60,563 nt of DNA from contig JARKUZ010000034.1 in the NCBI GenBank assembly GCA_029851945.1, positions 1-60,563 of the forward strand, in the 5' to 3' direction. The notes below the pieces were generated by a model. The model had not been told where the DNA came from, did no database searches, and was given only the letters and a program-made list of their open reading frames with translations. How positions within the stretch are numbered: position 1 is the stretch's first letter; each line of letters starts with the position of its first letter. Below are positions 1-60,563 of the stretch, one piece after another. Both the position numbers and the translations under genes were made by a program. This DNA is from Terrisporobacter sp. GTDB taxonomy: Bacteria; Bacillota_A; Clostridia; Peptostreptococcales; Peptostreptococcaceae.

Positions 1-293
1 GGTATTAAATTAAAACTTTGAAATATAAATCCAAACTCTTCTCTTCTTATTTTAGAAAGTTTATCATCATTTAAAGTGTATAAATCTAAATCATCCATAA
101 ATACTTTTCCACTAGTTGGTTTATCAAGACCTGCCATACAATGCAGTAAACTACTTTTTCCTGAACCACTTTGTCCAATTATAGCTGTAAATTTATGAGG
201 TTCTATTTCCAAACTAATTCCATCAATAGCTTTAACTTCACTATCACCTTTGCCATATATTTTTCTTAAATCTATAGTTTTTAAAGTTTTCAT
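1..293 (-). CDS. ABC transporter ATP-binding protein, N-terminal part (cut by window start)
   Basis: This is the nucleotide-binding subunit of a LolD/MacB-type ABC exporter that would power the permease just upstream. The reading frame starts at an ATG at 293 behind GGGAGGAG and is open to the window edge, giving about 97 residues. The Walker A motif GQSGSGKSS is visible near residue 40, and the frame breaks off after the Q-loop region ([10 protein letters not shown]). It begins 18 bases after the permease stop, so the two are almost certainly co-transcribed. The DNA is nearly identical to the start of the ATPase gene at 11554-12237, including 50 matching bases at 1-50 and 11945-11994, so the two are recent paralogues. 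The C-terminal half with the signature and Walker B motifs lies outside the window. Confidence 0.93.
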   Translation of the reverse strand, partial: MKTLKTIDLRKIYGKGDSEVKAIDGISLEIEPHKFTAIIGQSGSGKSSLLHCMAGLDKPTSGKVFMDDLDLYTLNDDKLSKIRREEFGFIFQSFNLI

Positions 294-311
294 ATATTCT
301 CCTCCCAATAC

Positions 312-2876
312 CTAGTCATTATCTTTTATTCCATCAATAATATTCATATTTTTTAAATCTCTACTACTTGTCATTACTGCAATTAAACATACAGCCATAG
401 TTATTATAAAAAATGCCATTGATTCTTTAAATGGGAATGTAAAAGCCATGAAGTTTTCTATTCCGTAGTTTTTATAAGCATTATTATTCCAATTTACAAA
501 TTTAATTAAGTTTGTCATAGATGGAATTAAAGCAATTATAAAACTTAATATGGCATATGCTAATGCTTCGTAAGTAATCATTTTCTTCATATTTTTCACA
601 CTCATTCCTAGTGCTCTAAGTGTTGATATTTCTTTTTTTCTTATTAGTAAGTTTGTTTTTATTGTGCAGAAAATATTAATACCTGCAATTATTAAAACCA
701 AAGTTATTGTTGATATTTGTGTCTTCATATAATCTTTGCTAGAACTTTTTTGCATCTCATTAAAGCTTAGTTTACTTTCAAATTGAGATAATTGAATACT
801 ATTTGAAACTTCTTCTACCTTTTTATTTACAGCTTTATCATAAGGATTTTCTAAGTTTATACCTAACTTAGTATATTTCTGTTCATTAGTAAGAGATTTA
901 GCATGTTTGTTAGAAGTGACAATTTCAAAATTACGACCTAAACTACCATCTCCCATAGACATCCAATCAGATCTTAAAATTGCACATACTCTTACTTTGC
1001 TTTCTTTATATACTGTTTCATTGTTTTCTGTAGTTGGAACTTTTATAGTTAAAATGTCTCCTATTTTTAAGTTTGTAAAAACATTTTTATTATTATCTGA
1101 ATTATTTTCATCATAGAAATAATTATATACTGCTACATTTGGATAATTATTTGTTGTTTTTCCCAAATCATTTATATTTCCCTCTTGAACAAAGTTTTTC
1201 AATGTACTATTTATATAGTCATTTCCATATAATTTTAAATCCATTTCATATTCCATCTTATCTTTTTCTTTAATTCCACTTAAACTTGTAAAATCTTTAT
1301 TTACTTCATAATTTTTAAAATCAAAGAATCCATTTGCTACTTGTACAGGATTTATATTTTTGACACCATCTATATTTTTCAGCTTATCTACATCATTATC
1401 AGTATATTTAACTACATCCAAATCAGAGTTTGGTCCAAACCCTATTGTTATATCATATCTTTTTTGCATATCAGCAATCTTATCATTTACCTCATTTTGC
1501 ATACTAGAAAATGTAGTTAAAAATACATATCCACCTAGTGCAATTGATATGATGGATATAAGGGCTCTACTTTTATTTCTTCCAATATTCTTAAGTCCCA
1601 TAAATCCATAAAATCCAAATATTTTACTGAAAAATTTACTTAATCCAAAACATCCACCATGACTTTTAAACTTATCACTTTGCTTTATTGATTCAATAGA
1701 TGATATTTTTCCTACTTTATAAATAGGTATGATACAAGATGCAAAAACAGAAAATACACCTGTAATTATGGCTTTTATAATATTTTCAGAAGTTACATAT
1801 AGCCTTGGTTTCATTACGGCTTCTTCATATAGCGAAAGATTAAAATAATTAATTCCCATATATGAAAATGTCACACCAAATATAAGTCCAAGTATTGTTC
1901 CAGCTACCATTATGATTAATCCTTGATAGATTATCATTCTTCTAACACTTCTTTTGTTTGCACCTATTAATCTAAGCATGCCCATTTCTTCTATTGTTTC
2001 ATTTAATGTGATGTTAAAAAGATTAAATACGAAAATAGCTGCTGTGATTATAATTAAAATTTCTCTTTTAAAAGCACTTGGATCGTCTTTTTCTATTTTT
2101 TTGTCCATTAATTGACGTACAAGAGGCATATTAGGTGAATAAGTAACCTCTTTTAAATTATTTTCTCCCATAATCTTATTAGCTTGTCCGTCAATATTTT
2201 GCCACCCACTCTTTAAAGTTAGGAGACTATTATAAGTGATTATATTTTGTGGAATTATATTGTCCTTTTCATGATTTCCATAAGTAAATGCTTCAAAGGG
2301 AATATTAATATCATAAAAATCGTAAAATCCCTCTGGTTTTTCTATAATTCCCACAAGTTTAAATTTTTTATCTTCAGTATGAATTTTATTATTTCCCTGT
2401 AAATCTTTATATTTCTTTTTAATTTTAAAATTCAAAGTAGAATTTAGTTTAGCAGATATATTCATTGCCTCTAGAGCATCTTTTTCCATTACGATTTCAT
2501 TGTTATTTTTAGGAAGTCTACCTTTTGTAAGTTTCCCAGACTTATTAGTAATATAATCTTTATCTGCTGACTTTAATGGAAATGAATTTCCTTTTTCATC
2601 TACAATATTACCTAAGTTTTCAACTGTAGTAATTTTTGATACGTCTTCATTTTTGCTAATTTTTTCAGTATCAGAGTCATTTAAATCATTAAATTCTAAA
2701 TGATATCCTCCATAAAGTTTGTATATTGCTTTGACATCATTATTATGTTGAGAATCTTTTATAACACTAGTTCCAAATATTAAAGCTACACCTAGAGCTA
2801 CACCTAATGTCAATAAAGATGTTCTTAATTTATTTTTCTTTAAATATGCCAGCGACATTTTTAAGTATATTCCCAT
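312..2876 (-). CDS. FtsX/MacB-type ABC transporter permease, 854 aa
   Basis: Large permease of an ABC exporter of the type linked to antimicrobial-peptide resistance or lipid/lipoprotein handling. It holds two FtsX-like units. The first has a TM segment near residues 20-40, an extracellular domain to about 270, then three TM segments (about 274-291, 314-340, 367-387). The second repeats the pattern with TM near 438-456, an extracellular domain to about 720, and TM segments near 723-741, 767-785 and 823-842. The motifs EEMGMLRLIGANKRSV and KEISTLRALGMSVKNM mark the cytoplasmic coupling loops. The start follows AGGAGGAG. The ATPase lies directly downstream; the DUF3139-like protein, lipoprotein, kinase and regulator lie upstream on the same strand, which suggests control by that two-component pair. 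The substrate cannot be read from the sequence. Confidence 0.9.
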   Translation of the reverse strand: MGIYLKMSLAYLKKNKLRTSLLTLGVALGVALIFGTSVIKDSQHNNDVKAIYKLYGGYHLEFNDLNDSDTEKISKNEDVSKITTVENLGNIVDEKGNSFPLKSADKDYITNKSGKLTKGRLPKNNNEIVMEKDALEAMNISAKLNSTLNFKIKKKYKDLQGNNKIHTEDKKFKLVGIIEKPEGFYDFYDINIPFEAFTYGNHEKDNIIPQNIITYNSLLTLKSGWQNIDGQANKIMGENNLKEVTYSPNMPLVRQLMDKKIEKDDPSAFKREILIIITAAIFVFNLFNITLNETIEEMGMLRLIGANKRSVRRMIIYQGLIIMVAGTILGLIFGVTFSYMGINYFNLSLYEEAVMKPRLYVTSENIIKAIITGVFSVFASCIIPIYKVGKISSIESIKQSDKFKSHGGCFGLSKFFSKIFGFYGFMGLKNIGRNKSRALISIISIALGGYVFLTTFSSMQNEVNDKIADMQKRYDITIGFGPNSDLDVVKYTDNDVDKLKNIDGVKNINPVQVANGFFDFKNYEVNKDFTSLSGIKEKDKMEYEMDLKLYGNDYINSTLKNFVQEGNINDLGKTTNNYPNVAVYNYFYDENNSDNNKNVFTNLKIGDILTIKVPTTENNETVYKESKVRVCAILRSDWMSMGDGSLGRNFEIVTSNKHAKSLTNEQKYTKLGINLENPYDKAVNKKVEEVSNSIQLSQFESKLSFNEMQKSSSKDYMKTQISTITLVLIIAGINIFCTIKTNLLIRKKEISTLRALGMSVKNMKKMITYEALAYAILSFIIALIPSMTNLIKFVNWNNNAYKNYGIENFMAFTFPFKESMAFFIITMAVCLIAVMTSSRDLKNMNIIDGIKDND

Positions 2877-2975
2877 AAACTCCTCCTATTTTCTTATGAA
2901 TTATTATAAATACCAATATCAATATTGATTTTTTAACTTGAACATATATTTTTTTTAATGTTTTTATTTACTAAA

Positions 2976-3359
2976 TTATTTATCTAATCCAATTGGTGGA
3001 TATTTTACACTACTTAATTCCTCATTACTTTTTAAAAGTTTATTATCATCACTTAAATCATAAATTTGTAGCATAACTTTATTTATAGGTAAAGCATAAT
3101 AATTATCGCTATAAAAATAGTGATATTCATACCCAGGATCATCTTTATAAGATACTTTATAAATAATTCCTTCGTAACTTGCTTTTCTACCTTTTTCCTT
3201 TGTAACTTCTTCTATATTCTCTTTTGAAATTCCCTGCTTTGCCATATATCTATTAATACGCTTTTCCGCTTCATTCCAAGGTTTAAAGTAATTATCATAT
3301 ACAAAAAATCCTGTAACGACTATAGTTAAGGCTACTAAAATAGCTTTATATTTTTTCAT
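2976..3359 (-). CDS. DUF3139-like membrane-anchored protein, 127 aa
   Basis: Small protein with one N-terminal membrane segment (about residues 5-22) and a 100-residue outside domain. The stretch with YMAKQGISKENI followed by YKVSYKDDPGYEYHYFY resembles the DUF3139 family of small anchored proteins in Firmicutes, whose role is unknown. There is no lipobox. It lies 11 bases after the lipoprotein stop and about 100 bases before the permease, so it appears to belong to the same exporter cassette. A sensor, accessory or immunity role for the exporter is a guess from context. The ATG follows a GGAGG-type site. Confidence 0.75.
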   Translation of the reverse strand: MKKYKAILVALTIVVTGFFVYDNYFKPWNEAEKRINRYMAKQGISKENIEEVTKEKGRKASYEGIIYKVSYKDDPGYEYHYFYSDNYYALPINKVMLQIYDLSDDNKLLKSNEELSSVKYPPIGLDK

Positions 3360-3370
3360 TGTAATCCTCC

Positions 3371-3955
3371 TTATTCTAAGACAAATTCATCACAATATCT
3401 TAATTCTAAAATCTTAGTTGACTTATCAACCTTACTTACTCTAATAATCATATCTCCCATATTAGGAAGTATTACATTTCCCTCACCTTTACTAAAGACT
3501 TTTTCAACTTTATCAAAAAATTCTTTTCCAGATAAATTACTATCTATTAATAACTTATATATGTTATAAATAGCTCTCACAAATTTATCATCATAGGATA
3601 ATTTTTCATCGATATTAAAATCTTTAACACAGTGAATATCCAGTATTTCCTTATTTTCTTTCTTGTCTTTTGTCATAGAATAATTTAATACTTGCTTAGG
3701 TTGGTTCTTAGTTATTTCTAAATTTCCTAGAGATAAGACGAAACTACCATCTGATAAAGCTTCTGCCACTCTAAGTCCACTACCTGATATTGCTTTTGAA
3801 ATTTTCTTTGATAAGTCCTTTTTTAAATCAGATATTTCTTCTACTGTATATGTTTCTTTATCTATATTAGTTGAAGAAGATGTGCATCCTACCATTAAAA
3901 CTGAACTTACACTTATAGCTACTGTCATAGCTAACATAAATTTTTTCACTTTCAC
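3371..3955 (-). CDS. Putative lipoprotein, unknown function, 194 aa
   Basis: The N-terminus is a type II signal peptide: basic MKVKK, a hydrophobic run, and a lipobox ending MVGC with the lipidated Cys at residue 24, followed by a Ser/Thr spacer. The mature part of about 170 residues is mixed charged and hydrophobic, with no domain I recognise. It would be anchored on the outer face of the membrane. It is first in the set lipoprotein, DUF3139-like protein, permease, ATPase, and it lies downstream of a kinase/regulator pair, though a 284-base gap with a repeat and a strong hairpin separates it from the kinase. A substrate-binding or immunity role for the exporter is inference only. Confidence 0.75.
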   Translation of the reverse strand: MKVKKFMLAMTVAISVSSVLMVGCTSSSTNIDKETYTVEEISDLKKDLSKKISKAISGSGLRVAEALSDGSFVLSLGNLEITKNQPKQVLNYSMTKDKKENKEILDIHCVKDFNIDEKLSYDDKFVRAIYNIYKLLIDSNLSGKEFFDKVEKVFSKGEGNVILPNMGDMIIRVSKVDKSTKILELRYCDEFVLE

Positions 3956-4050
3956 ATAATCCTCCTTATTTTATCTTCCATTAAATTTTCAGACGCTTAC
4001 TAATAACCATGTTGATTAGAATTTACTTCATCTAAACACCACTGACATAT

Positions 4051-4098
4051 AAAAAATTCGCTTCGCTCATATAGCCAACGACTGCGTCCGTTGCTCAA
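4051..4098. repeat. Dispersed GC-rich intergenic repeat, family B, copy 1
   Basis: About 48 bases beginning AAATTCGCTTCGCTCATA and ending GCGTCCGTTGCTCAA, far richer in G+C than its surroundings. Near-identical units occur at 7022-7069 and 7069-7141, and a diverged one at 59997-60063. The 3' half can form a short CAACG/CGTTG hairpin. It lies between the kinase and lipoprotein genes. No open frame is needed to explain it. Confidence 0.85.
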
Positions 4099-4160
4099 GT
4101 AATAAGGTTGAAAATTATATATTATCTACAAAGCAGATAACATATAATTTCCTTACAATT

Positions 4161-4206
4161 AAAAAGTGATGTTATCTTTTGCTATTAAAAGATAACATCA
4201 CTTTTA
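4161..4206 (-). terminator. Rho-independent terminator after the GHKL kinase gene
   Basis: A 19-bp perfect stem (AAAAGTGATGTTATCTTTT paired with its complement) with a 6-base loop and T-runs on both sides. It lies just past the kinase stop and so separates the two-component pair from the lipoprotein-exporter genes. The symmetric T-runs would also allow use on the other strand. Confidence 0.85.
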
Positions 4207-4239
4207 TTTAGTATCAATATATATGCCCCAACTAGTCAC

Positions 4240-5622
4240 TTAACGAACCCAACTGTCAGTATTTTGGTTTAATGGTATGTATATGTTTAATGTAAATTTG
4301 TCTTTTTTATCTTCAAATAATATTTCTCCATCATATTTTTCTAGAGAGGATTTAATACTTTGAATTCCTATCCCATGGATGAATTTATCCATTTTGTCTG
4401 TTAATAATTTATTTTCATTAATTTTAATATTATTCACTTTACTATTTTCACATTTAAGTACAAAATATGATTTTGATATAGTCCCTTTTATTCTAATATA
4501 TTTATTAATATTTTCATCATGAATTTTATCACATGCTTCTATAGCATTATCTAAAATATTAGTAAATATACTGGACACATCTATGGGTTTTATAAAATTA
4601 ACTTTTACAAAGTTTATATCACAAGTAAATTTAATTCCTTTTTTACTGCATTGCTCACTTTTTTCATTAATTATAATATCTAATATCATATTTCCTGTAT
4701 TATAAATAGATTTAAATTCTTTAATTTCATCCTTCAAATTATTTACATATTCATTGACTTCTTTACTATTATTTTTAAGATTATCTATAGTACTAATATG
4801 ATTATTTATATCGTGATAAAGTTTTCTAACTTTCATATGAGATTCTTGAACACTTAAATAATGAGCATATTGCATATCTAATTTATTTTTCATTATTTCA
4901 TTTTGAGATTTTATTTTATTGTCTTTTATTACTTTTGCAAATAACAATACAAGAACTATACTACTACCTAATATTAGCTTTGGAGTTACAATATAATCAA
5001 GTATATACTGGTCTGAAGGCAGGTTAAACCTCTCAAGTGTCTTTGATGTATATGTTACTATTATATTAATTAAATTAACTATTAAAGCTAAAGACAGATA
5101 TATATAATTTCTTTTATCACTATCAAATAATTTCAAATACTTATTAATGTGCTTAATTATTAAATAGATAAATAGATAAATAAATATAATAAACAAATTA
5201 GTATAAATATCAATTTTTATATTATCAAAGTATGATATTAAAAGGGATTCTTCCGATGATACACTGCTACCTGTAATTATAAAAAATAAAGTTCTACTTA
5301 CAACAATTGTAAGTAAAGAGTAATATACATTAAATAAATAAAGGAAAATTGCATATTTCATATACTCAATCTTATAAAAATAATTATAGTAAATTGCCCA
5401 CAAAATAAATACTATAACAGTAACTATATTGTAAGCGTAAATTTCTTCTATATTAAGTAATTTAGTTAATTTAGCTATAATATAAATTGATAATAATAAA
5501 ATATAAAATATAATTTTTTTATTGTTTCTTCCTTCTTTATTATAAGTTAATATACCATTTAATATTATAAATGGCGTAAATATTGATAAAATTAATAATA
5601 ATTCAGTCATAATATTTAGCAT
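4240..5622 (-). CDS. GHKL (AgrC-type) sensor histidine kinase, 460 aa
   Basis: Membrane sensor kinase of the AgrC/ComD type, which usually senses peptides. The first 230 residues are a series of about seven hydrophobic segments. A linker leads to the dimerisation helix with the phospho-acceptor motif YHDINNH, and then to a GHKL ATPase domain with the N-box NILDNAIEACDK and the motif GIGIQSIKSSLEKYDGEI near the end. The gene overlaps the end of the LytTR regulator by 8 bases, a sign of translational coupling. The pair lies upstream of the lipoprotein/permease cassette, which is its likely target. No AgrD-like signal peptide gene or AgrB protease was found nearby, so the signal may be an exogenous peptide or cell-envelope stress. 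Confidence 0.92.
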   Translation of the reverse strand: MLNIMTELLLILSIFTPFIILNGILTYNKEGRNNKKIIFYILLLSIYIIAKLTKLLNIEEIYAYNIVTVIVFILWAIYYNYFYKIEYMKYAIFLYLFNVYYSLLTIVVSRTLFFIITGSSVSSEESLLISYFDNIKIDIYTNLFIIFIYLFIYLIIKHINKYLKLFDSDKRNYIYLSLALIVNLINIIVTYTSKTLERFNLPSDQYILDYIVTPKLILGSSIVLVLLFAKVIKDNKIKSQNEIMKNKLDMQYAHYLSVQESHMKVRKLYHDINNHISTIDNLKNNSKEVNEYVNNLKDEIKEFKSIYNTGNMILDIIINEKSEQCSKKGIKFTCDINFVKVNFIKPIDVSSIFTNILDNAIEACDKIHDENINKYIRIKGTISKSYFVLKCENSKVNNIKINENKLLTDKMDKFIHGIGIQSIKSSLEKYDGEILFEDKKDKFTLNIYIPLNQNTDSWVR

Positions 5623-6323
5623 ATTTCATCACCAATAAATCTTAAAAACTTTTCCTTAACTTCTTTATATCTATATCTACTAACAGGCACTTCTTCTCCA
5701 CTTTCTAATATTGCAGTATTTGATTTTATATTTTCCACATAAGTTAAATTAATTAAAAAGCTTTTATGACATCTTACAAATTTATCTAAATTTAAGTCTT
5801 TTTCTATTTTCTCTAAACTATACCTTACATCAAAATCCTTATTTATTGTATGTATTGACATATCCTTTTTTTGAACTTCTATATACTTTATTTCACTTGA
5901 GTAAATCTTATATGTATTAGACTTATTCTTTATTAAAATATAATGATTTTTATTTTTTTCTATCTCATTAATGCAAGTTAATACATGTTTTCTTAATTCA
6001 TCTAATTCTATAGGTTTTAGTAAATATCTATAAGCTCTTACCTCATATCCCTCTTGCACATAATCTATTAAAGAAGTTAAAAATATTATTTCCATTTTAT
6101 TATCTACTTTTCTAATTTTTCTTGCCGTATCCATTCCATTTATTCGATCCATTTGTATATCAAGAAGTAATAGATCTATATCTTTTATGTTAGATTGCAG
6201 TAGGTCTTCTCCACTGCTATATTTTTCTATTTCATATTCTTTATTTTTTAATATATTATGAAGATGATTTTCTATTAAGTCTCGCATTTCTTTCTCATCT
6301 TCACATATTGCTATCCTAATCAT
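5616..6323 (-). CDS. LytTR-family response regulator, 235 aa
   Basis: Response regulator of the AgrA/VirR type. The receiver domain covers about residues 1-120, with the acidic pair ED at 8-9, the phospho-acceptor D55 in LLLLDIQM, a Thr/Ser in FLTS and the Lys in RYLLKP. The LytTR DNA-binding domain follows (about 135-235), with FVRCHKSFLINLTYV and VPVSRYRYKEVKEKF typical of the family. I place the start at the ATG at 6323 because AAGGAGGGG lies 4 bases before it; an ATG 45 bases upstream lacks such a site. It is first in its operon and overlaps the kinase gene. Confidence 0.92.
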   Translation of the reverse strand: MIRIAICEDEKEMRDLIENHLHNILKNKEYEIEKYSSGEDLLQSNIKDIDLLLLDIQMDRINGMDTARKIRKVDNKMEIIFLTSLIDYVQEGYEVRAYRYLLKPIELDELRKHVLTCINEIEKNKNHYILIKNKSNTYKIYSSEIKYIEVQKKDMSIHTINKDFDVRYSLEKIEKDLNLDKFVRCHKSFLINLTYVENIKSNTAILESGEEVPVSRYRYKEVKEKFLRFIGDEIC

Positions 6324-6472
6324 AAGCCCCTCCTTATGTTCTCTTCTTATTGTGTTTTTTTTGTTCATATATTCTAGTACGATTTTATATATGTGCTACT
6401 TTAGGATAACATTTTTAAATTATTTTTATCAATACTTCGGTCAAAATATTCAATCAGTAATTGGTGTAGGTG

Positions 6473-6501
6473 AAAGGGTGTGACATTTTTGGGACACCCT
6501 T
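6473..6501. repeat. Dispersed short repeat, family A, copy 1
   Basis: The 29-base sequence begins AAAGGGTGTGACA, has a T-rich centre and ends GGGACACCCTT. The ends pair (AAAGGGTGT with ACACCCTT). It lies in the divergent promoter region between the LytTR regulator and the DUF2871 gene, so it is not acting as a simple terminator there. Other copies are at 17508, 27034, 31413 and 44303. Confidence 0.85.
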
Positions 6502-6577
6502 GAATAAAAAAACATGATTAGTTTAAATTAAAATTTTTTAGGTATAAATATTATTATTCAATATTGGGAGGTATAAC

Positions 6578-6988
6578 ATGCAAAAATATTTCAAAATATC
6601 AACATTTTATTTAATACTAGGATTAGCTTTAGGAGTGTTTTATAGAGAATACACAAAATTAAATAACTTCACAGGAATAACTACTCTAGGTGTTACACAT
6701 ACTCATGTTTTAATACTTGGATTTATGTTCTTTATGATTGTATTATTACTAGAAAAAAACTTTAATATATCAAGTATAAAAGGTTTTAAATCATGGCTTA
6801 TAACATATAATGTAGGTTTTATTTATTTAATTGCCGCATTAGTATTTAGAGGTGTATTACAAGTTAACAATAGTGATTTTCCTGGACTTAGCCATATTGC
6901 AGGACTTGGTCATGCTATTTTAGGTGTGTCTCTATGTTGGTTTGCTGTAATAGTTAGTAAATCTCTTAAAAATTATGATAACAAGTAG
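6578..6988 (+). CDS. DUF2871 family membrane protein, 136 aa
   Basis: Four-helix membrane protein matching the DUF2871 pattern: LILGLALGVFYREYTKLNNF at the start, then VTHTHVLILGFMFFMIVLLLEK. Membrane segments lie near residues 8-24, 43-61, 74-92 and 104-127. The His pair in THTH and the His in GLSHIAGLGHAI could bind haem or metal, as in related small membrane families; that is a guess. The ATG follows GGGAGG. It is a single-gene unit, divergent from the regulator at 5616-6323 and convergent with the iron-transport genes. Confidence 0.8.
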   Translation: MQKYFKISTFYLILGLALGVFYREYTKLNNFTGITTLGVTHTHVLILGFMFFMIVLLLEKNFNISSIKGFKSWLITYNVGFIYLIAALVFRGVLQVNNSDFPGLSHIAGLGHAILGVSLCWFAVIVSKSLKNYDNK

Positions 6989-7021
6989 AAATTGGATACA
7001 GTTTATTTTGTTGAATAACAT

Positions 7022-7069
7022 AAAAAAATTCGCTTCGCTCATATCGCCAACGGCTTTGCCCGTTGCTCA
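7022..7069. repeat. Dispersed GC-rich intergenic repeat, family B, copy 2a
   Basis: Begins AAATTCGCTTCGCTCATATC and ends GCTTTGCCCGTTGCTCAAAA. It matches the copy at 4051-4098 over almost its whole length and is followed directly by a second unit, making a tandem pair downstream of the DUF2871 gene. Confidence 0.85.
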
Positions 7070-7141
7070 AAATTCGCTTCGCTTAAGCCACTGCATGGGC
7101 GCTATACTTCATATCGCCAACGACTGCGTCCGTTGCTCAAA
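7069..7141. repeat. Dispersed GC-rich intergenic repeat, family B, copy 2b (long form)
   Basis: Begins AAATTCGCTTCGCTTAAG, has an extra middle part with CACTGCATGGGCGCTATAC, and ends in the same GCCAACGACTGCGTCCGTTG block as copy 1. The long form suggests two nested units or an insertion within one. Confidence 0.8.
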
Positions 7142-7159
7142 TTTATCAGTTGAGATTAT

Positions 7160-7211
7160 AAATGTAAAAGGCATAGACATGTTTATATCATGTCTATGCC
7201 TTTTACATTTT
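7160..7211. terminator. Strong bidirectional hairpin terminator
   Basis: A 21-bp perfect stem (AAATGTAAAAGGCATAGACATG and its complement) with a short TTTATAT-type loop. It sits between the convergent DUF2871 gene and the feo operon and can end both transcripts. Confidence 0.85.
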
Positions 7212-7220
7212 ATCATAAAA

Positions 7221-7376
7221 CTATTTATTACAACTTCCTTTGCATTTAGAGGCATGGGAGCACTTATAACAACCATAATCTCCACTGCCCTTTTCCTTAT
7301 TAAACTTAACTATAGGCTTAATTGCTAAAAATAATATAAAAGACACTACAATAATTACTATTAAATTTCCTATCAT
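7221..7376 (-). CDS. FeoB-associated Cys-rich membrane protein, 51 aa
   Basis: A short gene directly after feoB. The protein begins MIGNLIVIIVVSFILFLAIK, a single membrane helix, and ends in a Cys-rich tail with CYKC, CKGSC and flanking Lys (Cys at 36, 39, 45, 49). This fits the FeoB-associated Cys-rich protein family (the FeoC-like partner in Firmicutes), thought to help ferrous iron uptake or FeoB stability. The ATG at 7376 follows AAAGGAG, and the feoB stop lies about 20 bases upstream, so it is the third gene of feoA-feoB-this gene. The TAG stop lies at 7221, close to the terminator. Confidence 0.88.
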   Translation of the reverse strand: MIGNLIVIIVVSFILFLAIKPIVKFNKEKGSGDYGCYKCSHASKCKGSCNK

Positions 7377-7396
7377 AATAAATCTCCTTTAATAAA

Positions 7397-9370
7397 TTAT
7401 TGTACTTGCACCTTTGCTACTACTTTTTTGTCACTAGCTTTGTTTGATTTTATTTTTGATACTATAAATCCTATAGCTACTATTAATATTACAACTGATG
7501 CTGCAAATCCGTCTGCCATCTTACCATACATTATTATTGTACCAACTTGGTTAAATACCATAGCTACTATATATCCAACACTTAGTTGAAGTAATACAGA
7601 GTTTCTTAACCACTTTCCAGATCCCATTTCTGATCTCATAGCCCCTATTGCTGCGAAACATGGAGGAGTGAACAGATTGAACATCATAAATGCAAATGCT
7701 GCGATTGGAGTTATTCCCATTGTATCTTGAACTATATTAGCATTTACTAATTCAAAGTCTGCATTTATAGCAGCTCCCATAGAGTAAACTACAGCCAATG
7801 TTCCAACAACTTCTTCTTTAGCTATAAATCCTGTAATAGCTGCTGCTGCAAGTTGCCATACACCTATTCCTACTGGTATTAGTAAAAATGCAAATGGTGT
7901 TGCTATTCTTGCTAATATTGAAGTATCAACTGCATCTCCTACTAATTGGAAACTGAAGTTGAATGACGACATTATAAATACTACTGTATTACAAACTATT
8001 ATAATAGTACCTGCTCTCATCATAAAATCTTTTGCTGTTTCTATCATTTTAAAGAATGCTTTTTTGATACTTGGCATACCATACTGTGGTAATTCTATTA
8101 TAAAGTAATTTTTTATATTATCCGCTCCAGTTGCTTTCTTTAATAATAATCCCACACTTATTATAACTGAGAAAGCTATTAAATAAGTAATAGGGAATAA
8201 ATATGGATTATTTGGGAAAAATGCCGCTGTAAATAATGCTATTATTGGTATTTTAGCACCACAAGGAACAAATGGTGTAAGTAAAGCTGTTAAACGACGT
8301 TGTTTTTCATCTTTTATAGTTCTTGTAGACATAATTCCTGGTATAGAGCATCCATATCCTACTATCATAGGTATTATAGATTTTCCTGATAATCCTACCT
8401 TTCTAAATAATGGATCAAATATAAGCGCTATACGAGCCATAAATCCACTATCTTCTAATAATGATAATAAGAACATTAATACCATAACTAATGGAACAAA
8501 TCCAACTACTGCTCCAACTCCACCAATTATACCATCAGTTAATAGCGCATTTAAAAAGTCACTAGTTCCCATACTAGCTAACCACTCTGAAACACTACCT
8601 TGGAAAGTTTCTATATATCCTACTAAAGTATCTGCAACTAATGGTCCTAATTTATTTATAGATAAATCAAATATAAAACTCATTATTAATAAGAAAAGTC
8701 CAGTTCCTATTATAGGATTAGTTACGAAATTATCTACTTTATCTTCCAATGTTTCTTCATGCACTCTTATTATTCTATTTTCAACTTTATCTATTATATT
8801 ATTAACTATTTTAAATCTTTCTGTATCTTGTTCTTTTTCATCTTTTATTGTTGATAATTTTTCAAAAGTATTTACTTGTTTTTCTAATTTAGCTCTTTCA
8901 CATGATTGTATAATTAGAGTTTTTAATCCTTCATTCTTTGATGCAGATATTTCAACAACTTTACAGTTTAATTCTTTTTCTAATTTAACTATGTCTATCT
9001 CAGTTATAGATTTTGATATATCAATTTTATTTAATGCAACAACTACTGGTATACCAATTTCTAATAATTGTGTTGTAAAAAATAAACTTCTATTTAAATT
9101 TGTAGAATCTACCACATTTATTATAACATCAGGGTTTTCATTTTTTATAAAATCTGTTGTTATACTTTCTTCACTTGTATATGGTCTTATTGAATATGCA
9201 CCTGGTAAATCTATTATATCTATGTTATTACCTAAACTATTTTTTAGTTTTGATTCTTTTTTGCTAACTGTTACTCCGGCCCAGTTACCTACTGATTCTT
9301 GTTTTCCAGTAAGTGCATTATATAGTGTAGTTTTACCACTATTGGGATTACCCGTTAAAGCTATTTTCAT
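7397..9370 (-). CDS. feoB: Ferrous iron transport protein B
   Basis: FeoB imports Fe2+ across the cytoplasmic membrane. The N-terminal G-domain shows G1 GNPNSGKT (7-14), the switch I Thr in GVTV near 34, G3 DLPG (54-57) and G4 NKID (114-117). A helical linker covers about residues 170-220, followed by the membrane domain with two gate regions: GYGCSIPGIMSTRTIKDEKQRR with FVPCGAKIPI, and the later MFNLFTPPCFAAIGAMRSEMGS. At 657 residues it is of normal length. It starts 15 bases after feoA and is followed by the Cys-rich partner. Two Fur-like boxes before feoA point to iron repression. Confidence 0.97.
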   Translation of the reverse strand: MKIALTGNPNSGKTTLYNALTGKQESVGNWAGVTVSKKESKLKNSLGNNIDIIDLPGAYSIRPYTSEESITTDFIKNENPDVIINVVDSTNLNRSLFFTTQLLEIGIPVVVALNKIDISKSITEIDIVKLEKELNCKVVEISASKNEGLKTLIIQSCERAKLEKQVNTFEKLSTIKDEKEQDTERFKIVNNIIDKVENRIIRVHEETLEDKVDNFVTNPIIGTGLFLLIMSFIFDLSINKLGPLVADTLVGYIETFQGSVSEWLASMGTSDFLNALLTDGIIGGVGAVVGFVPLVMVLMFLLSLLEDSGFMARIALIFDPLFRKVGLSGKSIIPMIVGYGCSIPGIMSTRTIKDEKQRRLTALLTPFVPCGAKIPIIALFTAAFFPNNPYLFPITYLIAFSVIISVGLLLKKATGADNIKNYFIIELPQYGMPSIKKAFFKMIETAKDFMMRAGTIIIVCNTVVFIMSSFNFSFQLVGDAVDTSILARIATPFAFLLIPVGIGVWQLAAAAITGFIAKEEVVGTLAVVYSMGAAINADFELVNANIVQDTMGITPIAAFAFMMFNLFTPPCFAAIGAMRSEMGSGKWLRNSVLLQLSVGYIVAMVFNQVGTIIMYGKMADGFAASVVILIVAIGFIVSKIKSNKASDKKVVAKVQVQ

Positions 9371-9384
9371 TTTTTCATCTCCCT

Positions 9385-9597
9385 TTAAATTATTTCTATA
9401 GCTTCTGCTAAATCATTATCTATTCCGTACCTTCCGCCTTTTATATTAATTATCAAGTTTGAGTACATTTTTTTTACTATACTTATACTTTCACCTTCGA
9501 AACATCCTAATGTGAATAAGAATTTATTTATTTCTTCATTTCCTTTTATTGATTTAATTTTATATATAGTGCCCTTTTGGCCTTCTGGTAATTTCAT
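9385..9597 (-). CDS. feoA: Ferrous iron transport protein A
   Basis: A 70-residue SH3-like protein that binds FeoB in the cytoplasm and supports Fe2+ uptake. The fold pattern shows KGTIYKIKSIKGNEEI, LFTLGCFEGESISIVKK and YGIDNDLAEAIEI, the last being the usual family ending. It is the first gene of the feo operon, with a purine-rich GAGGTG ribosome site. A single copy is present, while some Clostridia carry two in tandem. Confidence 0.93.
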   Translation of the reverse strand: MKLPEGQKGTIYKIKSIKGNEEINKFLFTLGCFEGESISIVKKMYSNLIINIKGGRYGIDNDLAEAIEII

Positions 9598-9628
9598 TTT
9601 AGCACCTCTTTATTTTTATTATTGATTT

Positions 9629-9669
9629 TGATAATTATTATTGCTATACTTATATGATAGTTGTTCTCA
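9629..9669 (-). promoter_or_regulatory. Two Fur-like boxes upstream of feoA
   Basis: The sequences TGATAATTATTATTG (9629-9643) and TGATAGTTGTTCTCA (9655-9669) each match 12 of 14 positions of the 7-1-7 Fur palindrome TGATAATnATTATCA, the second read as TGAGAACAACTATCA on the other strand. They are spaced 26 bases apart, 32-72 bases before the feoA start, where they would overlap the promoter. Iron-dependent repression by Fur is the expected effect. Confidence 0.65.
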
Positions 9670-9868
9670 ATTGATTTGTCAATTTAATTATTAATTTTTT
9701 TCAGATGGTAAGTTTTTTTACAAACTCTATAAATTTCCAATCCATATAAAATTACTGCTATCATAAGTAAAACTACCATCAGTAAAGTTTAAAATTTTAT
9801 CTAAATGTATATACATTGTGCTTCTCAGTTTAACTTATCCTTTCACCATTATCTTCTTCAAAACAAAT

Positions 9869-9907
9869 AAAAAAAGCACCATTTCCTACAAAGAATACCG
9901 TGCTTTA
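9869..9907 (-). terminator. Terminator after the XRE regulator gene
   Basis: On the minus strand AAAGCAC pairs with GTGCTTT around a loop of about 20 bases, followed by a T-run. The bases from here back to the Fur boxes (9670-9868) hold no gene that I can see. Confidence 0.6.
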
Positions 9908-9926
9908 TATAAATAATTTATTTTCT

Positions 9927-10376
9927 TTATTTCTTTGTTTCTTCTAATATATAACCAATTCCCATACCTATAAAACAACCAGCTGAAGCCCATATAAAAT
10001 TACCTGTAATCATTCCAATTACTATTCCAATTATAAAACCACCGAACATTAAATCAATTCCTGCCTCATCTTCTTCACTGCATTTTTTTACATTATTAGA
10101 TTTTATATTATACAATTTTGTATCACTAGATGATTCAGTGGCTTCATTTATATCTTCACTTTTAGTATTATTTTCACTAATTATTAAGTCATCTAAAGTA
10201 ACATTAAATATATCTCTTAATAAAATTAGATTATCTATGTCTGGGTATGCTTTATTAGACTCCCATTTTGATATAGCTTGCCTAGATACATTTAACTTCT
10301 CAGCAAGTTGTTCTTGTGATAAATTATTTTCTTTTCTTAACTTCTTTATCTTATCGCATAAATTCAATGTAATCAC
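9927..10376 (-). CDS. XRE-family transcriptional regulator with membrane tail, 149 aa
   Basis: The first 62 residues are an XRE helix-turn-helix: IKKLRKENNLSQEQLAEKLNVSRQAISKWESNKAYPDIDNL. A polar linker (about 65-105) leads to two short hydrophobic segments (about 110-125 and 129-143) rich in Gly and Ile, so the protein is probably tethered to the membrane. This layout is common in Firmicutes with nearby exporters or stress genes. It lies alone between the feo operon and a deletion scar, so no target is evident. The start follows GAGGTG. Confidence 0.85.
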   Translation of the reverse strand: MITLNLCDKIKKLRKENNLSQEQLAEKLNVSRQAISKWESNKAYPDIDNLILLRDIFNVTLDDLIISENNTKSEDINEATESSSDTKLYNIKSNNVKKCSEEDEAGIDLMFGGFIIGIVIGMITGNFIWASAGCFIGMGIGYILEETKK

Positions 10377-10490
10377 CTCTGTTTTATTGTATATATATAT
10401 TCATTTTATATCAGTAACTGTATGGTTGCATTGTGTAAACTTCTAGTTGCATTTCTGATTTTATCTGTATTTTTATTAATAATTTCGTTC

Positions 10491-11015
10491 TTACTTTATT
10501 TTATGATTATCTAAAAAAATCTGAATCTGGCTACTATAAGTTTTAGTATCAAAAATATCATTAAATAAATCAAACTCTATAATACTATCAATACTTATAT
10601 TATTTTCTTCTATATAGTCAAATACTTTTTTTATACTTTCCTTCTTATTCTCTGTATTATAAACTATTGTTAAGTATCTACCTTCAGGCAAGACCTTTAT
10701 ATTTTTATCATTTTTTATATCTTTATATTCTTCGACTCCATTAAATACATATCTAGCTTCTAGGCTTCTATTATTATTTACATTATATATAACGCCTCTT
10801 TGTACAGATATTTTGATGTTCTTCTCTAATATCAACTTATCTAAATCAGAATAATAAAGTAATTCCTTCAAACTCCCTGCTTCCCTGCATGGTAAAACTA
10901 CTATATAACGTGTTTCAAAAAATTTAATTGATATTTCATTTTCATTTAGTATTTCTTTAGATGATTTTATACTGTCCCTTAGTGTATCTATATTTTCGAT
11001 TACTTTGTTCATCAA
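10491..11015 (-). pseudogene. MerR-family regulator remnant: effector domain without the DNA-binding part
   Basis: The frame (174 residues, apparent TTG/ATG starts near 11013) reads as the tail of the MerR dimerisation helix (NIDTLRDSIKSSKEIL) followed by a BmrR/GyrI-like effector-binding domain: KFFETRYIVVLPCREAGSL, then VQRGVIYNV and VLPEGRYLTIVYNT. The roughly 100-residue winged-helix domain expected in front is absent. The frame stops at a point where a divergent, equally truncated GNAT gene begins. This looks like a deletion that removed both 5' ends. A stand-alone effector-domain protein cannot be excluded, since a start codon is available. Confidence 0.7.
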
Positions 11016-11346
11016 AGAAAATTGTACTTTACTTGAAGAATTTTTAAAAATTCAAACTACGTATAAAGAAATTATAAAAGGTAAAGAAGACCAGTTCCAA
11101 GGTTGTATTCAGTTATTTGTCGTATCTAAAGAATCTAGAGGTCTTGGTGTTGGGAAAACTTTAGTTAAGTATTTATCTGATTATATGAAAAGTATGAATG
11201 TAAAATCTTTATACTTATTTACAGATAGTAGATGTAACTATGGATTTTACGATAGCCAAAATTTCAATAAATTGAACGAAAAACAAGTGTCGTTTGATTG
11301 TGTCGATGCTAAATTAGATATATTTTTATATGGGTATAAGTTTTAA
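11005..11346 (+). pseudogene. GNAT acetyltransferase remnant, C-terminal half
   Basis: The frame (113 residues from a TTG) contains the GNAT acetyl-CoA loop in the stretch IQLFVVSKESRGLGVGKTLV, with RGLGVGKTL as the motif A signature, and the late motif YLFTDSRCNYGFYDSQNF. The N-terminal strands of a normal 150-200 residue GNAT are missing. No convincing ribosome site precedes the TTG, and its first bases overlap the start of the truncated MerR-type gene on the other strand. I read it as the other side of the same deletion. Confidence 0.7.
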
Positions 11347-11362
11347 TTAAATTATCATATAC

Positions 11363-11402
11363 AAAAATAGCTACTAAGTTTTATAGCTTCGTAGCTATTT
11401 TC
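11363..11402. terminator. Hairpin terminator after the GNAT remnant
   Basis: AAATAGCTACTAAG pairs with CTTCGTAGCTATTT, with A/T runs on each side. It can serve the GNAT remnant on the plus strand. The following bases 11413-11440 carry a short sequence repeated at 17373-17398. Confidence 0.7.
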
Positions 11403-11553
11403 TCCTCTTTTCGAGGATTTCAATGGTGGATACGAATCTCAAGAATCATACCCACGATTATCCATCTTTATTTATTTTAATTTAAATATCTATTTATATT
11501 ATATATTATATTATAATTTCAAATAGCCCCCTCTATGATTAATACATGTGTAC

Positions 11554-12237
11554 TTATGCTCTCATTTTATCTTCTTCTAATAACTTTCCATCTTTTATAG
11601 TTATTACTTCATCTGCCATTTTAGCTATTTCATCATTATGTGTTATCATAACCAAAGTTTGATTAAATTCTTTAACACACATTTTTAAAATCTCCATTAC
11701 CTCATCTGTAGTTTTTGAATCAAGATTACCTGTAGGCTCATCTGCAAATATTATCTTAGGTTTGTTGCCAAGTGCACGAGCTATAGCAACCCTTTGTTGT
11801 TGTCCTCCTGACAGTTCATTTGGAAATTTGTTTATTTGTTTTTCTAATCCCAATTTATTTATTAAGCCATCAATGTACTTTTTATCTATTTTTCCACCAC
11901 TAAGCGAAATTGGAAGTACTATATTATCATAAACATTTATAACAGGTATTAAATTAAAACTTTGAAATATAAATCCAAACTCTTCTCTTCTTATCTTAGA
12001 TAACTTGTCATCATTTAAAGTATATAAATCTAAATCACCCATCATTACATTTCCAGAAGTAGGTTTATCAAGACCTGCTAGACAATGAAGTAATGTACTT
12101 TTACCACTACCACTTGCCCCTACTATTGCTGTAAATTTATGAGGCTGTATTTCTAAAGTTACTTCATCAATAGCTCTGACCTCATTATCATCTTTTCCAT
12201 ATATTTTATTTAAACTTAATGCTTTTAATTTTTTCAT
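11554..12237 (-). CDS. ABC transporter ATP-binding protein, 227 aa
   Basis: Complete LolD/MacB-type nucleotide-binding subunit. Walker [10 protein letters not shown] lies near residue 41, the Q-loop in [10 protein letters not shown] near 92, the signature [15 protein letters not shown] near 142, Walker B IIFADEP and the D-loop NLDSKT near 165, and the switch His in MITHND near 198. It lies 85 bases downstream of the permease at 12322-14898 on the same strand and would power it. The protein closely matches the truncated ATPase at the window start. Confidence 0.95.
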
Positions 12238-12321
12238 AATAGTCTCCTTATGTATAATTTATCTGTTAAGATATGTTCATATTAAGCTTATCTCAACGAT
12301 TTATATTATATTTTCAAATTG

Positions 12322-14898
12322 TTAATCATTTTGTGAAATTCCATCAGTTATTGATGTGCCTTCTATCTTGTCTTTAGATAAATATACGGCAACAAGCCCC
12401 ATAATTATAAAAATTGCAAATAATATAAGTATCTGATTCCAAGGAATACTATGTGGTATAGTCCTTTCAAATCCTCCTGCTATAAGTGTTTTATTAGCGC
12501 TTGCAATCCCCCAGTTATGATAAACTGTTGCAATTATAGCTCCTATTGTGGAGGCAACTATCCCATAAAACTCACTTTCAATTATTAGAATTTTTTTCAT
12601 ATCTTTAATACTCATTCCAAGGGCTCTTAATGTCGACATCTCTTTTCTCCTTGCAATGATATTACTTCTCATAATAAAAATACTATTCACAGAAAGTATA
12701 AGTAAAATTAAGCACTGATATATTACTGTAAGTCTGTCCTCTGAACTTTGTTGTGCTCCGTAAAATTTCATGTCTTCACCTTTACCACCTATTGATGAAA
12801 ATGCATAATCCTTTGTTAGTTTCTCTAATCTTTTTTCAACTGGGTATAACTCACCTTTTTGAGTCATTACATAAATCTTGTTATAATCCTTTTGATTTGT
12901 TAATTCTTTATAGTCATCCTCTCTAAATATTACCTGTGCTCCACCAGCATCAACATTCCCATCTTGAGCTGCTGCATAGACTTCTTTCATAATAGCACCA
13001 ACTTCAACCTTAATTGTTTCGTATTTTTTGATACCATCTTTATATACAGGTATTTTTATATCTATAATATCCCCCACCTTCACATCATCAATTACCTCTG
13101 CTTCAAATGAGTGGGTAACTAGTGATTGGGTATTATTTACTAGTATAACTTTTTTATACTTTCCTTCTTTATTATTTATTAAGTTTTTTCCTTCTTCAAT
13201 AAACGACTCTCTACTCTTTAACATCTCATCGCTATAACCTCTTATAATAAGCGGATATTCATTATTATACTCATCTTGAAATAATAAGACTCTTCTATTT
13301 AATTCATCTTGATAAGCTTTAGATATTTTATCTTTAGGAACAAAAATATATCCATTAGGATTATAAAAGTTTGGTTCTACACTTTTCACTCCTTTTATAT
13401 TTTTTATCTCTTCTATCATATTCTTATCAATTTTATAAAATAAACTTTCGGTACCGTAGGAGCTTCCACTTACTGTTTTATCTACACTTCCATAGGACAT
13501 ACCGAAGGAACCACCTGTTATTCCTTCCTCTATATTGGTATTTAATGTATCTTTCACTGCAAAACTAAATATAAACATTGTTCCAACCATGGTAATTGCA
13601 AGCATTGTTATGATAGTTCTAGATTTGTTTCTCCATACATTTCTCCTTGCAATACTTATAATCATACTTCCCTTTGTTATATTTGTTTTGATTCTCTTAG
13701 ATTTTGATTTTCTTTTATACTTCTCACTATTTTTTATTGAATCAATTATAGACATCTTCATAGCTTTTCTGACCACTATAAAACTACTTATAGATACAGA
13801 TAATGTTGAAACTATAAAAGAATAGATTATACTTGAAGCTCCTATTGTTAGCATAGAGCTATATCCATATACTAATCGAACTCCAATATATGATAATGTC
13901 GTTCCAAGTAACATCCCAATTAAAGTTCCTAAAACTATATATATAAGACTAAGATCTGTAAACATTATCTTAATTTTCTTCTTTGACATCCCAATTGCTC
14001 TCATAAGACCTACTTGTATTATCATATCTTGTAGTATAATATTGAAAATATTGTATATTACAATGCTAGATACAATTACTAAAAGAAGTATCTTTTTAAT
14101 ATTTTCTATATTATTAGTAGACATATACTTTAATTGTTTAGCTGTTGTAACTTCTGAATTTTCATGTAAATAGTCCCAACTAAGACCTAGCTCTTTTTCC
14201 ATTTTACTTACAAACTTAGATGTATTTTTTTCAGATTTAAGAAATATAGTTCCTTTATATGTATCTTTTGCTTTTATGGGAAGCTTAGCTTCTTCATATA
14301 TAAAAGCTTGAGTTCTAATACCTCCTATTGCACTGGATTTAGAACTATAATACTTATCCGATTTTTCAAGTACACCAACAATTTTAAATTTTTTATTAGC
14401 ACTATCAATTTGATTAGCCCCATTGTCGTCAACGTACTTATTCATCAACATTAAATCAATATTCTTATTTAATGGATCATTTATTCCCATTTGCTTTGCT
14501 GCTTCTTTTTCTATGACTATTTCTCCATCTTTTCTTGGTTCTCTTCCCTTCATCTTATAATTAAGAGAATTTATAAAACCTTCATCAAATGAATTTAAAT
14601 CAAGTTTAACACCATTTTCTTTATTAACTCCTTCAAGAAAATATTTAACCTTGCTACTTTTTTTTACTTCACTATCATTTTCTAGTTGTTTGACTTTATC
14701 TATATCAATCCCTTCAAACCATACTTGATAATTTCCATGCAAATCTTTTGCTTCTTGTATTTGAGAATCATATCCCGAATCCCTAATTACATTCATAGAG
14801 AAAATAAGCATCACTGAAAGTGCAATACTTGATAATAGTGCCACTGTTTTTCCTCTTTGTCTTTTCATATACGATATTGCTAGTTTAAGTGTAATCAA
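12322..14898 (-). CDS. FtsX/MacB-type ABC transporter permease, 858 aa
   Basis: Paralogue of the permease at 312-2876, with the same two-unit layout: an N-terminal TM segment, a large outside domain and three TM segments, then the same pattern again, with MIQVGLMRAIGMSKKKI and KEMSTLRALGMSIKDM as coupling loops. I choose a TTG start at 14898 because GGGAGG lies 6 bases before it. An ATG at 14934 sits in the T-run of a terminator and lacks a good site. The ATPase lies directly downstream and a kinase/regulator pair directly upstream. Unlike the first cassette, there is no lipoprotein or DUF3139-like gene. Confidence 0.9.
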   Translation of the reverse strand: MITLKLAISYMKRQRGKTVALLSSIALSVMLIFSMNVIRDSGYDSQIQEAKDLHGNYQVWFEGIDIDKVKQLENDSEVKKSSKVKYFLEGVNKENGVKLDLNSFDEGFINSLNYKMKGREPRKDGEIVIEKEAAKQMGINDPLNKNIDLMLMNKYVDDNGANQIDSANKKFKIVGVLEKSDKYYSSKSSAIGGIRTQAFIYEEAKLPIKAKDTYKGTIFLKSEKNTSKFVSKMEKELGLSWDYLHENSEVTTAKQLKYMSTNNIENIKKILLLVIVSSIVIYNIFNIILQDMIIQVGLMRAIGMSKKKIKIMFTDLSLIYIVLGTLIGMLLGTTLSYIGVRLVYGYSSMLTIGASSIIYSFIVSTLSVSISSFIVVRKAMKMSIIDSIKNSEKYKRKSKSKRIKTNITKGSMIISIARRNVWRNKSRTIITMLAITMVGTMFIFSFAVKDTLNTNIEEGITGGSFGMSYGSVDKTVSGSSYGTESLFYKIDKNMIEEIKNIKGVKSVEPNFYNPNGYIFVPKDKISKAYQDELNRRVLLFQDEYNNEYPLIIRGYSDEMLKSRESFIEEGKNLINNKEGKYKKVILVNNTQSLVTHSFEAEVIDDVKVGDIIDIKIPVYKDGIKKYETIKVEVGAIMKEVYAAAQDGNVDAGGAQVIFREDDYKELTNQKDYNKIYVMTQKGELYPVEKRLEKLTKDYAFSSIGGKGEDMKFYGAQQSSEDRLTVIYQCLILLILSVNSIFIMRSNIIARRKEMSTLRALGMSIKDMKKILIIESEFYGIVASTIGAIIATVYHNWGIASANKTLIAGGFERTIPHSIPWNQILILFAIFIIMGLVAVYLSKDKIEGTSITDGISQND

Positions 14899-14936
14899 AA
14901 TTTTACCTCCCTTTCTTGTACCAAATCCTCGCATAA

Positions 14937-14970
14937 AAAAATGCTACCTTCTTTGTATCAAAGGTAACAT
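14937..14970 (-). terminator. Terminator/attenuator between the second kinase gene and the permease
   Basis: On the minus strand ATGTTACCTT pairs with AAGGTAGCAT around a loop of about 10 bases and is followed by seven T. It lies between the kinase stop (15081) and the permease TTG start, so it ends or dampens read-through from the two-component genes. Confidence 0.8.
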
Positions 14971-15080
14971 TTCTAAAATTTTGATTCAATATAAGTCGTA
15001 CAAGTGGTATTTTTTTACCGACAACTAGCATACTAAGTCTTAATTTATAGTCTTATTGGATTAATAATCATATTAAATTT

Positions 15081-16418
15081 TTATTCAACTGGTATATGAA
15101 TAGTAGCTATAAATTTATTCTCACTATCCTTAATTTTTAATTCTCCGTCGTATTTTTTTATTGAAGATTTTATACTCTCAATTCCTATTCCATGAAGAAA
15201 TTTATCTTTTTTAGAAGTAAAAATCTTATTATTGTTAATTATTACTTTATTTGTTTTACTATTTTCACATCTAACTACATAATACCCTTTTATAAAAGTA
15301 CTTTTTATAGTTATATATTTTTCAATATTATTATCATCAATTTTGTTACATGCTTCTATTGCATTATCTATTAAATTTGAAAATATACTACTTATATCAA
15401 TCATCTCTATAAATTTACATTTACTAAAATCTATACCTACATTAAAATCTATATTATTTTCCATGCAATCTTTACTTTTTTCATATAAGATAATATCTAA
15501 AAGTACATTTCCTGTATTATAAATATTTTTAGTTCCTTTTACTTCATCTTCTATATTGTTAATATATTTATTTACTTCTTCACTACTATTTTTTAGAGCT
15601 TTTATATTTTCCATATGGTTGTTCATATCATGGTATACTTGTCTCATTTTTTCTTGTGAATCCTTAACCATTAAGTAGTATTTGTACTGCATATCTAATT
15701 TTTCGTTTACAAACTCTGCTTTAGCTTTTTCTTTTTCTGACTTTATAGAATTTAAAAATATAGATATTAACAATATATTTACTATAAGTAAAAGATAAGG
15801 AAATACATATCCCATAAAATCAGATATCTTAAGGGTATCTACGATATTATTATATTCAATATTATTTTTTATTATTAAGTTATATAAATCGCCTATTTTT
15901 GAAGTTGATATATTTAAAAATAATATTATAAGTATATTAACTATTACTGTTAAACTTATATATAAATAGTATTTCTTTTTATTATAAAGTTCTTGTAGCT
16001 TATCAAAAAAATAAACTCCGAAAAAAATAATTACAAAATTTATTCCTAGATTTAATACATGTATACATTCAATTACATAATTAAGCATTATAGATAAAAA
16101 CCAATAAATACTACATTCTATCAAAATATACACTAAACTATACATTACCGAATTAATAATAGATTTTCTTATATCAATTTGATAAATAGTTTTGCTAATC
16201 AAAAATAATACTAATACTATCCTAATTAAAGGTTGTAATACTACAATTCCAAAAGGTATACCCATTACAATTGAAACTACAGTTAATAGTAAAACTAATA
16301 TTACTTTCATATCAAATTTACATTTATAAACATAACCTATTTTATTCATTAACATTAAAAAGCAAGATATAAATATAAGCATATTAGTAGCACATAAAAA
16401 TCTATAAAAAACTAACAT
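15081..16418 (-). CDS. GHKL (AgrC-type) sensor histidine kinase, 445 aa
   Basis: Paralogue of the kinase at 4240-5622. About seven membrane segments fill the first 215 residues. The phospho-acceptor region reads MRQVYHDMNNHMENIKALK, followed by the N-box SNLIDNAIEACNK and GIGIESIKSSIKKYDGEL near the C-terminus. It overlaps the end of its LytTR regulator by 7 bases. The exporter genes follow on the same strand after a terminator, and control of that exporter is the likely role. The signal is unknown; no AgrD-like gene was seen. Confidence 0.92.
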   Translation of the reverse strand: MLVFYRFLCATNMLIFISCFLMLMNKIGYVYKCKFDMKVILVLLLTVVSIVMGIPFGIVVLQPLIRIVLVLFLISKTIYQIDIRKSIINSVMYSLVYILIECSIYWFLSIMLNYVIECIHVLNLGINFVIIFFGVYFFDKLQELYNKKKYYLYISLTVIVNILIILFLNISTSKIGDLYNLIIKNNIEYNNIVDTLKISDFMGYVFPYLLLIVNILLISIFLNSIKSEKEKAKAEFVNEKLDMQYKYYLMVKDSQEKMRQVYHDMNNHMENIKALKNSSEEVNKYINNIEDEVKGTKNIYNTGNVLLDIILYEKSKDCMENNIDFNVGIDFSKCKFIEMIDISSIFSNLIDNAIEACNKIDDNNIEKYITIKSTFIKGYYVVRCENSKTNKVIINNNKIFTSKKDKFLHGIGIESIKSSIKKYDGELKIKDSENKFIATIHIPVE

Positions 16419-17122
16419 AATTTCTCCTCTATCAAGTCAAAAAATTTATCTTTTGTCTCCTTAAATCGATACCTACTAATAGGTACTTCTTCCCCATTTT
16501 CAAGTATTGCAACATACTGTTTTATACTTTTTACATGCTCTAAATTAACTAAAAAGCTCTTGTGGCATCTAAAAAATCTACTACAATCTATCTCCTTTTC
16601 AATATTAATCATTGTACCATTTGTTTTATAGACTTCATTTAAAGTATGTATAGTTATAGTTTCTTTTTGCACTTCTACATATGTTATTTCGTTTATATTT
16701 AATTTAATCTGATTACCTTGTTCTTTTACCATAATATATTTATTTTTTATATCTACTTCTTTTATACAGTTTATTATATTTTCTTTTAAATTCTCATATT
16801 TTACTGGTTTTATTAAATATCTATAAGCCCTTACCTCATAACCTTCTAGTGCGTATTCTATTAATGATGTAATAAATATAATTTCTACTTTGTCATCTAA
16901 CACTCTAATTGTTCTTGCAGTGTCCATTCCATTAATTTGACCCATTTGTATATCTAATAAAAGTACATCCGTGTCTTTTGAATAGTTTTCAAGCAATTCT
17001 TCTCCTGAACTAAATATATCCACCTTATATTTAACAGCTAATCTCTCAAATATTTGATCTATATATATTTTTAGCAACTCTTGCTGTTCTTTTTCATCTT
17101 CACATATTGCAATTTTTATCAC
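16412..17122 (-). CDS. LytTR-family response regulator, 236 aa
   Basis: Receiver domain with EDE at 8-10, the phospho-acceptor D57 in VLLLDIQM and the Lys in RYLIKP, followed by a LytTR DNA-binding domain (FFRCHKSFLVNLEHV, VPISRYRFKETKDKF). I choose the GTG start at 17122, preceded by GAGGTGG at a spacing of 7 bases. The upstream ATG at 17143 overlaps that site. The first residues IKIAICEDEKE match the paralogue at 5616-6323, which supports this start. It is coupled to the kinase by overlap. Confidence 0.92.
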   Translation of the reverse strand: MIKIAICEDEKEQQELLKIYIDQIFERLAVKYKVDIFSSGEELLENYSKDTDVLLLDIQMGQINGMDTARTIRVLDDKVEIIFITSLIEYALEGYEVRAYRYLIKPVKYENLKENIINCIKEVDIKNKYIMVKEQGNQIKLNINEITYVEVQKETITIHTLNEVYKTNGTMINIEKEIDCSRFFRCHKSFLVNLEHVKSIKQYVAILENGEEVPISRYRFKETKDKFFDLIEEKLC

Positions 17123-17334
17123 GTAATTCCACCTCATGTCCACTTATATTACTTCATTTATTAATTTTATATGATATATGTTTCTTTATTTTATATTTAT
17201 TTAATTGTTTCATAGTGATAACTTTTCATTATTTATAATTATAGACTAACTTTTTATTTCTTCGAATATTTTTATATAGACTTAATAATAAAAAATTTGA
17301 TTTATATAAATCTCTTATAATCAATTTCAATATA
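17123..17334. other. AT-rich intergenic stretch before the second two-component pair
   Basis: Very AT-rich, with no open frame or clear RNA that I can support. It probably holds the promoter of the regulator/kinase operon, but I cannot pick a single convincing -35/-10 pair. Confidence 0.4.
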
Positions 17335-17370
17335 AAAAACCATATTGACTATTATATCAGTATGGTTTTT
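17335..17370. terminator. Hairpin terminator
   Basis: AAAAACCATA pairs with TATGGTTTTT, and the inner bases TTGA/TCAG extend the stem. There are A/T runs on both sides. It lies between the alpha/beta hydrolase and the second two-component operon and would end hydrolase read-through. Confidence 0.75.
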
Positions 17371-17507
17371 GTGGATTTCAATGTTGAAGACGAATCGTAA
17401 CGAACACCCTCTACCATTATTTTATTATATCATATCTAATAAATTCCACATTGTCAGAAAACTCCACCATTATTAAAATAATTTATAATTACTAAACCAT
17501 CTACCTC

Positions 17508-17537
17508 AAAGGGTGTGACATTTTTGGGACACCCTTT
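17508..17537. repeat. Dispersed short repeat, family A, copy 2
   Basis: AAAGGGTGTGACA, a T-rich centre, then GGGACACCCTTT; identical to the copy at 6473-6501 over the whole core. It lies about 45 bases past the stop of the alpha/beta hydrolase and lacks a T-run, so it is not a standard terminator. Confidence 0.85.
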
Positions 17538-17582
17538 ATCCAACTCACCCACCTAAAACAAAAGCCGATCAGTCCCAAAACT

Positions 17583-18395
17583 TTATTCTTCAATAAACTT
17601 CACCAATTCTTCATTAAATCTATCTCGCTGATCATAGAAGGATGCATGACCGCTGAATTCAAATGGTACAAGCTTAGAATTTCTAATACTTTGATTTTGT
17701 ACTTTAGCTAGTGGAAATGGAACAACTTTGTCGTGAATTCCGTGAATAATTAAGGTTGGAACATTTATTTCTCCTAAATCACAAAATAGTACTTCATTTA
17801 TCCAAGTCTTTGCAATCGCTGCAGTTGACCAACCTGCCGCCTGTAGACCTAATTGTAAGAACCAATCAGAGAATGGCTCAGTTATATGCTGAAAGAAAAA
17901 AGTATCACCGAAGTCACTTAGCATTTTAGGACGATCATTGTATGTTCCCTCGATAATTTTAATTACATCCTCTTCTTCTAAACCATATGGGAAATTTTGA
18001 CTTTTGATAAGACTAGGAGCAGCTGCAGCAAAAAGAGCAAGTTTAGATACTCCATATCCCTTATGGCGAGACATGTATCGAATAGCTATAGCTCCACCAG
18101 TTGAATGTCCTGCGAGTATGAAATCATGTAATTTTAACCCATTAACTACACATCTAACATCGTCTGACAATCTATCATAATCGTAACCTTCATAAGGCTT
18201 ATCTGACTTACCAAATCCTCTCTGGTCTATACCAATACATCTGTAGCCTAACTTTGGAAGCTGATTAAACTGATATTCAAACAGATTGTGATTCCCAGGC
18301 CATCCATGTAAAAATACTATTGTCTTCTTACCATCTGGGTTAAGATCCTCTACGTAAACTTTTACATTTTGTTCTACTTTAACATAATAACCCAT
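17583..18395 (-). CDS. Alpha/beta hydrolase (esterase/non-haem peroxidase-like), 270 aa
   Basis: Soluble alpha/beta hydrolase with a complete triad: nucleophile S98 in AGHSTGG, acid D222 in IIHGIHDKVVP and base H250 in FSGHASF. The oxyanion HGWPG motif lies at 30-34, and the DQRGFGKSD strand near 57-65 is typical of the arylesterase/chloroperoxidase branch. There is no signal peptide. A lid covers about residues 125-200. The ATG follows GGAGGT. It lies alone between decayed AraC sequence and the second exporter cassette, so its substrate cannot be guessed from context. Confidence 0.88.
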   Translation of the reverse strand: MGYYVKVEQNVKVYVEDLNPDGKKTIVFLHGWPGNHNLFEYQFNQLPKLGYRCIGIDQRGFGKSDKPYEGYDYDRLSDDVRCVVNGLKLHDFILAGHSTGGAIAIRYMSRHKGYGVSKLALFAAAAPSLIKSQNFPYGLEEEDVIKIIEGTYNDRPKMLSDFGDTFFFQHITEPFSDWFLQLGLQAAGWSTAAIAKTWINEVLFCDLGEINVPTLIIHGIHDKVVPFPLAKVQNQSIRNSKLVPFEFSGHASFYDQRDRFNEELVKFIEE

Positions 18396-18551
18396 ATAAG
18401 TACCTCCATTAATAAAAATCCTTTATTAGTAAATTATTCTTCTGGAGATAAATATATTCCTGACTGCAAAGATAGCTATTTCGACTTTAAAATTAATGTT
18501 AACGAAGATAATTATGAAACAGATTTAGATAAAATTAATTAGATCGGATTA

Positions 18552-18822
18552 AGTTGCACACTCGCAGCCTAAATACTTTTGTAGAAAATTTAAACAGTAT
18601 ATGGGACAAGCCTATTTATAATATTTAAATTATGTGCGTATATCTTATATTTACAAAGATTCGATTAATACAGATAATACCTTATGTAGCATTTTAGAAA
18701 CTCATGTGTTTACTAATTATAAATTATTTTATAAAGTTTTTAAGAAAAAATTCAACTGTACCCCTAATGAGATAAAAACACTTATATCTATAGTTATTCA
18801 TAAAAGATTTTTTAGTAGGTAA
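18552..18822 (+). pseudogene. Decayed AraC-type DNA-binding domain fragments
   Basis: Two short plus-strand pieces in different frames look like the second half of AraC helix-turn-helix domains: one reads HSQPKYFCRKFKQYMGQAYL before a stop (about 18558-18622), the other (18634-18822) contains NYKLFYKVFKKKFNCTPNEIK. Both match the usual pattern FS..YFS+.FK...G.TP.E. Stops and frame changes break the region. A short acidic open piece at 18427-18541 just before it may be from the same or another dead gene. No intact regulator can be built. Confidence 0.45.
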
Positions 18823-18924
18823 AGCATAATAATTAAATTGTAAATAGAAATGGTGAACTATTAATAAGTCCACCACTTCATTTTTGTAATTTATGCTACT
18901 ACTTTTAGATAAGCTCTAGCTATA

Positions 18925-19065
18925 TTATTCATCATTTGAGCTTTTGCTATCATGAATACTTTTTTGATCATGACTATTTTTACTATCACTTACTTTTTTA
19001 CTATCTTTAACTGGAACACTCTTATGAGAATGTTTGCTATCACTTACTTTTTTGGATTCATTCAT
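18925..19065 (-). CDS. Small Lys/Ser/Asp/His-rich peptide, 46 aa
   Basis: A short open frame starting MNESKKVSDSKHSHKSV and ending with TAA at 18925. The protein is an internal repeat: KKVSDSKHSHKS, then KKVSDSKNSHDQKS, then IHDSKSSNDE. It has no hydrophobic segment and should be disordered. AAAGGGG lies about 10 bases before the ATG. It lies 26 bases downstream of the Asp/Ala-repeat gene on the same strand, so the two may be co-transcribed. The unlike charge of the two proteins (basic/His here, very acidic there) makes a partnership conceivable. I do not recognise a family. Confidence 0.6.
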   Translation of the reverse strand: MNESKKVSDSKHSHKSVPVKDSKKVSDSKNSHDQKSIHDSKSSNDE

Positions 19066-19090
19066 AATAACTATACCCCTTTATAATACA

Positions 19091-20017
19091 TTACTGTTCT
19101 ATACTGTCGTCCTCTGGTTGTATAGATATATTACATCCCTCAGGTTGTACATCTGTAACAACTACAGAATCGTCACACCATCTATGCTTTTTCTCACAGC
19201 ATCCACAAGTAACGTATACATTTATAGGTGTACTAATGCTTATTGGACCCACATTATTGCTTGCAGTTGATTGATTATTATTATTTGCATTTGATTCAGA
19301 AGTAGAATTAACGTCAGCGTCTATATCTGAGTCTACGTCTGCATCTGATGTTGCATCTGATGTTGTATTTGCATCTATATCTGAGTCTACATCCGCATCT
19401 GATGTTGTATCTGAGTCTACATCTGATGTTGCATCTGCATCTATATCTGAATCTACATCTGCGTCTGATGTTGTATCTGCATCTATATCTGAGTCTACAT
19501 CTGCATCTGATGTTGTATCTGCATCTATATCTGAGTCTACATCTGCATCTGATGTTGTGTCTGAGTCTACATCTGATGTTGCATCGGCATCTATATCTGA
19601 ATCTACATCTGCATCTGATGTTGTATCTGCATCTATATTTGAGTCTACATCCGCATCTGATGTTGTATCTGAGTCTACATCTGATGTTGCGTCTGCATCG
19701 GCATCGGCTTTTGCATCTGCGTCTGCATCAGCATCGGCTTTTGCATCTGCGTCTGCATCAGCATCAGCTTTTGCATCTGCGTCTGCATCGGCATTGGCTG
19801 TTGCATCTGCATCGGCATCGGCTGTTGCATCTGCATTGGCATCTACATTTATACATATATCTCTATCTTCATAGTCATTATATATATCTTCACAGTCATT
19901 ATCTATATCATCGTAATGATGACAGTGTTTTTTATTAGGTCTTTCTTCTTTAAATCTACTTCCTCTTAGTTTTGATGATCTTGTTCTATATCTATTTTCA
20001 ATTCTTTCTTTATGCAT
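19091..20017 (-). CDS. Asp/Ala/Ser/Thr-repeat protein with Cys-rich C-terminus, 308 aa
   Basis: Low-complexity protein in three parts. Residues 1-55 are basic and then acidic ([20 protein letters not shown], then a His/Cys/Asp stretch). Residues 56-240 are a long repeat: first ADADA units punctuated by Lys ([10 protein letters not shown] three times), then 18-20 residue units built from [13 protein letters not shown] and TSDVDSDT. The last 65 residues form a distinct domain with [24 protein letters not shown] and [19 protein letters not shown]. There is no signal peptide, membrane segment or sorting signal. The alternate D-x-D spacing could bind Ca2+, and Cys-rich ends are common in spore-coat and exosporium proteins; both are guesses. 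The start follows AAGGAGA. Confidence 0.8.
19300..19830. repeat. Tandem repeats inside the Asp/Ala-repeat gene
   Basis: On the plus strand the region is built from hexamers such as GCATCT, GCATCG and GAGTCT, arranged as an 18-24 base unit (TGCATCTGATGTTGTATC type) in about a dozen copies (about 19320-19690), followed by three copies of a 27-30 base unit with GCATCGGCTTTTGCATCTGC (19690-19790). Near-identical units mean the copy number can change by recombination or slippage. Confidence 0.85.
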
Positions 20018-20727
20018 ACAATCTTCTCCTTATATAATGTGTTTCAAGTAAATAATTTTTATCTACTTAGTTATATATATATAAATTTTTAGATAATTTG
20101 ACACTATAATTTGATATTTTTTTATATAATTATAAAAATTATGTCTTATATTAAGCCTAAATGTCGGAAAATAGTTGTCTTGTTTTATCTTGGAACCTAG
20201 AAACCATTATATGAAATAATGATATTTTTTTATTGATATCATATTTTACACAGGAGGATACATATGTTATTAGACACTGTTCTATTTTCAGTATATCTAA
20301 AAGGCGTGACTCTCATATTTATAGAATCTTAATCTGCAAACTAATATATAGTTAGATTTAATATTTGAAATGACTTGTTCTTATATATATTTTTTTAACT
20401 ATCTAAATAAATAACTACTTTTTAAGAATATCTTTTTGTTAATTTAAGTAGTAGAAACTAGCCTCAAAACATAATCCTGGGCTATCTGAACACTATTACT
20501 TTGATATTTACCAATACTAATCAAGGTTTTCTAAATAACTATAAATATTACTACTGTTAAATAATCTATTCTCTATATAAACATTCCTTTATTCTTTTAT
20601 TATAAACACATAAAAATCCCCTATAGTATATACTTATACATATTTTATAATATAGAGAGCTTTACTTATATAATCATATTAATACTCATATACGTTATTA
20701 ATACATAACATTTAAATTACTTAAAGT
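20018..20727. other. Long AT-rich intergenic region
   Basis: About 700 bases without a recognisable gene, apart from one very short frame (20264-20332). Stop codons are dense in all frames. The part next to 20018 should hold the promoter of the Asp/Ala-repeat gene. The 3' part leads into a decayed glycosidase gene, so the stretch may be the worn remains of a lost operon. Confidence 0.4.
20264..20332 (+). CDS. Possible 22-aa peptide with strong ribosome site
   Basis: CAGGAGGATACAT precedes an ATG, giving MLLDTVLFSVYLKGVTLIFIES before a TAA. The ribosome site is near-perfect (AGGAGG, 6 bases before the start). It may be a real small peptide or the 5' end of a lost gene. The surrounding DNA is decayed, which favours the second view. 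Confidence 0.3.
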   Translation: MLLDTVLFSVYLKGVTLIFIES

Positions 20728-20889
20728 TTATAATTCTTCTTCATTTGAAGCGATTACTTTTTTATACCACTCAAAACTTTTTTTCTTGCTTCTTTTTAAT
20801 GTTCCATTTCCATAATTATCACAATCTGCACAAATAACTACAGTATTTTTACTTGAAGATATTATATCTACTTTTATGTTGTTAGACTT
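20728..20889 (-). pseudogene. GH1 6-phospho-beta-glucosidase remnant (C-terminus only)
   Basis: The frame ends DNYGNGTLKRSKKKSFEWYK followed by KVIASNEEEL and TAA at 20728. This is the typical end of family 1 glycosidases, where a D.D..GNGTLKR.KKKSF.WYK motif closes the barrel. Upstream in the same frame two stops (TAA TAA) cut it off after about 54 codons, and the other 400 or so residues with the catalytic Glu pair are gone. There is no start codon. It lies directly before the DHFR gene's stop and has no function that I can support. Confidence 0.65.
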
Positions 20890-20900
20890 TTATTAAATTA

Positions 20901-21386
20901 TTATTTTATCTTCTCATACACAAATACAGTCGCATCATCAGTTAATACTTTTCTATCTACAACCTCAAAGTTATCATCTGATATTTCAGGGAAAAATGTA
21001 TCTGCATCTTCTACAGTTTTGTCAATTCTAGTTAAATATATTTTATCAACTACTCCCTTATCTAGTGTTTGTCTAAATATTTCTTCTCCACCAATAACAA
21101 AAATCTCCTCATTCGAGTATCTGACTTCTTCTAATACTTCATCTAACGAATGTCTGATTTCTACTTGTGAACTATCTATTTTATAATCATTATTTCTAGT
21201 TATGACTATATGCTTTCTAAGAGGTAGTACACCTGGTAAAGCTTCAAATGTTTTTCTTCCCATAATTATTGTCTTATTTATAGTCGTTTCTTTAAAAAAA
21301 CGTAAATCTTCTTTTATATGAAATAATAATTTATTATCTTTTCCTATTGCGTTGTTTTTAGTTGCTGCCACTATTAATGAAATCAT
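20901..21386 (-). CDS. folA: Dihydrofolate reductase, 161 aa
   Basis: DHFR reduces dihydrofolate with NADPH. The N-terminus MISLIVAATKNNAIGKDNKL and the motif TIIMGRKTFEALPGVLPLRKHIVITRN are diagnostic, with EEIFVIGGEEIFRQTL as the NADPH-binding strand and the usual VYEK ending. The folate-site acid is present in HIKEDL. The family's usual LPWH at this point reads LLFH, so the Pro and Trp near positions 21-22 are changed. No thymidylate synthase gene lies next to it. The start ATG follows a weak purine-rich site. Confidence 0.93.
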   Translation of the reverse strand: MISLIVAATKNNAIGKDNKLLFHIKEDLRFFKETTINKTIIMGRKTFEALPGVLPLRKHIVITRNNDYKIDSSQVEIRHSLDEVLEEVRYSNEEIFVIGGEEIFRQTLDKGVVDKIYLTRIDKTVEDADTFFPEISDDNFEVVDRKVLTDDATVFVYEKIK

Positions 21387-21529
21387 CTGTTGCTACTCCT
21401 TTTGTAATTTTAGATATAGTATACCAAAGTATACTTATATTAGTAAATTATCCAAAAACATATAATCTATAACGTAAAAAACATCATTTCCTGCTGCCTT
21501 TGCAAGAGATGTCTTTTTTGTTTGGATAT

Positions 21530-21571
21530 AAAAAAGTGATGGTCTAAATTATAATTAGACTATCACTTTTA
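21530..21571 (-). terminator. Terminator after the orphan sensor kinase
   Basis: AAAAGTGATGGTCTAA pairs with TTAGACTATCACTTTT around a short loop, followed on the minus strand by TTTTTT. It lies about 65 bases past the kinase stop. Confidence 0.8.
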
Positions 21572-21634
21572 AAATAATCAATTTATTTATGTAGATTTAA
21601 CAAATTTATAATAGCTTTATAACTCTCTTAAAAT

Positions 21635-24040
21635 TTACACACTATATACATCTGAGAATTCTATATCACATCTTTCCACATGCTTATGTTTTCTATCAAA
21701 ATCGTATTTATTATCATTATCATCTTCTTCATTTAACTTAATAGGTATACTAAATATAAATTCTGATCCTTCACCAATTTCACTATTTACACTTATGTCT
21801 CCTCCATGCAATTCTACTAAGTTTTTCACTAATGATAGTCCTATACCACTACTTTCATATTTTTTATTAAATTCACTATCTGCTTGTCCAAATCTCTCAA
21901 ATATAACATCTAATTTATCCTTAGATATACCTTTACCACTATCTTTTACAGAAACTATTATCTCATTTTGTGCATTAGTAATTTGAACTTTTATAAAACC
22001 ATTTTCTGGTGTGTATTTTATTGCATTAGATAAAAGATTTAACATTATTCTTTCTATTTTATCTGGATCACAATAAGTAATCACTTCTTCATCATCTGTA
22101 TCAAATATAAGATTTATTTTATTATTTTTCGTATAATCAGCTACAGATAAAGTTATATCTTCAATAACACTTATAATATTTTGATTAGAACATTTAAGGC
22201 TATACATTCCTATATCCATTTTACTTATATCTATTATATTATTTACTAGCCTTAATAATCTATAAGAATTTTGTTTTATATAGTTTGTATATTTTTTTAA
22301 ACTATCTATTTTAAAATCATTTTTTTCTATATTTTTATTAATCACTTGCATAGTACCTAATATAATATTTATTGGTGTTCTAAATTCATGAGATATATTT
22401 GAAAAAAATTCGTTTTTTAAAATTTCCATCTTAACGGACTCTTCTAATCTTGCTTTTTCTTTTTCTATTTCTACTCTTTTTGTAATATCTCTTGCTGTTG
22501 TTACATATATTTCTTCATTACTTATATACCTACTACTCCATTCAAGATAAATATAGATTCCATTCTTATGCCTAAATCGGATAACAGTTCTAGTATTTAT
22601 ACCATCTAAATCCTCTAATTTTTTTGGTCCCTTAAAACTTGCCATTTCTTCAGGATGAACAATATCTCGACATCTCATGGATAATAATTCCTCTTCTGTC
22701 CATCCTAAAACATTATACCAGCTATGACTTACCCTTTTAAAATATCCATTTTTTCCAACTATAGCTACTAAATCATCAGAAACATTTAAATACAGTTCCA
22801 GCTCTTTTTCTATATATTCACGCTTTTTACTTTCGATAGATATCTCCTGTGAAAGTCTGATATTTTTAATTATCATAGCTATTTTATTACATATATATTT
22901 CATATACTCATCACTGTTAAATTTAGGATAATTACCATTACTATAACCTAAGGCTATAACTCCAATAAATTCATTATTTGACTCTATTGCATAGTTACCA
23001 GAATAATCTAATTCATCCATAGAGTTATAGTTTAGAGTTGATAAATTATATACTTTATTTTTTGGAACAGTACAATTAAAATACTCTCTATATTTATCCG
23101 AATCTGTATCAAATTCTTTTAATTCAATAAATTCTATATTTTTAAGATATTTATTAGCATTTTTTAAGTTTATAGTAGGTACTAGACCTTTTTTCTCTCT
23201 ATCATACAGCAATATAGATAGACCATCTGCCTGTGTATAATCAAGTATGCCCTCTCCGATATTACTTAATACTTCATTTAAACACATACTATTATCAATA
23301 CTTGGATTAATATTACTCTGAATTGTCGTTTTATTATAATTTTTATATAACTCTTCTGATATAGCTTTTGGTAAGGTAATATTTATAGTTTTTGCTACCA
23401 TATATTTGGGGTTTCTATTTTCGTCAAAAATTGGAGCTTTGTAGCTTTTATACCAATTAATATTATTGTTAACTTGTACTTTTTCATTAAATATTTTTGG
23501 ACTTTTATTTTGAAAAACTTCTTTATTATTTTTTCCTAATTCATCATAAATATCAGGTTCCCAATGATTACTATTATAAGTCCCAAGAATATCTTCTCTT
23601 TGTTTATTTAATATATTAGTAAAAGGTTTATTTACGTATAAATATTTCCCATTATAGTCTGAAACAAATATAGCATCATCAATATTATCTAAAACATCTT
23701 CTAATAATTCCATTGTGTATTCTTTCGATTGTACTTCTTTGCCTATAATAAAAATACTCTTTTCATTATTAAAATGTTCTATGCTTATATTTGAATTAAT
23801 TTTGATTAGTTCATTTGATTTGGAATAAAATTCTAAGATTTTGTTTGTTTGATTAGATTCATTGATAAGATTGCTTATATTATTGTCTTTCTCTTTTATT
23901 AGATTAAATATACCCAAATCTAATATTTCCCCATAATCATAATTCAGTCGATTTAAAAAACTTTCATTGCAAAAAATTATTTTTCCCCCATAGTTTAATA
24001 CTATTATATAGTCACTAATTTTATTATATACAGATATCAT
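21635..24040 (-). CDS. Orphan PAS/GAF multi-domain sensor histidine kinase, 801 aa
   Basis: A soluble-looking kinase without clear membrane segments. A PAS-like region fills about the first 110 residues, a second PAS about 120-230 (ILDNIDDAIFVSDYNGKYLYVNKPF, with NHWEPDIYDELGKNNKEVFQ), a GAF-like region about 255-400, and a third PAS about 415-530 (DDLVAIVGKNGYFKRVSHSW, with MRCRDIVHPEEM). Then come HisKA with FFSNISHEFRTPINIILG and HATPase with NLLSNAIKYTPENG, DSGKGISKDKLDVIFERFGQ and SSGIGLSLVKNLVELHGG. No receiver domain or response-regulator gene lies nearby, so it is an orphan. I choose the ATG at 24040 behind GAGAGGGG; a TTG at 24061 overlaps that site. In related Clostridia, orphan kinases of this kind feed phosphate to Spo0A. 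Confidence 0.9.
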   Translation of the reverse strand: MISVYNKISDYIIVLNYGGKIIFCNESFLNRLNYDYGEILDLGIFNLIKEKDNNISNLINESNQTNKILEFYSKSNELIKINSNISIEHFNNEKSIFIIGKEVQSKEYTMELLEDVLDNIDDAIFVSDYNGKYLYVNKPFTNILNKQREDILGTYNSNHWEPDIYDELGKNNKEVFQNKSPKIFNEKVQVNNNINWYKSYKAPIFDENRNPKYMVAKTINITLPKAISEELYKNYNKTTIQSNINPSIDNSMCLNEVLSNIGEGILDYTQADGLSILLYDREKKGLVPTINLKNANKYLKNIEFIELKEFDTDSDKYREYFNCTVPKNKVYNLSTLNYNSMDELDYSGNYAIESNNEFIGVIALGYSNGNYPKFNSDEYMKYICNKIAMIIKNIRLSQEISIESKKREYIEKELELYLNVSDDLVAIVGKNGYFKRVSHSWYNVLGWTEEELLSMRCRDIVHPEEMASFKGPKKLEDLDGINTRTVIRFRHKNGIYIYLEWSSRYISNEEIYVTTARDITKRVEIEKEKARLEESVKMEILKNEFFSNISHEFRTPINIILGTMQVINKNIEKNDFKIDSLKKYTNYIKQNSYRLLRLVNNIIDISKMDIGMYSLKCSNQNIISVIEDITLSVADYTKNNKINLIFDTDDEEVITYCDPDKIERIMLNLLSNAIKYTPENGFIKVQITNAQNEIIVSVKDSGKGISKDKLDVIFERFGQADSEFNKKYESSGIGLSLVKNLVELHGGDISVNSEIGEGSEFIFSIPIKLNEEDDNDNKYDFDRKHKHVERCDIEFSDVYSV

Positions 24041-24154
24041 TCTTACCCCTCTCTTGCCCAATTATAATAATATTATCCCCAATTTTTATTATAATTTTAA
24101 TCAATATTATCTATATTCTAGCACACTTTCAATGAACATTGTACATGTTTTGTA

Positions 24155-24255
24155 TACTTTATTTTCATATTTACACATTCTATATACTTTATTTTCATAT
24201 TTATATATTTTATATACTTTATTTTCATATTTATATATTTTTTATATACTCTATT
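24155..24255. repeat. Short AT-rich tandem repeat
   Basis: Three to four imperfect copies of a unit with TATATACTTTATTTTCATAT, spaced about 31 bases apart, upstream of the orphan kinase gene. The units abut without spacers, so this is a simple tandem array. No gene lies here. Confidence 0.75.
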
Positions 24256-24285
24256 TTATTAAAATCTAAATATTACATTATACTT

Positions 24286-24339
24286 AAAAAGAGTAGCAAA
24301 CATCTTAAATACAAATTTTAGATATTTGCTACTCTTTTA
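24286..24339 (-). terminator. Terminator after gdhA
   Basis: A long stem in which AAAAGAGTAGCAAA pairs with TTTGCTACTCTTTT, extended inwards by A/T pairs. It lies just past the gdhA stop, and T-runs occur on both strands. Confidence 0.8.
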
Positions 24340-24381
24340 TATATTATTAACTTAAATAAACAATAAAAATCATCTTATTAT

Positions 24382-25806
<1,425 letters not shown>

Positions 25807-25997
25807 TTAAATAGTAATAAGTACATTGTATACCAAATACAGATTTTATCAATATTTTTTCATCAATTTTTTGAATATTTAGAATCATTTCAATGTTTGT
25901 TTTTATATTTTTACTCATTGTGTAAATATACTTTACTTTTTAAAGAGTCAATAAACTCAAAACCTTATTTCAACTTATTTATAATTCCTTGCAATAA

Positions 25998-26039
25998 AAG
26001 AAGCAATCAGTAATATTTAATAACTGATTGCTTTTTTTA
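25998..26039 (-). terminator. Terminator after the nitroreductase gene
   Basis: AAGCAATCAGT pairs with AACTGATTGCTT around a roughly 10-base loop, followed by T-runs. It lies directly at the nitroreductase stop (26041). Confidence 0.8.
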
Positions 26040-26040
26040 T

Positions 26041-26850
26041 CTATATACTACAGTATCCTACAATTTCATAATCATCAGGTATTTTATAATCTTTATCAAG
26101 ACTACCTACATTCCACTGTAAATCAAACATAGTCGTATCTACTATTAAACTAAAATAAAGCATGGCTATTCCAGTATCTATACTTCCCTCATAATCACTA
26201 GTAAAATCGTCTTTTTTCACTGCCAATACTATATTTCCACCATCTATTATAAATCTCCATGGCTGTCTATTAAGACTTGATGGAGCCATTCTTGCATAAC
26301 TAAATGCATCAAGAAGACCTCTTTCATCTAACTCTACTATATTTGCATTATTTCCCCATTCTCCCATATATACAATTTCTTCTACTCCTAATCTATCTGA
26401 GACACTTTTATTTTTAGTGTTTTTATTATCTTCATATCCTATGGCTATAATAGCTGTAACTTCTTTATCTGATGAAATATCTAGCTTTTCTTTTATAGCA
26501 TTACTATCTTTAAATGTTATCCAGCAAGAATCGATTCCTAGATCCTTTGCTTTTAACATCAGCCTTTCTCCCATGTATCCACTGTTTTCAATATATCCAT
26601 TCTTGACATCTGATAGTATGATAACATAATGAGGTGCTTCTATCATATACCCGTTATATCCTGCTATATTATTTAGCTTTTCGTAGCTATCTTTATTATC
26701 AAATATTTTCACTTCAACATTTATTTCAGGTAACAATTTTTTAGAATTATTTATATAGCTTTCTATTTCATTGAAATATTTTGCTTCTATACCTTTATTT
26801 TTAAACTCTCTTACTGATTTCCTATTTGATATAAGCTTTTGATAATTCAT
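26041..26850 (-). CDS. Nitroreductase-family protein, 269 aa
   Basis: FMN-dependent nitroreductase-like oxidoreductase. It shows RKSVREF near the start (FMN phosphate contact), GYMGERLMLKAKDLGIDSCW in the middle and a later FSYARMAPSSLNRQPWRFII block. This arrangement is seen in a clostridial group of nitroreductase-like proteins in which the second half carries the SS.NRQPWRF motif that normally comes first. It should be cytoplasmic. Likely substrates are nitro-compounds or flavins, but nothing in the context says which. It stands alone, with a GGGGGAG ribosome site and its own terminator. Confidence 0.82.
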   Translation of the reverse strand: MNYQKLISNRKSVREFKNKGIEAKYFNEIESYINNSKKLLPEINVEVKIFDNKDSYEKLNNIAGYNGYMIEAPHYVIILSDVKNGYIENSGYMGERLMLKAKDLGIDSCWITFKDSNAIKEKLDISSDKEVTAIIAIGYEDNKNTKNKSVSDRLGVEEIVYMGEWGNNANIVELDERGLLDAFSYARMAPSSLNRQPWRFIIDGGNIVLAVKKDDFTSDYEGSIDTGIAMLYFSLIVDTTMFDLQWNVGSLDKDYKIPDDYEIVGYCSI

Positions 26851-27033
26851 ATATATTCTCCCCCTATTTCAATTTATCTTTTTTATATTTATACCCATTT
26901 TGTAATTTATCTAATTATTTATATATATTTTTAAAAATCTATGTTAAATAATTTGATTATCGTACTGAAGTATATATTTATTTTGAATATAAATTGTTTA
27001 TATATTGAAAGAAAACAGCGAACTAATTTTAAT

Positions 27034-27064
27034 AAAAGGGTGTGACAAAAATGTCACACCCTTT
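27034..27064. repeat. Dispersed short repeat, family A, copy 3 (perfect palindrome)
   Basis: AAAGGGTGTGACA pairs fully with TGTCACACCCTTT around an AAAA loop, a 13-bp perfect stem. The left arm matches the other family A copies; the right arm is the exact complement where the other copies have GGGACACCC. It lies just past the tRNA-Lys terminator. Confidence 0.85.
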
Positions 27065-27072
27065 AATACTCG

Positions 27073-27108
27073 CAAAAATAGCCTTAAGATAAAAATCTCA
27101 AGGCTATC
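27073..27108 (-). terminator. Terminator of the tRNA-Lys gene
   Basis: GATAGCCTTGAGAT pairs with ATCTTAAGGCTAT, followed by TTTTTG on the minus strand, 7 bases after the tRNA end. Confidence 0.85.
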
Positions 27109-27114
27109 ATCAAA

Positions 27115-27187
27115 TGACCCATCTGGGACTCGAACCCAGGACCCCCTGATTAAGAGTCAGGTGCTCTACCAACTAAGCTAATGAGCC
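27115..27187 (-). tRNA. tRNA-Lys, anticodon CTT
   Basis: A full cloverleaf: acceptor GGCTCAT with ATGGGTC (one G-T pair), discriminator A, D-arm GCTTAGTTGGTAGAGC, anticodon stem CCTGA/TCAGG with loop CTCTTAA (anticodon CTT), and T-arm CTGGGTTCGAGTCCCAG. The 3' CCA is not encoded. It stands alone with its own terminator and reads the rarer Lys codon AAG in this AT-rich genome. Confidence 0.96.
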
Positions 27188-27337
27188 ATATTAAATTATT
27201 ATACTATATATTATATACAACTTTTGGTAATAATATTCCTTCTTTATTTTTAAAAAAATTATTAATTTTTAATACTTAATTCAAAATATAAAAAATCAAT
27301 AAAATTTGATACTCATTTTATTAATAGATAATAGATT

Positions 27338-27856
27338 TTACATTTCATTTTTCTCAATAACTTCAATTTCTTCAAGAATAAATGGTAAAACTTCTTTAGG
27401 CTCTATTTTTAAAACATGTGCAAACTCATTATGAAGTAGTGTTTGAGCACAATTTAAAATATCTTCATCTGATTTATGAAACTTTCTTCCTAAAGCTATC
27501 TGATCTTTTTTATGTAAGTACAATGATTTAATAATTTTTATAATTTCCTTATGGTCCCCTTGAGAAATTACTTCTTTATATTTAGATTGGCGTAATTTTT
27601 CATCTTCAATCCATACATCTTCCACATCAACCATAGTTCTTATAAGTTCATATATTTTATCAATAGATAAAACATCCTTCATCTTTGATGTTAATTTTTT
27701 ATTTTTTATGGGCACATATAATATTGAATTTCTAGCATAGACTGGCTCCAAAACATAATAATCATTCACGTAATTGCCAAATTTTTTTGATGTGATTTCT
27801 TTTACTTTACATACTCCCTCTGTACCATATAAAATTGTATCGTCCACCTTAAACAT
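27338..27856 (-). CDS. CarD/CdnL-family RNA polymerase-binding regulator, 172 aa
   Basis: The first 60 residues form the Tudor-like RNA polymerase interaction domain (VDDTILYGTEGVCKVKEI, then YYVLEPVYARNSILYVPI). The rest is a helical DNA-binding domain (SKYKEVISQGDHKEIIKIIKS, LGRKFHKSDEDILNCAQTLL). CarD-type proteins bind the beta subunit and stabilise open promoter complexes. The length is normal for the family. It is a lone gene; a start with a GGAAGG-type site is visible. Which promoters it affects cannot be told. Confidence 0.9.
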   Translation of the reverse strand: MFKVDDTILYGTEGVCKVKEITSKKFGNYVNDYYVLEPVYARNSILYVPIKNKKLTSKMKDVLSIDKIYELIRTMVDVEDVWIEDEKLRQSKYKEVISQGDHKEIIKIIKSLYLHKKDQIALGRKFHKSDEDILNCAQTLLHNEFAHVLKIEPKEVLPFILEEIEVIEKNEM

Positions 27857-27909
27857 TTATAATCCCTTCCTTCTACCATTGATGATTCTTACATAAAATT
27901 TATCTTTAT

Positions 27910-28002
27910 TTAGACACAAAAATAATGCTTATAAACACTAAAAACGTGTAGTCTGCGCCAACTGGACTTACGTTCCAAAAAAGCAAACTACACGTTGTCT
28001 AA
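27910..28002. repeat. Nested inverted-repeat element of about 93 bp
   Basis: Outer ends TTAGACA and TGTCTAA enclose a 14-bp arm pair (AACGTGTAGTCTGC and GCAAACTACACGTT, one mismatch), whose loop carries a further near-palindrome TGGACTTACGTTCCA. It lies between the CarD-like gene and the amidohydrolase. It could be a miniature mobile element, a structured RNA or a terminator; the richer G+C of the centre contrasts with the surroundings. Confidence 0.65.
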
Positions 28003-28114
28003 TTATATTGTATCACTTTTTGTTATTTCATGTAAGAAAATAAAATACTATAGCTATAATATTTTATTTTTATCCTTTTCATAACTAATTAAAAATAGAA
28101 GTATCTATAAAATT

Positions 28115-29239
28115 CTATAAATCAACTTTATTAGTCAATACATCGTATCCAGTATAAGCAAGGGCTAAAGCTCCTGTTAATAACCTTTCATGTCCTAATT
28201 TAGTTGTTGTAGCATCTGCCATCTCTACAGTATGACTTGTCACACTACAGCTTGTAATTCCTATAAAAGGATGTATTGTAGGAGTTCTGTGACTTACATT
28301 TCCTATATCACTAGATCCACTTTGTCTTGACTCCTTGATATCAGTAATTCCTAGTGCTTTTAAGTTTTCAGTAAATGCTTCTGATAAATTTTCATTAGTT
28401 ACTAAGTTATCATTAGGTAATTCATATCTTGTCATCTCAAGAGTTGCACCTGTCATAAGTGCTGCCCCTTCTGCAATAGCCTTAACTTTTACTAATAAAT
28501 CATCTACTGTTTCTTTTTTATCTGCTCTAAAGTAAAATTGTGCTGTAGCTTCACCTGGAACTATATTTGCAGCTACTCCTCCATTAGTTATGATTCCATG
28601 CATTCTAACATCTGGAGTAACATGTTGACGTAGTGCATCAATCCCATTGAATAATTGTATAACACTATTTAAAGCATTTATTCCATCTTCTGGACAAGCT
28701 GCTGCATGGGCTGTTTTTCCTTTATAAGTAAATTGTAGCGGATAAAGTGCCATAGATGTTCCACTTTTAGCTGTTACATCTGCTGGATGAACCATCATAG
28801 CCACATCTAACTCATCGAAAACACCTTCTTCTGCAAGTATAACTTTCGCTCCATTAGTTTCTTCTGCTGGAGTACCATATACTATTATACGTCCTCCTAC
28901 TTCATCAATTACTTTACTTAAAACAACACCTGCTCCTGCTGACATAGCTCCAATCATATTGTGACCACATCCATGACCTATAGAAGGAAGGGCATCATAT
29001 TCACATAAATACCCTATAGTTGGTCCTTCTTTTTTACTATCATAAGTTGCTCTAAAAGCAGTTTCTATTCCTAATAACTCTTTTTCTATTTCAAAATTAT
29101 GCTCTTCTAAAAAACTAGTTAATACTTGAACAGCCTTATATTCTTGATTTCCAAGTTCTGGATTATTGTAAATATAATCACTAATTTCGCATAACTTTTC
29201 ATGTATTTTTTGTCCTTCTTCAAATAATATGTCCTTCAT
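28115..29239 (-). CDS. M20-family amidohydrolase/carboxypeptidase, 374 aa
   Basis: Zinc-dependent M20 peptidase of the AbgB/aminoacylase type. The metal-binding region reads EYDALPSIGHGCGHNMIGAM, the general base lies in GTPAEETNGAKV, and a further ligand in MMVHPADVT. The dimerisation domain starts near GKTAHAAACPEDGINAL. There is no signal peptide, so it acts inside the cell on an imported N-acylated amino acid or short peptide. It lies 24 bases after the carrier gene on the same strand, which fits an import-and-cleave pair under the T-box leader. Confidence 0.92.
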   Translation of the reverse strand: MKDILFEEGQKIHEKLCEISDYIYNNPELGNQEYKAVQVLTSFLEEHNFEIEKELLGIETAFRATYDSKKEGPTIGYLCEYDALPSIGHGCGHNMIGAMSAGAGVVLSKVIDEVGGRIIVYGTPAEETNGAKVILAEEGVFDELDVAMMVHPADVTAKSGTSMALYPLQFTYKGKTAHAAACPEDGINALNSVIQLFNGIDALRQHVTPDVRMHGIITNGGVAANIVPGEATAQFYFRADKKETVDDLLVKVKAIAEGAALMTGATLEMTRYELPNDNLVTNENLSEAFTENLKALGITDIKESRQSGSSDIGNVSHRTPTIHPFIGITSCSVTSHTVEMADATTTKLGHERLLTGALALAYTGYDVLTNKVDL

Positions 29240-29263
29240 TTTTATACTCCTCCCAAATTCTTA

Positions 29264-30703
29264 TTAAGCCCATCCTATTGATGACGCTATTGTTATAAAT
29301 ACTATTCCGAACATGAATAATATAATTTGTAGTGGTATTATCCATTTTAACCATTTAGTATAAGGTACACCTGCTACACCTAAACATGCGATTAATACTC
29401 CTGACGTAGGGAACATAGCATTAGAGAAACCATCTCCTAATTGATATATTAAAACTGTTAATTGACGAGATATTCCTACTAAATCCCCTAATGGTGCTAA
29501 TATTGGCATTGTTAAAGCAGCTTGTCCTGAACCTGAGTTTACAAAGAAGTTTATAAACATTTGTATAGGTAACATTAAGTATGCTGCAAGTAAAGATGGT
29601 AAATTTCCTAATAAGTTTGATAGATTATATAAAATAGTATCTATAATACTAGCATTTTCAGCTACTATCATTATTCCTCTTGCAAATCCTATCATAACAG
29701 CTGGACCAATCATGCCTTTTGCACCTTCTATAAATGCAGTTGCCATTTCATCTGCTGATAATTTACCAATTATTCCACTTATAAGACCTACTGCTAAAAA
29801 TACTGCTGCTATTTCAGATATCCAGAATCCTTGAGTTAAAACTCCCCATATTATTACTCCTATAGATAAGGCAAGTGTTGATAAAATTATTTTATGAGAT
29901 ATAGTAAAATCACCTGGCTTATCTTCAAGTTTTTGTAAATCTTTACGTTTTATTTGATCACTCTCATAAACTGGACTTATTGTTGGATTCTTCTTAACTT
30001 TCATTGCATAAATCATTATAAATAAAGTACCTACTACAGTAGTTATAAACCATACAACACTACGGAATTCTATTCCAGAAAACATTGGTATACCTGCTAT
30101 AGATTGTGCAATACCTACTGTAAATGGATTAAGCATAGCTGATGAAAATCCAAGTACACAAGCTAAATAAGTAATTGCTACTGCTACAATACTGTCATAT
30201 CCTAAGGCTAAAGTAAGAGGTGCTAATATTGTTATAAAAGCAACTGCCTCTTCACTCATTCCAAATATTGCTCCACCTAGTGAAAATGTAAAAGTAATAA
30301 TTGGTATTAATAAAATCTCTTTCCCTCTAAATAAATTTACTATTCTGATTATTCCGAAATCAATAGCTTTAGTTGCTGCTATTAAATTAAATGCTCCACC
30401 TATAGCAAATAAAAATGCTATTATCTCCGCTCCATCTACCATTCCCTGTATAGGTGCTTGTAGTACTTTAAATAAATTTTGTGGTTGACTCTCTACATAT
30501 TTAAATGATCCATCTACAACTATAGTTTTTCCAGCTTCATTAACTACTGTTTCATATGCACCTCCTGGTACAAAATAAGTTGCTATTGATACTAGCATAA
30601 TAATTGCTCCAATAATTACTAAAGTATGTGGTATTTTAATACCATTTTCAGATTTTTTGGTTATCTTAACATTTTTTTCTTTTTTAGATTGTAATAATTC
30701 CAT
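29264..30703 (-). CDS. YfcC/DcuC-family membrane carrier, 479 aa
   Basis: Membrane protein of 11-13 segments in the C4-dicarboxylate/arginine-ornithine carrier superfamily (YfcC type). Typical family parts are GIKIPHTLVIIGAIIMLVSI near the start, the outside loop YFVPGGAYE, SLGGAIFGMSEEAVAFITIL and NFFVNSGSGQAALTMPILAPLGDLVG in the second half. Many members exchange basic amino acids or move peptides; the exact substrate cannot be read. It sits first behind a T-box leader whose specifier may be AGA (Arg), and in front of an M20 amidohydrolase, so uptake of an amino acid or its derivative is likely. Confidence 0.9.
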   Translation of the reverse strand: MELLQSKKEKNVKITKKSENGIKIPHTLVIIGAIIMLVSIATYFVPGGAYETVVNEAGKTIVVDGSFKYVESQPQNLFKVLQAPIQGMVDGAEIIAFLFAIGGAFNLIAATKAIDFGIIRIVNLFRGKEILLIPIITFTFSLGGAIFGMSEEAVAFITILAPLTLALGYDSIVAVAITYLACVLGFSSAMLNPFTVGIAQSIAGIPMFSGIEFRSVVWFITTVVGTLFIMIYAMKVKKNPTISPVYESDQIKRKDLQKLEDKPGDFTISHKIILSTLALSIGVIIWGVLTQGFWISEIAAVFLAVGLISGIIGKLSADEMATAFIEGAKGMIGPAVMIGFARGIMIVAENASIIDTILYNLSNLLGNLPSLLAAYLMLPIQMFINFFVNSGSGQAALTMPILAPLGDLVGISRQLTVLIYQLGDGFSNAMFPTSGVLIACLGVAGVPYTKWLKWIIPLQIILFMFGIVFITIASSIGWA

Positions 30704-30852
30704 ATATTTTTCCTCTCTTAATTAAAATTTTAATTTGTGTATGATGGTGGGCCAAACACATCATATTAATAAGAACCTAAAATTATTTGTATATAAATTA
30801 GTCTAAATATAAGTCCTTACTTTATATAGTTGAAAATCATGATTTTTATATT

Positions 30853-30918
30853 AAAAAAGCCCCTTAGCAAATATGCTAAGAGGCGAAATTCCGCGGTACC
30901 ACTCTTATTGGTAAATTT
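30853..30918 (-). promoter_or_regulatory. Second T-box/terminator module (no own stem I)
   Basis: The T-box sequence AAGAGTGGTACCGCGG (30891-30906) is followed by the terminator GCCTCTTAGC...GCTAAGGGGC with T6 (30853-30884). The bases TACCAATAAGAGTGGTA in front match the first module exactly. Only about 30 bases separate it from the first terminator, too few for a stem I, so it seems to be a duplicated decision module read by the same or no tRNA anchor. Confidence 0.85.
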
Positions 30919-30949
30919 GATACAAATCTTAATATAAGTAATAGCAACT

Positions 30950-31190
30950 AAAAAAGCCTCTTGGAATAAAATCCAAGAGGCGAATCATCTCCGCGTTACC
31001 ACTCTTATTGGTAAAAAACTTACCCACTCAATCTCTTAAGGCGAGAACACCTACTGCCATACTTAATTTCCTGCAGTCTTCTCCAAAGCTCTTTTCACAT
31101 AATCCTCAATGCCTAGCTTCCACCATCCTAAGCTCTCTGTAAAATTAAATCATGCTACTCTCTTTTTCATAGAATTTCCATATCGTTTTT
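30950..31190 (-). promoter_or_regulatory. T-box riboswitch with first terminator, upstream of the YfcC-type carrier
   Basis: The leader shows stem I parts (AGAGAGCTTAGGATGGTGG with the distal loop and GTGAAAAGAGCTTTGGAG on the 3' side), the T-box AAGAGTGGTAACGCGG (30991-31006) and a terminator GCCTCTTGGA...TCCAAGAGGC with T6 (30950-30982). By position in GTGAAA-AGA-GC the specifier may be AGA (Arg; 31090-31092), though AGC (Ser) in another register is not excluded. Uncharged tRNA would open the terminator and raise carrier expression. Confidence 0.88.
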
Positions 31191-31199
31191 TTATTATAT

Positions 31200-31690
31200 T
31201 ATCATATGTTTTTTGTGTCAATACTTTTTTAAGAAAATAATTAATATATAAACCTCCTATATATATTTCACAAATTATCACAATTCAATTATTATCACAG
31301 AATTTATATAATATCTTTATATAATATATAACGAATAAAATATCATTTGTTATCACATTATTTTAAATTTTCATTACTAACAAACAATATGTTGTTTACT
31401 AATTTATCCCATAAAGGCTGTGACATTTTTGGGACACCATTTGCTTAAGTTTTTGGCATTGTTACTATCACTAATGTTTATATATCTATATTCTATATAA
31501 AATCAATTATAATTCATCTATATATTTCCATATTATAGCTTTTTAAGAAATATATAAATATACAAATTATAAAAATTTTGTTTTAAATGGCAATTAAATG
31601 GGAATATATTAAGTATCATTCTTGAAATTTATGTTTTAACCAAACTTAACCCCAACTAAGCCTATTCTGAAAAGAATGGCTAAAATCCCA
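31200..31690. other. AT-rich intergenic region upstream of the T-box leader
   Basis: No gene is visible. It should hold the promoter of the T-box operon near its left end. One family A repeat copy is at 31413-31439. The rest is stop-rich in all frames. Confidence 0.4.
31413..31439. repeat. Dispersed short repeat, family A, copy 4
   Basis: AAAGGCTGTGACA, then the T-rich centre and GGGACACCA; matches the other copies except one base in the left arm and the last bases of the right arm. It lies in a gene-free stretch. Confidence 0.8.
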
Positions 31691-31691
31691 T

Positions 31692-31730
31692 AAAAAAGCT
31701 AGAGGAAATTTTACCTCTAGCTTCTTTTTA
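31692..31730 (-). terminator. Terminator of the third ABC exporter operon
   Basis: AAAGCTAGAGG pairs with CCTCTAGCTT around an 8-base loop, with a T/A run after it. It lies about 75 bases past the ATPase stop. Confidence 0.8.
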
Positions 31731-31803
31731 TACGCTAATCAAAGTTAATTTTTTGTTTAACATAGACTATATTTAATTTGTTAAGTAATAATAAGAAAAT
31801 AAA

Positions 31804-32526
31804 TTATAGTTTTCTCATTTTTTCAATAATTTCTATGTACAGCTTTTCTCTATCATTTTCTCTAATTTCATCTGCTAACATGCCATCCTTTAACCATATT
31901 ACCCTATTACAATAACTTGCAATAAGTGGATCATGCGTTATCATTATTAGAGTTTTGTTAAGCTCAATATTTGTGTTCACCAAAATATTTATTATCATCT
32001 CTCCAGTTTTTGAATCTAAACTTCCAGTAGGTTCATCTGCATAAATAACACTTGGATTGTTTATTAAAGCTCTACAAATAGATGCTCTTTGTTTTTCACC
32101 ACCTGAAATTTGAGATGGTTTCTTGTTTAATAGATGTTTTATACCTACCTTTTCAGCATAGTATTTACATCTCTCTAGCATAACATTTTCTTCTTCCCTA
32201 TCTATTATCATAGGCAACATGATATTTTCTTGAATAGTTAGACTATCTAGTAATCTAAAATCTTGAAATACAAATCCTATATCATTTAATCTCATTTCTG
32301 AAATTTCATCACTAGACAAAATGCTTCTATCTTGTCCCTTATAATAAACTGCTCCTTCTGTTGGACTGTCTATAAGACCTAACATTTTTAATAATGTAGT
32401 TTTCCCACATCCAGACTTACCCATAATTGCTATTCGCTCACCTTCTTCAATCTGAAAGTTTAATCCCTTTAAAACATCAACACTTCCAAAGGATTTTTTT
32501 AAATCAACTACTTTTATAATTTCCAT
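31804..32526 (-). CDS. ABC transporter ATP-binding protein, 240 aa
   Basis: Nucleotide-binding subunit with Walker A GKSGCGKTT near residue 37, the Q-loop FVFQDFRLLD, the signature ISGGEKQRASICRAL, Walker B VIYADEP, the D-loop SLDSKTG and the switch His in MITHDP. It resembles the BceA/SalX group. I choose the ATG at 32526 because GGAGG lies 9 bases before it; a GTG 6 bases upstream is too close to that site. The start is within 4 bases of the permease stop, so translation of the two is coupled. Confidence 0.94.
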   Translation of the reverse strand: MEIIKVVDLKKSFGSVDVLKGLNFQIEEGERIAIMGKSGCGKTTLLKMLGLIDSPTEGAVYYKGQDRSILSSDEISEMRLNDIGFVFQDFRLLDSLTIQENIMLPMIIDREEENVMLERCKYYAEKVGIKHLLNKKPSQISGGEKQRASICRALINNPSVIYADEPTGSLDSKTGEMIINILVNTNIELNKTLIMITHDPLIASYCNRVIWLKDGMLADEIRENDREKLYIEIIEKMRKL

Positions 32527-32528
32527 AA

Positions 32529-34952
32529 TCACTTACCTCCGATCTCTTTAATTAAACAGCGATATACTATAAAAGTTGATATACCATATACAAGTAAAAA
32601 AGCCAATATAATACTTATATAAATTTTTGCACTTGTGATTATTTCAAAATAATTAAATCCACGCATTTTTATTGTTATTAAAATAAAGACTAAAGATGTA
32701 ATTATTGCTAATATGCATGGTCCCATAGCAAATAAGCTTATCTCTTTTCTTATTATAGAATTAGAATTTTTTCTCTTCTCTCCTAAATAACTAAGTATTT
32801 CATAACGATTTTTATAATATGAAATATTTCCAAAAACATGAACAAAAATAATTATTATACTTGCAATTACAAAAGTAACCAGAATTGATGTATTTATAAT
32901 TAAAGTAAATATTTTCTCTCCTTGAAAAGATTCATATAAATCTTTTGCTTTATACACAGACTGCACATTGTCATCAATTTGTCTTTCTTCATTATGAGTT
33001 TTCTTGTAATTATCTAAATAACGCTCTAAATTTTTATCATTTTTCATATTACTATCAATAGTCATTAAATATTTAATACCATCAGCTTTCTTATATTCAC
33101 TATTAAAATGTTCATCTGAAAAAACAACTATATTTTCATACATAACATTTGTAAGTCTACCTAATACTACTTCTCTTCTCTCATCAACTACATCATAATC
33201 AAGGCTAAAAAAAGTTTTTCTAGTTCCAGGGATATAACGCTGTGGTTGACCAATTCTTATAAGTGGCTTTGATCTAATGGCATAAAAATCTAACGGATGA
33301 GCTTTATTTGATTTATCTTCTTGATACAAAATACAAATTTCCTTATCTTTTAAGTTAAGATTTTTCCCTGTTAATTTTTTATAAGTACTTTCTGAAATAC
33401 CAAGGTGATGACCCATAGGTAATGTTTTGTTAAAATCTCCATATCCACCATCTTCTCCTCCTGGTACAGTCACCCTAGCCACAGGATAAATTTCACTTTC
33501 AATATTAAATTGATTTTTCATATTTTCAAATTCAGTTTTGTCATTTTCATATCCCAAACATATATAATCATAAGGATAGAGTTTATTACTATCCAAAGGG
33601 AATAATGTTGCTATTTGAAATATATATGTGAAAAACATTACAAAGAGTAAAGTATATAATGCTAGAGAATTTTTCAGGTAACTTTTTGATTTATAATATA
33701 TAAGATTAAAAGTTAAAATATTATTTAAGTAGTGCTTATTATTGTTCTTAAGTTTTCTAAGTAAATATGCAGCACCAAAATAAGTAAATATTACAAATAT
33801 TATAATCCAAGGATAAATTATATACACTGATTCAGCTCTATGTGGATCAGAATATAATACAAATAATATAATAAGAAGAATTGGTAATGCAAAAATTATT
33901 TTTCTAAATTTAGGCATTTGCTCTTCTATATTTGAGTTTGAAGTATTCAGCATACCTGATTCTATAACCATATCTTGAACTATACACATAATAAAAACTA
34001 TAATTACTAAACATATAACAAATGATATTGCAGTTACAACAATTATATCTACTTTAGGAATAATAGTATTTTGTAAATAGAAACCATATACTTTTCTAAA
34101 AATAAATATCATTCCATTACCTAAAATAACACCTATTAAATAAGAAATAAGTAAGCTTATTGTTAATACAAATATCAGACCTTTATATATTTCCTTCTTT
34201 TTCATTCCAAGTAATATTAGCGTTTTAAAATCATACATTCTATTTTGCATGTAGTTTTTTAAGGCATAAAATTGAATTAATATGGTTACAGCAGTAATAA
34301 TAATTAAGGCATTTAATACAACAGATGTAATTCCTTCACCAATTTGAGCCATATTAGTTTGTTGCATATTATGTATGATAAAAAGATTTCCTAAAAATCC
34401 ATACACATATGTAAAAGTTAAAACAGCACTTATTATAAAAACAGTATAGTTTTTTAGATTTGCTCTAAAATCTTTTAATAAAATTTTATAAATCCACTTA
34501 TTATTTTTTTTCTTTCTTATTTTTTCTTTATTTTTCTCAGAATTTAACTTCTTTTCTTCTTTTATTTTTTTATCTAAATCTGCTTCTTCATACTCTGAAT
34601 ATCGATAAACAACAATAGAAATAAGAACTACACATCTAAGGACTAACACTATAGGTATTAATTTGAAATTTGATATATTTCCCTTAAGAAAAAGCAAAGA
34701 TACACATGTTATAACATGAACTAATATACTCCCTGCTGTGGATAAATATATTAGTACCCATTCAAATTGTGTATTTCTTTTATCTCTAGTAACATTTCGA
34801 AATTGAATTAAATATAACAAAGACATTATTAAATGAAATCCAAAATAAAATAATACTATCTTTTTATCCACTTCGTAAAATATCCCCGATGGAATTATCC
34901 ATAAAAAAATTCCACAAAAAAGTAAAATATTAAATAAACCTTTTTTCTTCAT
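32529..34952 (-). CDS. FtsX-type ABC permease with an extra N-terminal membrane domain, 807 aa
   Basis: The first 120 residues form a four-helix membrane unit that ordinary FtsX/BceB permeases lack, followed by a highly charged helical linker (about 122-150, EEADLDKKIKEEKKLNSEKN). The usual permease then begins near 152 with WIYKILLKDFRANLKNYTVF, a coupling loop MYDFKTLILLGMKKKEIYKG, and a large outside domain at about 450-690 before the last three membrane segments (LSYLGEKRKNSNSIIRKEIS). It is first in its operon, with the ATPase behind it. A PadR regulator lies divergent upstream. Export or sensing of a peptide is plausible; no two-component pair is adjacent. Confidence 0.88.
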   Translation of the reverse strand: MKKKGLFNILLFCGIFLWIIPSGIFYEVDKKIVLFYFGFHLIMSLLYLIQFRNVTRDKRNTQFEWVLIYLSTAGSILVHVITCVSLLFLKGNISNFKLIPIVLVLRCVVLISIVVYRYSEYEEADLDKKIKEEKKLNSEKNKEKIRKKKNNKWIYKILLKDFRANLKNYTVFIISAVLTFTYVYGFLGNLFIIHNMQQTNMAQIGEGITSVVLNALIIITAVTILIQFYALKNYMQNRMYDFKTLILLGMKKKEIYKGLIFVLTISLLISYLIGVILGNGMIFIFRKVYGFYLQNTIIPKVDIIVVTAISFVICLVIIVFIMCIVQDMVIESGMLNTSNSNIEEQMPKFRKIIFALPILLIILFVLYSDPHRAESVYIIYPWIIIFVIFTYFGAAYLLRKLKNNNKHYLNNILTFNLIYYKSKSYLKNSLALYTLLFVMFFTYIFQIATLFPLDSNKLYPYDYICLGYENDKTEFENMKNQFNIESEIYPVARVTVPGGEDGGYGDFNKTLPMGHHLGISESTYKKLTGKNLNLKDKEICILYQEDKSNKAHPLDFYAIRSKPLIRIGQPQRYIPGTRKTFFSLDYDVVDERREVVLGRLTNVMYENIVVFSDEHFNSEYKKADGIKYLMTIDSNMKNDKNLERYLDNYKKTHNEERQIDDNVQSVYKAKDLYESFQGEKIFTLIINTSILVTFVIASIIIIFVHVFGNISYYKNRYEILSYLGEKRKNSNSIIRKEISLFAMGPCILAIITSLVFILITIKMRGFNYFEIITSAKIYISIILAFLLVYGISTFIVYRCLIKEIGGK

Positions 34953-35149
34953 GATTTTCCTATCCCCTCCAATATAAATCCGGCTAATTTTATAGTAATG
35001 TAAAGTTTTTATAAATCAAGAAAAAAAAGTATTATTAATTCAATAAAAAAACTTTAAAATGTTTAAATTTAACCAACACATCCACTTGACTATTACCAAT
35101 AACTGGATTACTATAATCTTATAATACATAGGAATCCGAGGTGTTTATT

Positions 35150-35473
35150 TTGAATAAGGAACTTATCAAGGGAAGTACTGTTACATTAATTTTAAATTCA
35201 TTAAAAAAAGAACCCATGTATGGATATGGAATGATTAAAGAAATTGAAAACAAGTCTAATGGAGTGTTTCTTTTTAAAGAAGGAACTCTATATCCCATTT
35301 TGCATGATCTTGAGAAGAATAAACTTATAGAATCTTTTTGGGACACAGAAAATGGTAGACGCAGAAAATACTATAGAATCACCAAAAAGGGGCTTACAGA
35401 ACTAAATAAACGAGAAGATGAATGGCAAATATTTAGTAAGACAATGAATTTAGTATTAGGGGGGCAATGTTAA
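35150..35473 (+). CDS. PadR-family transcriptional regulator, 107 aa
   Basis: Winged-helix repressor with the PadR opening NKELIKGSTVTLILNSLKKE followed by PMYGYGMIKEIENKSNGVF, then the wing KEGTLYPILHDLEKNKLI and RRRKYYRITKKGLTEL. I choose the TTG start at 35150: CGAGG lies 7 bases before it and it gives the normal PadR start NKEL; a GTG 9 bases upstream overlaps that site. It is divergent from the ABC exporter and followed by a HAAS-domain protein whose start overlaps its stop (TAATG). PadR proteins in this setting usually repress the exporter and their own operon. Confidence 0.9.
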   Translation: MNKELIKGSTVTLILNSLKKEPMYGYGMIKEIENKSNGVFLFKEGTLYPILHDLEKNKLIESFWDTENGRRRKYYRITKKGLTELNKREDEWQIFSKTMNLVLGGQC

Positions 35474-36390
35474 TGAATACAGAAACAAAATCCATAGAAA
35501 GTTTTCTACAATCTGTATGTAGATTTATCTCAACTGAAGAAAAAGCAAAAGATATACAAGATGAGCTTAGAGATCATATTTGTAGTTATGTTGATGAATA
35601 TACTAAGGATGGAATGAATAATGAAGATGCTACAATTATGGCACTAAAACAAATGGGGGATCCTAATATTTTAAGTAAAATGTATAAAGAGAAAACTTAT
35701 AAAGCTAATAGGTTATTACACGTATTTTTAATAATACTAGTTTTATCTCTATCTACTTTTAGTTCGATAGCCTATAGTTACATTAATAGTTTTAATAATC
35801 TTAATATGTTCTTGATATCTACTATCTTAACTATTCTTATTGCTTTAGTTTTTGGAATATATACCATGGATATTATCAAAGCACATAAAAAAGAGATTGA
35901 ACTATCTAAAGAAGACCCTATCTTTTATATTCAATCCTATAAATCATCTATTTGGGAAGAAAGGACTATAAAGTATGTACAAATATTCTTTCTCTTTGTA
36001 TCTTTTACACTTTTGATATCTATTTTAAGTAAATTTAGACATCTAGACTCAAGTGAAGTATTATCTGATTCTTTATTCAATATAAATTGGTTAACTTGCA
36101 CTATATATATGGTTATATACTTGTCTATTCTGACTCCTAAGGGAAAACATCCAGTTGTATATGCTGATGGTATACTTACTTTTAATTATTTTATATCTTT
36201 TAATAATATCCAAGGATACATGTGGAGTAAGGAAACTATAAAAGGAAAAGATTGCTATAGTCTTGAATTTTCACTAAAAAAAATATCTAAAATTTTATCT
36301 AGCAGAGCACCTATTAAAGTTAGTTCATCTCAAGTGAGTTTAATGAATGAATTGTTTAAGAAGAATAATATAGAGGAAATTCGTCATTAA
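35473..36390 (+). CDS. HAAS/permease-prefix domain membrane protein, 305 aa
   Basis: The N-terminal 80 residues form a HAAS-type helical domain (IESFLQSVCRFISTEEKAKD, ELRDHICSYVDEY, ATIMALKQMGDP), which is common next to PadR regulators. Four membrane segments follow (about 85-107, 112-132, 168-190, 205-222), then a soluble C-terminal part of about 80 residues with GILTFNYFISFNNIQGYMW. The ATG at 35473 overlaps the PadR stop and has GGGGGG before it. The protein probably works with PadR to sense membrane state and adjust the divergent exporter; that is inferred from the common pairing. Confidence 0.82.
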   Translation: MNTETKSIESFLQSVCRFISTEEKAKDIQDELRDHICSYVDEYTKDGMNNEDATIMALKQMGDPNILSKMYKEKTYKANRLLHVFLIILVLSLSTFSSIAYSYINSFNNLNMFLISTILTILIALVFGIYTMDIIKAHKKEIELSKEDPIFYIQSYKSSIWEERTIKYVQIFFLFVSFTLLISILSKFRHLDSSEVLSDSLFNINWLTCTIYMVIYLSILTPKGKHPVVYADGILTFNYFISFNNIQGYMWSKETIKGKDCYSLEFSLKKISKILSSRAPIKVSSSQVSLMNELFKKNNIEEIRH

Positions 36391-36408
36391 TAAATTTAAA
36401 ATTATCAT

Positions 36409-36463
36409 AAAAAGAGTACTAATTTAAAGTAATGTATCATTTAAATTTAGTACTCTTTTTTTA
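36409..36463 (+). terminator. Terminator after the PadR/HAAS operon
   Basis: AAAAAGAGTACTAATTTAAA pairs with its complement around a roughly 12-base loop, followed by T8. It lies about 20 bases past the HAAS gene stop. The bases from here to 36644 show nothing that I can support. Confidence 0.85.
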
Positions 36464-36644
36464 TAGAAATTATGTAAGGTAATAAAATTGTAAAATTATA
36501 AAACAACTAATACAACTTACTTTAAACCTTCATATTTCCCAGTTAATATATTTATACTACTATAAAATCTAATATCTCATGTTCAAAGTAAATATTAACT
36601 GATTTTTAATAACTTTCTACTCTCTTTACATTATCCTTTATCTT

Positions 36645-36843
36645 TTATAAACATAAAATATCATTTATTTCATATTCAGAATTGGCATATACCATAATTA
36701 CAAACTCATCATCATTGCTATCAACTAAGTCATAATAATCTACATAAGTATTTATAAATTCTAATATTTTTTTCTTTATTGTTGTCTATCATATCTACTA
36801 GACTTTTTCCCTCTGTTCCGTACCCAAGTATAGCTATTTTCAT
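36645..36843 (-). pseudogene. Frameshifted small NAD-binding-like gene under a SAM-I riboswitch
   Basis: The ATG at 36843 behind AGGGG opens MKIAILGYGTEGKSLVDMID, a Rossmann G-x-G-x-x-G start like that of homoserine dehydrogenase. After about 25 codons an A7 run shifts the frame: the first frame stops at a TGA after 37 residues, while removal of one A would continue as ILEFINTYVDYYDLVDSNDD and so on to TAA at 36645 (about 65 residues). Even so repaired it is much shorter than a real homoserine dehydrogenase. It is probably a worn remnant whose SAM-controlled leader is still intact. Confidence 0.5.
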
Positions 36844-36882
36844 AGCTTTTCCCCTAATTAAACTTCCATCCTTAATTAAGTA

Positions 36883-37036
36883 ATAAAAGCCTGAGTATAA
36901 ACTCAGGCCTTTTAGACTATAATTTATACTTATCTTTCAGCATAATTGCTGCAGGATTTAGCACCATAGTATATAAAAATATACCGGTTGCCGGGTTTCA
37001 AAGGGCCTTTCCCTCCACCACTCTTGATAAGAAGTA
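36883..37036 (-). promoter_or_regulatory. SAM-I riboswitch (S-box) with terminator, upstream of the frameshifted remnant
   Basis: The aptamer (36927-37036) shows P1 CTTATC/GATAAG, CAAGAGTGGTGGAGGGA, the core GGCCCTTTGAAACCCGGCAA and GGTGCTAAATCCTGCAG. The terminator CCTGAGTTTATACTCAGG with flanking A/T runs follows (36885-36914). High SAM would close transcription. It matches the second copy at 39141-39288 closely. Confidence 0.93.
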
Positions 37037-37121
37037 TTTATTTTTTATTTTTATTTATTTAGTATTAAAATTCACATTTTTTTGTAATTTTTTTATTTAC
37101 TTTTATTTTATATACTTCATG

Positions 37122-38120
37122 TTAAATATGAAGTGATGGTGATTTATCATCTTTATTATTTCTAAATTCCTTAGTAAATATAAATGGAAACAAGAATACA
37201 GCACTTATTATGATACTTCCTAAAAGACTTTCCAGTGTATACACTGAAGTGTATCCTCCGCCAAATATAATTCCTATAACATTATTAACCAAGTGTAGTA
37301 ATATAGGAGCCCATAGATTTTCTGTTTTCATATAAGCATATGCGAAATATATACCTAATAATACACAAGTTGATAAATGACCTATTATACAATAAAATGG
37401 TGTTTCTGGACTATAAAGTGTTATACAAAGTGGTGCATGCCAAATTCCCCATATCATGCCTAATATTATTACACCCCATCTTTTACCACGAAGCTTTTGT
37501 AATCTAGGTTGTAAAAAATATCTCCAGCCAAATTCTTCTCCGAAAAATAAATTAAATCCCAATAAAAAATTAGAAATTGCATTTATTATAGCTGTAAAAA
37601 TATTATCAGCCATATCCATTGAATCAATACTTGTAGATATAAGACTAGGTATACTAATACCTATAATAATTATTATGAATAATAATATTACAAACATGAG
37701 TTTTTTTGAGTTTTTTCCTAAAGATAAATTCAAAACTTCAAACTCATATCTATTCACTAAAACAAAGTATAAAAAATATGCAGACATAATTAGGTCCATT
37801 ATTGAAGAAATCCAAATGCTATTAATAAATAATGATTGACATATGGAAATAACCAGCCTTACAAGTGTAGTAATAGCAAAAACCTTAAAAAACTTATTTA
37901 CTTCTGGATTAAAGTCATAATTAGAAATTCTTCTTAATACAACAATTGCGGAAAATGCAGGAATATACATAAATAGTCCAGCAAAGTCTACAATAAAATC
38001 ACTTGAATTTGCTTTTGATAAAGAAATAAATATAAAGATAGATATAAAAGCAATCAGTCCAAAATTAATTAATAAAAAAGATTTGACTTCTTTTTTTATA
38101 ATTTTAATATCATCACTCAT
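37122..38120 (-). CDS. CPBP-family intramembrane metalloprotease, 332 aa
   Basis: About eight membrane segments with the CPBP (CAAX-like) motifs: motif 1 GEEFGWRYFLQPRLQKL (EExxxR), motif 2 IWGIWHAPL and motif 3 HLVNN. These residues bind the catalytic metal inside the membrane. Roles in the family range from prenyl-protein processing to bacteriocin self-immunity; no bacteriocin gene is visible here. The start follows a GGGGGAC site. It lies downstream of metQ on the same strand with about 120 bases between and may be a separate unit. Confidence 0.88.
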   Translation of the reverse strand: MSDDIKIIKKEVKSFLLINFGLIAFISIFIFISLSKANSSDFIVDFAGLFMYIPAFSAIVVLRRISNYDFNPEVNKFFKVFAITTLVRLVISICQSLFINSIWISSIMDLIMSAYFLYFVLVNRYEFEVLNLSLGKNSKKLMFVILLFIIIIIGISIPSLISTSIDSMDMADNIFTAIINAISNFLLGFNLFFGEEFGWRYFLQPRLQKLRGKRWGVIILGMIWGIWHAPLCITLYSPETPFYCIIGHLSTCVLLGIYFAYAYMKTENLWAPILLHLVNNVIGIIFGGGYTSVYTLESLLGSIIISAVFLFPFIFTKEFRNNKDDKSPSLHI

Positions 38121-38238
38121 TATAAAAATAGTCCCCCTAAGACATAAAATTTATTTATTAGTATAAGTGTAGCACACATATTAATAAATAAATGCTAATC
38201 TAAAAAAAACCTAGTTTATACATATATTTCATCATAAA

Positions 38239-39039
38239 TTAAAATACGGGTATAACAACACCTTTGTATTTTTCTTTAATTAATTCTCTACACTTATCTG
38301 AAGTAAGAACTTCTTCAAGAACTTTTATTTTTTCACTATCTTTATCTTCTGTTCTATAAGCAAGTAAATTAGCAAATTCATCATTTACTGGAGCTGTATA
38401 AATTCCATCTTCTTCAGCACTTAGTCCTGCTGGTACAGCAAAAGTAGTATCCACAAACCCTGCTGTAACATCTTCTAGCGCTGCTGGTATTTGAGCAACT
38501 TCTAACTCCACAAATTCAAGTCCCTTAGGATTTTCAACTATATCTTTTACCCCCACTAAGTCACTATCTTTAACTTTTATAAGACCTAAATCTTGAAGAT
38601 ATTTTAAACATTTAGAACCTGATGATGGATTATTACTTATGGCAATTTTATCTCCTTTTTTAAGTTCTTCTATAGAGTTAACTTTTTTAGAATATAGTAC
38701 ACCTGGGCAAACATATAGTTTTGATCCTGCCGTTATTTTATATCCCTTAGTTTTCACAGCTTCATCTAAATAAGGCTTGTGTTGAAATAAATTTGCATCT
38801 ATTTCACCATTATTTAATGACTCGTTAGGAAGTACGTAATCATCAAAAATTGTTACATCAAGTTTATATCCTTTTTCCTCAATTAATGGTTTAAGTTCTT
38901 CTAATAGCTCCCCTCCTGGAACCAATGTAGCCCCTACTTTAATTACTTTGTCATCCTTAGAATTTGAAGATGAACATCCAACTGCTGATATACATAATAC
39001 AGCACTTAATGTTAAAGCTAATAATTTTTTTAATTTCAT
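38239..39039 (-). CDS. metQ: Methionine ABC transporter substrate-binding lipoprotein, 266 aa
   Basis: NlpA/MetQ lipoprotein that binds methionine outside the cell. The signal peptide ends SAVGC with the lipidated Cys at residue 22, followed by a Ser/Asn spacer. Family parts are VIKVGATLVPGGELLEELKP, LDVTIFDDYVLPNESLNNGE, IDANLFQHKPYLDEAVKTKG and AISNNPSSGSKCLKYLQDLG. I choose the ATG at 39039, with AAGGGGG about 9 bases before it; a TTG 6 bases upstream is less likely. A SAM-I riboswitch upstream fits methionine uptake. The usual metN and metI partners are not adjacent, so they must lie elsewhere. Confidence 0.95.
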   Translation of the reverse strand: MKLKKLLALTLSAVLCISAVGCSSSNSKDDKVIKVGATLVPGGELLEELKPLIEEKGYKLDVTIFDDYVLPNESLNNGEIDANLFQHKPYLDEAVKTKGYKITAGSKLYVCPGVLYSKKVNSIEELKKGDKIAISNNPSSGSKCLKYLQDLGLIKVKDSDLVGVKDIVENPKGLEFVELEVAQIPAALEDVTAGFVDTTFAVPAGLSAEEDGIYTAPVNDEFANLLAYRTEDKDSEKIKVLEEVLTSDKCRELIKEKYKGVVIPVF

Positions 39040-39140
39040 GATCAATTCCCCCTTGTTTAATAATTAAGATTTTAATAAATAATAAAATTTGTTGTGATAC
39101 TTTAATCACTACTTGATAAACTATAAATCCCCCAAATCAA

Positions 39141-39288
39141 AAAAACCTGAGTATAAACTCAGGCTTTAATTAACGAATTTATACTTATCTTTCAGTAATA
39201 AATACTGCAGGATTTAGCACCATATATAAAAATTATACTGGTTGCCGGGTTTCATAGGGCCAGTCCCTCCACCTCTCTGGATAAGAAA
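39141..39288 (-). promoter_or_regulatory. SAM-I riboswitch with terminator, upstream of metQ
   Basis: Aptamer (39182-39288) with P1 CTTATC/GATAAG, AGAGAGGTGGAGGGA, the core GGCCCTATGAAACCCGGCAA and GGTGCTAAATCCTGCAG. The terminator CCTGAGTTTATACTCAGG with T7 lies at 39141-39168, about 100 bases before the metQ start. When SAM is plentiful, transcription should stop before metQ. Confidence 0.95.
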
Positions 39289-39438
39289 TTATTTAATTTT
39301 TTATAATAGTATCACTGATTATAAAAAAAGTAAACTTAATTTTTTAAAAATACTTTTCCTATATTTATATTTTTTATTTCAATTTATTAAAATAGCATAT
39401 TACCCTTACTAAAAGTCATATATTATAATAGGATTCTG

Positions 39439-39467
39439 TTGACAAACACATATTAAATAATTAAAAT
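39439..39467 (+). promoter_or_regulatory. Sigma-A-type promoter of brnQ
   Basis: TTGACA (39439-39444) and TAAAAT (39462-39467) with the ideal 17-base spacing, about 58 bases before the brnQ start. A short repeat CAGAAAATAA occurs twice between promoter and ribosome site. Confidence 0.7.
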
Positions 39468-39524
39468 TATATTAATATTCAGAAAATAACAACATTCAGA
39501 AAATAATAAAAAGGGGAGATGTGT

Positions 39525-40856
39525 ATGAATAATAAAAAAGCGACGGATATAACCGTATTAGGGTTTGCATTATTTTCTATGTTCTTTGGAGCAGGGAATT
39601 TATTGTTTCCACCTTACTTAGGGTTAATATCTGGTAAACATTGGATTATATCATTTTTAGGATTTATTTTAGCTGATGTAGGACTATCATTATTAGTAAT
39701 GGCAGCAGCCGCAAAATGTCATGGTGATCTTGATAAAGTTTTGGGGAGAAGCGGAAAAAAACTTGCTAGATTGATAGGAGCTGCATCAATACTTTGCATA
39801 GGCCCACTACTTGCAATACCAAGAACAGCTGCAACAACATTTGAAATGGGGGTTCAACCAGTCACAGGATTATCAGGAACTATACCAACTCTTATATCTT
39901 CAGTAGTATTTTTTTCATTAACTTTAGTTTTAACAATAAAACCTTCTAAGGTTGTAGATATTGTAGGTAAGTTTTTAACACCAGCTTTATTAATATGCTT
40001 AGCAGCACTTATAGTCATCGGAATTATAAATCCAATTGGAAATGTTAGTGAAACTGCACTTATAAATGAAAATCTATTTGCCCAAGGAATTTCTCAAGGA
40101 TATCTAACAATGGATGCTCTTGGAGCAGCAGCCTTATCAACAGTAGTAATTTCATCAATTAATGAAAAAGGTTATAAGAAAGATAGTGACAAAATTAAAA
40201 TAACTCTACAATCAGGTTTATTAGCAGGTATTGCTTTGGCTTTAGTTTATGGAGGTCTTTCTTATTTAGGATCAACTTTATCCACTACTTATGGAGTAGA
40301 TACTCCTCAAGCATCATTAATGGTTGTAATAACAAACTCATTACTTGGATATCCAGGTAAAGTAATGCTTGGATTAATAGTATCTCTTGCTTGTTTAACT
40401 ACTTCAATAGGTTTAACTTCAGCAGCGGCTAAATACTTCTCAGGTATAAGTAATAATAAAATAAAATATGAAACTATAGTTATAGTATCTTGTATCTTCA
40501 GTTGTGTAGTGTCTAACTTAGGTGTTAGCAATATAATAAAATTCTCTTCACCAATACTAGAAATAGTTTATCCAGCATTAATAGGTCTTGTTATTATGAG
40601 TCTACTTGGAAAATATATAAAATATGATGGTTCTTTCAAAGGTTTAGCTTATGTGACACTTTTTGTAAGTGTAATAAGTGTTGGAAGTAATTTATTATCA
40701 TTAACTCAAATTTCTGATATATTAGCTAAATTACCTTTTGCATCTTATGGATTTAACTGGATAGTACCTGCAATAGTAGGTGCTGTGATCGGTGGATTAA
40801 TATCTGTATTGTTTAGATCAAGTAAAGGTACAGATTTAGGGGAAAAAGAAGCTTAG
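39525..40856 (+). CDS. brnQ: Branched-chain amino acid:cation symporter BrnQ, 443 aa
   Basis: Twelve-segment LIVCS-family carrier that takes up Leu, Ile and Val with Na+ or H+. Diagnostic parts are GFALFSMFFGAGNLLFPPYL at the N-terminus, GKFLTPALLICLAALIVIGI in the middle and QGYLTMDALGAAALSTVVIS. The C-terminus is short and charged. I choose the ATG at 39525 with AGGGGAG 6 bases before it; the upstream ATG at 39519 overlaps that site. It is a single-gene unit with a good promoter and two hairpins behind it. Confidence 0.95.
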   Translation: MNNKKATDITVLGFALFSMFFGAGNLLFPPYLGLISGKHWIISFLGFILADVGLSLLVMAAAAKCHGDLDKVLGRSGKKLARLIGAASILCIGPLLAIPRTAATTFEMGVQPVTGLSGTIPTLISSVVFFSLTLVLTIKPSKVVDIVGKFLTPALLICLAALIVIGIINPIGNVSETALINENLFAQGISQGYLTMDALGAAALSTVVISSINEKGYKKDSDKIKITLQSGLLAGIALALVYGGLSYLGSTLSTTYGVDTPQASLMVVITNSLLGYPGKVMLGLIVSLACLTTSIGLTSAAAKYFSGISNNKIKYETIVIVSCIFSCVVSNLGVSNIIKFSSPILEIVYPALIGLVIMSLLGKYIKYDGSFKGLAYVTLFVSVISVGSNLLSLTQISDILAKLPFASYGFNWIVPAIVGAVIGGLISVLFRSSKGTDLGEKEA

Positions 40857-40877
40857 TAAAATAGTTTAGAAAAATAT

Positions 40878-40926
40878 AAGGTATCTCAATATGATTTATG
40901 TAATTCATCGAGATACCTTTTTTATT
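40878..40926 (+). terminator. Terminator after brnQ (first)
   Basis: AAGGTATCTC pairs with GAGATACCTT around a roughly 22-base loop, followed by T6. It lies about 20 bases past the brnQ stop. Confidence 0.8.
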
Positions 40927-40944
40927 ACTTTATTTAACTAAATA

Positions 40945-40976
40945 AAAATGACATCTGTTTTCAGATATCATTTTTG
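40945..40976. terminator. Second hairpin after brnQ
   Basis: AAAAATGACATCTG pairs with CAGATATCATTTTT (one G-T-type mismatch) around TTTT. It may back up the first terminator or act on the other strand. Confidence 0.65.
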
Positions 40977-41140
40977 TATTATATGATTTTATAGTTTTTT
41001 GTGTTTTACATCTTATATTAATAAAACACCGTATAATCAATATATTATCAAAAAATTTTGTAAAAATATAGTCTTTTTAGGAAAACATTTTTCATTTATA
41101 ATTAAATCACAAAATAACCTAAGGAAAGAGGGGCTAGCAG

Positions 41141-41236
41141 ATGAAAAAAATTTTTATAATTACATCAATATTATGTAGTGGGGTTTTAGTAGTTTTAAAT
41201 TTAGCCAAATTATTAAAAAGAAAAGAAATTTGCTAA
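41141..41236 (+). CDS. Small single-helix membrane peptide, 31 aa
   Basis: AAGAGGGG lies about 7 bases before an ATG that opens MKKIFIITSILCSGVLVVLN, then LAKLLKRKEIC and TAA. The pattern is a basic start, a 16-residue hydrophobic helix with one Cys and a strongly basic tail, as in small membrane peptides. A -10-like TATAAT lies at 41097-41102. It lies 80 bases before hpf on the same strand and may share its transcript. I do not recognise a family. Confidence 0.5.
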   Translation: MKKIFIITSILCSGVLVVLNLAKLLKRKEIC

Positions 41237-41316
41237 TTATATTTAAATACTATTAAATATATTATCTTTGAAAATTTTTCTATATAACAAACTAAATTTA
41301 CTGGAGGAATAAGATT

Positions 41317-41850
41317 ATGAATATAAATATCATTTCAAAAAAAGTAGAATTAACAGAGGCTATTAAGTCAAAAATAGAAAATAAATTTGGTAAGTTAGAA
41401 AAATATTTAAATCAAGATACTGATATAAATGTTAAGTTAGATGTAAGAAAGAAAAATCAAAAAATAGAGGTTACTATATTTACTAAAGGTGGAACTATTC
41501 TTAGAGCAGAAGATTCTAGAGAAGATTTATACTCTGCTATAGATTTGGTTTATGATAAACTTTATGGTCAAATAAGAAAGTTAAAAACTCAATTATCTAG
41601 AAAAAATAAATCTAATGATAGTATAAGATTTGATAATATAGAATACTATGATACATCTGATGAGGAATATGATAATAAGATAAAAAAGGTGAAAAAATTT
41701 AATATAAATAAACCTATGAGTGCTGAAGATGCTATAAATCAAATGGAACTATTAGGTCATAACTTCTTTGTATTTAGAGATTCAGATACTGAAGATATAA
41801 ATATTGTTTATAAAAGACATGATGGATATGGTTTAATTGAACAAATTTAG
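41317..41850 (+). CDS. hpf: Ribosome hibernation promoting factor, long form, 177 aa
   Basis: Long-form HPF binds the 30S decoding centre and pairs ribosomes into inactive 100S dimers when growth slows. The N-terminal S30AE domain (1-100) shows MNINIISKKVELTEAIKSKI, EKYLNQDTDINVKLDVRK and AEDSREDLYSAIDLVYDKL. A linker rich in Lys leads to the C-terminal dimerisation domain (about 118-177) with KPMSAEDAINQMELLGHNFF and VVYKRHDGYGLIEQI-like residues. GGAGG lies 9 bases before the ATG. Confidence 0.95.
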   Translation: MNINIISKKVELTEAIKSKIENKFGKLEKYLNQDTDINVKLDVRKKNQKIEVTIFTKGGTILRAEDSREDLYSAIDLVYDKLYGQIRKLKTQLSRKNKSNDSIRFDNIEYYDTSDEEYDNKIKKVKKFNINKPMSAEDAINQMELLGHNFFVFRDSDTEDINIVYKRHDGYGLIEQI

Positions 41851-41897
41851 CTCCAAAATTTAACTACATAGGTACACATATATTCATTTCGTAACAC

Positions 41898-41935
41898 TAA
41901 AAAGAACTAACTATTAAATAGTTGGTTCTTTTTTA
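41898..41935 (+). terminator. Terminator after hpf
   Basis: AAAAAGAACTAACTA pairs with TAGTTGGTTCTTTTT around a TTAAA loop, followed by more T. It lies about 50 bases past the hpf stop. Confidence 0.85.
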
Positions 41936-42053
41936 TGTTGTATGAAAATTATAGTTTATTGATTTTAATTTATTTATGTGACTTAGTCACTTTCTTTTTA
42001 CTAAAAAAACAATATAATAACTTTAAATAAAAGACATTGGGAGGATTATTAAA

Positions 42054-42278
42054 ATGGTCAAGGTTAAGAAAAAAGCAATGATAGATAAAAATTATTGTGT
42101 TGCTTGTGGTACTTGCGTAAAAGTTTGCCCTTTGCAACTTATACACATAGAACAAGGAGTATTCGCTGAGATAGATACAGAAAAATGTGTCGGATGTGGA
42201 AAATGTACAAAAGCTTGTCCTGCATCTGTAATAGATATTAAAGTAATGGAGGCTGTTAAAAATAATGAAGAAAAATAA
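42054..42278 (+). CDS. 2[4Fe-4S] ferredoxin-type protein, 74 aa
   Basis: Two classic cluster motifs: CVACGTCVKVCPLQLI and CVGCGKCTKACPASVI, each CxxCxxCxxxCP. There is a short basic N-terminus and no signal peptide, so it acts in the cytoplasm as an electron carrier or as a subunit on the membrane protein encoded next. It overlaps the following gene by 14 bases, which implies coupled translation and a shared complex. The ribosome site is GGGAGG, about 8 bases before the ATG. Confidence 0.92.
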   Translation: MVKVKKKAMIDKNYCVACGTCVKVCPLQLIHIEQGVFAEIDTEKCVGCGKCTKACPASVIDIKVMEAVKNNEEK

Positions 42279-42852
42279 GAAAAAAATAATAGATTATATG
42301 TGGATTATTAGTTGTATATATTTATCTTTAGGTTTATTTAATATATTATTTGCTTGGCTAGGACTTTTATGTTTTTTAATTCCTCTAATAATATCAGTAG
42401 CTGGTGGAGGCAAGGCTTATTGTAATAAATATTGCGGTAGAGGTCAATTATTAGACATTCTGGGCAATAAATTAAAATTATCTAGAAATGAAAATATACC
42501 TAGTTTTTTAAGAAGTAAATGGTTCAGATATGGTTTCTTAACATTCTTTATGACAATGTTTATAATGATGTTATTTAATACTTATCTAGTATTTAGTGAA
42601 GTAAATGAATTACAAAAAGTTATAAAAATTCTTTGGACATTTAATCTTCCTTGGAACTGGGTTAATACAAGTATGGTTTCTCCATGGATAGCACAGTTTG
42701 CATTTGGATTTTATAGCGTAATGGTAACTTCCACAATTCTAGGTATTATCACTATGTTATTATACAAACCTAGATCTTGGTGCGTATATTGTCCTATGGG
42801 TACTATGACCCAGTTAATTTCAAAAGCTAAATATAATCCTGATAAAAAATAA
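42265..42852 (+). CDS. Membrane Fe-S protein of the NapH/4Fe-4S-binding-domain type, 195 aa
   Basis: Four to five membrane segments with two Cys clusters at their ends: CNKYCGRGQLL near residue 50 and CVYCPMGTMTQLI near 172. This pattern (C..YC.RG and C.YCP.G) resembles the membrane part of NapH/RdxA-like quinol or thiol electron-transfer proteins. It overlaps the ferredoxin gene, so electrons may pass between a membrane donor and the ferredoxin. The final acceptor is not evident. The start ATG lies inside the ferredoxin gene. Confidence 0.85.
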   Translation: MKKNKKKIIDYMWIISCIYLSLGLFNILFAWLGLLCFLIPLIISVAGGGKAYCNKYCGRGQLLDILGNKLKLSRNENIPSFLRSKWFRYGFLTFFMTMFIMMLFNTYLVFSEVNELQKVIKILWTFNLPWNWVNTSMVSPWIAQFAFGFYSVMVTSTILGIITMLLYKPRSWCVYCPMGTMTQLISKAKYNPDKK

Positions 42853-42854
42853 TG

Positions 42855-42887
42855 AAAAAGTACCTAATTTTAATTAGGTACTTTTTA
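42855..42887 (+). terminator. Terminator after the ferredoxin/membrane Fe-S operon
   Basis: AAAAAGTACCTAATT pairs with AATTAGGTACTTTTT around a very short loop. It begins 2 bases past the stop. Confidence 0.85.
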
Positions 42888-42960
42888 AATTATTAGTTTT
42901 ACTAAATTATATCTTGTTGATTTTCTTGATTGAATTATAAGATTGATGATAAGGATTGTA

Positions 42961-44547
42961 CTAAAGTTCCACTATTTTAGTAGCTATCTTTTCTCCAAAA
43001 GAAGTATCGTGCTCTACAAATAGCATTGTAGGTTTTTCACTAAAAATAAGATTTTCTACTTGCATACGTGAGATCACATCTATAAAATTAAGTGGTTCAT
43101 CCCATATATAAAGATCTGCATCTTCACATAAACTCTTAGCAATAAGCAACTTTTTCTTTTGACCTTCACTCCACTGACTTATATCTTTTTCAAATTGTAT
43201 ATTTTCAAATCCTAGTCTTATTAAATTACTTTTTACATGTAGATTATTTACGTTTTCATTTTTTATAAAGTCATCTAAATTTCCTTTTAGGTGAGAAGTT
43301 TCTTGGGAAATATAAGATATCTTCTTTGTTTTTTTGATATACCCTGTATGATTAATATACTCACCTATGATTAATTTTATTATGCTGGACTTCCCACTAC
43401 CATTTTTACCACGTAGCCATACTCGCTCCCCTTTTTTAATATCAAAACTTATATCATCAAATATATTTTTATCTTTATAGTTAATCTGTAAGTTATGAAC
43501 TTCTAGTATACTATCTTTTTCTTGTTCTAAAATAGATAAGTCTGTTGTTTCTTTACTTGATAATTTTAGCTTTTCTGCAACATCTAAGTTTTTTAGCAAT
43601 TTAGATTTTTCTTCAATAGCTTTATTCTGTCTAGCTTCTATACTTTTAGCTCTCTTCATCATCTTAGCCGCTTTATGACCTATAAATCCTCTATCAACTG
43701 GACCATTTCCTTTTTTACTAGCTTCTATTTTATGGGACCATGTTGACTTTTGCTTTGCTGTTTTTTGTAGTCTTTGAATATCTTTTTGTAACTTTTCATT
43801 TTTAGACCTTTCAAATTCATCTTCTCTATCTTTATTAAATTGCCATGTGGAGAAATTACCCTTTTGAATCTCTATATTAGCTTTATTAATAGATAGTATA
43901 TGGTCAACTATAGAATCTAAAAAGGCTCTGTCATGAGATACTACTATAAATCCTTTTTTACTGGCTAAATATTTAGCTACAATTTCTCTTCCTTCCACAT
44001 CTAAGTGATTTGTGGGTTCATCAATAAGTAAAAAATGATTCTTTCTCAAAAATAAACCTGCTAAAAGTAATTTTGTCTGTTCACCAGAGCTTAATATATC
44101 AAAAGTTTTAGTAAGTATATTAGTATCTAATCCTATTTTATTGACTTCTTTTTCGATTAACTCATTGATTATATATCCATTATTATCTATATACTTTTCT
44201 AAAATTTCTCCATACTCTTCCATCTTATCTGGCAACTGACTATACTCTTCCATCTCTTTTTCCCAAGTTGTAAAGGGAGCGATAGTGTTTCTAACCACTT
44301 CCAAGGCTGTCCCAAAAATGTCACACCCTTTGATAGGGAAATATTCAAACTTTACGGTACTTATAATTTGACCACTATATTCATATTCTCCCATAAGAAG
44401 TTTTAAAAAAGTCGTCTTCCCTCTTCCATTTCGACCAATCAGACCTAACTTCCAGTCTGTATCTATGCAAAATGATACATTTTTGAAAATATCTTCACCA
44501 TGTGTATCATATTGAAAACTTAAATTATTTATATTTATTTGCGACAT
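42961..44547 (-). CDS. ABC-F ATPase, probable ribosome protection (antibiotic resistance) protein, 528 aa
   Basis: Two ABC domains in one soluble protein with no membrane part. Domain 1 has Walker A GRNGRGKTT, the signature LSSGEQTKLLLAGL and LLIDEPTNHLD; domain 2 has GKNGSGKSS, WSEGQKKKLLIAKSL and YIWDEPLNFIDV. A long helical inter-domain linker (about residues 230-330, rich in Lys/Gln/Arg) would reach toward the peptidyl-transferase centre. The LNFID variant in domain 2 is typical of the Lsa/Vga-like resistance branch. I choose the ATG at 44547 behind GAGAGGAG. A leader with uORF, antiterminator and terminator precedes it. Codons for KGCDIFGTA are supplied by a family A repeat (44303-44331). 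Confidence 0.92.
   Translation of the reverse strand: MSQININNLSFQYDTHGEDIFKNVSFCIDTDWKLGLIGRNGRGKTTFLKLLMGEYEYSGQIISTVKFEYFPIKGCDIFGTALEVVRNTIAPFTTWEKEMEEYSQLPDKMEEYGEILEKYIDNNGYIINELIEKEVNKIGLDTNILTKTFDILSSGEQTKLLLAGLFLRKNHFLLIDEPTNHLDVEGREIVAKYLASKKGFIVVSHDRAFLDSIVDHILSINKANIEIQKGNFSTWQFNKDREDEFERSKNEKLQKDIQRLQKTAKQKSTWSHKIEASKKGNGPVDRGFIGHKAAKMMKRAKSIEARQNKAIEEKSKLLKNLDVAEKLKLSSKETTDLSILEQEKDSILEVHNLQINYKDKNIFDDISFDIKKGERVWLRGKNGSGKSSIIKLIIGEYINHTGYIKKTKKISYISQETSHLKGNLDDFIKNENVNNLHVKSNLIRLGFENIQFEKDISQWSEGQKKKLLIAKSLCEDADLYIWDEPLNFIDVISRMQVENLIFSEKPTMLFVEHDTSFGEKIATKIVEL
44303..44331. repeat. Dispersed short repeat, family A, copy 5, inside the ABC-F coding sequence
   Basis: Read on the coding strand it is AAAGGGTGTGACA, the T-rich centre and GGGACAGCCTT, matching the intergenic copies at all but one or two bases. 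In frame it encodes KGCDIFGTA after EYFPI, in a loop region of the first ABC domain. Confidence 0.8.
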
Positions 44548-44644
44548 AATTCCATCTCCTCTCAAAAGGAAATTTTCTTTAGTCATGTAACAAATGATGT
44601 GTCTTTGTTATCACTTCATGTGTATCCGATTCTAAAATTGACAT

Positions 44645-44971
44645 AAAAAACTTCCTTAGATTTAAGTAATTTTAACTACTTTAAATTAAGGAAGATATAG
44701 TTCTACTAAATATATACTACATATGATTATATTAACGATTTGCAAAACATAATTATATGTGTATTTTATGCACAGAAATAAAGCTATTTTTAGCTTATAT
44801 TCAGGTATGTGATTTACTAGTACAATCTTATTCTTAATTTAAAGTAGTTTAAGGCTCAATTAATAAAGTATTTATAAAACACTCATTATATGCTATTAAA
44901 CTAATTTGTTTGAATAAGATTATTTTCTCACTTTACCTGATCACCTCCGTTACGTTATTATGTCCATTATA
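44645..44971 (-). promoter_or_regulatory. Attenuator leader of the ABC-F gene
   Basis: Promoter TTGACT (44989-44994) and TATAAT (44966-44971), spacing 17. A full-length Shine-Dalgarno GGAGGTGATC (44939-44948) precedes a mini-ORF GTG AGA AAA TAA (44920-44931). Segment AATCTTATTC (44912-44921) can pair with GAATAAGATT (44824-44833). Just upstream, AACTACTTTAAATTAAG (44833-44849) can pair over 17 bases with the 5' arm of the terminator (44674-44690). The terminator hairpin CTTCCTTA...TAAGGAAG with T6 lies at 44645-44694, about 100 bases before the ABC-F start. This is a complete termination/antitermination switch. Confidence 0.85.
44920..44931 (-). CDS. Three-codon leader ORF (M-R-K) of the ABC-F attenuator
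   Basis: GTG AGA AAA TAA follows GGAGGTGATC, which is fully complementary to the 3' end of 16S rRNA. The stop codon lies next to the segment that pairs with the antiterminator. A ribosome held here by an antibiotic would mask that segment. The peptide itself is too short to have another role. Confidence 0.5.
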   Translation of the reverse strand: MRK

Positions 44972-45037
44972 TATGATTGCTTTTGACTAGTCAATTATTC
45001 TTATTTCTATAATAAATATAGAGAGCTTTTTGTTTTT

Positions 45038-46291
45038 CTAAAATGAAATCAATTCATTAAAACACTTTATAGCATAGGGATCTGTCATACCAGAAATAAA
45101 ATCTATAATCGCTTCTTTATAAATTTCTTCTGTTTTCAACACTCCATATATTTTTTTATTATTAAGACTACTTTTTAAATCTTTAGTATTTATAATACTT
45201 TCATCACAATATTTTATTATCCAACCTTTAAAATCACTTATCAAAAATCTGTATCTTTTATCTATATTATTTTGTAAATTTTTAATAGTATTTTCTCCAT
45301 CGTAGTATAAACTTAATTCTTCAAAAATACTATTTATTACTAAGTAAGCATATTTTTTATAATAATTAAATTGTTTATTATCATATATCTTTTCATAATT
45401 GAATTTTTTTATTGAATTAATAAAGTTTTGTTTTTCCTTTGAAAAGCAAATTCCATTTTCAACATTGCTATTTTCAATTAAATCACTTACAAGCTCATTT
45501 ATTATGACAGAAGTATTTATTGTTTTTTGTCCATGTTGATGACCTAATTTATATATATCTTGTAAATCATCGCGACTAATTATTTTAAGCAATAATGCAT
45601 CTTCTATATCTCTTCCTAGATATGCTATTTTATCTGATATTTTAACAACACACCCCTCCCAAGTATAAGGCTGCACCTCCCCTGGATTTTGTATAGTATT
45701 TAAATCTATATTTTCATTTCTAGGGGAAATTCCATTCTCATCAACTTCTCCACAATGACATATTATCCCATCTCTAACTGCGTATGTAAGATTTAAATTA
45801 GTTAAACTTCCTTTATCATCAGATAATAAATCTAATTTATCTACCGCTCTTAGTCCATTTTTTTCATGCCAAAAAGATTTTCCTAGATTATCTTTTACTA
45901 TTTTTCTTATAACATATTCACCTTCATGACCAAAAGGTGCATGACCTAAATCATGTCCAATAGCTATAGATTTAGTAAGCTCACAATTTAATCCTAAGGA
46001 TTTAGCTATCATATAACTAACAGATTCTACATGGGCCACATGCTCCATTCTTGTGCAGATATGGTCGTTTTGAGTATTGAAAAAAACCTGTGTCTTATGC
46101 TTTAATCTTCTATATGCTAAACTATGCAAAATTCTAGTATAATCTCGCTCAAACTCTGTTCTTACCTCATTATTTCTGGAATATAAATCTTCTTCTCTGT
46201 GAATAGATTTTTTTAATTTATCATTTTCATAATTCAACATATCTTCAGTCATAGCCACATGTGAAAATTTTTTTACCCTAACCTTTTCCAT
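45038..46291 (-). CDS. dgt: dGTPase-like HD-domain triphosphohydrolase, 417 aa
   Basis: HD-superfamily enzyme that splits dNTPs (typically dGTP) into nucleoside and triphosphate. The metal site shows HTRMEHVAHV-like residues (ICTRMEHVAHVESVSYMIAK) and the HD pair in IAIGHDLGHAPFGHEGEYV, then AYLGRDIEDALLL with the last metal Asp. The opening RTEFERDYTRILHSLAYRRL with KTQVFF is typical of the family. I choose the ATG at 46291 behind GGGAGG; an upstream in-frame GTG/TTG region at 46306 lacks a site. It is a lone gene, divergent from the permease pair. Confidence 0.92.
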   Translation of the reverse strand: MEKVRVKKFSHVAMTEDMLNYENDKLKKSIHREEDLYSRNNEVRTEFERDYTRILHSLAYRRLKHKTQVFFNTQNDHICTRMEHVAHVESVSYMIAKSLGLNCELTKSIAIGHDLGHAPFGHEGEYVIRKIVKDNLGKSFWHEKNGLRAVDKLDLLSDDKGSLTNLNLTYAVRDGIICHCGEVDENGISPRNENIDLNTIQNPGEVQPYTWEGCVVKISDKIAYLGRDIEDALLLKIISRDDLQDIYKLGHQHGQKTINTSVIINELVSDLIENSNVENGICFSKEKQNFINSIKKFNYEKIYDNKQFNYYKKYAYLVINSIFEELSLYYDGENTIKNLQNNIDKRYRFLISDFKGWIIKYCDESIINTKDLKSSLNNKKIYGVLKTEEIYKEAIIDFISGMTDPYAIKCFNELISF

Positions 46292-46505
46292 CCCTAATCC
46301 TCCCAAGTTTTAAATTAATTTATTATAAGCTTTTGTCTATAATTTTATGATAGATGAGTCTTTATATAAAATCTATAATTATTAATAAAATCTGTTAGTC
46401 TTATTTCTTTTCCTATAACAAATAAGCCAATAACATAATTTATCTTAACCTTAAATATACCGATTTCATATTATATTGTATCAGTCTATCTCAAGGAGGG
46501 GCTTT

Positions 46506-46994
46506 ATGACATCTTATATTTTATATGGGTTGTGTATATTTTTATTAGTTATATCTTTTATTAAAGATAAAGAAAAAACTAAGACAGCTGTAAAAAAGGG
46601 GCTATCTTCTTTTGAAAATATCATGCCTCAATTTTTTACTATAATAATAGTAATTGGCATACTACTTTCTATAATAGATACAGACACAATTTCTAAAATT
46701 ATAGGAAGTAATTCTGGATTTTTAGGTGTATTACTTGCTTCAGTAGCTGGATCTATCACATTAATGCCTACTTTTGTCGCATTTTCCATGGCAAATTCTC
46801 TTTTACAAAGTGGAGCTGGTTATACTCAAGTAGCTGCTTTAGTTTCTACACTTACTATGGTCGGTGTAATGACTTTTTCTCTAGAAGCAAAATATATGGG
46901 TAAAGAGGCAACTATACTTAGAAATGTTCTTGCATTTTTATTTTCATTTATAGTTGCTTTATTTGTAGGGGCGGTGTTTAGTATATGGACTTAA
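46506..46994 (+). CDS. ArsP/DUF318-type permease, first half, 162 aa
   Basis: Five hydrophobic segments. The motif AKYMGKEA near residue 135 and SVAGSITLMPTFVAFSMANS resemble one half of the ArsP_1 permease family (PF03773), whose full members have 8-10 segments and a split pair of such motifs. I choose the ATG at 46506 because AAGGAGGGG lies 4-5 bases before it; the upstream open codons lack a site. The next gene begins 10 bases before its stop and supplies the second half, so the two proteins likely form one carrier. The substrate is unknown; ArsP members move organoarsenicals, but no ars genes are near. Confidence 0.82.
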   Translation: MTSYILYGLCIFLLVISFIKDKEKTKTAVKKGLSSFENIMPQFFTIIIVIGILLSIIDTDTISKIIGSNSGFLGVLLASVAGSITLMPTFVAFSMANSLLQSGAGYTQVAALVSTLTMVGVMTFSLEAKYMGKEATILRNVLAFLFSFIVALFVGAVFSIWT

Positions 46995-47512
46995 AGTTTA
47001 TTTTAAAAAGATATAAATTTGTTATATTATGGATTATAGTAGTAGTTATAATTTATTTTTTTAATGGTAATTTTGCTTTTAAAGTCTTCACAAGTGCCAA
47101 ATCTAGTTTCATGCAAATGCTTGGTGTTCTTCCACCTATCATGATCATGCTAGGCCTTGTTGATGTATGGGTATCTCGTGAATCTATGATGAAATATATG
47201 GGAAAAGAATCTGGAGCTCTCGGTGTATTTTTATCCATTTTTATTGCATCCTTAGCTGCTGGACCAATGTATGCAGCTTTTCCTTTTACTAAGGTTCTGT
47301 CTGATAAGGGTGTCAAGCTTTCTAATATTATGATTTTTTTAAATGCTTGGTGTGTAATAAAACTTTCTACTATTTTATTTGAAATAGGGGGACTTGGATA
47401 TAAATTTACTTTTGTAAGATTTTTAATTGATTTGCCGGGCATAATTATAATGGGATATTTGATTGAGTATATTATGAATAAAAATATATTTTTTAAAAAA
47501 GGAGTGAAGTAA
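46985..47512 (+). CDS. ArsP/DUF318-type permease, second half, 175 aa
   Basis: Second unit of the split permease, with about five segments. It has LGVLPPIMIMLGLVDVWVS followed by MMKYMGKESGALGVFLSIFI and AAGPMYAAFPFTKVLSDKGV, matching the family's motif with PMYAAFP. It overlaps the first gene by 10 bases. Both halves carry a YMGKE motif, which hints that the fused family arose by internal duplication. The stop codon lies inside the stem of a terminator. Confidence 0.82.
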   Translation: MDLKFILKRYKFVILWIIVVVIIYFFNGNFAFKVFTSAKSSFMQMLGVLPPIMIMLGLVDVWVSRESMMKYMGKESGALGVFLSIFIASLAAGPMYAAFPFTKVLSDKGVKLSNIMIFLNAWCVIKLSTILFEIGGLGYKFTFVRFLIDLPGIIIMGYLIEYIMNKNIFFKKGVK

Positions 47513-47540
47513 GCTTATCTTACCTCACTCCTTTTGATTT
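47495..47540 (+). terminator. Terminator overlapping the end of the permease operon
   Basis: A 17-bp stem (AAAAGGAGTGAAGTAAG with CTTACCTCACTCCTTTT, one mismatch) around CTTAT, followed by a T-rich tract. The stop codon of the permease lies in the left arm. Confidence 0.85.
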
Positions 47541-47750
47541 TAAGTTTAGAAAAACTATTATTGTATGAGGAAATGAAGACAGTAAAGATTAACAGAACTA
47601 ATAAGGAGTTACCAATTATTTTAAAAGAAATAAAAAATATTATATTCAATAGTTAATAATAATTTATATTGTATAATATAAAAAAATGCAAGATATATAA
47701 ACTCCAATTTATTAGACAAATTAAAATCGACAAATTTAATATATAACGAA

Positions 47751-47782
47751 AAAAGGATATGTTTATATAAACACATCCTTCT
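47751..47782 (-). terminator. Terminator after the MATE pump gene
   Basis: AAGGATATGTTTA pairs with TAAACACATCCTT around a very short loop, followed by TTTTTT on the minus strand. It lies about 70 bases past the MATE stop. Confidence 0.8.
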
Positions 47783-47851
47783 CATCTTTACTTTTTTAAC
47801 TAGAGATTAATATTGACAATTAAATAGTCTAATAAAACCTCTTAAATAGAT

Positions 47852-49225
47852 TTATATATCCTTCACAATATTATTAGCCCATCTCTTAGACAGTGCCCTC
47901 GGTACTCCAAAAATAAACTTAGCCACTTCCTCTGTATAAGTAAGAGCCACCAATATATAAATAGGCACACCATGATATGCAGCAAAAAATGTTATAGGTA
48001 AAGAAACAAACCACATACATCCCATTTCTAAAGCCAATGCATACTTGGCATCTCCTCCACTTCTAAGCACACCAATTATTATAAAAGTATTAAAAGTTTT
48101 AAGAATCATAAGCAATCCCATTACAATAAATATCTTTCTTATATCTGGTGCAAGAGCCTCTGACACACTAAATATTTTTAAAAGTATGGGAATAGAAAGA
48201 ATTAACAATCCACCAAAAATAGCTCCTACTAAAGATACTAATACAGCAAACTTTTTAGCATAAAGTATAGCCTTTTTTATGTTGTCTGCCCCCAGTTCAT
48301 TACCTATCATAATTGAAGATCCTATTGCAACACATACCGCTGTCATTATAAAGAAATTTCCCGTACTGCTAGCAATTTGACTTGCTGCAATTGCTGAGGT
48401 ACCAGCCTTTGAATATGCAATGGCATATAAAACTGTTCCAAATGCCCAAAGTGTATCATTGAAAAAAATAGGTATAGTCTTTGATATAAAGGCTTTTGAT
48501 AATTCTTTATTAATTGATTTTATGTCATTAAAATTAAACCTTAATTCATAATCATTTTTTATAAAATAAACATAGCCTATTAATAAAAATAGCTCTACTA
48601 TTCTAGCTATAACTGTAGCCAATGCAGCACCTGTTACACCCATAGTAGGCATTCCAAATTTTCCAAATATAAATGCATAGTTTAAAATTATATTTACAAC
48701 AAGGGATATTGAACTACATATCATACCTAACTTAGGATTTCTAATGCTTCTTGAACCCATACTAAATACATTACTTATTGCAATAATCGGATAACAGTAT
48801 CCTATTATAGAAAAATAATCTATAGCAATTTTTATTACCTCTTCATCACGTGTGAAGAAATTAATTATAAATCTTGGTGAAAAAATAGCTATTACTAAAA
48901 ATATTAAACCTAAAGCTACAGCAAATATTGTACTCAAGCCTGTAATTCTTCTAATATTAGCTTTATCATCTTTTCCATAAAACTGTGCTATAAATATACC
49001 TGATCCACCAATTATTCCTGACAATGCCATATTGTATAAAAAGAAATATTGATTAGCAATACCAATGGACGCCACTGATATTTCTCCTAATCCTCCAACC
49101 ATTACAGTATCTATCATGTTAATTAAACTTGATATTAAATTTTGAATTATAATTGGTACACATAACATAATCAAGGTTTTAAAAAATTTTTTATTTTCTT
49201 CATCTAGTTTAAATGTATTTTGCAA
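47852..49225 (-). CDS. MATE-family multidrug/Na+ efflux transporter, 457 aa
   Basis: Twelve-segment MATE carrier. Typical parts are LCVPIIIQNLISSLINMIDT and VMVGGLGEISVASIGIANQY in the first bundle, GGSGIFIAQFYGKDD in the first loop, and the same kind of pattern in the second bundle (IGSSIMIGNELGADNIKKA). MATE pumps export drugs or metabolites in exchange for Na+ or H+. GGTGAT-type bases precede the ATG. It is divergent from the flavodoxin-ferredoxin gene with 287 bases between, in which I see no further gene. The substrate is unknown. Confidence 0.93.
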   Translation of the reverse strand: MQNTFKLDEENKKFFKTLIMLCVPIIIQNLISSLINMIDTVMVGGLGEISVASIGIANQYFFLYNMALSGIIGGSGIFIAQFYGKDDKANIRRITGLSTIFAVALGLIFLVIAIFSPRFIINFFTRDEEVIKIAIDYFSIIGYCYPIIAISNVFSMGSRSIRNPKLGMICSSISLVVNIILNYAFIFGKFGMPTMGVTGAALATVIARIVELFLLIGYVYFIKNDYELRFNFNDIKSINKELSKAFISKTIPIFFNDTLWAFGTVLYAIAYSKAGTSAIAASQIASSTGNFFIMTAVCVAIGSSIMIGNELGADNIKKAILYAKKFAVLVSLVGAIFGGLLILSIPILLKIFSVSEALAPDIRKIFIVMGLLMILKTFNTFIIIGVLRSGGDAKYALALEMGCMWFVSLPITFFAAYHGVPIYILVALTYTEEVAKFIFGVPRALSKRWANNIVKDI

Positions 49226-49512
49226 AATATCACCTCTTTTTAATTTATTATTATCCTTAAATCTTATCTATTCAAAATTATATTTATTTCTTAATTATAT
49301 GTAACATTAATTTATTTTTATCTATAATTTATCTATTAGCGTCTATATTATACCAAATCTTTCTACTATATTTCATAAAATAATCCAATAAAAATTTTTA
49401 TTATTTAAATCTTAAAAATACTACTCTAAAAGATTATGTTCAGTTTTTAGTGCAAGTAGAGTCTATTATGAAACTGTGCTACAATTCATATATAGAATAG
49501 GGGGTAATAAAA

Positions 49513-50286
49513 ATGAAATTAAATCTAATTTACTTTAGTCCTACAGGCGGTACTAAAAAAACTGTAGAAGTATTAGCAAATACATGGAATTTAGAAAAAA
49601 ATACTATTGATATTTCTATTCCAGATAAAAATTATAGTACATATTCTTTTTCTAGTGATGAATTATGTATAATTGGGGTACCTTCATTTGGTGGACGTGT
49701 TCCATCTGTCGCTATCGACCATCTAAAACAAATGAAATCATATAATACACCAACAATTCTTGTGGCTACTTATGGTAATCGTGATTATGAGGATACTTTA
49801 CTAGAACTAAAAGACACAACTAAAGAATGTGGATTTAAGATAGTTGCTGCAATTGCTGCTGTAACAGAGCATTCTATTATGAATCAATTTGCAACAGGTA
49901 GACCAAATGAAGAAGATTGTGCTGAAATTCTTAACTTTGGTGAAACTATCAAAGACACACTTTCAAAGAATTTAAATTTATCTGAGCTAAAAATCCCTGG
50001 AAATAGACCTTATAGAGAGTACAATGGAGTTCCTCTAAAACCAAAAACAAACAAAGATTGTCATAAGTGCGGTATATGTGCTTCTCTTTGTCCTACAAAT
50101 GCTATACCTAAAGATAATCCTAATAAGACAGAAAATACTCTTTGTATCTCTTGTATGCGTTGTATTTCTGTATGTCCAAATAATGCACGTTCATTGAGCA
50201 AACTTTTATTATTACCTGTAAGTCAAAAAATGAAAAAAGTGTGTTCTACACCTAAGAAAAATGAGTTGTTTATTGCAACAAATTAA
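49513..50286 (+). CDS. EFR1-type flavodoxin/4Fe-4S ferredoxin fusion, 257 aa
   Basis: The N-terminal 150 residues form a flavodoxin domain with the FMN phosphate loop YFSPTGGTKKTVE (8-20) and the strand LCIIGVPSFGGRVPSVA. The C-terminal part holds two clusters: CHKCGICASLCPTNAIP and CISCMRCISVCPNNARS. Such fusions (EFR1 family) are soluble electron carriers of anaerobes. GGGGGT lies 6-8 bases before the ATG. It is a lone gene with no clear redox partner next to it. Confidence 0.9.
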   Translation: MKLNLIYFSPTGGTKKTVEVLANTWNLEKNTIDISIPDKNYSTYSFSSDELCIIGVPSFGGRVPSVAIDHLKQMKSYNTPTILVATYGNRDYEDTLLELKDTTKECGFKIVAAIAAVTEHSIMNQFATGRPNEEDCAEILNFGETIKDTLSKNLNLSELKIPGNRPYREYNGVPLKPKTNKDCHKCGICASLCPTNAIPKDNPNKTENTLCISCMRCISVCPNNARSLSKLLLLPVSQKMKKVCSTPKKNELFIATN

Positions 50287-50381
50287 TAAAGTTCATATGA
50301 AAATAAACTGATTACAAACTAAATTATTTAATTGTATTCAAAAATAAAATATTCATAAATATAAATAAGTTATCCCAAACC

Positions 50382-50416
50382 AAAAAGACTAGATAAAATA
50401 TATATCTAGTCTTTAA
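50382..50416. terminator. Bidirectional terminator between EFR1 protein and ribokinase genes
   Basis: AAAGACTAGATA pairs with TATCTAGTCTTT around a 7-base loop, with A/T runs on both sides. It lies between convergent genes and can end both. Confidence 0.8.
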
Positions 50417-50419
50417 AAT

Positions 50420-51337
50420 CTATTTCATTAATTCTTCTATTTCTTCTCTAGTAGGCATAGATGGTGCTGTTCCTATTTTTGTTACAGATAATGCAGCTAA
50501 AGCATTACCAAATTTAGCAGATTCAAATATATCTTTTCCTTCAGATAGAGCTGTTACAAATCCTCCATTGAAAGCATCTCCTGCACCTGTTGTATCTACT
50601 GCATCTACAGCATATGCTTCGATGAATCTTTCTTCAGATTTGCTTTTTACATAAACACCCAACTTACCTAGTGTTATAACAATGTTAGGTATACCTTTTT
50701 CTTGAAGTATAATAGCTGCACTCCTAGCATCTTCTACTGTTCTAACTTCATATCCTGTAAGAATTGATGCTTCCACTTCATTTGGAGTTATTATATCTAC
50801 TAACCTTAATATATCTTCACTTATATCTTGAACTGGAGCTGGATTTAATACAATTGTTGCATTATTTTCATAAGCTAATTTTATGCTTGCTTCTATAGCT
50901 TCTCTATTTATCTCCAATTGAGTTAAGAATATATCACAGTTTTTAATGGCATCTTTGCAAGCTTCTAAATCTTCCTTAGTTATATTATCACAAGCACCAG
51001 ATGTTACAACTATTTCATTTTGAGAAGTCAAATCATCAACTATTATTAAAGCTGTTCCTGTTTGTAATGTTTCATCCTCAAATATGTACTTAGTATCTAA
51101 TCCTTCATTTTTAAAAGTATTAAGAGCCATTTCACCAAACTCATCTTTACCTACTTTTGATATAAATACTACATCACAATTTGCTCTTTTAGCTGCTATT
51201 GCTTGATTTGAACCTTTTCCTCCTGGTCCCATTTTAAATGTTAAGCCTTTTACTGTTTCACCTGGTTTTGGTAAGTGTGGCGTTCTCGCCATTAAGTCAA
51301 CTATAAAACTTCCCGCTATTGTTACTTTCTTTTTCAT
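50420..51337 (-). CDS. rbsK: Ribokinase, PfkB family, 305 aa
   Basis: Phosphorylates ribose (or a related sugar) with ATP in the cytoplasm. PfkB motif 1 reads GPGGKGSNQAIAAKRANCDV with VGKDEFG, and motif 2 is DTTGAGDAFNGGFVTAL with the catalytic Asp and anion hole GAGD. The N-terminus VTIAGSFIVDLMARTPHLPK and ITPNEVEASILTGYEV are typical. I choose the ATG at 51337 with AAGGGG before it; an ATG 21 bases upstream lacks a site. No ribose transporter lies beside it, so it may serve nucleoside or pentose salvage. Confidence 0.9.
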   Translation of the reverse strand: MKKKVTIAGSFIVDLMARTPHLPKPGETVKGLTFKMGPGGKGSNQAIAAKRANCDVVFISKVGKDEFGEMALNTFKNEGLDTKYIFEDETLQTGTALIIVDDLTSQNEIVVTSGACDNITKEDLEACKDAIKNCDIFLTQLEINREAIEASIKLAYENNATIVLNPAPVQDISEDILRLVDIITPNEVEASILTGYEVRTVEDARSAAIILQEKGIPNIVITLGKLGVYVKSKSEERFIEAYAVDAVDTTGAGDAFNGGFVTALSEGKDIFESAKFGNALAALSVTKIGTAPSMPTREEIEELMK

Positions 51338-51647
51338 TATGCTCTTCCCCTTAAACATTGATATTTATAATTAAATCTAGTCATTACTTAAGCAAAAAAA
51401 TATTTTAATTTATATTTTTTATCCTATTTATACATTAAGATAATACAGTTATTATAGTCAATACTTTTTATATCATAAATCCACAATATATCTTATGAAA
51501 AGTTTATATCATATGCTTTAGGGGTATCAGTAATAATCATGTTTAAAATTATTTTTTGTAATTTTTATAATATTTATAAAATATACTTGATATAATTTTT
51601 TTATAATATGTCGAAAGTATATTTAATCAATTTAAAGGAGAATTTTT

Positions 51648-52133
51648 ATGTGTAATTTTATTTCTCGTAACAAAGATCTATTCTATGAATTAGATATATT
51701 TATAAACGCTCTTAGAGGAAATAATGATGACTTAATCCGCACTTTACATCATGCTCAATGTATATTTGGATATTTACCAAAAGAAGTGCAAATCTATATT
51801 TCTGAAAAATTAAATGTTCCTTATGAGAAAGTTCAAAATATAGTAAATTTCTATTCTTACTTTACTACTGAGCTTAAAGGAGAATTTAAAATAAATGTCT
51901 GTGTAGGCCGTACATGTTCTAAAAATAATAGTGACAAAATACTTGCTGAATTTGAAAATTTGCTAGGCATAAATTCAGGTGAGACTACTAATAATTTAAA
52001 ATTTACTTTAGATACTACAAGATGTGTAGGTACTTGCCTTAGAGCTCCTGTTGTTACAGTAAATGGAAAAGATTTCAATGGTGTAACACTTGAAGATGTT
52101 GCTTTAATTTTAAATGAATGTAATAAAAAATAA
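51648..52133 (+). CDS. NuoE/HndA-like thioredoxin-fold [2Fe-2S] protein, 161 aa
   Basis: Stand-alone homologue of the 24-kDa NADH dehydrogenase subunit. An N-terminal helical part (LHHAQCIFGYLPKEVQIYIS, NVPYEKVQNIVNFYSYFTTE) leads to the [2Fe-2S] domain with C85-x4-C90 (CVGRTC) and C126-x3-C130 (CVGTC), the standard spacing. In anaerobes such subunits work in NADH:ferredoxin, formate or hydrogenase complexes next to NuoF-like partners. No such partner gene lies here. AAAGGAG precedes the ATG at about 9 bases. A role as a free redox or regulatory protein is possible. Confidence 0.9.
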   Translation: MCNFISRNKDLFYELDIFINALRGNNDDLIRTLHHAQCIFGYLPKEVQIYISEKLNVPYEKVQNIVNFYSYFTTELKGEFKINVCVGRTCSKNNSDKILAEFENLLGINSGETTNNLKFTLDTTRCVGTCLRAPVVTVNGKDFNGVTLEDVALILNECNKK

Positions 52134-52134
52134 A

Positions 52135-52173
52135 CAAAAAATGCTATGATTCTATGTTCATAGCATTTTTTAG
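52135..52173 (+). terminator. Terminator after the NuoE-like gene
   Basis: AAAAAATGCTATG pairs with CATAGCATTTTTT around a roughly 10-base loop. It begins at the stop codon. Confidence 0.85.
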
Positions 52174-52220
52174 TTTATTTTTTTTACAATATTAAAATCA
52201 TCAATATAATTAACTATTTT

Positions 52221-53015
52221 TTAATTCATTACATACTTCTCAATTCCTAAAGCTACACCATCATTGCTAACACTATCTGTCACATATTTAGCATGTTTTT
52301 TCACTTCATCTGAAGCATTTCCCATAGCTATACCATATTTAACTTCTCTTAACATCTCTATATCATTTTTTCCATCACCAAAAGCAAATGTATTTTCTAT
52401 AGGTATGTTTAAGTAATCTATTACTTGTAAAATGGCATTGGCCTTAGTATTTTTCTTTAAATATACTTCAATAGCTCTTTTATTTATACTACTAAAATAA
52501 TCACATTGTGGATTATTTTTTATTAGTGATAAGCATAAATCTTCAGTTTCATCATCCGGACATAACATTTCTATTTTATGAACAAGTATTTCATCAGTAT
52601 TATAATTATCCTTAACATATGTTTTTTCTATACCAATTTTATCAAGATAGTTATGAAAATTACAAAACTCATTTCTCATATAACAATTTTGCTCACCTTG
52701 TAATACATATTCAACTTTATTATTTTCAAGCTCATCAACTAGACCATTTATAAACTCTTTATCAATTGGATCACTGTAGATAGTTTTATTATTAATTATT
52801 ATGTGAGCACCATTTACTAATATAAATCCATCAAATCCAAAATCTATCAAAGGTTTAGGTAAAAAAGCATAAGGTCTTCCTGTTGCAATAAAAGCATAAT
52901 CTCCATTTTTTTGCACATCTCTTATTGCCTGTTTAACCTTTGGAGTGATATCTTTAAGATCGTTCATACAATCTATCAAAGTTCCATCTATATCAAAAAA
53001 TATAATCTTTTTCAT
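52221..53015 (-). CDS. Cof-type HAD hydrolase, 264 aa
   Basis: HAD motif I FFDIDGTLID (nucleophile D8, D10), motif II FIATGRP, Lys near 197 and motif III FGDGKNDIEMLREVKYGIAM are all present, with a large C2-type cap between. This is the Cof/YidA group of sugar-phosphate or cofactor phosphatases. There is no signal peptide. It lies alone between the NuoE-like gene and the terminator of the GH3 gene. The substrate cannot be assigned. Confidence 0.92.
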   Translation of the reverse strand: MKKIIFFDIDGTLIDCMNDLKDITPKVKQAIRDVQKNGDYAFIATGRPYAFLPKPLIDFGFDGFILVNGAHIIINNKTIYSDPIDKEFINGLVDELENNKVEYVLQGEQNCYMRNEFCNFHNYLDKIGIEKTYVKDNYNTDEILVHKIEMLCPDDETEDLCLSLIKNNPQCDYFSSINKRAIEVYLKKNTKANAILQVIDYLNIPIENTFAFGDGKNDIEMLREVKYGIAMGNASDEVKKHAKYVTDSVSNDGVALGIEKYVMN

Positions 53016-53083
53016 TGTTTACACCTTCTTTTTATAATAAATCAATATTTATATAGTTCTTATACTATTAATATCTAAAAAAT

Positions 53084-53114
53084 AAACGGTAAATTATTTT
53101 AAAATTTACCGTTT
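53084..53114. terminator. Terminator after the GH3 gene
   Basis: AAACGGTAAATT pairs with AATTTACCGTTT, with A/T runs on both sides, about 35 bases past the GH3 stop. It also insulates the Cof-type HAD gene. Confidence 0.8.
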
Positions 53115-53149
53115 ATCTATATTATATTATTAATTTAATAGTTTTTATA

Positions 53150-54919
53150 TTAATATTGTGTATCTAGTAATCCACAGAATGCGTCTACTGGACTCACTCC
53201 TGTAAATTCAGAACGTCCTACCATTTTTTCAACTAATGCTTTTAATGTACTTTCTTTTCCATCATAAGCATTTATGTAAGTCTTAACTTGAGGTACATCA
53301 GCTAAGTGGAATGGAGATTGTATTGAAACAAATATTGTTGGCACTTCATTTACATAGAATGGTATATCTGGAGTACCTTTACTTGCTGGCCACTCTATAC
53401 GTTGATGAGTATTTGGCGCAACATTAGCAACATTTATTATTAAATCATAGTTATCTGTTAAAGTAGATATTGGACGTTTTTGAGCATAAACATTCATTAT
53501 AGCTCCCATAAGTTCTTCTTTAGGAAGTTTCATTATTTTATCCATTGGAGATTCATATATCTCAACTTCATAACCTTCTGCTTCTAATAAGTCTTTTAAG
53601 TTTTCGATTGGTGATTTTTTACCGCCACTCATCATAGCCATTAATTTACCAAATCCACTGTCTATACCTTTTACTTCTACAAGTAAAACACGTTTATGTT
53701 TTTCAGGAGTAATTGGGAATATACCTTCTTTATTTTTTACTAAAGTTATAGCTTTATCTGATACTTCTGCTTCTATAGCAGTATTTTCAGGTAATCCTAT
53801 TTTAGCCATAGCTTCTTCTTTAGGTTGTAATATTTCAGTTTTAGCTTTTTTATGAAGTCCTAAAGCAGCTTTTGTTCCTAATATTCTAGTTAAAGCTTCT
53901 TCTAATCTTTCATCAGTTATTATTCCTTTTTTGTATCCATCCATCATGTATCCGAAATCTTCATCTGGATCATTGAAGAATAAGAATAAATCACTACCTG
54001 CAGCTATAGCAGTTGGTAACATTTCACTACGTTTCATTGCAGAAGTCATTGCAACCATGTGAGATGCATCTGTTACTACTAAACCATTGAAGTTCATTTT
54101 TCCTCTTAATAGGTCAGTTAATATATATTTACTTAATGTAGCTGGCATTAATAATTCTTCTTTAGTCGCTTGTGGATTGAAGTGACGTACATATTCTGGT
54201 AATGCTATATGACCTGCCATTATTGATGGAAGTCCAGCTTCTATTAAGCCACCATAAACTCTACCAAATGTAGTATCCCACTCATCTACAGATAACCAGT
54301 TTGGTGCGAAAGATAAATGTTGATCTCTTTCATCTATACCATCTCCAGGGAAATGTTTAGCAGCAGGAGCTATACCACTTTCTTGGATACCTCTCATGTA
54401 TTCTAAAGATAATTCTAAAGTTTGTTCTACATCAGCAGACCAAGTTCTTGTTGATATTATTGGGTTTCTCCAGTTTCTGTTTATATCTACTATTGGAGCG
54501 AAACTCCAGTTACATCCTATTGCTGCTGCCTCTACACCAGATACTCTACCCATTTCATAAGCATATTTAGGATCGTTTGCTGCAGCTATTTTAACTTCAC
54601 TACCAACGTATGTACCATCTGTACAAGCTCCATTACCACCAGCTTCTGTATTTGCAGCTATTAATAGAGGTACTTTAGAGTTTTCTTGAAGAATTTTATT
54701 TTGCTCATAAACTTCTTCAGCTTTACCTGGGTTATATCTAACTCCACCTATGTGATAATTATCTAAAATACTTTTTAAATATTCTTCATCACGGCTTGCT
54801 CCCATGTTTACAAATAATTGACCTATTTTTTCTTCTATAGTCATATTTGCAATTGTATCTTTTACCCATTTTATACCTTCATCGTCAAGATTATAAGGTT
54901 TTAGTCTTAAATCTACCAT
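53150..54919 (-). CDS. Family 3 glycoside hydrolase (beta-N-acetylhexosaminidase-like), 589 aa
   Basis: Retaining glycosidase of the NagZ-type GH3 branch. The nucleophile is D284 in VVTDASHMVAM. The Lys-His pair lies in AAKHFPGDG (K188, H189), and the Asp-His dyad used as general acid/base in NagZ enzymes appears as D199-Q-H201 (GIDERDQH), with Gln where Ser/Thr is common. A C-terminal domain of about 200 residues follows the barrel, as in longer Firmicute members. There is no signal peptide, so it acts inside the cell. It lies downstream of uidA on the same strand but has its own operator-like site. The substrate may be an amino-sugar or uronide oligomer. Confidence 0.9.
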   Translation of the reverse strand: MVDLRLKPYNLDDEGIKWVKDTIANMTIEEKIGQLFVNMGASRDEEYLKSILDNYHIGGVRYNPGKAEEVYEQNKILQENSKVPLLIAANTEAGGNGACTDGTYVGSEVKIAAANDPKYAYEMGRVSGVEAAAIGCNWSFAPIVDINRNWRNPIISTRTWSADVEQTLELSLEYMRGIQESGIAPAAKHFPGDGIDERDQHLSFAPNWLSVDEWDTTFGRVYGGLIEAGLPSIMAGHIALPEYVRHFNPQATKEELLMPATLSKYILTDLLRGKMNFNGLVVTDASHMVAMTSAMKRSEMLPTAIAAGSDLFLFFNDPDEDFGYMMDGYKKGIITDERLEEALTRILGTKAALGLHKKAKTEILQPKEEAMAKIGLPENTAIEAEVSDKAITLVKNKEGIFPITPEKHKRVLLVEVKGIDSGFGKLMAMMSGGKKSPIENLKDLLEAEGYEVEIYESPMDKIMKLPKEELMGAIMNVYAQKRPISTLTDNYDLIINVANVAPNTHQRIEWPASKGTPDIPFYVNEVPTIFVSIQSPFHLADVPQVKTYINAYDGKESTLKALVEKMVGRSEFTGVSPVDAFCGLLDTQY

Positions 54920-54945
54920 ATCTTTGTCCCCCTTATCGGTTTTAT

Positions 54946-54960
54946 CATACTAGTATACAA
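54946..54960 (-). promoter_or_regulatory. Operator-like site before the GH3 gene
   Basis: On the minus strand TTGTATACTAGTATG. It matches TTGTATACTACCAT at 57789-57802 at 12 of the first 14 positions. It contains the partial palindrome ATACTAGTAT and lies about 30-40 bases before the GH3 start. Confidence 0.55.
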
Positions 54961-54993
54961 TCAGTATCAATTTAAGTTTAAATACTTTATTTT

Positions 54994-55024
54994 AAAGATA
55001 TGAAGAATTATCTCCATATCTTTA
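54994..55024 (-). terminator. Terminator after uidA
   Basis: AAAGATATGgAGATAA on the minus strand pairs with TTATCT...CATATCTTT-type sequence (perfect outer 9 bp AAAGATATG/CATATCTTT). It lies about 60 bases past the uidA stop, so the GH3 gene is a separate unit. Confidence 0.65.
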
Positions 55025-55082
55025 TTAGCTATTTATCTTTTTCATTTATTCTTTTAATAACTTTACATTTAATACTTAGTTA

Positions 55083-56882
55083 CTAAGCTTTATATCCAAA
55101 ATCAGGAATATTTTTCCATCTTCTACGTAAGTAATGTGCTGCCATTTTAGGCTTTCTTTCTCTAGTAAATATTCCTTTTTTATTTCCTTGAACACGTATT
55201 ATACCTTGGCTTGTTGCAAAGTCAGCAAAGTTCCACACTTGTTCTCCAACAAAATTAGGGAATTTATCTACTATTTCATGATTAGCTTCTAAGTATTCCA
55301 CTTGATATTCTTCTGTAAACATTACTGAAGTAGTATCACGCATACCACAAACTGTATCTGCACCATATTCAGTGAACATTATTGGTTTCCCTGGACATCT
55401 TTTATTCCATCCTTCAAGCTCTGCATTTAGGTACATTTTTGTTGCTTCTAAATCTCCACCATTTACATACCATCCATAGTATCTATTTAAACAAAGTACA
55501 TCTACTAACTCAGCTATTTTACATTTATCTGGAGTAGACATTAGGTATGTAACTACAGTCACAGGTCTTTTTTGTGGATCTAGCTCTTTTGTTAATTCTA
55601 TAAGTGGCTTAAAGTATCCATCTGCCCCCTCTTCATCTGATGCAGGTTCATTTGCAACTGACCACATTACTACACATGGATGATTTTTATCTCTTGCTAT
55701 TAATTCTCTTATTATATCTTGATGATGCTCGAAAGTTTGTATTTCTTTCCATGTATCTCTTTTTTCTGCACTAGACATCATTGTAGCCATGAAATTTAAA
55801 TGTACACCAACAGCAGGAGTTTCATCTATTACAACTATCCCTTCTCTGTCAGCAAGTCTCATTATTTCTTCTGAATAAGGGTAGTGAGCTGTTCTAAATG
55901 AGTTTGCTCCTATCCATTTCATTAAGTTGAAATCTTTAACATTTAATGCTTCATCAAATCCTCTTCCATGTATGTGAGAGTCTTCATGTTTTCCAAATCC
56001 TTTAAAGTAGAATGGTTTATTATTTATTAAAAATTTTCCATCTTCTACTTTTACAGTTCTTACACCAAAAGGTTGTTCATATGTATCTATTATTTCATTA
56101 TTATTTACTAAATCAATTTTTAAGTTATATAAATAAGCATTCATTGGCTCCCATAACTTAACATCTTCTATTTCTAAATTACCTTTTGTACCTTCACCTT
56201 TAGCTACTATATTGTTATCTTCATCTAATATACTAACAACAACCTTTGCCTCACCTTTAACTTCAACTTCATAGTCTACGTTGCCTAAATTCTCTTCAAA
56301 ATCAGTTACTATAGTAACGTCTTTTACAAAAGTTTTAGGAGTAGTATATATTTTTACTGGTCTATGTATTCCTGCATAATTAAAGAAATCAAAGTTTACT
56401 GGATTTGTAGTTTTTGTTGATCCATCTGGTAATTTAGATTCTTGTATTATACCTACTGGTAATGTACTTTCGTCTAATACGTTGTTTACTGCAACTGTTA
56501 CTCTGTTTTTCCCTACAGTAACAACTTCATTTAATTCAGCTTCAAATGGAGTAAATCCACCTTTATGTTCTACTAATAATTGTCCATTAACATATACTTT
56601 AGCATGATGAGTAGCTGATCCAAATCTAAGAACTACCCTTTCATCTAATATATTTCTATTTATTATAAATTCTCTTTCATACCATACCCATCCCATGTGG
56701 TCTCTGAATTCAGCACCTTCTACTAAATCATTATAAGAAGATGGAACTGCCATTCTTATAGAATCCTTTAATCCTGTTTCATTCCACTTTTCTTCAAATC
56801 CAGTCCCTTTATCTAGTTTGAAGTTCCAAATTCCATTTAAATCTATAACTTGTCTAGTTTCTGTCATTATTGGATATAACAT
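55083..56882 (-). CDS. uidA: Beta-glucuronidase, family 2 glycoside hydrolase, 599 aa
   Basis: Cleaves beta-D-glucuronides to free glucuronate. It has an N-terminal sugar-binding domain, an immunoglobulin-like domain and a TIM barrel. The acid/base is E402 in MWSVANEP and the nucleophile E495 in IMFTEYGAD. The N-x-K pair that grips the glucuronate carboxylate is present as N557 and K559 in [10 protein letters not shown], which separates it from beta-galactosidases. An insertion [20 protein letters not shown] sits where gut enzymes carry the 'loop 1' that shapes substrate choice. I choose the ATG at 56882 behind GGGGGG. No signal peptide: the enzyme is intracellular. It follows the HAD gene by 25 bases. 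Confidence 0.96.
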
Positions 56883-56907
56883 ATTATTCCCCCCCAATAT
56901 CAATTTA

Positions 56908-57747
56908 TTATTTTAAAGAGTTATTAAATTCTTCTATTAATTGATTTTGATACACTTCATCAAACTCTCCATTTATTAATTTAGGAACTGCCTCATTTAC
57001 TAGTCTTTCCCAAGAGAATCCTTCTTTATTTACTAATATAGGATAAAATCTTACATCATTATTCTTAGCCGCTTGTAAATCTCCAGGTGCATCTCCTACC
57101 ATTAATATCTTATCAGTATCATAACCTTTTTTCTTTAATTCAGCTATACAGTGTTGCTTAGTTCCAGCTTCTTGTCCTAATAATGCTCTTAGGTATGGAA
57201 CTAATTCATTTCTACTCCACTCATCGTTTAAAGCTTCTCCATTTGCTGATGACACTACTGAAATATCTACTATCTTAGATAATGTTTCTAATCCTTCTTT
57301 TACATTTTCAAAAGGCTCGTCACCCTTTGGTAGATTTTCTATTGCTTCATTAACATTTAAAGACCACTCAAGAGTCATTTTTAAAGCTTTACTATTAGTT
57401 TTCTCTATTTCATTTTTTAATGATCTATTTGATAATTCATTAGTTGTGTCAACCCAATTTAGTAAACTATCAAGATCTTCTATTTCTATTCCTTTTTCAC
57501 TTATTATTTTAAAAGTTTCAGCTAAACCTTTAAATCTATTTATACCTCTAGTTTGAGTATATAAATTTAAGTCATACCAAAGATTTAATATATATTCTTC
57601 ATTTTCATGTAAGTTCCATGTTTTTATCATTTCTGGTGCAAAGCACTCTCTATGCTTTATTTCCATAGTATCCATCGCGCAACCATCAGAGTCAACGCAT
57701 ACTAAAAAATCTTGTTTTTTCTCATATTTATCAAATATATTCTCCAT
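56908..57747 (-). CDS. HAD-family phosphatase in the beta-glucuronidase operon, 279 aa
   Basis: HAD motif I reads [13 protein letters not shown], with nucleophile D near 19 and the acid at D21; motif II is the Ser in [12 protein letters not shown]; the Lys lies in the KQHC stretch and motif III is [16 protein letters not shown] helical C1-type cap fills about residues 30-150. It is first in the HAD-uidA operon, 25 bases ahead of uidA. I choose the ATG at 57747 with AAGGCGG 5 bases before. A role in removing a phosphate from an imported glucuronide or a sugar-phosphate intermediate is possible; it is not a standard part of glucuronate breakdown. Confidence 0.9.
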
Positions 57748-57788
57748 AATTACCGCCTTCATATATTGTTAAAGTTTTAATTTTATAC

Positions 57789-57802
57789 TTGTATACTACC
57801 AT
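57789..57802 (-). promoter_or_regulatory. Operator-like site before the HAD-uidA operon
   Basis: TTGTATACTACCAT on the plus strand, matching the site before the GH3 gene read on the other strand. It contains the palindrome GTATAC and lies about 45 bases before the HAD start, a place suited to a GntR- or LacI-type repressor. No such regulator gene is in the window. Confidence 0.55.
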
Positions 57803-57842
57803 ACATTTATATTTATTACAATCCTTTTCCTATATTTTTCAC

Positions 57843-57877
57843 AAAAAAAGACAGATTTTTTAACTCTGTCTTTTTTC
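57843..57877 (-). terminator. Terminator after the AraC fragment
   Basis: AAAAAAGACAGA pairs with CTGTCTTTTTT around a short loop, about 20 bases past the AraC stop. Confidence 0.75.
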
Positions 57878-57895
57878 CATATATTGTTTTTTATA

Positions 57896-58273
57896 TTATA
57901 TATCTTTATATTTTCTGTATTCACTAGGCGATATCTTTTCTATGGATTTAAAAACTTTAGAAAAGTATTTTTTATCATTATATCCAACACAATAAGCAAT
58001 ATCTTCTATTGATAATGTTGTATTTTGAAGAATATATTTAGACTCTTTTATTCTAATCTCATTTATATATTCAGCTGTAGTTTTCCCTACTTCTTCTTTA
58101 AATTTTTTAGCCAAATTGGTTTTATGTACAAATAAATCCCTAGATATTTTTGAGAGACCTATTTCTTGATTAAAGTTTAGTTTTATATAATTTATTGCTT
58201 TTGAAAATAGAATAGAGTAATTGTTATTACTACACTTATTTACAAGATTGCAGTATTCTTTTATCATTGACAC
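57896..58273 (-). pseudogene. AraC-family regulator, DNA-binding part only, 125 aa
   Basis: The frame reads a complete AraC double helix-turn-helix: YIKLNFNQEIGLSKISRDLF with VHKTNLAKKFKEEVGKT, then IEDIAYCVGYNDKKYFSKVF and ISPSEYRKYK. The N-terminal effector domain of a normal 250-300 residue regulator is absent. The apparent GTG/ATG start at 58273-58267 overlaps, on the other strand, a piece of a GH2 gene, so the DNA seems to have been joined by a deletion. It may still make a DNA-binding protein, but I treat it as truncated. Its place next to uidA suggests that it once controlled these genes. Confidence 0.65.
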
Positions 58274-58520
58274 AAAACCTTGGGAAACTGTAAATATACC
58301 TCATACTTGGAATGCAATAGACGGTGCTAACGGTAACGAATATTTTTAAGGTGCTTGTTGGTATAGAAAAGAATTTAGAGACTATGCATTCTTCAACAAA
58401 GTAGATGAACCTAATCCAGCTTACGAATGTACACAAGGAGAAGGTGGATTTGGCGCAAACTGGTTTGATGAAGATTTAGTAACACAGTATGATGATATTG
58501 TTAAAATGGCGTCAGATGCT
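58266..58520 (+). pseudogene. Remnants of a GH2 beta-galactosidase-type gene and another gene fragment
   Basis: On the plus strand one frame reads KPWETVNIPHTWNAIDGANG, then a TAA and GACWYRKEF. This is the start of the sugar-binding domain of a GH2 glycosidase (W..V.IPHTWNA.DG...Y..G.CWYRK.F), with one inner stop. After that the frame goes on with RDYAFFNKVDEPNPAYECTQ and GEGGFGANWFDEDLVTQYDD, which do not fit GH2 and come from a gene I do not recognise. There is no start codon or end, so this is a patchwork of dead pieces. Confidence 0.6.
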
Positions 58521-58545
58521 TTTCTTCCAAAACTTCTCATTTCAT

Positions 58546-58574
58546 CAAAAAAGATAGGCATAAAGCCTATCTTC
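58546..58574 (-). terminator. Terminator after uxaC
   Basis: AAGATAGGC pairs with GCCTATCTT around ATAAA, followed by TTTTTTG on the minus strand, just past the uxaC stop. Confidence 0.85.
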
Positions 58575-58580
58575 CTAAAA

Positions 58581-59981
58581 TTACTTTTGTAAATATCTAT
58601 TTATATTGTTATAGCATATGTTTTCTATTATTTGTCCTAGTATTTCCATATCACAAGGATATTCTCCATTTTCTACTAGACCACCTATATAGTTACATAA
58701 AATTCTTCTAAAATATTCATGTCTAGTGTATGATAAGAAACTTCTTGAATCTGTTAACATACCAACAAATTGACTTATAAGTCCAAGTTGAGATAAAGCC
58801 ATCATTTGTCTTTCCATTCCGTCTTTTTGATCGTTGAACCACCATCCAGAACCGAACTGGATTTTACCTGCAACTCCTCCACCTTGGAAGTTACCAATCA
58901 TTGTTCCTAGAACTTCGTTATCTTTTGGATTTAAACAATATAATATAGTTTTTGGAAGTTCGTCTGTCATATCTAATGAATCTAATAATCTAGATATACC
59001 TGTTGCTATTTCTCCATCATCTATACTATCAAATCCCACATCGGCACCTAATTTTTTGAACATTCTAGTGTTGTTATTTCTAAGGGCACCTATATGTAAT
59101 TGCATTACCATATTACGTTTGCTATACATTCTGCCTAAGCTTATCATAGTTAAAGTATTATATTTTTCTATCTCTTCTAAAGATAGCTCTTCTCCATCTA
59201 AAGCTTTTTTAAATATGTTATCAACTTCTTCTAAACTAGCTTCTCTAAAGTAAACTCTTTCAATTGAATGGTCAGTTATTTGACAACCATTTTCCACAAA
59301 GAAATCTAATCTTTTTTCTAATACAGTTAATAAAGTTTCATAATCTTTTATTTCTGTATTTTCAGTTTTTCCTAATAAATTTATATACTCAGCAAAGTCT
59401 GCTCCTTGTATTTTAAGAGCTTTATCAGGTCTGAAACTTGGTCTAACTTCACAGTCAAAGTTTTCATCCTTTGATATTTGAATATGATATTCTAAGTTAT
59501 CTATAGGATCGTCTGTTGTCCCTATATATTTAACGTTAGATTTTTTTATCATAGCTCTAGCGCTGAAATCGTCGCTATTTATTATTTCATTACATTTAGT
59601 CCATATTGCTTCACAAGTTTTTGGAGTTAAAGTTTCTTCTATTCCAAAGTATCTTTTTAACTCTAAATGAGACCAGTGGTACATTGGATTTCCTATTAAA
59701 TATGGCATAACTTTTGCAAATGCTTGGAATTTTTCATAATCACTAGCATCACCAGTTATATATTTTTCTTCTATACCGAAACTTCTCATAGTTCTCCATT
59801 TATAATGGTCCCCACCTAGCCATATTTCAGTTATATTATTATATCTTTTATCTTCTGCTATTTCTTTTGGATTTAAGTGACAGTGGTAGTCACATATAGG
59901 CATATTTTTTGCATGATCATGATATAAAGTTATTGCTGTATCTGTTGATAATAAAAAATTATCATCCATAAATTTTCTCAT
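58581..59981 (-). CDS. uxaC: Uronate isomerase, 466 aa
   Basis: Converts D-glucuronate to D-fructuronate (and galacturonate to tagaturonate). The metal/substrate site of the amidohydrolase-like barrel shows ICDYHCHLNPKEIAEDKRYN near residue 30, KWRTMRSFGI, IGTTDDPIDNLEYH and MVMQLHIGALRNNN, with the family ending FRRILCNYIGGLVENGEYP. I choose the ATG at 59981 because GAGGAG lies 7-8 bases before it; an ATG at 59996 overlaps that site. It lies downstream of uxuA with a hairpin and a family B repeat between. With uidA it supplies fructuronate to the pathway. Confidence 0.96.
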   Translation of the reverse strand: MRKFMDDNFLLSTDTAITLYHDHAKNMPICDYHCHLNPKEIAEDKRYNNITEIWLGGDHYKWRTMRSFGIEEKYITGDASDYEKFQAFAKVMPYLIGNPMYHWSHLELKRYFGIEETLTPKTCEAIWTKCNEIINSDDFSARAMIKKSNVKYIGTTDDPIDNLEYHIQISKDENFDCEVRPSFRPDKALKIQGADFAEYINLLGKTENTEIKDYETLLTVLEKRLDFFVENGCQITDHSIERVYFREASLEEVDNIFKKALDGEELSLEEIEKYNTLTMISLGRMYSKRNMVMQLHIGALRNNNTRMFKKLGADVGFDSIDDGEIATGISRLLDSLDMTDELPKTILYCLNPKDNEVLGTMIGNFQGGGVAGKIQFGSGWWFNDQKDGMERQMMALSQLGLISQFVGMLTDSRSFLSYTRHEYFRRILCNYIGGLVENGEYPCDMEILGQIIENICYNNINRYLQK

Positions 59982-59996
59982 TGTATTACTCCTCAT

Positions 59997-60063
59997 TAAA
60001 AAATTTGCTTAGCTCATATCGCCAACGAGATACCTTCGCCACCGCTTCATGTAGCTTAAGCAT
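59997..60063. repeat. Dispersed GC-rich intergenic repeat, family B, copy 3 (diverged)
   Basis: AAATTTGCTTAGCTCATATC, then GCCAACGAGATACCTTCGCC and ACCGCTTCATGTAGCTTAAG. The first half matches the other family B units; the second half differs. It lies between uxuA and uxaC, about 20 bases before the uxaC start, directly upstream of its ribosome site. Confidence 0.75.
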
Positions 60064-60082
60064 GTATAAATTATAGTTTTAG

Positions 60083-60114
60083 AATAAAAGCCCTTGATAG
60101 TACAAGAGCTTTCT
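60083..60114 (-). terminator. Hairpin between uxuA and uxaC
   Basis: AAAGCTCTTG pairs with CAAGGGCTTT (one mismatch) around a short loop and is followed by a T/A run on the minus strand. It could lower uxaC expression relative to uxuA. Confidence 0.65.
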
Positions 60115-60129
60115 TATTTATTATTTACA

Positions 60130-60563
60130 TTATTTAGATTTATTTACTGCTTCTTGAATACCGTTTATATATACAGCTCCTAAAGCTCTATCATATAATC
60201 CGTATCCTGGTCTTCCAGTTTCTCCCCATATCATTCTACCATGATCTGGTCTGAATGGTCCGTCGAAGTTATAATCACAGTAAGCTTTAACTATTTCATA
60301 GAAATCTAGTGATCCTGCTTCTGATAAGTGAGCAACTTCATTGAAACTAGCGTCTCCTGTTATTTTAACATTTCTTAAGTGGGCAAAATGTATTCTATTT
60401 TTCTCTGCACCGAAATATTTTATCATTTTTACTACATCATTTGTAGATGTACATCCTAAAGAACCTGTACATAATGTTAATCCATTATAGTGGCTATCAT
60501 ATAAGTTTAAGAATCTATCCACATTTTCAAAGTTTGTTATTATTCTTGGAAGTCCAAATATTC
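60130..60563 (-). CDS. uxuA: Mannonate dehydratase, C-terminal part (cut by window end)
   Basis: UxuA removes water from D-mannonate to give 2-keto-3-deoxygluconate. The visible 144 residues begin [17 protein letters not shown] and include [35 protein letters not shown] and the family ending [20 protein letters not shown] with [14 protein letters not shown]. The His and Asp of RPDHG and the Cys/Ser region of CTGSLG belong to the metal and substrate site. The frame is open to the window end, so about 200 N-terminal residues are outside. It precedes uxaC on the same strand. Confidence 0.95.

Follow-up and report, generated by a model that had tools for sequence, protein, structure and literature searches.

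The window studied here is the whole stretch of 60,563 nucleotides of contig JARKUZ010000034.1 from Terrisporobacter sp. On its minus strand, a leader occupies positions 44994–44547, between a dGTPase-like gene and an ABC-F gene. The dGTPase-like gene (45038–46291) scored 164 bits against TIGR01353, the cut-off of which is 152.35. The ABC-F gene (42961–44547, minus strand) encodes an Lsa-related protein of 528 aa, which exceeded the curated cut-off of NF000355 (453 versus 380 bits) and is therefore ribosomal protection-like. Against the Lsa model NF000167 it reached 619 bits, below the curated cut-off of 750, so it is Lsa-related and not a named Lsa protein. The closest named protein matches were from Peptostreptococcaceae (Romboutsia weinsteinii, 77%). 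Also on the minus strand of the window, a T-box leader and two SAM riboswitches were located at 30973–31179, 39182–39287 and 36927–37033, and a putative 308-codon ORF with many Asp-Ala-Asp-type repeats at 19091–20017.

The leader starts with a sigma-70-type promoter (44966–44994, minus strand, as are all features below), in which TTGACT (44994–44989) and TATAAT (44971–44966) are 17 bases apart; transcription probably starts near 44959. An extended Shine-Dalgarno (SD) sequence, GGAGGTGATC (44939–44948), has its first base 17 nt ahead of the start codon of a three-codon upstream ORF (uORF), read directly as GTG-AGA-AAA-TAA (M-R-K, 44920–44931). Segment 1, AATCTTATTC (44912–44921), overlaps the uORF stop codon and is the 5' arm of an anti-antiterminator. 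It forms 10 bp with GAATAAGATT at 44833–44824, and 12 in the minimum-energy fold. Segment 2 (44824–44852) contains both 3' arms of the anti-antiterminator, 44852–44845, which pairs with 44903–44896 as an inner helix, and 44833–44824, which pairs with segment 1. It also contains the 5' arm of the antiterminator (44849–44833), where AACTACTTTAAATTAAG pairs with CTTAATTTAAAGTAGTT at 44690–44674 over 17 bp, as checked letter by letter. The intrinsic terminator (44645–44694) has its arms at 44694–44651 and T6 at 44650–44645, with −14.3 kcal/mol for 44700–44640. The promoter, SD, mini-ORF, segments, terminator and T6 all lie on the minus strand where the first-pass annotation had put them; the inner helix and an apical hairpin of the anti-antiterminator were absent from it.

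Three further elements go beyond that annotation. TCACATACCTG (44802–44812) can pair with the SD and start region of the uORF and close a 5' hairpin (the outer helix), as supported by the arm-swap test described below. A hairpin, AAGCTAAAAATAGCTT, followed by TTATTT (44781–44776), together at 44776–44796, is likely an RNA polymerase pause hairpin with the NusG motif TTNTTT. Finally, TTTCCTTTTGAGAGGAG (44556–44572) is predicted to fold into a hairpin (SL4) over the SD of the ABC-F gene, and its 5' half can alternatively pair with the terminator 3' arm, which gives the leader a second layer. The ABC-F start codon is 97 nt from the terminator end.

An ORF of 21 codons (44579–44644) begins directly 3' of T6, with an SD-like AAGGAAG inside the terminator arm. 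It was considered as a second regulatory uORF and dismissed: by eye its peptide showed no conservation, ATG-TAA takes its place in some relatives, and an ATG directly behind the T-run is missing from 7 of 20 leaders. It is probably a relic start and not a conserved gene. GTG-ATC-AGG-TAA inside the SD was likewise dismissed as an alternative uORF: it is not preceded by a separate SD, and Paraclostridium leaders, on reading, have no stop codon there.

The ABC-F protein was found at E up to 1e-120 in 22 of 71 genomes of one family group, which we take to be the Peptostreptococcaceae, and on two Paraclostridium bifermentans plasmids. The leader set was drawn from the 22 sequences, window counted, whose protein was 61% or more identical to that of the window. 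Enough upstream DNA was present in 20 of them; L104 and L111 end too soon and were left outside. When uORFs of 1 to 10 codons with any stop were scanned for, all 20 leaders (12 lineages, window included) had a three-codon uORF at the same spot. Its start codon was always 17 or 18 nt past the first SD-box base. The uORF was GTG-AGA-AAA in six leaders, ATG-AAC-AAT in ten, ATG-AAC-AGA in three and ATG-AAG-TGT in one. Codons 2 and 3 thus vary (VRK, MNN, MNR and MKC, respectively), with start position and length fixed. Codon 4 was TAA in 38 of 38 compared leaders, most of which were picked with patterns requiring TAA. All 10 pairs of the segment 1 helix, G-U counted, were kept in 20/20 leaders, with a two-sided change (C to T and G to A) in L117–L119, and a terminator was found in every leader. 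The best −35/−10 pair ahead of each leader matched 9 to 12 of 12 bases, as the best of a scan in AT-rich DNA with no control. As in attenuators of the vmlR/cplR type, the uORF has three codons, its own SD and a stop codon in or beside the anti-antiterminator arm.

Six relatives (L106–L111) have ATA at the conserved position of the ABC-F start codon. Five of them have an in-frame ATG touching the SD, and in L109 the interval from the upstream stop to the ATA lacks ATG, GTG and TTG alike. Judged from the sequence, a non-standard start codon may add a further layer of control there. Two decayed copies were also seen: in L147 (G457:C88) the leader is followed immediately by the tail end of an ABC-F gene, and L124 (G445:C2) has an in-frame TAA within the match.

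The layout was also searched for with a pattern rule. It required an SD-like box far upstream and a three-codon uORF of the [AG]TGA type that ends in TAA-T[CT]; of the 10 bases that follow, nine or more had to pair, G-U included, with a stretch 30–210 nt further on. The rule matched 68 places in 183 sequences (1.02 Mb; many chosen for such leaders and some present twice), against 2 places in a control of five copies that had been shuffled by blocks of 200 nt. Within the 60-kb window, this leader was the sole match. Chance resemblance is ruled out by the uORF placement in 20/20 leaders, by the arm-swap covariation and its rerun, and by the pattern rule compared with shuffles. An earlier contig scan with generic ABC motifs (alignment A1) kept 80 loci, nine of them with at least 40% identity; L001–L009 were included in the uORF table. 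The scan was set aside, its patterns being generic, and L050, with a vmlR-type leader, was the one locus used further.

Covariation was assessed with an arm-swap test, in which duplex energies of arms from the same leader were compared with those obtained when arms were exchanged among 12 of the 20 leaders, a subset without near-duplicates, with 20000 permutations. The antiterminator weakened from −15.7 to −12.8 kcal/mol on swapping, the pairing of the terminator 3' arm with the ABC-F anti-SD from −7.5 to −6.0 kcal/mol, and the outer helix over the uORF SD from −11.3 to −9.6 kcal/mol. Permutations as good numbered 11, 58 and 36 of 20000, respectively, and 20, 62 and 32 of 20000 in a rerun. Fifteen control pairings gave 3243 to 19756 of 20000, and therefore kinship alone is not the source of the signal. 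The check for covariation in relatives suggested by the first-pass annotation thus succeeded for three helices, but the terminator arms (1632/20000) and the 10-bp segment 1 helix (1481/20000), which is nearly invariant, had no significant signal. RNAalifold on alignment A2 recovered the 10-bp helix and no other. The arm-swap test is used as the main support because the shuffle control for the antiterminator was lax: 140 of 400 shuffles passed at 8 pairs, and 29 of 400 with shuffled terminator arms at 14 pairs. Masked real leaders had at least 14.5 expected antiterminator pairs.

In free folds without a ribosome, the terminator was kept in 20/20 leaders. When the complete terminator was included and the fold taken at equilibrium, the antiterminator won in 2/20 leaders when the uORF region alone was masked, in 5/20 with a mask from the SD to +16, and in 8/20 with one from the SD to +22. 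With so low a success at equilibrium, the switch needs co-transcriptional timing. When the transcript ended behind the terminator 5' arm, with the 3' arm not yet made, the antiterminator formed in 20/20 leaders under a ribosome-sized mask versus 4/20 unmasked. The window is among those four, which favour the antiterminator without a ribosome before the terminator 3' arm is made, and its anti-antiterminator must therefore hold kinetically, by forming first. The first-pass annotation had suggested masking 44912–44931. This mask did not flip the minimum-energy fold of the window leader, but masks of 44912–44945 or 44910–44950 did, so the mask must reach into the SD, as a bound ribosome would. Folding, and the covariation of the antiterminator, agree on a mutually exclusive anti-antiterminator, antiterminator and terminator, with the equilibrium switch complete in only 8 of the 20 leaders.

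The leader is a real RNA switch ahead of a ribosome-protection gene in a gut-type relative of Clostridium. Very probably it is an attenuator of the vmlR/cplR type that senses a drug and acts on both transcription and translation. In the drug-free state, a ribosome would load on the extended SD, read three codons and leave at TAA. Segment 1 would then pair with the tail of segment 2 to form the anti-antiterminator, the outer helix would cover the uORF SD, and the terminator would form and stop transcription at T6. A pleuromutilin, lincosamide or streptogramin A would arrest the ribosome on the start codon or beside it, where its front edge (about +16) would cover part of segment 1. Segment 2 would be left to pair with the terminator 5' arm, and the polymerase would read on. 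The freed terminator 3' arm could pair with the anti-SD and open the ABC-F SD. The core of this scheme, a ribosome on the uORF that masks segment 1 and frees segment 2 for the terminator arm, was already the reading of the first-pass annotation. The covariation in relatives and the folding agree with it, and the same mechanism has experimental backing in vmlR (PMC9226507) and, in essentials, in cplR (PMC10201436). The elements, their conservation, the covariation of three helices and the predicted switching come directly from the sequences. From these we infer that the uORF is translated, that the polymerase pauses, and that the leader would respond to drugs of the classes named. A response to drugs that block initiation or the first peptide bond fits, by analogy, toeprints at another three-codon uORF, where drugs of the start-codon type, but not erythromycin, gave signals at the start codon (PMC12421871, available text). 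The GTG start and the long SD spacing count against this explanation.

Conceivably, a genuine terminator and antiterminator answer to a different ligand, be it a metabolite, an uncharged tRNA or a protein, and the GTG mini-ORF is untranslated. The GTG start in 6/20 leaders and the large, structured fold would suit such a trigger, as would the fact that translation of the uORF is deduced here. However, Rfam had no match at gathering score in the leader, though it found the T-box, the two SAM riboswitches and a tRNA elsewhere in the window. Moreover, a length fixed at three codons in 20/20 leaders with changing codons 2 and 3 fits translation and not ligand binding, and related leaders precede Vat and Vgb-like genes. 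We give this alternative very little credence.

It could also be that the M-R-K peptide or its codons, and not the start codon, set which drug stalls the ribosome, so that the sensor would respond to, for example, a macrolide or amino-acid shortage. In vmlR, the uORF variants MDN, MDK and MRK have been assayed, and MRK induced less well than MIN, MDN or MDK (PMC9226507), so codons 2 and 3 matter somewhat. On the other hand, these codons differ among relatives of the same gene (VRK, MNN, MKC, MNR) and between gene families. A peptide of three codons is too short to extend far into the ribosome exit tunnel. The published toeprints of start-codon drugs, and not of erythromycin, at a three-codon uORF (PMC12421871, available text) also argue against dependence on the peptide, which we regard as improbable.

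For the start-codon-sensing attenuator, the second layer would act on translation of the ABC-F gene. The predicted fold covers the ABC-F SD with a hairpin whose anti-SD half can pair with the terminator 3' arm instead, so antiterminator formation would also free this SD. This relay pairing was one of the three that covaried (58 and 62 of 20000), and its duplex was weak in L109, L113 and L121 (−2.4, −3.6 and −0.7 kcal/mol, respectively). When SL-4, the SD-covering hairpin of vmlR, was broken, induction fell moderately and leaky expression did not increase (PMC9226507), so the relay may be less important than this scheme makes it. TTNTTT directly behind a hairpin of the pause type, between switch and terminator, was found in 14/20 leaders. 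The motif in the window is TTATTT, as reported together with the pause hairpin of vmlR in the available text of PMC9226507, and pausing is predicted for the window leader.

The distance between SD and uORF start was 17–18 nt in 28 of 28 measured leaders (20 Lsa-like and eight vat leaders). In L104–L176 (some loci overlap), an RGAGG box was present at 57 long ORFs, and at one of these it lay 17 nt or more ahead of the start; in the window, with a liberal choice of start, 2 of 17 long ORFs had the RGAGG box at least 17 nt ahead. In 17 of 18 cplR-type leaders an AAAGG box was located 21–22 nt ahead of the start, and L176 gave none; L175 and L176 score below the CplR cut-off. In Staphylococcus aureus, extended SD pairing has a longer optimal spacing (PMC13009471, available text), which may, by analogy, explain the far SD. 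The spacer between SD and start is also part of the outer helix.

A leader of this kind is already known from vmlR and cplR, and the M-R-K uORF itself is already in print. Given the published three-codon uORFs and the MRK test in vmlR, the window leader adds a case to a known kind. The first-pass annotation had called the three-codon uORF unusually short; this does not hold, since those of VmlR (MIN), CplR (MR[I/M]) and VmlR2 (MK[L/Q]) are equally long (PMC10201436, available text). As described in the available text of Takada et al. 2022 (PMC9226507), vmlR of Bacillus subtilis likewise has a three-codon uORF within the anti-antiterminator, an SD (AGAAGGG) far upstream, a pause hairpin with TTATTT, a terminator, and an SD-covering hairpin with a proposed relay. 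There, the SD and start were shown by a 30S toeprint at +16, SD and start mutants lost induction, and SL-1 and SL-3 mutants agreed with the model. The leader of L050 from Bacillus tequilensis shares TAATCTTATT at the stop codon; by our own reading, from species and uORF, this gene is vmlR, and NCBIfam assigns it to ABC-F only (508.6 bits). In contrast to the window gene, vmlR belongs to another ABC-F subfamily and has the uORF MIN (MRK in other Bacilli), and the overall likeness of the leader sequences is weak.

The cplR leaders of Clostridioides difficile and its kin resemble the window leader in their three-codon uORF MR[I/M], in combining transcription and translation attenuation and in belonging to the same bacterial family (Obana et al. 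2023, PMC10201436, available text). In that system, retapamulin and lincomycin raised cplR mRNA, and a uORF start mutant was inactive. The two differ in that the cplR terminator extends up to the cplR start and masks the cplR SD directly, whereas the window terminator ends 97 nt ahead of the ABC-F start and the SD there is masked by a hairpin of its own. In sequence, the window leader showed no significant likeness to cplR leaders (82 and 171 of 500 shuffles as good). CplR matched in 18 of the 71 genomes at E up to 1e-150, with 16 over the curated cut-off, and the cplR-type leaders of Peptostreptococcaceae (L159–L176) included uORFs beyond MR[I/M], namely MKR, MNI, MNN and MKL.

The are5sc leader of Streptomyces also has a three-codon uORF, MLV (PMC12421871, available text); its host is an actinobacterium, and the comparison covers the uORF as described. 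Lsa(A) and Lsa(E) are related ABC-F proteins (49% identity for Lsa(E)) behind leader uORFs. Unlike the GTG-AGA-AAA of the window, the LsaA uORF is reported as MAGN (PMC10201436, available text), so the window leader is not of the Lsa(A) type. The plasmid leader L103 of Lsa(E) differs too, with the uORF MYNFSC and an SD box 12 nt ahead of the start. On a Priestia megaterium plasmid (L101), an Lsa-family ABC-F gene (810.6 bits, over the cut-off) stands behind a vmlR-like uORF, ATG-ATT-AAC-TAA-TCT (MIN).

Sequence-related leaders were also found ahead of Vat or Vgb-like genes at 10 places (L146, L148, L149, L152–L156, L158 and L179). They precede Vat in L146, L148 and L149, from three family genomes, and Vat or a Vgb-like gene with Vat in L152–L156. 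Vat exceeded the NCBIfam cut-off of 300 at 8/8 places, with 312 to 346 bits (L155 via the same place in L150). The single Vgb-like protein scored had 361 bits against the VgbA cut-off of 600. By eye only, the vgb-like part appeared broken, shortened or nearly gone in L152–L155. In L158 the gene is Vgb-like by eye and the leader had E = 0.008. L179 is a Paenibacillus cellulositrophicus plasmid with an annotated vat and the three-codon uORF MIY. The eight vat leaders had an SD distance of 17–18 and the uORF MNN, MSN, MIK or MII, and their best antiterminator duplex was −16 to −24 kcal/mol, as the best of a sliding search without control.

A covariance model was built from 14 leaders, all among the 20 (13 from the window and genomes and one from a P. 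bifermentans plasmid). With a limit of E = 0.01, it matched 19 of the 71 family genomes; in the wider set of 393 genomes of the order, 24 matched at the stricter limit of 0.001. In a class-wide draw, model R1 matched 2 of 391 genomes (G215 and G253). Spread by phages or widely by plasmids was considered and rejected, as a plasmid search with the leader yielded, beyond the two P. bifermentans records, three weak hits (E of 0.2 or higher). The exact pattern GAGGTGAWTNNNTAAARTGANNNNNTAAT had 0 matches in viral contigs. A Macrococcoides match had no annotated resistance gene in the 4 kb inspected. Four of the 64 plasmid records with a Vat match (L177, L179, L181 and L182) were checked. No such uORF was found, by eye or pattern rule, ahead of vat(E) on L177, the Priestia vgb (L181) or the Enterococcus faecalis vgb(A) (L182). 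A transposase gene is located about 110 nt upstream of vat(E) on L177.

The likeness between Lsa-like and vat leaders could reflect convergence on one layout with no shared module. The vmlR and cplR leaders have the layout in common with these leaders but little sequence likeness to them. From 7 to 171 of 500 shuffles were as good for cplR leaders and 20 to 214 of 500 for vmlR, and the covariance model reached at best E = 0.015 and E = 0.023, respectively. With the uORF core omitted, the likeness of the window leader to L148 was weak (41/500) and to L179 none (204/500), and it still resembled the vat leaders L146 (0/500) and L155 (1/500). In contrast, three Lsa-like leaders compared with three clostridial vat leaders gave 0/500 shuffles as good in 9/9 comparisons. 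The covariance model also detected seven of the eight vat places with E of 5e-5 to 4e-4 per genome, and L149 with 0.008. Convergence is unlikely in our judgement. As the likeness of Lsa-like and vat leaders goes beyond that of shuffles, their sharing looks like one portable module. For cplR and vmlR, the common layout is evident, and likeness to the window and the other Lsa-like leaders appears weak at the sequence level. ATG stands directly behind the T-run in 13/20 Lsa-like leaders, window included, which would fit an exchange of modules. In L146, L148 and L149 the vat start codon likewise lies close behind the T-run, as in cplR.

We lean, by a modest margin of belief, towards a start-codon-sensing module that has been passed among unrelated genes, namely those for Lsa-like ABC-F proteins, Vat and a Vgb-like lyase with Vat, perhaps also cplR and vmlR. 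What unites its regulon would then be a ribosome frozen at initiation, whatever the mechanism of resistance. The three codons and the far SD would be kept as the footprint, not the peptide, is the signal, and the ATG behind the T-run would be the old start of the donor gene. No description of vat or vgb attenuators was found in the literature searched, which covered few subscription papers, and as far as that search goes a portable sensor ahead of Vat and Vgb-like genes looks new.

With these leaders, the genes under three-codon drug sensors come to include another ABC-F clade, which occurs in Peptostreptococcaceae and is carried by Paraclostridium plasmids. Related sensors also precede genes for resistance against this kind of drug, namely those for a streptogramin A acetyltransferase and streptogramin B lyase-like proteins. 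Since codons 2 and 3 vary at a fixed length across some dozens of natural leaders, it can be tested directly whether codons are read or the position of a frozen initiating ribosome is sensed, and also why the SD is so far away.
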